Shown piece by piece: positions 1 to 31,527 of a stretch of 31,527 nt of DNA (positions are counted from its first letter, which is position 1; the number at the start of each line of letters is the position of its first letter). The stretch spans positions 1 through 31,527 of the IMG/VR virus record IMGVR_UViG_3300033148_006176; one strand, 5' to 3'. A program made the translations under genes and the position numbers. The notes below the pieces were generated by a model. It was given only the letters and a program-made list of their open reading frames with translations, made no database searches and had not been told where the DNA came from. This DNA comes from a virus.

Positions 1-1203
1 ATTATCGATATTAGTGTCAATAATATCCTGCTTTGTTTCTGTGGCAACGTCAGTTTGTGGCGAAGCACCACCAACGCTGACAACGTCAGCCTGCGGATAG
101 CCACCCTGTAGTTTTGTACTAACATCAATATCACCCCAGGTATTGACATCGACTTGGGCATTTTTTATTGTTCCGCTGTCAATAGTCCTATCCCAAAACA
201 CCGCGTCGGTTAAAAACTCCGCCCCGTTAGAACCATGCAGACTGTAGGCCGTACCCGTTCCATCACCAGATATTTGCGATAAAACATTTGACCCGGTAAT
301 GACCGTTTGGACACCCGACCCATTGCATTTAATTCCATAAGCATCGCCCGCGGAGGCGTCGGCTTTTGAAAAATCTACCGAGATAGCTGTATTTTTAATT
401 TGAATAAGTGAGTTCGCTGTATTACATAGAATGCCGTGAAAATCGCCATCGTCATTTGCATTATCGCCATTTACCACTATAGTTACATTTTCTAAATTTA
501 TATTACCCTCAGCCAAAATCCCAGCCCTTGCATTAGCCCCTGCATTATGATCGCCCGGTCCAGTATCGCCATAAATCCGCGAATTTTTAACAAAGATATT
601 TTTGCCCCGAATAATTCCAGATTCGGCATTTCGATTGAATCCGCTTTTTATAATACTATTTTCAACAAGAGTAATCTCGGAAGTAGCATCCAATGCCGCT
701 AAAGACTGACTGGACAAAATAGAATCGCGTATAATACATAATGAAGTTGATGCACCTGTTTGTATGCCGTAATGAGTCCCGTCTTTAATTTCATGGTGAA
801 TGTAACAATTCTCTATATATATCGATGCTGCGATGCTGCCTTGAACGGCTGCACTTGCCCCCGAATGGTCCCCGCCACGAACCTCTAAATTTATAAGCGA
901 TAACCCCTTGCCGGTATTTATATTTATTGCGATACCATTACCAGCACCGATAGTTGTCGGGTATATAATACAGGTGTCTTTGTTAATTCCGTACAAGGTA
1001 ACAAATTTGCTAATTGTCAATTCTTCGTCATAGGTTCCCGGATATATAATAATAGTCCCGCCCTCCGGACAATTCGAAATCGCCTGTTCTATAGTTTCGA
1101 CCGCTAATGCAAAAGTCAAACCAGACTGAGCATTATCACCAGTTGCAGTATCACAATGAATTATATGCCCACTTGTAAAATCGTGTAAAAATTCTCTCGA
1201 CAT
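1..1203 (-). CDS. Beta-helix tail spike/fibre protein, 3' part cut by window edge
   Basis: The frame is open from an ATG at 1203 to the left edge, so about 401 codons are visible and the C-terminus is missing. The N-terminus reads MSREFLHDFTSGHIIH. Residues from about 45 on show the phrase GGTIIIYPGTYDEELTIS, then repeated short strands rich in I, V, N and G separated by turns, which is the pattern of right-handed parallel beta-helix (pectin-lyase fold) proteins. In phages this fold is usual in tail spikes or fibres that bind or degrade surface glycans. The start is supported by AGAGGTG just upstream. It follows a phosphoesterase gene by 9 bases, and the two share a GC-richer composition than the rest of the arm. 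No catalytic residues can be assigned; the fold is an inference from the repeat pattern. Confidence 0.72.
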   Translation of the reverse strand, partial: MSREFLHDFTSGHIIHCDTATGDNAQSGLTFALAVETIEQAISNCPEGGTIIIYPGTYDEELTISKFVTLYGINKDTCIIYPTTIGAGNGIAININTGKGLSLINLEVRGGDHSGASAAVQGSIAASIYIENCYIHHEIKDGTHYGIQTGASTSLCIIRDSILSSQSLAALDATSEITLVENSIIKSGFNRNAESGIIRGKNIFVKNSRIYGDTGPGDHNAGANARAGILAEGNINLENVTIVVNGDNANDDGDFHGILCNTANSLIQIKNTAISVDFSKADASAGDAYGIKCNGSGVQTVITGSNVLSQISGDGTGTAYSLHGSNGAEFLTDAVFWDRTIDSGTIKNAQVDVNTWGDIDVSTKLQGGYPQADVVSVGGASPQTDVATETKQDIIDTNIDN

Positions 1204-1212
1204 TTTTCACCT

Positions 1213-2106
1213 CTAAGCAATAAGTGATTTTAATAAATTTCTACTGCCTCCCCGACCGTGGCCGGTTATCTCAATATTACATCGCAACTGGTTCGTACCT
1301 TTTAGGGCGTTGAAGTACGCAACAATTTCAAAATAGGCGTAATAAGTACCGTCCGGCTCGCTTCCGTCGGACGGGCCCAGGACACTGCCTAACATATCGC
1401 AGTACATAATATCGTTGACATAACGATAACCGCCGGTCGCTAAGTGTTGATGGCTGCCAATCCATAATTGGACATTCCCGGCGGCCTCAATGATTGTTAT
1501 TATATCGTCGGCGTTGGTATAATTACCAAAATCAGATGTCCCATTTGGTTGTAATTGCAGGTGCGAAAAAATAACAACCGGCAAAGTGGTGTCAAGGGCC
1601 GTATCGGCCAACCATGTCTTTTCACCAGATGGCATTTCGGTTGTGGTATAGCCCAGAAATATGCACCGCACACCGTTAACATCGAAGGTATAGCACCTGC
1701 CGGAATCGTAGGAGTTGGCCTTTGTTACATGACCACTTTCGACCGCCGCATAATAAGTCGCTAAATCCCCACCCCACGGCGTACCGTTTTCGTGATTGCC
1801 AATTATGTTGGCCCGGTTGCCCGCAAACAGGTCGCGTTTTGCCAGGGCCGCGGCCAGAGCGGTTGCTTTGTCTGTTACATTCCCATCAATCATGTCGCCG
1901 GTATCGACCAGCAAGTTGGCACTTACCACCGTTGCCCTGTTTGCTGCCCCTTCCAGTGCGGTCAAGGCATTTATCCACCAGCGATAATGCTTCCCACCCA
2001 TCGGCCAGGAGCCGTCGTCACCACCAATTATCTGGCCGACCGGGTCGGTAACTTCGTCGGAGTGGTGAACATCACTTGTTACAAGCATCGTTAATTTATT
2101 CTGCAT
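1213..2106 (-). CDS. Calcineurin-like metallophosphoesterase
   Basis: The 297-residue protein has the metallophosphatase motif set in order: SDVHHS (11-16), DTGDMID (68-74), GNHE (103-106), FSH (180-182) and GSHQH (217-221). These are the metal-binding Asp, His and Asn positions of the calcineurin-like family, which hydrolyses phosphomono- or diesters with a dinuclear metal centre. The substrate cannot be told. It lies between a tail-completion-type gene and a beta-helix tail protein, so a virion-associated role or modification of host surface phosphate esters is possible. No SD is visible before the ATG at 2106, unlike most neighbours. The start codon is in the same frame as the stop of the upstream gene. 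GC content is clearly higher than downstream of 2.13 kb, suggesting module exchange. Confidence 0.85.
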   Translation of the reverse strand: MQNKLTMLVTSDVHHSDEVTDPVGQIIGGDDGSWPMGGKHYRWWINALTALEGAANRATVVSANLLVDTGDMIDGNVTDKATALAAALAKRDLFAGNRANIIGNHENGTPWGGDLATYYAAVESGHVTKANSYDSGRCYTFDVNGVRCIFLGYTTTEMPSGEKTWLADTALDTTLPVVIFSHLQLQPNGTSDFGNYTNADDIITIIEAAGNVQLWIGSHQHLATGGYRYVNDIMYCDMLGSVLGPSDGSEPDGTYYAYFEIVAYFNALKGTNQLRCNIEITGHGRGGSRNLLKSLIA

Positions 2107-2130
2107 TGTTTTTAGATTCCGTTTCAGCCG

Positions 2131-2499
2131 TTATTTCTTCGCCTCTTCTCTTATAATTCTAAATATCTCATCCTTCTTCTCACGTGCTGGTTGCTCTAAA
2201 TACTTAGCCTGTTTCCCTGTCTTATGATTAGCCTGTAAATCCTCATGTACATATACCGCATAATCAGCAACATATCCCACCACCACATCAGTATCAAATC
2301 CACTCCCACCTATATTACGAGTAAATGCACCACCTTTCAAATTAGATGTATCTACAGGAACTATTAATTGGCTCTCTCGTTGTAAAAACTGACCTGCTCT
2401 CTTTAGTCCTCTCTGAACTCCAAGGGCCGTGGTGAGTTTGGACCTTTTTAGGTTCTTAAGAATCCTTGGCATTCCTGTTATAGTAATAAGTTTTGCCAT
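2131..2499 (-). CDS. HK97 gp10-like tail completion/connector protein
   Basis: The 122-residue protein resembles the HK97-gp10 family. It has an N-terminal helix-rich half, the phrase VPVDTSNLKGGAF (about 47-59), then YAVYVHED and GKQAKYLEQP near the C-terminus. Family members act at the head-tail junction or as minor tail components. Its stop-start junction with the upstream gene is exact (2499/2500), and it sits last in a run of connector-like genes, which agrees with this role. The family match is from remembered motif patterns, not a search. Confidence 0.75.
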   Translation of the reverse strand: MAKLITITGMPRILKNLKRSKLTTALGVQRGLKRAGQFLQRESQLIVPVDTSNLKGGAFTRNIGGSGFDTDVVVGYVADYAVYVHEDLQANHKTGKQAKYLEQPAREKKDEIFRIIREEAKK

Positions 2500-2850
2500 T
2501 TATAAATACACCGTTCTTAAAAATTGAGTGGCCTTGAGTGTCGGAAGTTTTTCAAATCTCCGAATTTCCCACGCATTCTCATTTTCCTTAGGATTATCCT
2601 CATCAACACTACTACTTAATTCTCCCAACATCAAAACCCCTCCAATCTCTACATCCCTATCAACATAAACTTTTGCTCTGGATAATTGTGTTGTTCCGGC
2701 ATCATCAAGAAACTCCTCACCAACGTCCTCCCACCGACAATCAATCTCGACCGGGGATGTTGGTATAGGTTGCCCATAATTATCAAATTCTAAAGAAGAT
2801 AATTCCCAATATACGGCTTTTTGTTTTAACATGCGTTCAATTATTCTCAT
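2500..2850 (-). CDS. Putative head closure/head-tail connector protein
   Basis: The 116-residue protein has features seen in phage head-closure proteins: an early YWELSSLEFDNYGQP segment, PVEIDCRWED, a central VYVDRDVEIGGVLMLG strand pair and a C-terminal FLRTVYL. It is small and beta-rich with no signal peptide or membrane segment. The start overlaps the previous gene by four bases (ATGA), so the genes are probably translationally coupled. Position between an adaptor-like and a gp10-like gene supports a connector role. The family is inferred from pattern and order. Confidence 0.55.
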   Translation of the reverse strand: MRIIERMLKQKAVYWELSSLEFDNYGQPIPTSPVEIDCRWEDVGEEFLDDAGTTQLSRAKVYVDRDVEIGGVLMLGELSSSVDEDNPKENENAWEIRRFEKLPTLKATQFLRTVYL

Positions 2851-3119
2851 GTCTTACCTAATAAACTTTTCACATCTTTCTTAATTTCAGCCACATCCCG
2901 TGATAAATTTTCATGCACCACCTTACAAACATTTAATTGAACAAACTCCTTCTTATCAACATGAATATCTGCATTTTGTATATGACCATTAACAGTTTTA
3001 TATATCTCACCAAGTTTTCTATCAGTATCTCTACTCACCTTAAAAGTCCAAATATAAACACCAATAATAGCAAGAAACATCACCCCAAATAAGCCTGACA
3101 CCATCCTAAACTCTTCCAT
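2847..3119 (-). CDS. Small single-span membrane protein with coiled coil
   Basis: I start this 90-residue protein at the ATG at 3119, preceded by GAAAGGA at good spacing; a TTG five codons upstream (3134) also keeps the frame but contains this SD. The N-terminus holds one hydrophobic stretch (about residues 6-26, LFGVMFLAIIGVYIW region). The rest is a polar helix with DKKEFVQLNVCKVV and an amphipathic end, ENLSRDVAEIKKDVKSLL. Such proteins are often found near phage lysis genes (holin- or spanin-like), but here it lies inside the connector cluster. Function is unknown; a membrane role is inferred from the span. Confidence 0.6.
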   Translation of the reverse strand: MEEFRMVSGLFGVMFLAIIGVYIWTFKVSRDTDRKLGEIYKTVNGHIQNADIHVDKKEFVQLNVCKVVHENLSRDVAEIKKDVKSLLGKT

Positions 3120-3134
3120 AGTAATTCCTTTCAA

Positions 3135-3533
3135 TCATAAGTCAGTTTCTTCTTTACCCAACCAAGTCATATTTGGAGGAGTAGTCCCTTTCTTTATCTT
3201 CTTATCCAATCTCGCCAACCCCCCATAATAATCTAATCGCATAGCCATCTGCCCATAATGTGAAGTAGAAAATCCTACATCCACCTTACTCTGAAACCTC
3301 TCATTTACCGAACCTGCCCCCTCACTTTCTGCTCTCATATCTCTTACAGTATAAAAATGAGCAGCTAACCAAGTCTCTATTACAATAAGATGGGCGTCTG
3401 TATAATCAACGGTTAAATCAGTACAACATTGAGTCACCAAAGCATTAGCTGCAGAAATAAAAGGTGTAAGAGATATATTCTCATCCACCTCTATGATACC
3501 TTCTACCAATTCATCATTCGTTCTTACAGCCAT
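3135..3533 (-). CDS. Putative head-tail adaptor protein
   Basis: The 132-residue helical protein has PFISAANALVTQCC early, IETWLAAHFYTV in the middle and YGQMAMRLDYYGGL near the end. This layout is typical of phage head-completion adaptors that bind beneath the portal and connect to the closure protein. It lies directly upstream of the small membrane protein and the closure-like gene in the transcribed direction. The start ATG at 3533 has AGGGG about 7 bases upstream. The assignment rests on motif memory and gene order. Confidence 0.6.
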   Translation of the reverse strand: MAVRTNDELVEGIIEVDENISLTPFISAANALVTQCCTDLTVDYTDAHLIVIETWLAAHFYTVRDMRAESEGAGSVNERFQSKVDVGFSTSHYGQMAMRLDYYGGLARLDKKIKKGTTPPNMTWLGKEETDL

Positions 3534-3542
3534 TTCAAACCC

Positions 3543-3959
3543 CTAATTTATTCTAACTATCTCCCCACGCGGATTCTTCCGTGGAAAAGAAGTACCCTTC
3601 GCAAATATTCTGACAAACCTATACCAATACCAAGCCCTAAATTCACACATCCCATCTTCTATACAAATCTTTCTCAGTAATTGGTCTGCATATTTCCTAT
3701 GAATCGTTCTGGAAATAACTCCCTCTCGCATAAGCTGGTAAAGTGCGTCATGTATTAGTGAGCCTCTCATACTATTCAAAGTGTCCAAAGCTAAAAAAGA
3801 AGGTCCATCCCAAGCATAGCCAACCTTAATAAGGAGAACTCCATCCCATAAAGATAGAAACGAATTATCAAAAGAAATATGTCTTAGGTTAGAAACAGGA
3901 TATTCATATTCTACCCTAACCTCATATTTATAACCACCAAGCTTCCTATAAACCAACAT
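3543..3959 (-). CDS. DUF1353-like phage protein
   Basis: The 138-residue protein shows the pattern of DUF1353: an N-terminal beta part, then GYAWDGPSFLAL, and a helical part with MRGSLIHDALYQLMREG followed by a basic C-terminus with several aromatic residues (AWYWYRFVRIF). The family is common in phages and of unknown biochemical role; the conserved His-Asp pair in LIHDALY has led to guesses of an enzyme. The SD AAAGGAAAATAATT-ATG fits the start at 3959. It is next to a lipoprotein-like gene, a place where lysis functions often occur, but no lysis activity can be shown. Confidence 0.65.
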   Translation of the reverse strand: MLVYRKLGGYKYEVRVEYEYPVSNLRHISFDNSFLSLWDGVLLIKVGYAWDGPSFLALDTLNSMRGSLIHDALYQLMREGVISRTIHRKYADQLLRKICIEDGMCEFRAWYWYRFVRIFAKGTSFPRKNPRGEIVRIN

Positions 3960-3961
3960 AA

Positions 3962-4318
3962 TTATTTTCCTTTTCCAACATAACTTTTACCACCAAAAAA
4001 AGCATTGGCTAATAAGGAAGCAAGTGCAATCCATGTTACCGGGTCTTTCTCCCGCCCCTTCAATCCTTGTATAGCCTCCAACGTCTTTGGTTTTACCAAA
4101 ACAGTTCCTTCTGTCTCATTGACAATATCATTTATTCTCGATGTTTCCTCATTCAAAGCATTAACAGCGGTAAGAAACTTATTTTGAGCATCATCAGCCA
4201 TAGTCTCCATTATAGTTACCCCACTTCCAAATCCTGCTACAAATTCCTCACCACATCCAAACATCGAGAATGATATTAAAATACAAAAAACCATCATTAT
4301 ATTAAATTTCCAATTCAT
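3962..4318 (-). CDS. Putative lipoprotein (possible spanin-like)
   Basis: The 118-residue protein starts with a lysine-containing n-region, a hydrophobic run (about 6-20) and a candidate lipobox ending at Cys22 in SMFGCGEE, so it is probably a secreted lipoprotein. The middle part is a helix (QNKFLTAVNALNEETSRIND). A second hydrophobic stretch (WIALASLLANAFFGG) lies near the C-terminus before a Lys/Gly-rich tail. Small lipoproteins in phages can be outer-membrane spanin subunits, but the C-terminal span is unusual for that. The start has AAGGAAAAAATAAG upstream. Only the export signal is seen; the role is open. Confidence 0.55.
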   Translation of the reverse strand: MNWKFNIMMVFCILISFSMFGCGEEFVAGFGSGVTIMETMADDAQNKFLTAVNALNEETSRINDIVNETEGTVLVKPKTLEAIQGLKGREKDPVTWIALASLLANAFFGGKSYVGKGK

Positions 4319-4319
4319 C

Positions 4320-4943
4320 TTATTTTTTCCTTTCTTCCCAAAATTTATCTACTCCTATTTTAGGAAACAAATCCAAAGAACTATTATCTGTAACATTAAT
4401 TACTTCCACATCTGGGAACTTCGTTTTCAAATCTGCAGCCAATTTTCCAAAACCTCTCAAGAATTTGGCATATATAGATTTGTTTGGTTTGTCTAATCGA
4501 TTACGATGCCAATTGGATTTAGAATCCTTTGACAGGTGCATATCAAAACCCAAAAGAAAAATTCTTTTAGCACCAAGCAATATAGCAAGGTTTATAGCCA
4601 CTGCCCCTGTATTACTATTCCAACCAAGGAAATCTTTGTGAAGACCCGTTCCCTTTCGGGGCATTGTCCAAAGCCAAGATAAATTTGTCTTTTGAAGATG
4701 ATGAGAATTTGTAAAAACTATACCTTTGTAACGGGCTAATTCGTTCTTAAAAAATTGAAACCATCTAATATCACCAAAAACACAAATTTTGCAAATCTCA
4801 GCACCATGCTTAAATGCATCATTACATCCTATAGTATTCTCATCTTTAAGAAGATTCCAATCAAACTGTTCTAACGAATTTCCACCACCTATTATAAAAA
4901 CATCTTGGCCTTCCCATTTCTTTTCTGGAATCCATTTTGGCAT
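4320..4943 (-). CDS. DUF115/MptE-like protein
   Basis: The 207-residue protein begins with VFIIGGGNSLEQFDWNLL, a glycine-rich nucleotide-binding-like loop, followed by TIGCNDAFKHG and CVFGDIRWF. Later comes NTGAVAINLAILLGAKRIFLLGFDMHL. This series is characteristic of the DUF115 / MptE-like group, which includes Rossmann-like proteins linked to pyrophosphokinase or sugar-transfer reactions; phage members are common and uncharacterised. It may modify a small molecule or glycan. It lies in the structural arm between the acidic protein and the putative lipoprotein, so timing is late. The start has GAGGATTAAGAA-ATG. No substrate can be inferred. Confidence 0.7.
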   Translation of the reverse strand: MPKWIPEKKWEGQDVFIIGGGNSLEQFDWNLLKDENTIGCNDAFKHGAEICKICVFGDIRWFQFFKNELARYKGIVFTNSHHLQKTNLSWLWTMPRKGTGLHKDFLGWNSNTGAVAINLAILLGAKRIFLLGFDMHLSKDSKSNWHRNRLDKPNKSIYAKFLRGFGKLAADLKTKFPDVEVINVTDNSSLDLFPKIGVDKFWEERKK

Positions 4944-4946
4944 TTC

Positions 4947-5405
4947 TTAATCCTCATCTTCCTCCCCATCTTCCTTCTCATCCAAGTATTGCTCAAGGAA
5001 GGATTGAACATCTTTCCTACGAAGTTTCTTCTTATTAAGAATCTCCCCATCTGCCAAATCTACTATTGTGTACCATTTTAACTTTTCAAAGACCTCTACT
5101 TCTATTTCCTCAGCGGTTGGAAATTCCGAAGTAACATTTTTACCATGTACAGATTCAAATTTAGGTTCGGGTAAGGGGGGAGACTTTTCAATCTTGTCCG
5201 CCCCCTTATCAACAGGAGGAGGGATGGCAGGTTTACTATCCACGGCCACAGCATCTATACCTGCTCTCTGTTCCGCTTCATAGTCTCTCTCAAACTTTTC
5301 TTTACTAAATATAGCAACAAGGTCACGAAGGGATTCTACTCTATCCCCTTTCTTATAAACCTTATCTCTTTGCAAATGTGTGCCTTTTTTCAATTTGAAT
5401 ATCAT
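4947..5405 (-). CDS. Acidic hypothetical protein downstream of capsid
   Basis: The 152-residue protein is not recognised. The first 45 residues are basic and mixed (KKGTHLQRDKVYKKGDRVES), the middle is a proline-rich linker (PAIPPPVDKGADKIEKSPPLPEP) and the end is a charged helix closing in an Asp/Glu-rich tail. A good SD (AAAGGATAGTAAA-ATG) supports the start. Its place between major capsid and connectors suggests a small head or neck accessory protein. The low-complexity tail makes distant homology hard to judge. Confidence 0.6.
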   Translation of the reverse strand: MIFKLKKGTHLQRDKVYKKGDRVESLRDLVAIFSKEKFERDYEAEQRAGIDAVAVDSKPAIPPPVDKGADKIEKSPPLPEPKFESVHGKNVTSEFPTAEEIEVEVFEKLKWYTIVDLADGEILNKKKLRRKDVQSFLEQYLDEKEDGEEDED

Positions 5406-5468
5406 TTTACTATCCTTTCCAAAATATATCTTCTGGTAGTATCAAAAATTACAACCGGTCATTAACAA

Positions 5469-6533
5469 TTAAGAACAAGACGCATAAAGAATCCCAGAAT
5501 TATCATCCTGGTCGCAACGAAGTTGAGGTACAAGGATTGCCATAATTTTGAAATTCTTTTGAAGCCCGCCAGTCGTATCCCATTCAACTGTTGTGATATC
5601 CATCCCAATTACTTCACGAACAACATCAGAAGTCATTTGCACTAAAACAATGTCATAGTCAGTTAAATAATCCAAAGTCCGAACATCAATTATGGAACTA
5701 ACTTCCTTAACACGATTACGGAGTGTTTTGTCAGAAGCAGCTTTGAAATCATTATCCAAATACTGGTCCCAAGCAGGGGCACAATATAACATATAAGGAC
5801 CATAATGATAATTTGCATACAAAGCTACTATCATCGAAAGAATCTCGCCTAAGAAAGTTTCGCCTGTCCAACCACTACTTGTTGGGCAGGTTAATGTTTC
5901 AGAAGTAATAGCACATGGGAGGTCGGTGTATCCATAAAGGACTCCACCACCAAAACTATATTGGTCAGCCACCGTGCTGTTCCCTAACAATAACTTCTCT
6001 GCTTCTTCTGCTACTCTGCGAGCAGCAAGTTCAGCAGAAGTGGTATCAAGGGGAGAACCACCATTACGACTTGCCATTATTTGGCGAGCACTAAATTGAA
6101 AATCCTTATGGATAATAGGCAGAGGCAAATTAGAAAGCTCAAATACTGGTCTATCATTTGCATTCTCTCGCAACCCATCCATGCTAACACTGGCCGGACC
6201 TATATCGCTCATCGTTTCTGTTTCCAAAACTGTCTTACCCATTCCATTAGGAATAGTAAAAGTAAGACCAGCCGCCCGCAAATCACCAACAGCTTTCAAA
6301 CGGGGCTTAGAAACCTTAACAATAGCATCATCCAAAATCTTCCAATCATCCTTCCTTAATGTGGCCGTAGCATTCTGCACAGGAGCAGCTTTCAATATAC
6401 CACCCTGATTTACAGTGATATATGACCTCCCATCTTTTCCAATATAAGGTCGCAGACTACGAACATCAAAATTGTTTTGGAGCAATTTACTCGCCACATC
6501 TCCAGAAGCCTTCCCATTCAAAATGAAGTCCAT
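5469..6533 (-). CDS. Major capsid protein, HK97/encapsulin-like fold
   Basis: The 354-residue protein resembles the encapsulin-like branch of HK97-fold capsid proteins. An N-terminal arm is followed by a central region with PLPIIHKDFQFSARQI, RRVAEEAEKLLLGN and GGVLYGYTDLP. A segment with LSMIVALYANYHYGPYMLYCAP follows, and a C-terminal beta part ends IGMDITTVEW and LVPQLRC. The GYTDLP and GPYMLY elements are the best family markers. Length fits a capsid subunit without an N-terminal delta domain, and a separate scaffold is encoded upstream. The SD is TTTGAAAGGATATTAAA-ATG. It lies downstream of the protease/scaffold and decoration-like genes, as is normal. Confidence 0.85.
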   Translation of the reverse strand: MDFILNGKASGDVASKLLQNNFDVRSLRPYIGKDGRSYITVNQGGILKAAPVQNATATLRKDDWKILDDAIVKVSKPRLKAVGDLRAAGLTFTIPNGMGKTVLETETMSDIGPASVSMDGLRENANDRPVFELSNLPLPIIHKDFQFSARQIMASRNGGSPLDTTSAELAARRVAEEAEKLLLGNSTVADQYSFGGGVLYGYTDLPCAITSETLTCPTSSGWTGETFLGEILSMIVALYANYHYGPYMLYCAPAWDQYLDNDFKAASDKTLRNRVKEVSSIIDVRTLDYLTDYDIVLVQMTSDVVREVIGMDITTVEWDTTGGLQKNFKIMAILVPQLRCDQDDNSGILYASCS

Positions 6534-6590
6534 TTTAATATCCTTTCAAATAAAAACCATAATCTCAAACATTTACCTATATAACACTCT

Positions 6591-7046
6591 TTATGATACA
6601 CGTATATCAACAAGAGCTCCTAACGTATATCCACTACTCAAATCTTTTGCTTCCTCAGAAACACCAATAACATTTAACAACTCACTGGGGCTGTCGATAT
6701 CTACAGCAGACCGTATATAACCATCACCATTACTACATACCTTTTCGCCTATACTCAAAACCTCATTCTCAGCAAGTCTCATCCTAACAACAGAACCTTT
6801 GTTAGGAATAATAACGCTAACAATACTATCATCCTCATAGACAGTATCTACTGGATTGCCTTGGAGAGCGTCTTCTTCAGCAATCAATACCTCATCACCT
6901 AAATCCCCACCTTTTGAATCATGCAATGCTACCTCTCCGTTCGAATCCATTTTAAGCAACATACCTGGATATATACCAGCCTCTGCCGCCTTGAATTCCT
7001 CATGTCGAAAAGCACCTTTTCTATGTATTCTGTTTGGGTATGCCAT
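6591..7046 (-). CDS. Putative head decoration protein
   Basis: The 151-residue protein is beta-rich, with GIYPGMLLKMDSNGEVALH near the start and GEKVCSNGDGYIRSA later, ending GYTLGALVDIRVS. This resembles the DUF2190-type / capsid decoration proteins that lie between scaffold and major capsid genes. It has no signal or membrane segment. The start has GAAAGGAAGTAGAA-ATG. The leader before it is almost the same as a segment inside the upstream protease/scaffold gene (see the internal start at 7688). Confidence 0.6.
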   Translation of the reverse strand: MAYPNRIHRKGAFRHEEFKAAEAGIYPGMLLKMDSNGEVALHDSKGGDLGDEVLIAEEDALQGNPVDTVYEDDSIVSVIIPNKGSVVRMRLAENEVLSIGEKVCSNGDGYIRSAVDIDSPSELLNVIGVSEEAKDLSSGYTLGALVDIRVS

Positions 7047-7097
7047 TTCTACTTCCTTTCATTTTTAGTAACATAACTTATTTCTCAAATCATTTAC

Positions 7098-7688
7098 TTA
7101 TTCTTCAGCCTTTTCAAAGTTTAACACAGGTACGTCCATCGGTTCCTCTGCCACCTCATTGTGAGCAGGGTCCCCTTGTCCAGCATAATTAAGAACATCA
7201 AAATTTTCTTGTATCTTCTCATCATCATCTACTGCAAGAGCCATTAAAGCCTTCAACTCATCTAATCCTTTGTTTTTCAACTGCTCTTTGGTAAATACAT
7301 TCTTTTTGTTTGAGGTGATAACTTCAATTATCCTGGATTTGTTGGCATTGTAAGAAGCCAATCCATTTTGGAGAACACCTTTCAACTCATTCGGAACCTT
7401 TTTGGCAATGTATTCCTCTGCTGTCATATTCTCTACTGATTCCTCTTCATCTTCATCCTCATCATCCGTGTTTACTGCATTCTCATCACCTTTCTCAGCA
7501 GCAAGTTGTACATCTGTTTTATTCTCCTTATCCTCATCCTTGTTACCACCCTTTTCCTTTTCATTTACTACTGGACTCATTTTGTTAAGGATGTCCTCTT
7601 CCAACTCCATCAAAGCATCTTTGTCCTCATCCCCCCATTGAGTACTTTCATTCTCAATAAGGGCTTTTACTAACTTTTCCTTATTCAT
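7098..7688 (-). CDS. Nested scaffold protein from internal start
   Basis: Inside the protease ORF an in-frame ATG at 7688 is preceded by ATGAAAGGAACTTAATA, the same kind of SD used by the phage's own genes. It would give a 196-residue protein beginning MNKEKLVKALIENES with the acidic scaffold domain. The 35 bases before it resemble the leader of the next gene (7047-7080). Nested protease/scaffold pairs sharing a C-terminus are well known, as in lambda C and Nu3. That this start is used here is an inference. Confidence 0.55.
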   Translation of the reverse strand: MNKEKLVKALIENESTQWGDEDKDALMELEEDILNKMSPVVNEKEKGGNKDEDKENKTDVQLAAEKGDENAVNTDDEDEDEEESVENMTAEEYIAKKVPNELKGVLQNGLASYNANKSRIIEVITSNKKNVFTKEQLKNKGLDELKALMALAVDDDEKIQENFDVLNYAGQGDPAHNEVAEEPMDVPVLNFEKAEE

Positions 7689-8810
7689 TATTAAGTTCCT
7701 TTCATTTTTAGTTACATAATTTGTTTCTTTGATTACCGATATTGGAAAACCTTTGAATGATATGGAACCGTCCACATCATTATATTCTTGTTTATACAAA
7801 TTGCCATCTTTTTCGTAAACAAAGTAATTATCAAATACATCTTCCACATAAATATATTCCTCATTCTCAAATTTCTCCCTTAGCATAGATTGAAGTCTTC
7901 GCCGAATATCATCAAAACTTATTTCGTTATTTACCAATTCTATTAGTTTAATATCAAGGCGGTGAATAAATTCCTTATTGTTCGCCCTCAAAACCTCTTG
8001 CTGCTTTTTATTCATATTAGTCAAATCAAATATCAAATTATTATTTGCTTTATTCAAACGTAAAAAACCAGCCCCATCTTCAATACTACAAGCCCCTACT
8101 AAATCTGGTAAAAGGGCGAGGTGGTCTGGTCTATAGTTTCTCGCAATGGCTATATAAGCCTCCCCATTCCATTCTCCTTCTGTATCTTCATTATCAGTAA
8201 ACAAACCAGTAGATAATTCCATTGTCTCATTCTTTTCCACTGCCTCAAAAACCCGTTCATCCACCTTCTTCATTCTATCAGCTTCTAACCAAGCCTCTGC
8301 CTTCAAAGCCACCCTTTTTACTTTCTTCTTATTTACCTCCACCTCCACCTCCCCAACAACCGTATTCATTATGACCCCTACTTTTCTATTGGTCAAAATA
8401 TCAGGGTCGCAAGCACTTACCCCCTCCCCATTTGCTTGTGGGTGGTAAACAACTATAGGCTTGGTATTCCATACAGCAGGGGTTTTAGTTATCTCATCAG
8501 CTGGGTAATAAAGTGGCCCATTACTTCCTTCATGTACCCCCTCTACTATCATAATCATGGGAGCAACCAAGTATTCCCTACCCTCCATAGTATCGTTCCT
8601 AACCGTGCCTGTAAAATTAGTAGTAATATTCTGAAACAACATTTCATTACTCCTCATATTTATATCGTTATGTTCCTGAAAACCTGATGCTTTAATTGCT
8701 CTTCCTTGTTTAGATGCCTTTGCCTTCGCATCGCTTCCGGTATAACATTTACCACTCTTGCCCCATCTCCATCCCAACTTACCATCTTTTGTGCATCTTT
8801 GTACTGGCAT
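7098..8810 (-). CDS. Prohead protease (DUF2213-like) fused in frame to scaffold
   Basis: This 570-residue ORF has three parts. Residues 1-45 form a short basic module (RCTKDGKLGWRWGKSGKCY). Residues about 60-250 match DUF2213-like capsid maturation proteases, with PIVVYHP (His123), METELS-like NETMELSTGL (Ser200) and YRPDHLALL (His230) as a candidate catalytic set. Residues 375-570 form an acidic, helical scaffold-like domain with runs of Glu/Asp near 450-470 and a VLNYAGQGDP segment near the end. The stretch about 255-374 is a linker of unknown role. Promoter 8835-8863 is immediately upstream, with SD AGAAGGATAAATGAT-ATG. A strong internal SD and ATG precede residue 375, so the scaffold may also be made alone. 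The catalytic residues are inferred. Confidence 0.8.
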   Translation of the reverse strand: MPVQRCTKDGKLGWRWGKSGKCYTGSDAKAKASKQGRAIKASGFQEHNDINMRSNEMLFQNITTNFTGTVRNDTMEGREYLVAPMIMIVEGVHEGSNGPLYYPADEITKTPAVWNTKPIVVYHPQANGEGVSACDPDILTNRKVGVIMNTVVGEVEVEVNKKKVKRVALKAEAWLEADRMKKVDERVFEAVEKNETMELSTGLFTDNEDTEGEWNGEAYIAIARNYRPDHLALLPDLVGACSIEDGAGFLRLNKANNNLIFDLTNMNKKQQEVLRANNKEFIHRLDIKLIELVNNEISFDDIRRRLQSMLREKFENEEYIYVEDVFDNYFVYEKDGNLYKQEYNDVDGSISFKGFPISVIKETNYVTKNERNLIMNKEKLVKALIENESTQWGDEDKDALMELEEDILNKMSPVVNEKEKGGNKDEDKENKTDVQLAAEKGDENAVNTDDEDEDEEESVENMTAEEYIAKKVPNELKGVLQNGLASYNANKSRIIEVITSNKKNVFTKEQLKNKGLDELKALMALAVDDDEKIQENFDVLNYAGQGDPAHNEVAEEPMDVPVLNFEKAEE

Positions 8811-8834
8811 ATCATTTATCCTTCTCTTTTATAA

Positions 8835-8863
8835 ATTATTGGGTGTATATACCTAAAAGTCAA
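8835..8863 (-). promoter_or_regulatory. Sigma-70-like promoter for the capsid operon
   Basis: Reading the minus strand, TTGACT (8863-8858) and AATAAT (8840-8835) are separated by 17 bases. Both are one change from consensus. Transcription would begin near 8828, about 18 bases before the ATG at 8810. It lets protease, capsid and connector genes be expressed apart from the terminase/portal transcript, which meets terminators at 10.2 and 9.95 kb. Confidence 0.7.
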
Positions 8864-9037
8864 TAACTTTTTTTGGGATTGTAGAAGACATGAACCAAAA
8901 CAATGTAAAAACGCTAATATATAATTCTCACGGAGTTTGTTAATTTATAAAGAGTTAGTGGTTTTTAATGTATATAGAAGAGAGGGTAAGAATTTTTGAA
9001 GAATTTTCATTAAAAAAGAAATTTTCTACGTATTCTT

Positions 9038-9910
9038 TCATATGGTGTGGAACTTTGTAAGTTTTTTTCGCAGCCTTGGAATATTTCCTAATTCACTTTC
9101 CCAAACAATCAAAGTCTTATATCCATACTTGGCAAAGTGTTTTATTCTTTGCTGTTCATGTTCTTTATTTGAAGAATTATCACCAAAAGCAATCAACCTG
9201 TATTTCTCCCCGTGCCAGAAATTTCCAAATAACTCTACAATCTTTTTTTGACCATTGACATTTATAAAGTCAGGATTCTTTCCTGCTATCCAAACCTTAC
9301 CATCTCCAATATACTTATATTCTCCTGGAAACATTTTATTAAGACCATTTCTCAATCTTCTCTCTGGTTTGGTGGAAGATTTAGCCCGGCCGGCATGAAT
9401 AGCTTTGAGCTGCTTTTCTCTCCATTCAAGATTTTGCCATCGTTCCTTTCCTAACTTACTCATTTTTTCTTTATGCTTAGGATTTGACCAACGTTGTAAT
9501 GCTGCTTTACTCATTTTTCTTTTAGTTTCCTCAGTTCGAGGTTTTCTCCGTTTCTCTCTCTGCTCTTTTGAAAGATGTCTACCTTTTAGAGCTTTACTTA
9601 GTTTCCTTCTTATCCTCACTGCCCTTTCTATACCATATCGTTCTTCATAGGTCTTACCTTTTAGAGCTTCACTCATATCAAATTTTGCTTTACTTTTTGC
9701 TTTACTCATTTTTCTTTTAGTTTCTTCGGAAAGATTCCAATGTTTCCCCATCATTGCTCTACTTATTTTCCTTTTGGTTTCTTCAGTATGAGGAATTCCT
9801 ATCCTATTTCTACCATGACCATGAATAAACCTGTTGAAATTATGAGGATAATTCTTATTTCTTGTTGTTGGTTTTCCACAGCCACATTCACATAATTTCT
9901 GTTTCATCAT
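9038..9910 (-). CDS. Free-standing homing endonuclease, NUMOD3 + Vsr-like nuclease
   Basis: The 290-residue protein begins with a Cys-rich knuckle (CECGCGKP and a following HGHGR). Next come repeated NUMOD3-like DNA-binding units of the type TEETKRKISRAMMGKH, seen about four times to residue 170. The C-terminal 100 residues are Vsr-like: NPDFINVNG, KKIVELFGNFWHGE and later YKTLIVWESEL, the PD-(D/E)xK / EDxHD pattern of phage homing endonucleases. I start at the ATG at 9910 because GAAAGGATAT lies just before it; the frame begins 4 codons earlier at 9922. Flanking genes are intact, so it is not in an intron visible here. It sits beside the intein-bearing MuF gene, whose intein carries a related nuclease. 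Confidence 0.85.
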   Translation of the reverse strand: MMKQKLCECGCGKPTTRNKNYPHNFNRFIHGHGRNRIGIPHTEETKRKISRAMMGKHWNLSEETKRKMSKAKSKAKFDMSEALKGKTYEERYGIERAVRIRRKLSKALKGRHLSKEQREKRRKPRTEETKRKMSKAALQRWSNPKHKEKMSKLGKERWQNLEWREKQLKAIHAGRAKSSTKPERRLRNGLNKMFPGEYKYIGDGKVWIAGKNPDFINVNGQKKIVELFGNFWHGEKYRLIAFGDNSSNKEHEQQRIKHFAKYGYKTLIVWESELGNIPRLRKKLTKFHTI

Positions 9911-9944
9911 ATATCCTTTCATATCATATTATAACTGCTTTTTC

Positions 9945-9985
9945 CGTAAAAAAAGAGTGGGACAAAATAATAGCCCCACTCTTCG
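9945..9985 (-). terminator. Rho-independent terminator upstream of the homing endonuclease
   Basis: On the minus strand AAGAGTGGG (9983-9975) pairs perfectly with CCCACTCTT (9961-9953) across a 13-base loop and runs straight into seven U residues (9954-9948). On the plus strand no T-run follows the stem, so the direction is minus. It ends the candidate small RNA described for 9945-10100 and shields the endonuclease gene from readthrough. Confidence 0.8.
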
Positions 9986-10100
9986 GAGGGAGAAGTGATG
10001 AAAAAGCTATATCAAAGGACGTGGGAGAGTACTAAGGTTGGGTGAGACCTTTTCCTCTCCCACTAACACCATGCCTTTCATTTTATTCATATTCCATTCC
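9945..10100 (-). ncRNA. Candidate small RNA between two terminators
   Basis: This gene-free stretch is bounded by a minus-strand terminator on each side. Read on the minus strand it folds as a long hairpin: GTGGGAGAG (10063-10055 complement) pairs with CTCTCCCAC (complement of 10021-10029). Inside is a second stem AAGGT/ACCTT (10034-10038 with 10047-10051). A short CTTC/GAAG hairpin and the strong terminator follow. A possible promoter has TTGACG (10129-10124) and TATAAT (10110-10105), but the spacing is only 13 bases (15 to an alternative TAATAC), so it is weak. A 31-codon ORF beginning with ATG near 10104 is also present and cannot be excluded as coding. No known RNA family is recognised. 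Confidence 0.4.
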
Positions 10101-10171
10101 ATGTATTATATTATCGTCATTTTCGTCAATAATCTAAAATAAAAATAAAATTTTTCCATAATTAAACTTTT

Positions 10172-10209
10172 CAAAAAAGAACGGGCAGGATGGTTATTTA
10201 GTTCTGCCC
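10172..10209 (-). terminator. Terminator after the MuF-like head gene
   Basis: On the minus strand GGGCAG (10209-10204) pairs with CTGCCC (10188-10183) across a 15-base loop, then GTTC and six U residues follow (10178-10173). It lies about 60 bases past the stop of the MuF-like gene at 10268. The stem is short but GC-rich. Together with the second terminator at 9945-9985 it separates the terminase/portal transcript from the capsid operon. Bases 10210-10267 show only an A/T-rich spacer with a GGAGGAGG purine run on the plus strand. Confidence 0.65.
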
Positions 10210-10267
10210 ATAGGAGGAGGTCATAGTTAAAAATATACCATTTTAATTCCCAAAAAATAGGTAAGGG

Positions 10268-12805
10268 TCAAGTAGATTTAGGAGCAATATGGGGCTTAAA
10301 GTCTTTAGGAACTTTTCTCATCATCAACTTATGATGTAAAGACGCAAAAAAGTCATCTACATCATCAATATATTTTTGAGCTACATCTAACGAACGCAAA
10401 TATGGGTCTACATAATGTTTACCAGCTTTTATAAAACTATGTCCATTAACCCAACCTTTTTTAATACCTTCAACTAAATCCATTACTTCAACATTTTTTG
10501 ATTTGAATGAAATCTTTTTTAATAAATTTATAAACTCAGTTCCCTTACTTTCATCCCACATAAAATACAGAACACCTTCTTGTCGTCCATAAATAGTTTC
10601 TAATTCTGCTATTGATTGATGGCACTCTAAAGGACCGAGCTCAACGGGATGTTTTTTAATCATATCATCAATAGATTTTGGCTTAGGTATCAACTTCTTT
10701 GCTGTCTCAACCTTCTTCAATTCCTTCCCAGCCCATACACTACGTCTCCTAACCTCGGCAGCCGTCCTCTTTATTGTTTTTGGAGCTTCTGCCTGTATAG
10801 ACCTTTCTATAGCCCTATCTTTATCCTTCCCCCACAACTGTCCCTTCTCTCTTCTCGCCTTATTAGCCGGTATCCATGCACACCTACAATTTGGGTGGCG
10901 TGGCAATAAACCTCTCGCTTCCTTAATAGTCATTACCACCCCTTCTAACTCTCCACACTCAGCACAATTATGAACCACCATATAATTTGCAACATAACTA
11001 TTATCACTTTCCACCGACAAATTATAAACTGGTTGATTCTTTTTTAATTTCCATTTTTTTAATTTTTTAATAGGTAGAAAAACAAAGCACCCATTATGAA
11101 TAGCATTATTTATTCTTTCTATAATAAATCTAAAATTATTACGAACCTCCCTCCCAGGCAATCTCAACGTGTCAAAACCATTCCGCTTCGCAATTACATC
11201 CTTTAACTTATCTTTCTTCCCATCCTGATGCCAATTTTCTCCATCTACCTCTATAATCAAATTATAAACAGGCAAATAAAAATCCACCCACCTTCTTTTT
11301 CCATTCAAATAAAAGTATTTTTGGGATTCATATTCAACTTCTATCTTTTTCAACCACCACTCAACCTTCTTTTCAATCCAAGTTTTACCCAGATGATTTT
11401 TGCCCAATGCCATATGAGCTTTTTTCAATGCTGATTCTAATCGTCTCTTATTTCTCCATCCCCAATCTTCCCCTTCTGCTTTCTTTCTGTTGGCCTTTAC
11501 TACATTATCATAATGAGTAGTATCCTTTCTATACGATTCTAATTGTCCTTTCCTTACTGCTTTCCTAAACTTTTCCTGGAAATCTTTACCCCTAAATTTC
11601 TCTTGAAAACCTGCTTGCATTCTCTTCCATTTTTTATCCTTCTTATTTCTTCTTGATAACACTTTGTGTTGTTCAGGGTCTTCCCACCTTTTTTTATTCC
11701 CAAAATTTATTGCACATTCCGGAGAACAAAATCTGTTACCCATAGGCATCTTCTTATTACAAACTGGACACTGTCTTGCAAAATAACTAACCAAATCATC
11801 CTCTTTCAAATTACCAGCTTTAATCCATAAAATCTTTCCTTCCCTTCTTACCAACAAAGGATGATTAGACGTAACTGTAATTTGCCTCTCGTTTCCATTT
11901 ATAGCCCCCTTCAAAATAATTTTAACAACCCTTTCATCAGTCTTCCTATGCCAAGTCTTAGTTACCTTTTTATATCTATCCTTATGAGTCAAAACCAAGT
12001 CACCTTTTTGGACATCCTTAATCCTCTTTGCCCCCTGTTTCGTTAATACTTTGGAAATGCCCTGCAAAATACACACTCTCTCATCACCTGCTGTACTCCA
12101 TTCAGCCATTACCCCAACTTCCTCAACCCCTAATGCCTCAAAAGCATCTAACTGCCCTTCTGCATGAGCTCTTATTATCTCCGTCCTTGCTATCACATTA
12201 GCTCTGGTTTTGGTTATCTTTGTAACATTCTTTCTTAATTCACGAGCAATCTTTTTCGGCCCATACCCCTGTGCCAGTCCCTCAGCCAACGTCCTGCTCA
12301 TTTGCTGCCCCATCACATCTGTAATACCTTTTAATTCATCAAATGCTCTCTCATATAATAATTCTATCTTGTGTAAGGCTTCTGGTTGACCAAAAGCTGT
12401 TCTTATAAACTCAGCCTGTCCCCCTTCAAAAAGAGATGGATGATTTGCCAACTCCTCCGCTCTCAAATCTGTATAAGCCCTCAACCCCCCTTTCTTATAA
12501 GCTGATTCAATGTAGGGGGCCGTCCACGGTTTCCCGCTTACACCCCCCACAGGAGCAAGAATGCCAGCATTTACCTGTTGCTGCAACCACGCTCTATATG
12601 CCTTAACCTTTTGAGCATTGGTTCTAAAACGCCAAGCCTGTCTTACTTGTAATATAGCAGGTCCTTCTAATCCAAAAACATCATCATCTACAACAAGAGT
12701 TTGGATGGCTTTAGAAACCTTCTTGAATCTTCTCGTCATATCTGCCATAAACTTCTTACGAAGCATGGTGGTACGAGTTGGGTCTATTTTAAGTTGGTTA
12801 GGCAT
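10268..12805 (-). CDS. MuF/SPP1 gp7-like head morphogenesis protein interrupted by an intein
   Basis: The 845-residue precursor has a MuF-type N-extein (1-244) with RANVIARTEIIRAHAEGQ and STAGDERV. An intein spans residues 245-613. The C-extein starts CAECGELEG with HPNCRC a little later. After splicing the phrase DERVC-AEC is restored, the hallmark of phage minor head proteins of this group. Such proteins are packaged with the portal and head and assist assembly or DNA entry. The spliced protein would be about 476 residues. The C-terminal part (about 680-845) is an added domain with Cys728, His789 (GHSF) and Asp800 (YVDP), which looks like a papain/transglutaminase-type Cys-His-Asp arrangement. 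Its first 8 bases overlap the upstream gene. Confidence 0.85.
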   Translation of the reverse strand: MPNQLKIDPTRTTMLRKKFMADMTRRFKKVSKAIQTLVVDDDVFGLEGPAILQVRQAWRFRTNAQKVKAYRAWLQQQVNAGILAPVGGVSGKPWTAPYIESAYKKGGLRAYTDLRAEELANHPSLFEGGQAEFIRTAFGQPEALHKIELLYERAFDELKGITDVMGQQMSRTLAEGLAQGYGPKKIARELRKNVTKITKTRANVIARTEIIRAHAEGQLDAFEALGVEEVGVMAEWSTAGDERVCILQGISKVLTKQGAKRIKDVQKGDLVLTHKDRYKKVTKTWHRKTDERVVKIILKGAINGNERQITVTSNHPLLVRREGKILWIKAGNLKEDDLVSYFARQCPVCNKKMPMGNRFCSPECAINFGNKKRWEDPEQHKVLSRRNKKDKKWKRMQAGFQEKFRGKDFQEKFRKAVRKGQLESYRKDTTHYDNVVKANRKKAEGEDWGWRNKRRLESALKKAHMALGKNHLGKTWIEKKVEWWLKKIEVEYESQKYFYLNGKRRWVDFYLPVYNLIIEVDGENWHQDGKKDKLKDVIAKRNGFDTLRLPGREVRNNFRFIIERINNAIHNGCFVFLPIKKLKKWKLKKNQPVYNLSVESDNSYVANYMVVHNCAECGELEGVVMTIKEARGLLPRHPNCRCAWIPANKARREKGQLWGKDKDRAIERSIQAEAPKTIKRTAAEVRRRSVWAGKELKKVETAKKLIPKPKSIDDMIKKHPVELGPLECHQSIAELETIYGRQEGVLYFMWDESKGTEFINLLKKISFKSKNVEVMDLVEGIKKGWVNGHSFIKAGKHYVDPYLRSLDVAQKYIDDVDDFFASLHHKLMMRKVPKDFKPHIAPKST
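10967..12073 (-). mobile_element. Intein with Vsr-like (EDxHD) homing endonuclease
   Basis: The insert is 369 residues, from Cys245 to Asn613 of the host ORF. Block A is CILQGISKVLTKQG with RIKDVQKGDLVLTH. Block B is ITVTSNHPLLV with the TxxH motif. Blocks F/G are PVYNLSVESDNSYVANYMVVHN before Cys+1. Cys1, His612, Asn613 and Cys+1 are all present, so splicing should work by the standard route. Between the splicing halves lie a zinc knuckle (CPVC...FCSPEC), a long basic region and a Vsr-like nuclease: RWVDFYLPVYNLIIEVDGEN, then WHQD (Asp508, Glu519, Asp521, His526, Asp528) and a GFDTLRLPGREV strand. Most inteins carry LAGLIDADG or HNH nucleases; Vsr-like ones are rare. Confidence 0.9.
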
Positions 12806-13130
12806 CTTTTGGTTCCGTAAACAATTCGCTGGCTGGCGTATAACAACACTCTTTATCGTATTCGCTCAGAAGCATATCCTTGATGACGGTAATTATCAAA
12901 GAACCTCCTTTGTCAGCCAAATCTTTCATAATACGTACTCTTTCCTCCACAGGTTTCGCATAAAATATCCGATTAACATTCAATTGAACATTCTTTTGCA
13001 GTTGAGAAAATTCTTCATTCACCTTACATATCAATTTACCTCCGTCATAAATATCCATATAAGCAACCTGGATAATCTCATCCCCCTCTTCTATCTCCAC
13101 CAATTCACAATTCAAAAATCGCTTTACCAT
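12798..13130 (-). CDS. Hypothetical protein between Gly-rich gene and MuF gene
   Basis: The 110-residue protein is not recognised. I use the ATG at 13130 because GGAAAGGAAG lies just upstream; the frame opens six codons earlier at 13148, but that ATG is inside the SD. It has a beta-like N-terminal part (FLNCELVEIEEGDEIIQVAY), a helical part (VEERVRIMKDLADKGG) and two Cys residues near the end (ECCYTPASE). It overlaps the MuF start by eight bases, suggesting coupling. A structural or assembly role is possible from position only. Confidence 0.6.
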   Translation of the reverse strand: MVKRFLNCELVEIEEGDEIIQVAYMDIYDGGKLICKVNEEFSQLQKNVQLNVNRIFYAKPVEERVRIMKDLADKGGSLIITVIKDMLLSEYDKECCYTPASELFTEPKDA

Positions 13131-13156
13131 TTTACACTTCCTTTCCAATTCCCAAA

Positions 13157-13306
13157 TTACCCTTTTCTACCAGTACCTTTTCCTCTTCCACCACCTTTGC
13201 CATAACCCGGACCTCCTTTTGAACATCCACCTGTATTCTTATTACGACGACCTCCACCAGGACGCCCCTTTCCCCCACCACTACCATCTTTTGCACCATA
13301 AGCCAT
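13157..13306 (-). CDS. 49-residue glycine/arginine/lysine-rich small protein
   Basis: The ATG at 13306 follows AAAGAGGTG and opens a 49-codon frame ending TAA at 13157. The protein is about half glycine with Lys and Arg throughout (MAYGAKDGSGGGKGRPGGGR at the start, GYGKGGGRGKGTGRKG at the end). A single Cys28 is present. Small Gly-rich basic proteins beside portal genes occur in other phages, but their role is not known to me; binding to DNA or RNA is a guess. A longer frame through the same bases (13132-13314) is a shadow with poor composition. Confidence 0.7.
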   Translation of the reverse strand: MAYGAKDGSGGGKGRPGGGRRNKNTGGCSKGGPGYGKGGGRGKGTGRKG

Positions 13307-13335
13307 TTTAACACCTCTTTCTAAAATTAGTATTC

Positions 13336-14817
13336 TTATTTTTCTTCTTCTATAATTTCTTCTTCTATTTCCTCTTCTGCCTGTTCCGCAACATGCATCA
13401 AAGCCGCCTTCTCAATTGCCTCTGCTTCCTCCTGTGTAAAACCAAGCACCTTCATCAAGTACTCCATGGGTGGTATTAAAGCATCCACCCCCGCCCCAAC
13501 ATATTTTGACATAGCATCTGTCAATGTCTTAGCCACATTCGCCTTATCTTCGTCTGTTGGAGCATTTAGATCAGGCCAATCCACAGTATATTCTTTTACC
13601 TCAGGTAATACACCAAACCCCACCAGCCTATCTATAAAAGGTCTAATAATATATGGGCTAACATAATTCTCCTGTCTCTGTGCCAACCTCTTATTCCACG
13701 TAGTTATATCCTGGGCACTTGCTAACTTCGCCTCCTCTGTTCCTAAAAAGATACGATAAGGAATACCAAGGCTAATAGCTATATTTCTCATATTGGTTTC
13801 AATATGGTCTTTAGGGCTGGATACTTGAGGTGATAAAGATTTAACCGATATTCCTTCCATAGCCAAATATCTCTGCATACCTGCCATATACAATTCCATT
13901 TGGTCTTTTATCGAATCAGTATCCAAAACTTCAACTTCTGGTTGTGTTTCAAAACTCAGACCAGGAAACCCTCCCTTCCAAAACATCTCCCCACTCCCCC
14001 CCAATATCTTCCTAATATCAAGTAAACGATTATAAACAGGTTCCATTCTCGGACTTCCATATACCTCACTCATCTCTCTATTATCTGCCACATGCAATAT
14101 CCTCGTCCAATGAACTATTTTAGCCATTTGGGTATTAGCTGTTTCAGTCCCTTCAAAATCCACAGAATAAGTTTTAGGAAAACCATACCGAGGGCTGGAT
14201 ATATTTGTCTCCTTCGTTTTAATCTTAACAGAAGTCTGGTCAAAAGGTTTTAGATAAATAAGTTTATGCTCTCCCTTTCCTACCTTTTCACCTGTAACCT
14301 CATCTATACCTTCTACAGCCTCACTCAATTCTTTCCCATCATTTATGCCCAACAATAATATACCATACTTCCCAATACCACTCAAAACATCTATCCTTTG
14401 CAAATAATGGAATACCCGTTTCTCCTTTTCTATCTCCTTCCACAGCTTCTCGAATTCTGTTTCATTCGAATCTTCTGTTTCATATATAATAGGAGATATT
14501 GCCCAAGTTTCCTCCGGCAATATCCTTACCACCCTCTTTGCCACACCGTTCCTTGCATATAACTTCTTATAATCCCCAGCACCAATAGAATCTGGGTAAC
14601 CACATTCATAATTGATATCTTTACCTGGATTAAGCAATTTGGTTAATAACTCACTCCTTAATAAATGAGCATTTGCCACAAGCATTTCTGTTGAATCTTT
14701 CCGGGCCTTTTGATTTGCAGATAACTTCAACTTAGCGTTTGTCCCCTTCAAAGCCGCAGCCACTTCCTTTTGATATGTCTTAGCCTTTGTATATGGCATC
14801 TTTCTTCTCTTTGTCAT
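13336..14817 (-). CDS. Portal protein (DUF1073-like)
   Basis: The 493-residue protein fits the DUF1073-type portal group. A basic N-terminal tail precedes the body. Residues about 80-115 include YPDSIGAGDYKKLYARNGVA and RVVRILPEETW. Later come VFHYLQRIDVLSGIGKYGILLLG, IVHWTRILHVADN and GSPRMEPVYNRLLDIRKILGGSGEMFWKG, and near 365 FLGTEEAKLASAQDITTWNK. The C-terminus is acidic (EEEIEEEIIEEEK). The portal is the dodecameric ring at the capsid vertex through which the terminase pumps DNA. Its position two genes after the large terminase is standard. SD is AAAGGAATAGAGA-ATG. Confidence 0.85.
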   Translation of the reverse strand: MTKRRKMPYTKAKTYQKEVAAALKGTNAKLKLSANQKARKDSTEMLVANAHLLRSELLTKLLNPGKDINYECGYPDSIGAGDYKKLYARNGVAKRVVRILPEETWAISPIIYETEDSNETEFEKLWKEIEKEKRVFHYLQRIDVLSGIGKYGILLLGINDGKELSEAVEGIDEVTGEKVGKGEHKLIYLKPFDQTSVKIKTKETNISSPRYGFPKTYSVDFEGTETANTQMAKIVHWTRILHVADNREMSEVYGSPRMEPVYNRLLDIRKILGGSGEMFWKGGFPGLSFETQPEVEVLDTDSIKDQMELYMAGMQRYLAMEGISVKSLSPQVSSPKDHIETNMRNIAISLGIPYRIFLGTEEAKLASAQDITTWNKRLAQRQENYVSPYIIRPFIDRLVGFGVLPEVKEYTVDWPDLNAPTDEDKANVAKTLTDAMSKYVGAGVDALIPPMEYLMKVLGFTQEEAEAIEKAALMHVAEQAEEEIEEEIIEEEK

Positions 14818-14830
14818 TCTCTATTCCTTT

Positions 14831-15037
14831 CTATCCCATAAAACCCGAAGCCTGTATATTATCATATTCCGCTTCTTTTATATTACGAAGGGAGATATGA
14901 GCAAGAGAACCTAAATTAGCCCCCTTAAATAAATTCCTAAGTAATTTCATCAAAGCTCTCTCATATTCCCTATCCAATCTCAAAACGTACTTCTCGCCCT
15001 TAAAAGTTTCTATCAAAATTACTTGTATCTTATCCAT
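14831..15037 (-). CDS. Small hypothetical protein between terminase and portal
   Basis: The 68-residue protein (MDKIQVILIETFKGEKYVLR at the start) has a beta strand pair followed by a helix (REYERALMKLLRNLFKG). It is not recognised. It begins one base after the large terminase stop, with only a weak SD, so it is probably translated by coupling. The portal gene starts 13 bases after it. Confidence 0.55.
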   Translation of the reverse strand: MDKIQVILIETFKGEKYVLRLDREYERALMKLLRNLFKGANLGSLAHISLRNIKEAEYDNIQASGFMG

Positions 15038-15038
15038 C

Positions 15039-16475
15039 TTAAAATAAACTCCCAGCTCTTTTCTTTCTTTTAGTTAATATATTAAAAGCACCACTACTGG
15101 CATCTACCTGGTCTTTATATTTGGAATATGGAAAGAAACTTAATTCACTTAAATAATCTACATTCCAATCCCCTCTTTTCATTACCACATTCCCATTATT
15201 AACTTGAACGGAATAAGGGTCAGCCCTTAATGCCTTGGAAGACTCAGAACCGGAAGGCTTGTCTATCCTAACCCTCCACCCAGCCAAATTCTTAACAGTA
15301 TTCTCCGCACTCTCTTTCCCACCACTTCCTGGTTCCTGCTCTATCCCCACTATAATACTCTTCCCATCTATCTCCGCTGTACGTTTTATAAGGGCTTCTC
15401 GTTCTGCTGAACCCAACCTAACCCGTATCACATCCAATACCCAAAATCTTTTATCCTTGCTATACCCCATCAAAACGCCTACCGTAAAAGCACCCTTCCC
15501 CCCTTCCGTCCCCGCCTTATCCCAAAACCTCACCTTCTGTAACCATACCGTTCTATTTGGAATCTCCTCCTCCACCTTAATCTTAGTCGTCTTAAACATT
15601 CCCCCACCAAGTGGTACGGGCCATTGTAAAAACTGCCCCGCATAACCATACTCACCTGCAACAGCTTTATTTTCATGTAATACTTCTCTGGGCAATCGTA
15701 CAGGGTCCAATAACCCATCTTTATAATAAGAAATCAAAGATTTGGGCTTAACCCTATCTGTCAACTCCGCTGGGAGGCATATATGTTTTAACCTCAATTC
15801 CCCTCCATCCATCCTCTGTGCCGACTTAATCTGCTCTATCATATTAGCCGTACAATCATTCTGGTGAAGCCGTTGCATTATCAATATAGTAGGCACCACA
15901 ACCTTATCTACTTTACGAGTTGGCAATGTTTCCGCCATCCATCTATTGGCCGTCGCTAATTCCACTTCTGAAATAGCTTTATTTGGGTCAATAGGGTCAT
16001 CTATTATCAAGAAATGTCCGTGCATACCTGTAACCGAACCCCCCACCCCTACCGAATACCTACTACCCCCCTTTGTATTCATAAAGTATGATTTGGTATC
16101 TTGGTCTTCTCTCAACTTTATTTCTGGAAAAACCTTCCTATACTTATCACTTTTAATAATATCCCTCCCCCTACGTGATAAATCCATAGATAGGTTGTGA
16201 GCATAACTGCCTCCTATTATTCTTGCTGTAGGCATTCTCGTCCATATCCAGGGCTGATACATGATGGAGCATATCGTTGATTTAGTACTGCCAGGAGGTA
16301 TATTTATAATAAGGTCATATTCTTTAGGCTCTCTTCTAAACACTCTTTCCGCTATAATCTGCAATTCATTACATAAGTATTCTATATGCCAATTCCATAC
16401 AGGTTTCTCAGGTATGGTAATATCCCAAAACTCTTTTATAAATTCGTAAAAACTCTCTCTTACAATACTCCCCAT
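15039..16475 (-). CDS. terL: Terminase large subunit
   Basis: The 478-residue protein has an ATPase domain with Walker A NIPPGSTKST (58-67), Walker B FLIIDD (155-160) and the coupling region QRLHQND (201-207). A C-terminal RNase H-like nuclease has Asp319 (RFWDKAG), Glu379 (VGIEQEPGSGG) and Asp455/Asp458 (KDQVDASSG) as likely metal ligands. It packages DNA into the prohead and cuts concatemers. Length is normal for this family. The ATG at 16475 has no clear SD, and the frame stays open upstream to a TGA near 16558 without ATG, GTG or TTG, so the exact start is less certain. It lies directly downstream of the small subunit. Confidence 0.93.
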   Translation of the reverse strand: MGSIVRESFYEFIKEFWDITIPEKPVWNWHIEYLCNELQIIAERVFRREPKEYDLIINIPPGSTKSTICSIMYQPWIWTRMPTARIIGGSYAHNLSMDLSRRGRDIIKSDKYRKVFPEIKLREDQDTKSYFMNTKGGSRYSVGVGGSVTGMHGHFLIIDDPIDPNKAISEVELATANRWMAETLPTRKVDKVVVPTILIMQRLHQNDCTANMIEQIKSAQRMDGGELRLKHICLPAELTDRVKPKSLISYYKDGLLDPVRLPREVLHENKAVAGEYGYAGQFLQWPVPLGGGMFKTTKIKVEEEIPNRTVWLQKVRFWDKAGTEGGKGAFTVGVLMGYSKDKRFWVLDVIRVRLGSAEREALIKRTAEIDGKSIIVGIEQEPGSGGKESAENTVKNLAGWRVRIDKPSGSESSKALRADPYSVQVNNGNVVMKRGDWNVDYLSELSFFPYSKYKDQVDASSGAFNILTKRKKRAGSLF

Positions 16476-16504
16476 AACATCATATTCATCAAATACAATG
16501 TTCT

Positions 16505-17230
16505 CTAATTTTTCTTGTTCTTTCGTAAGGATTTTAATATCTCTTTTCTTGTTTCAAGCGGTAATTTAAGTACATCTACAGACATTACATTTTGATTCAA
16601 TTCACCTGATAAATTCATATCTATATCAAACTTCTCATTATAACCCCTATCTCTATTATATGTTCTGTTGACAAATATAATAGCACTACTATCTCCTCCC
16701 GCTACAAGTCTGGATAAATGGTCTTCAAAAAAATTCTTTCTATACCAAGGAATCTGTTTTACTAATTTGGCAAATTCGGGGTCTTCCTTTTTCCATCTCT
16801 CTAAAGTATTGCGACTTATATTAACTTTCCGCAAGGCTTCACTGATTGAGAAATTTCCTGAAATCCAGGCATGTAAAAACAATTCTTGCCTAACTCTCCT
16901 CCCCTTCCTGTCCAAAATAGCCTCTATCTTTTCCAACCCCCCTTTCTTCTTATCTAACTTGCAAATTCTGTTCCAAGTTAATCTCAAATCCTTAGATAAT
17001 CTTTTATAAACATAATCTTCAAAACTGGCTGTCTTATTATTCCTACCCCTATATTCTTTCCGCCCTTTTTGGATAGCTGATTTGAATGCTTTTTTCTTCC
17101 TTTCCCACGACCTAAAAGTTGGAAGTGATATGCCCAAAGCTGCTGCCATTTGTCCTTCTTTTAATCCACTTCTCGCCAGGTTATAAACCTCAACATAAAA
17201 GTCATCTTTCCACACCGTTCTTCTGCTCAT
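16505..17230 (-). CDS. terS: Terminase small subunit-like DNA-binding protein
   Basis: The 241-residue protein begins MSRRTVWKDDFYVEVYNLAR. A first helix-turn-helix follows (EGQMAAALGISLPTFRSWER), then a second similar one (ISEALRKVNISRNTLERW) after a middle helical region. The C-terminus is an extended tail. Paired HTH domains beside terL are typical of small terminase subunits, which recognise the packaging site and load the large subunit. I start at 17230 because AAGGAGAATAAT precedes this ATG; an in-frame opening at 17332 would lie upstream of the promoter at 17251-17278. It is the first gene of the late arm. Confidence 0.75.
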   Translation of the reverse strand: MSRRTVWKDDFYVEVYNLARSGLKEGQMAAALGISLPTFRSWERKKKAFKSAIQKGRKEYRGRNNKTASFEDYVYKRLSKDLRLTWNRICKLDKKKGGLEKIEAILDRKGRRVRQELFLHAWISGNFSISEALRKVNISRNTLERWKKEDPEFAKLVKQIPWYRKNFFEDHLSRLVAGGDSSAIIFVNRTYNRDRGYNEKFDIDMNLSGELNQNVMSVDVLKLPLETRKEILKSLRKNKKN

Positions 17231-17250
17231 ATTATTCTCCTTATCATGGC

Positions 17251-17278
17251 ATGATACTATAACAGATTCCAGAGTCAA
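17251..17278 (-). promoter_or_regulatory. Late-arm sigma-70-like promoter
   Basis: Minus strand TTGACT (17278-17273) and TATCAT (17256-17251) are separated by 16 bases; each is one change from consensus. Transcription would start near 17244, leaving a short leader with AAGGAG before the small terminase ATG at 17230. It is divergent from the early promoter at 17412-17440, with about 130 A/T-rich bases between them. Confidence 0.65.
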
Positions 17279-17411
17279 CTCAAACTCCCCATCCGTTCTT
17301 CCAACTACCAAAAAATATACATATAAATCCAAATTTTTTTCACTAAAAACGCCCGTTTTCAGGCTAAAAATGCAGATTCCAAAAAAAAAGCAAAAAAATC
17401 TAAAAATATAC

Positions 17412-17440
17412 TTTACATCATACGATTATTCGCGTATTAT
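17412..17440 (+). promoter_or_regulatory. Early-arm sigma-70-like promoter
   Basis: TTTACA (17412-17417) and TATTAT (17435-17440) have a 17-base spacer. A-tracts at 17377-17399 sit where an UP element would be. The expected start is near 17447. It would drive the long plus-strand operon beginning with the gene at 17789, through a leader of about 340 bases. Confidence 0.75.
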
Positions 17441-17446
17441 ATATAT

Positions 17447-17788
17447 AGTAAGTTACAAGTTAATAATAAGCGGGGCAGTTAAAAAGGTAATGTCCAGAAA
17501 TCGAATCCAGGTGCCGGTAGGGCTAATGGAGAAGCAGAGGTTAAAAACTTTGTAGCCGTTACTGATAGTATTGATTTGGGACACCGGGTTGAGGACACAG
17601 TTAGTAAAGTGTCAAAGTTCCATGGGGATGTTCTTTGCGGAGGACATTGGACCAAAAGGTGTTGGGCAGGTTCGGTACTTCGGTTCCTAAAGTTTATTGA
17701 AAATATGCCAAGGGTGGCAGGTTAAAAACTGTCACCATTGATGTATTTTTTGAAACTTTTTATTAATCTATTTTGAAAGGGCAATACC
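17447..17788 (+). promoter_or_regulatory. Long structured 5' leader of the early operon
   Basis: No convincing gene of normal size lies here. The stretch is richer in G+C than its surroundings (29 of 60 in 17581-17640). It can form several hairpins: GACAC/GTGTC (17594-17598 with 17609-17613), GGTAC-TTCG-GTTCC with one U-U mismatch (17674-17687), and an 8-bp stem GGTGGCAG/CTGTCACC with one G-U pair (17713-17720 with 17729-17736). A 21-residue ORF is at 17490-17555. A separate frame is open for 80 codons (17483-17725) without an ATG until near its end. It could be a structured regulatory RNA or a decayed gene. No known RNA family is recognised. Confidence 0.45.
17490..17555 (+). CDS. Possible 21-residue leader peptide
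   Basis: ATG at 17490 follows AAAAAGGTA, a weak SD about 43 bases after the predicted transcription start. It encodes MSRNRIQVPVGLMEKQRLKT and one more residue, then TAG. It is the first possible start in the early transcript. It could be a regulatory leader peptide for the structured region after it, or chance. Confidence 0.25.
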   Translation: MSRNRIQVPVGLMEKQRLKTL

Positions 17789-17791
17789 ATG
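17757..17791 (+). repeat. Conserved leader copy 1 (no ribozyme before it)
   Basis: This is the first of five near-identical translation leaders of the form TTATTAAYCTA, then TTTTGAAAGG, then RYAATACCATG. It carries the SD GAAAGGG for the gene at 17789. Unlike four later copies, no good hammerhead precedes it; only a hairpin at 17713-17736 followed by TTGATG. Confidence 0.7.
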
Positions 17792-18004
17792 TCAACGAAA
17801 GAAAAAATCAAAGAAGCAATTTACCAAATCTACCAAACAACAGGAGCAGATATTACAAATGCCATTGGCCACGAGCCTTCCGGTATAGAAGTTATGGAAG
17901 CGGCTTGTGGTTTAGATATGTGTAAAGATGTATCCACTCAAAAAGCCTTCGATTGTTTGGACTACAACGAAAAGAAAAAACTTTTTAACGAGGTGATCAA
18001 CTAA
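17789..18004 (+). CDS. Hypothetical protein, first gene of early operon
   Basis: The 71-residue protein (MSTKEKIKEAIYQIYQTTGA at the start) is mostly helical, with two Cys residues near 40-45 (AACGLDMC). It is not recognised. It has a strong SD (GAAAGGGCAATACC-ATG) in the conserved leader, and a hammerhead ribozyme begins 31 bases after its stop. As the first gene of the early transcript it may act on host functions, which is a guess from position. Confidence 0.7.
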   Translation: MSTKEKIKEAIYQIYQTTGADITNAIGHEPSGIEVMEAACGLDMCKDVSTQKAFDCLDYNEKKKLFNEVIN

Positions 18005-18034
18005 CCAATTTGATGTACTAAAAGAATTATAGAA

Positions 18035-18086
18035 GACCGAAACGCCCGCAAGGGCGTCTATTGCTTGTTGCAATACTGATGAGGTC
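18035..18086 (+). ncRNA. Hammerhead ribozyme type II, copy 1
   Basis: All core parts are present in circular order for a type II form (stem II open). Stem II is GACC (18035-18038) with GGTC (18083-18086). GAA follows (18039-18041). Stem III is ACGCCC/GGGCGT (18042-18047 with 18052-18057), loop GCAA. C at 18058 is the cleavage position. Stem I is TATTGC/GCAATA (18059-18064 with 18070-18075). The conserved CTGATGA is at 18076-18082. It lies between the stop of the first early gene and the next start, 40 bases before the ATG at 18127. Confidence 0.93.
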
Positions 18087-18095
18087 AAAAACTAC

Positions 18096-18129
18096 TTATT
18101 AACCTAATTTTTGAAAGGGCAATACCATG
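18096..18129 (+). repeat. Conserved leader copy 2
   Basis: TTATTAACCTAATTTTTGAA followed by AGGGCAATACCATG, directly after ribozyme copy 1. It carries the SD for the gene at 18127. Its 5' part pairs with nothing obvious, so it may be an unstructured landing site for the ribosome after the ribozyme. Confidence 0.8.
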
Positions 18130-18492
18130 GCTACTTTTGTATTTAGACCAAAACAAATCACACAAATTAGAGAAGCATACAAACAATTAAATGAACTTGG
18201 GGACACAAACATTTGGCTCCAGCCTACACATCACGGTGGGTGTATTCAAATCATACTGGACAAACCCGTAGAACAAATCAAAAAAGAGGATTATGTCAAT
18301 GTCTATTGCAAAACCAGAACAGGATACCAAAAACTCTGCAATGATACGGTACACCTACAATCCTCTTTCCAACTCAAGGAAGATTGGATAAACACTCTAC
18401 TTCAACCAAATGGATGTCACATCACATTCCATGTCAATGTAAAAAGAAAAACCATATTACAAGTACAATTAAAAGTTCAAATAAAAAGTTAA
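18127..18492 (+). CDS. Hypothetical early protein
   Basis: The 121-residue protein is not recognised. It reads as an alpha/beta mix: a helix (QITQIREAYKQLNELG), then strands with IWLQPTHHGGCIQIILD, and a beta-rich end (CHITFHVNVKRKTILQVQLK). It has no membrane segment. It lies between hammerhead copies 1 and 2, so after self-cleavage it would be a single-gene mRNA. Confidence 0.7.
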   Translation: MATFVFRPKQITQIREAYKQLNELGDTNIWLQPTHHGGCIQIILDKPVEQIKKEDYVNVYCKTRTGYQKLCNDTVHLQSSFQLKEDWINTLLQPNGCHITFHVNVKRKTILQVQLKVQIKS

Positions 18493-18505
18493 TCTTTGTT
18501 CGATA

Positions 18506-18557
18506 GACCGAAACGCCCACAAGGGCGTCTACTATTTGTAATAGTACTGATGAGGTC
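18506..18557 (+). ncRNA. Hammerhead ribozyme type II, copy 2
   Basis: Stem II is GACC (18506-18509) with GGTC (18554-18557). GAA is 18510-18512. Stem III is ACGCCC/GGGCGT (18513-18518 with 18523-18528), loop ACAA. The cleavage C is at 18529. Stem I is TACTAT/ATAGTA (18530-18535 with 18541-18546). CTGATGA is 18547-18553. Stem I differs at several positions from copy 1 yet still pairs, so pairing is conserved rather than sequence. The next ATG (18593) is 35 bases after the ribozyme. Confidence 0.93.
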
Positions 18558-18563
18558 AAAAAT

Positions 18564-18595
18564 TTATTAACCCATTTTGAAAGGACAGTACCATG
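18564..18595 (+). repeat. Conserved leader copy 3
   Basis: TTATTAACCCATTTTGAAAG followed by GACAGTACCATG. It carries the SD GAAAGGA for the gene at 18593 and follows ribozyme copy 2 by six bases. Confidence 0.8.
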
Positions 18596-19456
18596 CTTAA
18601 AGAAACAAAAAAATTAAGTGAAAGGGCTATGCTTACCCAATTGTCCTTCTCTGTTTGGACAGGAAGAACAAAAGACAATAGGGTATCGGAGGAGGTTACT
18701 GTAAGCAAGAATGCCGAAAGGGACGGCGGTGCCTGGTGGACCTACCTCATTCCAAAGAGGTCCATGCGAAATATCAACATTGCATATACTAAGTGTAAAT
18801 CCACCCATAACAAGCTCACATTACCCTGGAGAGACGGCGGAGACCGAATCTTACCTACAGCAATGTTTCTGGACTATAGCAAATCAATGAGAGAGGCGAA
18901 AGCAGAATTTGATGAGGCTGTAAATGAATTTTTGAAGGAATATCCTGAAATACTTGCAAATGCTCATAAGAGGCTTGGAAAACTACTTGATAATAAGAAG
19001 CTCCCATCCACTGATGAGATTAGCCACAAATTTGGGATACGTCAGAATATATATCCACTACCAGACGTTGCAGACTTTAGGGTAAACTTGCCAAAACAGG
19101 ATGTGGATGAGATACGAGAGCAAATGAATAAAAATATAGACATTACAATAGAAAAAGCAATGACAGAAATATGGCAAAGACTCGCGGAACTTATTGGAAA
19201 GATTGAAAAAACATTAAAAGACCCAAAAAAGAAATTCAAAAACTCACTTATAAACAATCTCAAAGAATTTTGTGAACTTGTCCCAAAACTCAATCTAACA
19301 GATGATTCCAAATTGGAGGGATTTAGAAAAGAAGCCATTAAAAATCTTGCAAATCTAAAACCCGACAACCTAAGAGAGGATAAGACAGAACGAAAAGCGG
19401 CGTATAAAACAGCAAAAAATGTTCTGAAAAAGATGAAGGATTACAAGGGGGTATAA
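18593..19456 (+). CDS. DUF3150-like protein of the MoxR/VWA module
   Basis: The 287-residue protein has LSFSVWTGRTKDNRVSEEVT near the start, then TYLIPKRSM, THNKLTLPWRDGGDRILPTA and later YPLPDVADFRVNLPKQDVDE. The second half is helical and Lys-rich. This layout is that of DUF3150, often encoded next to MoxR ATPases and VWA proteins in phages and plasmids. Its function is unknown. Here it directly precedes the MoxR gene and its own ribozyme unit, so it probably belongs to the same complex. SD is GAAAGGACAGTACC-ATG. Confidence 0.7.
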   Translation: MLKETKKLSERAMLTQLSFSVWTGRTKDNRVSEEVTVSKNAERDGGAWWTYLIPKRSMRNINIAYTKCKSTHNKLTLPWRDGGDRILPTAMFLDYSKSMREAKAEFDEAVNEFLKEYPEILANAHKRLGKLLDNKKLPSTDEISHKFGIRQNIYPLPDVADFRVNLPKQDVDEIREQMNKNIDITIEKAMTEIWQRLAELIGKIEKTLKDPKKKFKNSLINNLKEFCELVPKLNLTDDSKLEGFRKEAIKNLANLKPDNLREDKTERKAAYKTAKNVLKKMKDYKGV

Positions 19457-19458
19457 AA

Positions 19459-19510
19459 GACCGAAACGCCCTTCGGGGCGTCTGCTATTTATAGTAGCAC
19501 TGACGAGGTC
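19459..19510 (+). ncRNA. Hammerhead ribozyme type II, copy 3
   Basis: Stem II is GACC (19459-19462) with GGTC (19507-19510). GAA is 19463-19465. Stem III is ACGCCC/GGGCGT (19466-19471 with 19476-19481), here with a TTCG tetraloop. The cleavage C is at 19482. Stem I is TGCTA/TAGCA (19483-19487 with 19495-19499). The core is CTGACGA (19500-19506), allowed because the fifth base is variable. It starts two bases after the stop of the DUF3150-like gene and ends 43 bases before the ATG at 19554. Confidence 0.93.
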
Positions 19511-19522
19511 AGAAACTTTTAT

Positions 19523-19556
19523 TTATTAACTTATTTTTGGAAAGGATAATACCATG
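19523..19556 (+). repeat. Conserved leader copy 4
   Basis: TTATTAACTTATTTTTGGAA followed by AGGATAATACCATG. It carries the SD for the MoxR gene at 19554 and follows ribozyme copy 3 by 12 bases. Confidence 0.8.
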
Positions 19557-20540
19557 TCCCCAAAAGAACTGAAGAAGGTACTATTAAAAACAGTACCAGC
19601 GGGCCTACCCGTGCTCATCAAAGGAGCTCCTGGGATAGGCAAAAGCGATATTGTTAACCAAGTTGCAGAAGAACTGGAGATGAATTTAATTATAAGTCAT
19701 CCGGTCGTATCAGACCCAACGGATTTCAAAGGCTTGCCTGGTATAGTAGATGGTAAGGCCGAATTCCTTCCATTTGGAGATTTAAGAAGTTTGATACAAG
19801 CTAAAAAACCAACCATTGCTTTTTTAGATGATTTAGGGCAAGCCCCTGCTGTGGTTCAAGCTGCTGCAATGCAGTTAATATTAGCACGTAGAGTCAATGG
19901 TCATAAAGTCAGTAATAAGGTTGTATTTATTGCGGCAACAAATAGGCGGCAAGATAGGGCAGGAGTAACAGGTATTTTAGAACCTGTCAAAAGTAGGTTT
20001 GCTACTATCTTAGAATTAGAAGCCAATGCAGATGATTGGATTGAGTGGGCTATAGAGAATGATATGCCTGCAGAATTAATGGGCTTCGTCCATTTCCGAC
20101 CAGCTCTCCTCAACACAGAGGAAGCCACAGCAGATATTGTTAATCATCCCTGCCCAAGAACCATAGCCTATTGTGGTTCATTATTAAAATCAGGAATAAG
20201 TGATACAGAAGTATTGGCAGGAGCGGTGGGGGAAGGTTGTGCAGCTGAGTTGACCGGCTTTTTGAAAATTTACAATAGTCTGCCCAATATAGCAACTATT
20301 CTCTTAGACCCAGATAGTGCAGAAGTCCCTACCGACCCAGCAACAATCTATGCAGTAGTAGCAGCATTGGTTGGAAAAGTAACAGTAGATAATGCAAATC
20401 ATATCTTCAAATATAGTAATCGTTTACCAATCGATTTTAATGTATTATTGGTACGGGATATGATTCGCAGCGAACCAAAAATCCAAAACACAAAAGGATT
20501 CATCGATTGGATAGCCAAACACCAGGATATCTTATTGTAA
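19554..20540 (+). CDS. MoxR-like AAA+ ATPase
   Basis: The 328-residue protein has Walker A GAPGIGKS (24-31), VSDPTDFKGLPG, Walker B AFLDDL (89-94), sensor 1 IAATNR (about 126-131) and an arginine-finger-like VKSRFATI. MoxR AAA+ proteins form rings and work with VWA-domain partners as chaperones that insert metals or activate other complexes. The VWA partner is encoded two genes downstream. The phage target is unknown; activation or remodelling of a host or phage protein early in infection is plausible. It has its own ribozyme and leader, whereas the next two genes follow without ribozymes, so the three should stay on one mRNA. Confidence 0.88.
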   Translation: MSPKELKKVLLKTVPAGLPVLIKGAPGIGKSDIVNQVAEELEMNLIISHPVVSDPTDFKGLPGIVDGKAEFLPFGDLRSLIQAKKPTIAFLDDLGQAPAVVQAAAMQLILARRVNGHKVSNKVVFIAATNRRQDRAGVTGILEPVKSRFATILELEANADDWIEWAIENDMPAELMGFVHFRPALLNTEEATADIVNHPCPRTIAYCGSLLKSGISDTEVLAGAVGEGCAAELTGFLKIYNSLPNIATILLDPDSAEVPTDPATIYAVVAALVGKVTVDNANHIFKYSNRLPIDFNVLLVRDMIRSEPKIQNTKGFIDWIAKHQDILL

Positions 20541-20559
20541 AAGAAAGGAGAATAAAACC

Positions 20560-20841
20560 ATGAAAGCTATTAGCTTATACCAAGTTTCTAAAAACTCAAA
20601 AAGATACAATTTTGAAGAAATACCCAAAAACACAATAGAGGTTGATAGAAATGTAATTCATTTTGCTAATCGGAGGAAAAGATTTAGATTACTACAATAT
20701 TACCAAGTTCAAACAGCCTGGAGTAAAAATGGTCGGCATTTCAAACCCATATTTACCAAATTCTATTTGCCCACGGACTCTTTATTCCAAGTACTTACCA
20801 GATACTATGCGTGGGTAATTAAAAAAGAAAAGGGGGTATAA
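20560..20841 (+). CDS. Hypothetical protein between MoxR and VWA genes
   Basis: The 93-residue basic protein (MKAISLYQVSKNSKRYNFEE at the start) has several Tyr, Phe and Lys residues and no recognised domain. It has a strong SD (AAGAAAGGAGAATAAAACC-ATG), a stop one base before the VWA gene, and no ribozyme on either side. It probably acts with the MoxR/VWA pair, judged by position only. Confidence 0.65.
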   Translation: MKAISLYQVSKNSKRYNFEEIPKNTIEVDRNVIHFANRRKRFRLLQYYQVQTAWSKNGRHFKPIFTKFYLPTDSLFQVLTRYYAWVIKKEKGV

Positions 20842-20842
20842 A

Positions 20843-22063
20843 ATGAGTACATTAGATAAAATCTTAAAAGCTCGTTCCATACTCATTCTCGACCATCCCT
20901 TTTTTGGCAGTTTGGCACTCCGATTAGGTTTGATTGAGGATAAATCATTTGAATCGATGGCAATCAATGGTAAAGATATATATTACAATCCCAAATTTGT
21001 TGATTCCTTAACAACAAACGAACTTACAGGGGTATTGGCCCATGAGGTTATGCATATTGCCCTGGGTCATGCCTGGAGACAAGAAAAGAGAGAGCATAAA
21101 AGATGGAATATAGCGGGCGATTATGTCATCAATGGAAATCTAATACAAACAGGATTCACTTTACCAAAAGGGCACCTCATAGAACCTAAGTATTCTTTAT
21201 TATCAACTGAGGAAATTTACAATCAACTTAAACAACAACAAGAAGAAAAAGAAGAAGAAGAACAAAAGAATACTGGTAAACAAAAAAGTAATGAAGAAAA
21301 ACCATTTCAAGAAGAACAAGAAAAAAAGAAAGGTAGTGATAAGGGAAAAGGTAACGGGAAAAGGGATGAAACGAACAAAGATGATCCAGGTGGGTGTGGT
21401 GCTGTTTTACCTTACCCCTCAGAAAATAAACAAGAGGAAAGAGAGATGAAGGCCGAATGGCAGGCGGCAATAAGCCAAGCCATACAAGTGGCCAAAGGAA
21501 ACCTCCCTGCAAGTATCAAAAGGCAAGTACAGAAAATTCTTAACCCCGAAATACCCTGGCATATTTTATTACGAGACTTTGTGGAAAAAATAGCCAGGAA
21601 CGATTATGATTGGTCAAGACCTTCTCGGAGATATATAGGGCAAGGCATCATACTGCCAAGTCTTATCAGCGAGCAGATTCCTGAGATAGTTATAGCTATT
21701 GACACGAGTGGTAGCATTAATGAGAAGGTTTTATCAATATTCGCAGCAGAAGCCTCCAGTATTCTTGATGCTTATGACACTACAATTAGAGTAGTATATT
21801 GTGATACTAAGGTACAAAAGGAAGAGATATTTACAAGAGCCGATTTACCAATGAAACTAAATCCGGTAGGTAGGGGAGGAACTGATTTCTGCCCTGTATT
21901 TGACCACATCAAAATCCAAAACATCTCCCCCGCCTGCCTAATATACTTCACAGATTTGTATGGTAGATTTCCAAAACAGGAAGCAGAATATCCTACCATG
22001 TGGCTTACTACAACCAAAGATAAAAAAGCACCGTTCGGACAAACAGTAATTTTCAAAAATTAA
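20843..22063 (+). CDS. Zincin-like metallopeptidase/VWA-like domain protein (DUF2201-like)
   Basis: The 406-residue protein has an N-terminal metallopeptidase-like domain with HEVMHIALGH (67-76), the HExxHxxxGH zinc site. A low-complexity Glu/Lys/Gln-rich linker follows (about 128-180). The C-terminal VWA-like domain has the MIDAS motif: DTSGS (287-291), Thr347 (GGTD) and Asp371 (YFTD). This is the two-domain DUF2201-type partner of MoxR ATPases. The zincin part may be structural rather than proteolytic in some members, but all zinc ligands are present here. It may bind a metal-dependent client with MoxR. Hammerhead copy 4 begins two bases after the stop. Confidence 0.85.
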   Translation: MSTLDKILKARSILILDHPFFGSLALRLGLIEDKSFESMAINGKDIYYNPKFVDSLTTNELTGVLAHEVMHIALGHAWRQEKREHKRWNIAGDYVINGNLIQTGFTLPKGHLIEPKYSLLSTEEIYNQLKQQQEEKEEEEQKNTGKQKSNEEKPFQEEQEKKKGSDKGKGNGKRDETNKDDPGGCGAVLPYPSENKQEEREMKAEWQAAISQAIQVAKGNLPASIKRQVQKILNPEIPWHILLRDFVEKIARNDYDWSRPSRRYIGQGIILPSLISEQIPEIVIAIDTSGSINEKVLSIFAAEASSILDAYDTTIRVVYCDTKVQKEEIFTRADLPMKLNPVGRGGTDFCPVFDHIKIQNISPACLIYFTDLYGRFPKQEAEYPTMWLTTTKDKKAPFGQTVIFKN

Positions 22064-22064
22064 A

Positions 22065-22117
22065 ATCGAGACCGCCTTCGGGCGGTCTGTCAGTTTGGTA
22101 TCTGACACTGATGAGAT
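22065..22117 (+). ncRNA. Hammerhead ribozyme type II, copy 4, with a core change
   Basis: Stem II is ATC (22065-22067) with GAT (22115-22117). Stem III is ACCGCC/GGCGGT (22071-22076 with 22081-22086), TTCG loop. The cleavage C is 22087. Stem I is TGTCAG/CTGACA (22088-22093 with 22102-22107), and CTGATGA is 22108-22114. The three bases before stem III read GAG, not GAA (22068-22070), so core base A14 is G. That change usually harms catalysis. Stem II is one pair shorter than in the other copies. It is 39 bases before the ATG at 22157. Confidence 0.75.
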
Positions 22118-22126
22118 AACCAATTT

Positions 22127-22159
22127 TTATTAACCTATTTTAGAAAGGATAATACCATG
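22127..22159 (+). repeat. Conserved leader copy 5
   Basis: TTATTAACCTATTTTAGAAA followed by GGATAATACCATG. It carries the SD for the gene at 22157 and follows ribozyme copy 4 by nine bases. Confidence 0.8.
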
Positions 22160-22879
22160 TCAAAAACAGAAACAAAAAAAAGAGGGAGAACAAAATTAGT
22201 TTGGTACAAAAATACCACAGTTTGGGAAAACTTTCCTTTGGTAATACTTGCAAAGGAAATTGAGAAACAGGCTTGGTTTACAGGAAAAATTTACACCTGC
22301 GGACATCTCACCCTCGATGAAGCAAAAAAACGATTGCTTCAAGGGAGTGGATTTGAACCCAACGATTTACGTTTAATACAACAATATAAATCCTATGAAA
22401 TGAAAGTCTATATTGAATGGATTTTTCAAGAAACAAGGTGCAACATACAATTAAAAAACCCCCACAGTATGTATATTTATTCCCAAAACAAGATAACAAA
22501 ATCAAAATACATAGAAGGAGTACTTGAAAGAATTCAACAGGCTTTTGAAGAAGGAATGTCCTTAGTAGAAAAGATGATATCCAAAAAGAAGGAAGAAGAA
22601 GCAGCAGCAAAAATAGCAAAAGAATATCACAAGAATCTATGCGAGAGACTCGGAGTAGAAGTAATACCAAATAAGTATATGGTATATAACTTCACATACG
22701 GAATGAATCGAAAGTTCCAAATGCAATTCCAAAAAGATAGTAAAGACGGTTCAACAGAAGAAGTATTTAACATCAATAACATTAGAGGTAGTTTCGGAAT
22801 AGAGGAAATCAAACAGTTAATCAAAGTTATAGGAGGCAGTCCAAGAGCGATTACAAGCCGCCTAACAAATACCAAATAA
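22157..22879 (+). CDS. Hypothetical protein after the MoxR/VWA module
   Basis: The 240-residue protein is not recognised. It has a basic N-terminus (KTETKKRGRTKLVWYKN), a middle with CGHLTLDEAKKRLLQG and a long charged helix (about 125-165, with KKKEEEAAAKIAKEYHK). A C-terminal part reads SFGIEEIKQLIKVIGGSPRA. It has no signal peptide or membrane span. It shares the leader and ribozyme arrangement of the other early genes. A link to the MoxR/VWA module is inferred from this shared control. Confidence 0.65.
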   Translation: MSKTETKKRGRTKLVWYKNTTVWENFPLVILAKEIEKQAWFTGKIYTCGHLTLDEAKKRLLQGSGFEPNDLRLIQQYKSYEMKVYIEWIFQETRCNIQLKNPHSMYIYSQNKITKSKYIEGVLERIQQAFEEGMSLVEKMISKKKEEEAAAKIAKEYHKNLCERLGVEVIPNKYMVYNFTYGMNRKFQMQFQKDSKDGSTEEVFNINNIRGSFGIEEIKQLIKVIGGSPRAITSRLTNTK

Positions 22880-22902
22880 TTAGTAATTAGAAAGGACCCA
22901 AA

Positions 22903-23100
22903 ATGAATACCATAAATTTCAGAATCCAAATTAGAACACTTATGGAGAGAAAAAAGGTCAGTGTAGCCAAACTATCCCGGATGGTTAACCTCCACCAAGA
23001 TACCATCTACAAATATCTGCGAGAAGAATCAGAAATCTCGGCAGCAAATCTTGAGAAACTATTCAACACTCTAAACACAATGGAAGACTCAAAACTCTAA
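22903..23100 (+). CDS. XRE-family helix-turn-helix regulator
   Basis: The 65-residue protein is a single lambda-repressor-like HTH domain: IRTLMERKKVSVAKLSRMVN, then HQDTIYKYLREESEISAANL, with the usual spacing between helices. Such small Cro/CI-like proteins bind DNA operators as dimers. A candidate operator is the ATTGC/GCAAT dyad at the 26.2 kb promoter, but this is a guess. SD is AGAAAGGACCCAAA-ATG. It is followed closely by the sigma-like gene. Confidence 0.8.
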   Translation: MNTINFRIQIRTLMERKKVSVAKLSRMVNLHQDTIYKYLREESEISAANLEKLFNTLNTMEDSKL

Positions 23101-23122
23101 GAATAAAAAAAGGAGAAATACC

Positions 23123-23659
23123 ATGGAATCAACATTATTAAAAAAGGATGCCTTAACGGAAACTTATTATGATATGGAAAACTTGATAAATGATACGGTT
23201 TGGCGGTTTTGTAATCGGTATGGGGGAGATTTTGAAGAGTGGAAGGCAGAAGCCAATCTTACTTTCGTCCGGGCATTCAATACACATAAAAGGAGTAAGG
23301 CTCAATTTTCTACCTGGCTCCGATTCTGTGTTTGGAAACGATTATTAGATTATTATACAGCTTTGCAAAAACAAAGTCCCAAAACAATCAGAATTGAAAG
23401 AGATCTTTCCTTAGAAAATTTCGAATCCAAAAAAAGATATTCCTTCTCATCCTTGGAACTGTTGGATGGTTTGCAGGAAGACACAAAGACACTCATCAAT
23501 CTGATATGGAACCTGCCACATGATTTACCCATAAGTAATGGAGATAGTCCTTGCCACACAAAAATTGCTTTGAAAAATTATCTTCGAGACGCGGGCTGGA
23601 CTTTGAAAAGAATTAAAGAAAGTTTTGAAGAAATCACGAGGGTTATTAATGATTATTAA
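23123..23659 (+). CDS. Sigma-70 region 2-like protein
   Basis: The 178-residue protein has, from about residue 15 to 80, ENLINDTVWRFCNRYGGDFE, EANLTFVRAFNTHKRSKAQF and STWLRFCVWKRLLDYY. This resembles sigma factor region 2 (the F-STW motif after a helix is characteristic). The C-terminal part has KNYLRDAGWTLKRIKESFEE, which may be a region 4-like HTH. It could direct late transcription or tune host RNA polymerase. The late promoters seen here look like ordinary sigma-70 sites. SD is AAAGGAGAAATACC-ATG. Its end overlaps the SNF2 gene. Confidence 0.65.
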   Translation: MESTLLKKDALTETYYDMENLINDTVWRFCNRYGGDFEEWKAEANLTFVRAFNTHKRSKAQFSTWLRFCVWKRLLDYYTALQKQSPKTIRIERDLSLENFESKKRYSFSSLELLDGLQEDTKTLINLIWNLPHDLPISNGDSPCHTKIALKNYLRDAGWTLKRIKESFEEITRVINDY

Positions 23660-25034
23660 GAAACTACCTTATCAATCAAAAGCCGTTCATAGAATTGAAC
23701 ATTTTAACGGAAGAGCCCTCCTCGCAGATGAGATGGGTTTGGGCAAAACCGTGGAAGCCCTGCTATGGGTAAAAGAACATCCAAATAGAAGACCTGTAAT
23801 AATAGTCTGCCCCGCCTCTCTAAAATGGATGTGGAAATCTTTCATTCATAGGGTCCTTAAAGTCAGATGCGAAATACTATACGGAACCTCTCCGCCTAAA
23901 ACAGGTCTGACAGGAAAACACTCTTTCCTAATTATCAATTATGAAATCTTGCAGTATTGGACGACCGAACTTAAAAAACTAAAACCTAAAATACTTATTA
24001 TTGATGAGGTCCACTACATCAAGAATTACAAAGCAAAAAGAACCCAAGCCATTCGCAGATTAAAAAAGATACCTTATATAATAGCAATTAGTGGAACCCC
24101 ATTAACAAACAGGCCCGCTGAATTGTGGAATGTTCTTCATCTTCTCCGACCAGACAAATTCCATGATAAACTTCCTTTCGTCATTAGGTATTGTAATCGC
24201 AAATGGACACCATGGGGCTGGGATATTAGTGGGGCGAGTCATCTAAAAGAATTACACAGAAAACTCAAATCAACAATGATGATACGAAGATTAAAAAAAG
24301 ATGTACTAAAAGAATTACCTGACAAGACCAGGCATATCATCCCTCTTGAAATTAAACGGGAGGAATATGAAGAAGCATTAAATAATTTTATCAAGTGGTT
24401 ATCAAAAAAATCTATCTCCAAAGCCAATCGAGCAATGAAAGCCAAATCTCTAACTAAAATGGGATATTTGAAAAGATTAGCAGCAGAACTTAAAATGAAA
24501 CCTGTACTATCTTGGATAGATGATTTCTTAGAAGAAAGCGATGAGAAATTAGTTTTATTTTGCATCCACAAAAATATCATAAGACTTCTTCACAATAAAT
24601 ATAAAGGAATCAGTACAATAGTGGATGGAAATGTGTCCGGGGAAAAAAGAAAAAAGGCAATTCATAATTTCCAAAAAAATAAACGAATAAGGATATTTAT
24701 AGGGAATATAAAAGTGGCTGGAGTAGGTATCACATTAACAGCGGCAAGTTCGTTGGTTTTCGTAGAAATGGATTTCGTCCCAGGCAACCATACTCAAGCA
24801 GAAGACCGTATTCACAGAATAGGTCAAAAAAATGCTGTTAATATATATTATCTTATAGCGAAGGATACTATAGAAGAAAACCTCTGTAAATTAATTCAGA
24901 AAAAACAAAAGATACTCGCATCTACATTAGATGGCAAGAAAAAGTGTTCAAATCAATTAAATATCTTCGCCAAACTTGAAAAAGAATTACAAAATAGAAA
25001 TCGTCTTTCAGGAAACCATTTAAGAAAGGAATAA
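23649..25034 (+). CDS. SNF2-family DNA helicase/translocase
   Basis: The 461-residue protein has the two-lobe SNF2 core: DEMGLGKT (27-34, Walker A), VCPASLKWMW (motif Ia), DEVH (119-122, motif II), SGTPLTN (148-154, motif III). In the second lobe come GVGITLTAASSLVFVE and the motif VI stretch QAEDRIHRIGQ. It is short and resembles SMARCAL1/HARP-like phage annealing helicases that remodel forks. I start at the ATG at 23649 with GAGGGTT upstream; the frame also opens at a TTG at 23625. It overlaps the sigma-like gene by 11 bases, so translation is probably coupled. Confidence 0.9.
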   Translation: MIIKKLPYQSKAVHRIEHFNGRALLADEMGLGKTVEALLWVKEHPNRRPVIIVCPASLKWMWKSFIHRVLKVRCEILYGTSPPKTGLTGKHSFLIINYEILQYWTTELKKLKPKILIIDEVHYIKNYKAKRTQAIRRLKKIPYIIAISGTPLTNRPAELWNVLHLLRPDKFHDKLPFVIRYCNRKWTPWGWDISGASHLKELHRKLKSTMMIRRLKKDVLKELPDKTRHIIPLEIKREEYEEALNNFIKWLSKKSISKANRAMKAKSLTKMGYLKRLAAELKMKPVLSWIDDFLEESDEKLVLFCIHKNIIRLLHNKYKGISTIVDGNVSGEKRKKAIHNFQKNKRIRIFIGNIKVAGVGITLTAASSLVFVEMDFVPGNHTQAEDRIHRIGQKNAVNIYYLIAKDTIEENLCKLIQKKQKILASTLDGKKKCSNQLNIFAKLEKELQNRNRLSGNHLRKE

Positions 25035-25038
25035 GAAA

Positions 25039-25242
25039 ATGATTAAGTGTAGAATGTGTGAAGAAAGAATATTTTTACCCTTAGAAGCAAGAGATGGATT
25101 GTGCGACAGCTGCCATCTGGCCCTTTGCCAACAAAAAACCAAAGATTGTTCTCGTTGCAAACAATTACTCAAAAGACTTCTAAAATTTCTCGAAAAGGAA
25201 GAAAAAAATGAAAAAGAAAAAGGACAAGATTTCCATAGCTGA
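25039..25242 (+). CDS. Small zinc-ribbon-like protein
   Basis: The 67-residue protein has paired Cys motifs: CRMCEE at 4-9, then CDSCHLALC (22-30) and CSRCKQLL (38-45), suggesting one or two zinc sites. A Lys/Glu-rich helix follows. Such proteins often bind nucleic acid or partner proteins. It lies four bases after the SNF2 gene, with AAGAAAGGAATAAGAAA upstream, and before the primase. No family name is known to me. Confidence 0.65.
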   Translation: MIKCRMCEERIFLPLEARDGLCDSCHLALCQQKTKDCSRCKQLLKRLLKFLEKEEKNEKEKGQDFHS

Positions 25243-25270
25243 TATAAAAGACCGAGGATTATATAAATGA
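25208..25270 (+). CDS. Possible 20-residue coupled peptide
   Basis: ATG at 25208 follows AAGGAAGAAAAAA and opens MKKKKDKISIADIKDRGLYK with the stop overlapping the primase start (AAATGA). It overlaps the end of the zinc-ribbon gene in another frame. It may only serve to bring ribosomes to the primase start, which has no SD of its own. It could be chance. Confidence 0.25.
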   Translation: MKKKKDKISIADIKDRGLYK

Positions 25271-26142
25271 AACTTACTGATATTCTATCACAATTAAATA
25301 TCGAATACAAAACAGAAGGACAACATCATCATTGCCGCCCCGGATGGATACAGTTAGATTGTCCATTTTGTGGAAAAAATTCTCACAAATGGCATCTTGG
25401 CTATTCATTGGAAGACAATTATCTGAATTGTTGGCGATGTGGTTCTCATCCTCTTGTTGAAACTTTAATGGAAATAACTGGTTATTCTCACACCAAATGC
25501 AAAAGAATTCTCAAAGATATAAAACCTGCTAAAATTAAGAAGAAAAAACCAAAAGGCAGACTTATTATACCAAAAGGAGTAGGACCACTCCTAACAGTTC
25601 ATAAACAATACATTGAAAGTCGAGGTTTCTTTTGGGAAGAAATCAGAAAACTTTGGGATGTGAGAGGAATAGGAATAGCAAATAGATTATCATGGAGGAT
25701 TTTCATACCTATTTTTTATCACAGGAAAATGGTTAGCTGGACAACCCGTTCAATTTCAAACAGTAGTAAGGTTACAAGGTATATAAGTGCCTCCACAAAA
25801 GAGGAATCAATTCCTCATAAATCTCTCCTGTACGGAGAAGACTTCGCCCAACAATATATCATTATAACAGAAGGTCCTTTTGATGTTTGGAGAATTGGGC
25901 CTGGAGCGGTAGCAACTTTGGGAACAGGATATTCGGCAGAACAAATAATCCGAATGACAAGATACCCAAAACGAGTAATTTGCTTCGACACCGAGAAAGA
26001 GGCCCAAAAAAGAGCAAAAAAATTATGGGATGACTTATCAGTATTTCCTGGCGAAACTTATAATATACAATTAGATGCAAAAGACCCAGCCAGTGCTAAA
26101 GCAAAGGAGATTAAACAATTGAGAATTCATTTTCTAAAATAA
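25267..26142 (+). CDS. DNA primase, CHC2-like zinc finger plus Toprim
   Basis: The 291-residue protein has a zinc-binding part with Cys32/Cys35 (LDCPFCGKN) and Cys55/Cys58 (NCWRCGS). A linker with GVGPLLTVHKQYIESRG follows, then a Toprim domain with EGPFD (202-206), GTGYSAEQI and CFDTE (239-243). It is a compact phage primase that makes RNA primers for the lagging strand. It works with the DnaB-like helicase (27187). The start codon has no SD and overlaps the stop of a tiny ORF. A 268-base gap with a promoter and terminator follows it. Confidence 0.88.
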   Translation: MKLTDILSQLNIEYKTEGQHHHCRPGWIQLDCPFCGKNSHKWHLGYSLEDNYLNCWRCGSHPLVETLMEITGYSHTKCKRILKDIKPAKIKKKKPKGRLIIPKGVGPLLTVHKQYIESRGFFWEEIRKLWDVRGIGIANRLSWRIFIPIFYHRKMVSWTTRSISNSSKVTRYISASTKEESIPHKSLLYGEDFAQQYIIITEGPFDVWRIGPGAVATLGTGYSAEQIIRMTRYPKRVICFDTEKEAQKRAKKLWDDLSVFPGETYNIQLDAKDPASAKAKEIKQLRIHFLK

Positions 26143-26205
26143 ATTTCAGAAAAACAATGTTTTTAACGATAATATATTATAAATAAAAAAATTTTTACTT
26201 TTTCT

Positions 26206-26234
26206 TTGACATCCTTAAGTAAAAAAGGTATATT
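26206..26234 (+). promoter_or_regulatory. Near-consensus sigma-70 promoter for the replication genes
   Basis: TTGACA (26206-26211) is perfect and TATATT (26229-26234) is one change from consensus, with a 17-base spacer. The start would be near 26241. An A/T-only block (26171-26195) lies just upstream. An ATTGC/GCAAT dyad (26232-26236 and 26252-26256) overlaps the -10 and start, a plausible repressor site. Transcripts meet a strong terminator after about 85 bases. Confidence 0.8.
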
Positions 26235-26273
26235 GCAATAATGTCGAATTCGCAATACAAAATGATATTGTTG

Positions 26274-26327
26274 AAAACCGTTGGACGTGAGCTTTGCGAG
26301 TTCGTAGCGTTCAGCGGTTTTTCTTTT
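26274..26327 (+). terminator. Strong terminator/attenuator before the replication initiator
   Basis: AAAACCG plus TTGGACG (26274-26287) pair with CGTTCAG plus CGGTTTT (26308-26321), giving 14 pairs including G-U. A smaller inner GAGC/GTTC pairing is possible. The stem runs into TTTTTCTTTT (26318-26327). It ends the short transcript from 26241 and also any readthrough from the primase gene. Because the next SD begins right after it, it could act as an attenuator. Confidence 0.8.
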
Positions 26328-26342
26328 GAAAGGAATAAGGAT

Positions 26343-26414
26343 ATGAAAAGTAAAAAAGGAAATCCGTCCTATAGTACAATAATTCCTGCTAATGTTCGAC
26401 AGAGACAATTATGA
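26343..26414 (+). CDS. Possible 23-residue coupled peptide
   Basis: ATG at 26343 follows GAAAGGAATAAGGAT and encodes a peptide containing PSYSTIIPANVRQRQL. Its stop overlaps the ATG at 26411 (TTATGA). YSTIIPANVR recalls the N-terminal phrase of some phage replication proteins, so it may be a remnant or a short coupled leader. The SD is among the best in this arm, which argues that translation does begin here. Confidence 0.4.
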   Translation: MKSKKGNPSYSTIIPANVRQRQL

Positions 26415-27190
26415 AATTCACAATAAGGGACCAAAGAAATGGAAACTGGTACTGGATTTCCCGAACAGTTTATCAAAAATATGCCCCAAAAATAGGAGCA
26501 ATTGGTTTGGCACTTTATAATGCTTATGCTTCTTATGCTTTTGATAAACAAGAAGTTTTTCCTTCTCAAACAACCATTGCAAAAAAGCTAAAAATAACGA
26601 TACCAACACTCATCAAGTATGATAAAAAATTGGTCAAATACAAACTAATTCATATCTATAAACGAGAAGGAAAGTCGAATATAATTACTTTACTGAAGGT
26701 TGGACCCCTTAAAGAGGTTAAGGGGAGTCCTAAACCTGCTTTAGGACTACCCCTTAAAGAAGTTAAGACTAATAATAATAAATATAATAATAAAAAAGAA
26801 CAATTGGCGAAACGCCACGAAAGCAACTTATTAATTCCTTCAAATGGGAAATCTTCATTTAATAATACATACGCCAAAAAACTATTTACCATAATCACCA
26901 AGAAAGGGAAGATGTCCAGAAAGGTGGGGGAAAAGAGATGGGCCAAAGAAATTAGATTGTTAAGAACCACTCAAGATATAGAGAAATCAAGAATTAGAGA
27001 GGTGATAAAATGGTTGGATTGTTTTATAGATGATGAATACACTCCAAAAATATATAAGGCAGTTGATTTTAGAGAAAAATTTTTAAGAATAGAAGATGCT
27101 ATGAAAAGAGCAAGTAAGAAAGTGAAGGCAGGGGAAGCCCCCACCAAATATAGTGTGAGTTATATACGCCGAAGAAAGACTAAGAAATGA
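26411..27190 (+). CDS. Winged-helix replication initiator-like protein
   Basis: The 259-residue protein begins with WYWISRTVYQKYAPKIGAIG and LALYNAYASYAF, then VFPSQTTIAKKLKITIPTLI, a winged HTH like those of phage replisome organisers (DnaD/RepO-like). A Lys/Asn-rich linker follows (about 100-145), then a helical C-terminal part with KVGEKRWAKEIRLLRTTQDI. It probably binds the origin or loads the helicase, whose gene overlaps by 4 bases (ATGA). SD is not strong; coupling to the upstream peptide is likely. Confidence 0.7.
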   Translation: MKFTIRDQRNGNWYWISRTVYQKYAPKIGAIGLALYNAYASYAFDKQEVFPSQTTIAKKLKITIPTLIKYDKKLVKYKLIHIYKREGKSNIITLLKVGPLKEVKGSPKPALGLPLKEVKTNNNKYNNKKEQLAKRHESNLLIPSNGKSSFNNTYAKKLFTIITKKGKMSRKVGEKRWAKEIRLLRTTQDIEKSRIREVIKWLDCFIDDEYTPKIYKAVDFREKFLRIEDAMKRASKKVKAGEAPTKYSVSYIRRRKTKK

Positions 27191-28581
27191 AAATAGAGAA
27201 GAGAAGTAATAATAAAGAAAGGCTCATTTTAATTGGAATGATAGTAGATAAAATGGTACTTGGTCGTATTAGTTCCAAATGGCAGCGAGGTATGTTTAAG
27301 AGCAGATGGGCAAATATCATTGCTGATTGGTGTGTCTCTTTTTATCGCAAATATGAAGATGTGCCTATGAATCAAATAGAAAGTTTGTTTGAATCCTGGG
27401 CTGCAGAAACAAATGATAAAGAAGCGGTGAAGTTGGTAGAGAAATTTTTGGGCTCCTTATCTGAAGAATATGAGGCTTTGCAGGAGGAATCAAATAGCGG
27501 GTATATAATTGATATGGCGGGAGAATACTTTAACCAAATCAGAATAGAACGATTAATAGATACCATACAAGGGGATGTAGATAGAGGAAAGGTGGGGGAG
27601 GCAATTAATCACACTGTTGCTTTTAACCAAATCGAGATGGGGGTAGGAGAGGGCATAAATGTATTGCAGGATAAAGAGGCTATAAAAGAGGCTTTGGCAA
27701 GTAAACAAGAACCTCTTATTAAATTTCCTAAGGCATTAGGTAAATTTTTTCAACATTCATTAGAGCGAGAAGGTTTTATTGCTTTTATGGGTCCGGAAGG
27801 AAGGGGGAAAAGTTTTATCCTTCAAGAAATGGCATGGCAATCTATGATACAGCGAAGGAGGGTGGCTATGTTTGAGGTTGGGGATATGTCTCAAAATCAA
27901 ATAATGAGAAGATTTTTAATACGTCTCTCCCACCATCCCATATTTCCTACAGTGGTTGATTACCCAAAAACTCTTTCTAAGAATAATGAAGGTGGGGTTG
28001 ATGTAGAATTCGAGGAGATAAGATTTGAGGAAAAATTAAATTTTCGAACAGCAGTGCGAGCGTGCAAGAAGATTATGAAAAGAAAAGTAAGGAGTAAACA
28101 TCCCTATCTCAAACTATCATCCCATCCAAATTCTACTTTATCTGTAAAAGGGATTCATAGTATTTTGGAGGGATGGGGGCAGGAGGATTGGATACCAGAT
28201 GTGGTGGTTATAGATTATGCGGATATATTGGATATGAGTTATAGCGGGTTGGAGGGGAGGGATTGTATTAATGAAACTTGGAAGCAACTGCGTTCTCTTT
28301 CTCAAATATACCATTGCTTAGTAATAACAGCCACGCAAGCTGATTCTGCTTCTTACGAATCTAATTTGATAAGGAGGAAAAACTTTTCAGAAGATAAAAG
28401 AAAATTTTCTCATGTTACTGGTATGATAGGAATAAATCAAACAGACCCGGAAGAAAAGGATATGGGAGTGATGCGGTTGAATTGGTTAAAATTAAGGGAT
28501 GGTTTATATTTTGAAAACAAGTGTGTGTATGTCGTTGGGTGTTTGGCTATGGCTAACCCCCTAATCAAAAGTTGTTGGTAA
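27187..28581 (+). CDS. DnaB-like replicative helicase
   Basis: The 464-residue protein has a helical N-terminal domain and a RecA-like C-terminal domain. Walker A is GPEGRGKS (202-209), Walker B is VVVIDYADI (339-347), and VITATQADSASY lies near 373. These match the DnaB/replicative-helicase ATPase. It would unwind the fork and recruit the primase encoded two genes upstream. It overlaps the initiator-like gene by four bases. The coding strand is unusually G-rich (25 G to 2 C in 28201-28260). Confidence 0.85.
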   Translation: MKIEKRSNNKERLILIGMIVDKMVLGRISSKWQRGMFKSRWANIIADWCVSFYRKYEDVPMNQIESLFESWAAETNDKEAVKLVEKFLGSLSEEYEALQEESNSGYIIDMAGEYFNQIRIERLIDTIQGDVDRGKVGEAINHTVAFNQIEMGVGEGINVLQDKEAIKEALASKQEPLIKFPKALGKFFQHSLEREGFIAFMGPEGRGKSFILQEMAWQSMIQRRRVAMFEVGDMSQNQIMRRFLIRLSHHPIFPTVVDYPKTLSKNNEGGVDVEFEEIRFEEKLNFRTAVRACKKIMKRKVRSKHPYLKLSSHPNSTLSVKGIHSILEGWGQEDWIPDVVVIDYADILDMSYSGLEGRDCINETWKQLRSLSQIYHCLVITATQADSASYESNLIRRKNFSEDKRKFSHVTGMIGINQTDPEEKDMGVMRLNWLKLRDGLYFENKCVYVVGCLAMANPLIKSCW

Positions 28582-28599
28582 ATGATAAGGAGATAAATA

Positions 28600-28809
28600 A
28601 TGAAAAAATGGACAGTACGAGCATTTGTAGAGGATATGTTATCAGATGGTAGGACTCCTAAAGAGATTATAGCAATAGCCCAAAGTACTCGTTGGAAGGG
28701 GGATATTAAGGAGGTCAAGGAGATTATCAAAAGTTTTTCTAAAAAATTCAAAGAAAGATTTCAGATTATTGACAAAAATGACGATAATAGAGTAAAGAGC
28801 AAAAATTAA
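28600..28809 (+). CDS. Small hypothetical protein after helicase
   Basis: The 69-residue helical protein (MKKWTVRAFVEDMLSDGRTP at the start) is not recognised. Residues about 8-45 could form an HTH-like pair of helices (TPKEIIAIAQSTRWKGDIKE). The end (ERFQIIDKNDDNRVKSKN) resembles the end of a start-less open frame at 29087-29229. SD is AAGGAGATAATA region before the ATG. Confidence 0.6.
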   Translation: MKKWTVRAFVEDMLSDGRTPKEIIAIAQSTRWKGDIKEVKEIIKSFSKKFKERFQIIDKNDDNRVKSKN

Positions 28810-28840
28810 AGATTCGTTTTTAGAAGGAAAGGATAGGGAA

Positions 28841-29086
28841 ATGAATATCAGATGTAAAAAATGTGGCCATGTATTAGGCACAATGAGTGGATTTTATAGT
28901 CATTGGAAGAAACGGCATCAAGGGAGTTCGGCAGGGAAATGGGAGGAAACAACAGAGGAGACTTCATGGAAGAAACGGCATCAAGGGAGTTCGGCAGGGA
29001 AATGGGAGGAACCAACGGAGGAGACTTCATGGAAGAAACAGCACCAAGGGAGTTCGGCAGGGAAATGGGAGGAACCAAAAGAATAA
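28841..29086 (+). CDS. C2H2 zinc-finger protein with tandem repeats
   Basis: The 81-residue protein starts with a C2H2 finger: CKKCGHVLGTMSGFYSHWKKRH has the spacing C-x2-C-x12-H-x4-H (Cys5, Cys8, His21, His26). It then repeats a 21-residue unit (WKKRHQGSSAGKWEE plus a TEETS-like end) three times, the last one partial. The repeats copy the last part of the finger but without the Cys pair, so they are probably DNA slippage expansions. SD is GGAAAGGATAGGGAA-ATG. Its role may be nucleic acid binding. Confidence 0.65.
   Translation: MNIRCKKCGHVLGTMSGFYSHWKKRHQGSSAGKWEETTEETSWKKRHQGSSAGKWEEPTEETSWKKQHQGSSAGKWEEPKE
28904..29083 (+). repeat. Tandem 63-bp repeat, about 2.9 copies
   Basis: Units begin at 28904, 28967 and 29030 with TGGAAGAAACGGCATCAAGG, or CAGCACCAAGG in the last. 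Copies differ at only a few bases. They lie in frame in the zinc-finger gene, so copy-number changes keep the reading frame. Confidence 0.9.
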
Positions 29087-29229
29087 AAAGAAATTTACCC
29101 CATAATTATTAGAGGAGATAGTGAACATGAACTTCTAATAACAAAATTGCTCGAATGTGGTTTGGATAAAAAGCATAAAAGATTTCAGAAAAGTGAAGGA
29201 AATGACAATAGCATAATAAACAAAGATTA
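29087..29229 (+). pseudogene. Start-less open frame, possible gene remnant
   Basis: After the stop of the zinc-finger gene the same frame stays open for 46 codons to TAA at 29227, without ATG. It reads EHELLITKLLECGLDKKHKR then FQKSEGNDNSIINKD. Its end resembles the end of the gene at 28600 (RFQ..., then N, D and K residues). It may be a decayed copy or chance. Confidence 0.3.
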
Positions 29230-29248
29230 AATTGGAAAGGATAATAAA

Positions 29249-29812
29249 ATGAAATTAACAGTTAAGAAAGAAACGGTAATAAAGTTGTTTGAAGCAATGG
29301 GCTTCAAAACTGCCAAGGATTGGAATGATAGCAGGCTATTAAGGAAGGTGAAAGAACTTCCGGAGCTTGTAGAAGAGGTAAAGATTAAGAATCCTAATGC
29401 AAAAAAACTCCTGAAGAAGCTTATGGCTGCTGAAGAGGTGGTTTTTGCAGGTGGAGGGAAGGAGAAGAAGGAGAAGGTTGAACCAGAATGCCCCAGTGAG
29501 GTAGCTATGAGAAAAACAGCAAAGAAGAAACCAAAGAAAAAAACTGTAACAAAAAAGAAGAGGAAGGTTGCAAAAAAGAAAAAAACCAAAACCAAAGAGG
29601 AGCCAAAAATAGAGAAGGATGCTTTTGGAAGTCGTTTGGGCAGCAAACAAGCGGCATTGAATAAGTGCCTGAGTAATAAACCACAAAGCATGAAAGAACT
29701 AATTACTAAGGCAAAAATAAAAATCACACTTTACAATCATCTTAACAGACTTGTTGAAAAAGGAGCTGTTAAAAAAAATGACAAATGTCAGTATTTTATC
29801 CCAAAAAAATAA
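29249..29812 (+). CDS. Histone-like Lys-rich protein with terminal HTH-like domains
   Basis: The 187-residue protein has an N-terminal domain with MKLTVKKETVIKLFEAMGFK and LLRKVKELPELVEEVK. A long Lys/Thr-rich linker (about 90-122, with KKKPKKKTVTKKKRKV) resembles histone H1 tails. The C-terminal part has SRLGSKQAALNKCLSNKPQS and LYNHLNRLVEKGAVKKN, like a small winged HTH. It probably binds DNA in a non-specific manner and could compact or coat phage DNA. Similar proteins occur, to my recollection, in Planctomycetes and their phages. SD is GGAAAGGATAATAAA-ATG. Confidence 0.7.
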   Translation: MKLTVKKETVIKLFEAMGFKTAKDWNDSRLLRKVKELPELVEEVKIKNPNAKKLLKKLMAAEEVVFAGGGKEKKEKVEPECPSEVAMRKTAKKKPKKKTVTKKKRKVAKKKKTKTKEEPKIEKDAFGSRLGSKQAALNKCLSNKPQSMKELITKAKIKITLYNHLNRLVEKGAVKKNDKCQYFIPKK

Positions 29813-29823
29813 ATAAGGGAGTA

Positions 29824-29882
29824 GGGACGGCAGGAGTGTTTTGAACACAGACTGAAACGTGGGATAATGCCCCACCCGTCTC
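29824..29882 (+). ncRNA. Candidate three-way-junction RNA before the methyltransferase
   Basis: The bases just before the methyltransferase start can fold into three stems. P1 is GGGACGG/CCGTCTC (29824-29830 with 29876-29882). P2 is GTGTT/AACAC (29836-29840 with 29844-29848). P3 is GTGGG/CCCAC (29859-29863 with 29871-29875). P1 and P3 abut without linker bases. The joining strands are CAGGA and AGACTGAAAC. It ends six bases before the ATG and leaves no room for a normal SD. No known riboswitch or ribozyme matches; it lacks CTGANGA, so it is not a hammerhead. Confidence 0.5.
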
Positions 29883-29888
29883 TTTATT

Positions 29889-30977
29889 ATGAAGAATCAT
29901 AAGATAAATTTATTTGGAGAAAAAATAAGTAAAAATCCTTTATTAAGGGATATTTTCATTATGCCCCCTTTTTCTGTTATGAATGCCAGAGAGGGAGAAT
30001 GGCAAAATCGAAAACGCCTTTGGATTAAATTGGGGATACAAAGTGAGTTAGGAAGAGGGGAGAATTTACAAGGATTATCATCTGCAAACAACGAGTATCG
30101 TTATAACAAAAAGGCATATTTTGCAAGATTAAACAAAATATCTCCAGGAGGAAGCCCTCGCCCTGCTTGTGATTATTCTAAAAAAGAACGAGGGGATGGG
30201 CGGGGAAGGCCCCTTAAAAAGATAAATGGTTTGATTTTTAAGGACGTTGGATCCATGGCTGAAGTTTTTGAAGCAAGAGGAGGAGGAACATCCATATTTG
30301 ACCCTGTTCTAACTGAATTGATGTATAAATGGTTTTGTCCTAAGAATGGAAAGATATTTGATCCATTTGCAGGAGGTAGCGTAAGAGGCATAGTTGCAAA
30401 TTATTTGGGTTATAAATATACAGGTATTGATTTAAGTAAAGTGCAAATAGAATCAAATAGGGAGCAAGCTAAAAACATATTGAAAAACAATTTACCTGAA
30501 TGGATTGTGGGGGATGGGAAAGATTGTTTGACAATAGCCAAAGGAAAATACGATTTTATTTTTAGCTGCCCCCCTTATGGAAATTTGGAGGTTTATAGTG
30601 ATGATGAAAAGGATTTATCTACTTTAGATTACCCTGATTTTTTGAAAGCATATTTTCAAATAATAATAAGAAGTACTAAGATGTTAAAACAAAATAGATT
30701 TGCTTGTTTTGTAGTTGCAAACTTCCGAGATAAAAAAACAGGGTTTTATAACACACTTGTTTCTGATACTATAAGAGCTTTTCAAAAAGCGGGGGCTTTG
30801 TATTATAATGAATGTATTTTAGTAACTGCTATTGGAAGTCTGCCTATACGAATTAAGAATCAATTCAAAAGTGGTCGTAAAATAGGGAAAACACATCAAA
30901 ATGTATTGATTTTTTATAAAGGCAATCCTAAGGAAATAAAAAATAATTTCAAGGAAATTGAGAAGCATAAGTGGTGA
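29889..30977 (+). CDS. DNA methyltransferase (N4-cytosine/N6-adenine type)
   Basis: The 362-residue protein begins with MPPFSVMNAREGEWQNRKRL (from residue 25), an N-terminal pattern common in phage DNA methylases. It has the SAM-binding motif I FDPFAGGSVRG (147-157), the next strand TGIDLS (168-173) and motif IV SCPPYGN (216-222). It methylates DNA at an exocyclic amine, probably guarding phage DNA from restriction. No restriction gene is seen next to it. The start at 29889 has no SD; an alternative ATG at 29961 follows AAGGGAT. I keep 29889 because the N-terminal extension is protein-like. Confidence 0.85.
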   Translation: MKNHKINLFGEKISKNPLLRDIFIMPPFSVMNAREGEWQNRKRLWIKLGIQSELGRGENLQGLSSANNEYRYNKKAYFARLNKISPGGSPRPACDYSKKERGDGRGRPLKKINGLIFKDVGSMAEVFEARGGGTSIFDPVLTELMYKWFCPKNGKIFDPFAGGSVRGIVANYLGYKYTGIDLSKVQIESNREQAKNILKNNLPEWIVGDGKDCLTIAKGKYDFIFSCPPYGNLEVYSDDEKDLSTLDYPDFLKAYFQIIIRSTKMLKQNRFACFVVANFRDKKTGFYNTLVSDTIRAFQKAGALYYNECILVTAIGSLPIRIKNQFKSGRKIGKTHQNVLIFYKGNPKEIKNNFKEIEKHKW

Positions 30978-30980
30978 AAT

Positions 30981-31527
30981 ATGATGGATAAAAGATTTAA
31001 TCTTTTTAGTAAAACCACAGGTATTAAAGACACAATAGAATATCCCAAATATAATGATAATATAGTTCTGAATAAAATGGTGTGGGAACCTGATCCAAAA
31101 CAAGGGAGAGGAAGAAGTGTTTTACTTTTAATACCACCTTATATTACCTGTGATCCATTAGTAACTCGCTTATACCCCATGCCTTTGGCAGCTGTGAGTT
31201 TGGCTGCTTGTTTAGAAATGAATGATTGGAAGGTTTCTATAAAAGATTTTTTATGTGACAGAAGAAAGACAACAATGGCAAAACCTCTTGTGATGAAGAA
31301 TAGAGGAGGGCCCACATATATACATTATGGGGTGCCCATGAATGAATGCCTTGAATGGTTAAAAAACAATCTTTCTATTTATGACGTGGTTGGTTTATGT
31401 GCTGGGCAATGTAATCTTTGGGAAAGTACAATGAAGATAGCGAGAATGATTCAAAATATAGGAACACCTTTGGTAATTGGAGGAGCATTTATTACAACTG
31501 CTACAAAGGAGGCTATAAAAAAGTTTG
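30981..31527 (+). CDS. B12-binding radical-SAM-like protein, 5' part, cut by window edge
   Basis: The frame is open from ATG at 30981 to the right edge (182 codons). It shows LLLIPPYITCDPLVTRLYPM then PLAAVSLAACLEM, followed by YIHYGVPMNECLEWLKNN, DVVGLCAGQCN and TPLVIGGAFITT. This is the layout of the cobalamin-binding domain that precedes the radical-SAM core in many proteins of this superfamily. The radical-SAM CxxxCxxC motif would lie past the edge, so only the B12-like domain is seen. It starts three bases after the methyltransferase stop. Confidence 0.6.
   Translation, partial: MMDKRFNLFSKTTGIKDTIEYPKYNDNIVLNKMVWEPDPKQGRGRSVLLLIPPYITCDPLVTRLYPMPLAAVSLAACLEMNDWKVSIKDFLCDRRKTTMAKPLVMKNRGGPTYIHYGVPMNECLEWLKNNLSIYDVVGLCAGQCNLWESTMKIARMIQNIGTPLVIGGAFITTATKEAIKKF

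Follow-up and report, generated by a model that had tools for sequence, protein, structure and literature searches.

The role of phage hammerhead ribozymes has been a question since these RNAs were discovered in number in 2011. The locus analysed here poses it in a concrete form: what might four putative type II hammerheads do when each of them lies between the stop codon of one gene and the start codon of the next in a single gene block? Clustered hammerheads have been described in prophages of C. scindens, A. caulinodans and A. tumefaciens, with cleavage in vitro and, for the A. tumefaciens hammerhead, also in E. coli, and the cutting of transcripts into gene-length mRNAs was proposed as their function (Perreault et al. 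2011, PMC3088659). We examined the structure of the four elements, their counterparts in other viral contigs and the content of the same intergenic gaps in related phages.

Gene block and positions of the elements

The window, i.e. the whole stretch of DNA that was analysed, comprises the 31,527 bases of a virus record. Its minus strand encodes portal, Mu F-like head and terminase proteins, and from about 17.8 kb onwards the plus strand carries a replication and regulation block that, judging by its gene content, would be early. On the plus strand, this block includes gene 1 (17789..18004, 71 aa), gene 2 (18127..18492, 121 aa), and the genes for a DUF3150 protein (18593..19456, 287 aa; PF11348, E = 3.5e-4, below the PF11348 cut-off), a MoxR-type AAA ATPase (19554..20540, 328 aa; PF07728), a DUF2201 metallopeptidase/VWA-like protein (20843..22063, 406 aa; PF13203 and PF09967) and a 240-aa protein (22157..22879) downstream of the last hammerhead. 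When window DNA from 17400 to 25000 was compared with phage DNA in GenBank, no match was found; protein searches yielded only distant relatives for MoxR (33-36% identity for the best listed) and only three records, at 29%, for DUF3150.

All four elements are on the plus strand. Copy 1 occupies 18035..18086 (stems I, II and III of 6, 4 and 6 bp; GCAA loop III; predicted cut after C18058), copy 2 occupies 18506..18557 (7, 4 and 6 bp; ACAA loop III; predicted cut after C18529), copy 3, in the DUF3150-MoxR gap, occupies 19459..19510 (7, 4 and 6 bp; UUCG loop III; predicted cut after C19482), and copy 4 occupies 22065..22117, with the site after C22087. The distances from the upstream stop codon to the start of the element are 30, 13, 2 and 1 nt for copies 1-4, respectively, and those from the end of the element to the next ATG are 40, 35, 43 and 39 nt. 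For all four copies, the coordinates, cleavage positions, loops and start-codon distances (35-43 nt) coincide with those given in the original prediction for this locus. That prediction further assigned the full hammerhead layout to each copy and one hammerhead to each of four intergenic gaps, and two corrections apply here. The core (CUGANGA ... GAAA), the UH cleavage site and the type II order are exact in copies 1-3, whereas copy 4 contains GAGA instead of GAAA (A14G); four gaps are indeed filled, but the short gaps 20541-20559 and 22880-22902 contain no hammerhead.

The window scan gave no convincing case of a type I or type III hammerhead. A candidate hammerhead before gene 1 (17690-17788) was rejected: the leader contains just a hairpin, GGTGGCAG[GTTAAAAA]CTGTCACC (17713..17736, plus strand), where the hammerhead would be, and hairpins with the same loop type (GTTNAAAR) were found in relatives. 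The 3' part of gap 1 (18109..18126, plus strand) carries a copy of a module shared among the gaps, namely, a U-rich stretch, GAAAGG and NNAATACC, followed by the ATG; modules resembling it also precede 17789, 18593, 19554 and 22157.

Evidence for the hammerhead fold

The Rfam covariance model for type II hammerheads (RF02276) matched all four copies, albeit below its gathering score (30.1, 31.8, 29.1 and 35.2 bits in the order of the copies; for the single family against the 31.5-kb record, E = 2.4e-7 to 9.5e-6, and for 4.8 kb against all families, 1.5e-4 to 6e-3). The gathering score of 37 bits is a curation threshold rather than a structural feature, and because all four copies score below it, the default Rfam gathering search of the window was empty. 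The model anticipates a longer, pseudoknotted loop I. A loose descriptor found a single perfect-core type II match in total when applied to 100 dinucleotide shuffles of the window, and no match was as strong as copies 1-3. In isolated copies 1-3, the hammerhead is the minimum-free-energy fold (z about -3).

The claim that the stems keep pairing while stem I differs among the copies was borne out. In a set of 8 sequences comprising the four window copies and four copies from three relatives (L014, L134 and L137), 99.2% of the cells were paired, compared with 28-45% in slid controls; two-sided changes were observed in 7 of the 15 pairs, including 4 of the 5 pairs in stem I. The loci around DUF3150/MoxR relatives, 1.75 Mb in all, contained 19 perfect type II cores in sense and 0 in antisense orientation, with overlapping loci of the same contigs counted more than once. 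Structure and covariation, together with the strand bias and the position of the elements, give good support to their identity as type II hammerheads and to a role in cutting the operon into gene units.

Some features bear on how readily they might cleave. A search of copies 1-3 for a pseudoknot of at least 4 bp between loop I and the 3' tail found at most 3 bp, so that rapid cleavage at low magnesium is not assured. In a longer context, the minimum-free-energy fold retains stem III in these elements and stem I in copies 1 and 3; the CUGAUGA strand is paired elsewhere, and the z-scores of the flanked folds are weak. Copy 4 is a case of its own. Of the 107 distinct type II sequences in all loci collected, 102 have a perfect core, 4 carry U4C and only one, copy 4, carries A14G. 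Changes at invariant positions of the hammerhead core usually impair activity (PMC3088659). Copy 4 retains a predicted 8-bp UUCG hairpin and a possible 5-bp pseudoknot between loop I and the 3' tail (UUGGU/ACCAA, with the tail at about 22119-22123), and its G14 is able to pair with the cleavage-site C17, a pairing that is present in the predicted fold. Given A14G and this potential pairing, copy 4 is probably slow at cleavage or dead, and it may now serve mainly as a stable UUCG hairpin.

Clustered hammerheads in other viral contigs

The serial arrangement had been considered unusual, which it is not, given the published prophage clusters (PMC3088659) and other viral contigs with 7-8 hammerheads in series. 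A pattern scan of viral contigs returned at least 119 stretches; among the matches listed, one contig (L060) carries 8 type II hammerheads in a stretch of about 3.3 kb, and two others (L049 and L103, possibly one phage) have 7 each. These contigs display the same stop-element-start layout as the window. Of the 97 distinct type II copies among the matches listed, 56% start between -3 and +5 nt from the upstream stop (where the stop is known) and 64% sit 15-60 nt before a start codon, compared with 0% in antisense; these figures are descriptive because some of the contigs are related.

Structured RNAs in the corresponding gaps of related phages

The original prediction proposed a search of related phages for the same gap positions. 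Structured RNAs are present in these gaps, but often they are tRNA-like structures or hairpins rather than hammerheads. The near-identical hammerhead subfamily was found in three other contigs only, all from the same clade. In a more distant relative (L011), three type II hammerheads with other sequences and a 5-6 bp pseudoknot lie upstream of DUF3150 and right behind the VWA gene; L142/L219 have one in the MoxR-VWA gap, the single hammerhead of L213/L214 has a long stem III, and the two of L226/L228 have a U4C core.

The DUF3150-MoxR gap, which in the window holds copy 3, contains a tRNA-like structure in L006, L007, L011 and L137. In this element, an acceptor-like stem of 6-8 bp is combined with a T arm whose loop is TTCRANN, mostly without an anticodon arm; the D and anticodon arms are replaced by only 17-24 nt in L011 and L137, and by 57 and 74 nt in L006 and L007, respectively. 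In the nearest relative of the window (L007, MoxR 89% identical), the tRNA-like element is found exactly at the ribozyme site, and the exchange is cleanly bounded by the conserved end of DUF3150 and the conserved ribosome-binding module. In another contig (L233), a tRNA-like structure immediately precedes MoxR. The DUF3150-MoxR gap contains hairpins in L005, L009, L010 and L139, and no strong element was found in the gaps of L004, a close relative (36 nt), and L218 (67 nt). Given that the L004 gap is empty, the element is not essential.

In element lists de-duplicated by sequence, hammerheads and tRNA-like structures are placed alike in the gaps. A strict scan for tRNA-like structures gave 23 sense matches, among them four ordinary tRNAs, a chance match with a long insert and repeats caused by overlapping loci, compared with 1 antisense match, itself a tRNA, and 0.33 matches per shuffled set. 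True tRNAs in the gaps were considered and rejected: ARAGORN called no tRNA in the gaps of the window or of L004-L014, and the Rfam tRNA models matched the gap element of L006 alone, as a weak tRNA-Sec (24.9 bits, cut-off 47). A general link between hammerheads and tRNA-like structures in other phages was likewise rejected, with only 2 same-strand matches in 1.04 Mb of hammerhead-bearing contigs, among the matches listed; the exchange is thus, so far, specific to the MoxR clade. Besides its tRNA-like element, L006 contains five further hairpins of 12-13 bp with the loop TGCAATT or TGTAATT; we take this length, combined with a T-like loop, to be that of the tRNA acceptor-T minihelix. Hairpins of 8 bp with the loop GTTNAAAR are common to four contigs, in sense orientation only. 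The contigs come from viral metagenomes and are mostly fragments, and the counts in part treat overlapping loci of one contig as separate.

Possible functions of the gap elements

Most likely, the hammerheads serve as punctuation marks of a polycistronic phage transcript, in which each of them follows a stop codon and precedes the next ribosome-binding site. Copies 1-3 would self-cleave during or soon after transcription and thereby divide the polycistronic RNA at the gaps. This would leave the stem III hairpin and a 2',3'-cyclic phosphate at the 3' end of the upstream mRNA, and a 5'-OH followed by the stem I hairpin at the 5' end of the downstream mRNA; the stability and dosage of neighbouring genes would be uncoupled, with an effect of the end chemistry on decay. 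Because the ribozyme often starts at the stop codon, stem II and part of the core would lie under a terminating ribosome, and cleavage may accordingly wait until the ribosomes clear. Of the original prediction, the type II identity and the role in cutting the operon are supported, whereas the rarity of the set and good cleavage by copy 4 are not.

Control of the ribozyme itself, whereby cleavage is gated by upstream translation or by pairing of CUGAUGA with a downstream UUAUUAA, appears unlikely, even though many of the ribozymes begin at or beside a stop codon and the flanked folds contain an alternative pairing. The z-scores of these folds are weak, no ligand-like extension was seen, and UUAUUAA also occurs in gaps without a hammerhead, so that the motif is not specific to ribozyme control. 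The elements could also be mainly structural caps or insulators, stable hairpins behind the stop codon that block 3'-5' decay, with self-cleavage being minor. The plain hairpins that relatives have in these gaps fit such a role, and so does copy 4, which retains its fold, including the predicted UUCG hairpin, despite the core change. However, a cap would need neither CUGAUGA nor GAAA, and yet copies 1-3 and 102 of the 107 distinct sequences have an exact catalytic core while the stems drift freely; we regard this explanation as quite improbable.

The near-identical subfamily, confined to this clade, and the patchy presence of the elements might suggest vestiges of a selfish, ribozyme-carrying element that serves no phage function. 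Their strict gap position, exclusive sense orientation and compensatory stem changes, along with the replacement of the hammerhead by other structured RNAs in the same gap, make this very unlikely. Intrinsic terminators that merely resemble hammerheads are less credible than any of these. A terminator scan did list the stem III hairpins of copies 1-3 as weak terminator-like sites, but their tails (CTATTGCTTG, CTACTATTTG and CTGCTATTTA) have no continuous T run, only scattered T; moreover, terminators would leave the hammerhead core and the stem I covariation unexplained, and several of them would follow in succession within one gene block.

Punctuation of the transcript is the preferred explanation, and the gaps of relatives bear on its scope. 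There, the same job might be done by tRNA-like elements, as putative substrates of RNase P/Z, or by plain hairpins; since the cleavage of operon mRNAs and of phage RNAs by RNase P is established (reviewed in PMC11143913), tRNA-like elements are plausible equivalents of the ribozymes. We tentatively suggest, with somewhat more doubt than confidence, that this clade uses interchangeable punctuation marks, one per large gap (hammerheads, minimal tRNA-like structures and 12-13 bp T-loop-like minihelices), which are swapped as cassettes between the stop codon and the conserved ribosome-binding module, such that self-cleavage and cleavage by host enzymes substitute for one another at the same site. 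With tRNA-like or hairpin RNAs in the same gaps of relatives, a cut or a cap at these positions may matter more than the hammerhead itself. The tRNA-like structures in the homologous gap of close relatives point to the mark between genes, not the ribozyme, as the selected trait; if this is true, self-cleaving RNAs and RNase P-type substrates are functional equivalents. Within the open-access literature (later reports of phage hammerhead arrays or tRNA-like gap elements may exist), the new part is the presence of a tRNA-like or hairpin RNA in place of the hammerhead in homologous gaps, above all that between DUF3150 and MoxR, and it hints at a punctuation system of a more general kind.

Comparison with known systems

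The window elements share with type II hammerheads (RF02276; PMC3088659) the core, the stem order, the short open stem II, the phage context, the clustering between genes and the proposed cutting of mRNA. They differ in that copies 1-3 lack the pseudoknot between loop I and the 3' tail that most type II hammerheads have, copy 4 carries A14G, and the scores of 29-35 bits are below the gathering score of 37 bits. As in the clustered prophage hammerheads (PMC3088659), tandem ribozymes surround single genes or short blocks; the genes in the window are, however, those for DUF3150, MoxR and DUF2201-VWA proteins, and relatives of the window swap in tRNA-like structures. The theta ribozymes of gut phages (PMC10879173) are also a small self-cleaving RNA class in phage genomes, but they have an HDV-like fold and are linked to phage suppressor tRNAs, not to gaps between protein genes. 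In the cleavage of operon mRNAs and phage RNAs by RNase P (PMC11143913), a host enzyme acts where the hammerheads would cleave themselves, and cutting of the relatives' elements by RNase P is something that we infer; common to both systems is the use of tRNA-like or stem structures as cutting sites in transcripts other than tRNA.

Leader sequence and promoter-like sites

Upstream of the window's gene block, which begins at about 17.8 kb, we identified a conserved leader sequence (positions 17471-17560; GGGCAGT...GGYAATGTCC...TCCAGGTGYCGGTAGGGCTAATGGAGAAG), which is 83% identical in two related viral loci, L134 and L004, where it also lies 5' of the same gene block. A hairpin within the leader varies in sequence and keeps its pairing; the region is possibly a structured 5' leader RNA. 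The top sense promoter-like match (10/12) is located at 17412-17440, directly 5' of the gene block; in total count, promoter-like sites showed no excess over shuffles. Elsewhere in the window, an intein with a DUF559-type domain is inserted in a Mu F-like head protein (10268-12805, minus strand).

Hairpins and hammerheads in other contigs

In L006, a locus around DUF3150/MoxR relatives, five hairpins of 12-13 bp (345-4700), the majority of them in consecutive intergenic gaps, share a constant loop (TGCAATT/TGTAATT) and vary in stem sequence. Among the pattern-scan matches listed, three other viral contigs (L060, L049 and L103) each carry 7-8 type II hammerheads in series. A further type II hammerhead, in a phage gap (L213, 5340-5460), has a long stem III and a large loop III. 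The hammerhead-like element 5' of MoxR in L011 (5890-6000) has a degenerate CUGAUGA strand (TCGAAAAGAC), yet retains the stems and the pseudoknot; it is apparently a dead copy. Type II hammerheads with the U4C core (CCGATGA) were found in L226 (3559-3612 and 3858-3916), L253 (2804-2867) and L070; tolerance of this core change is known from a viroid.
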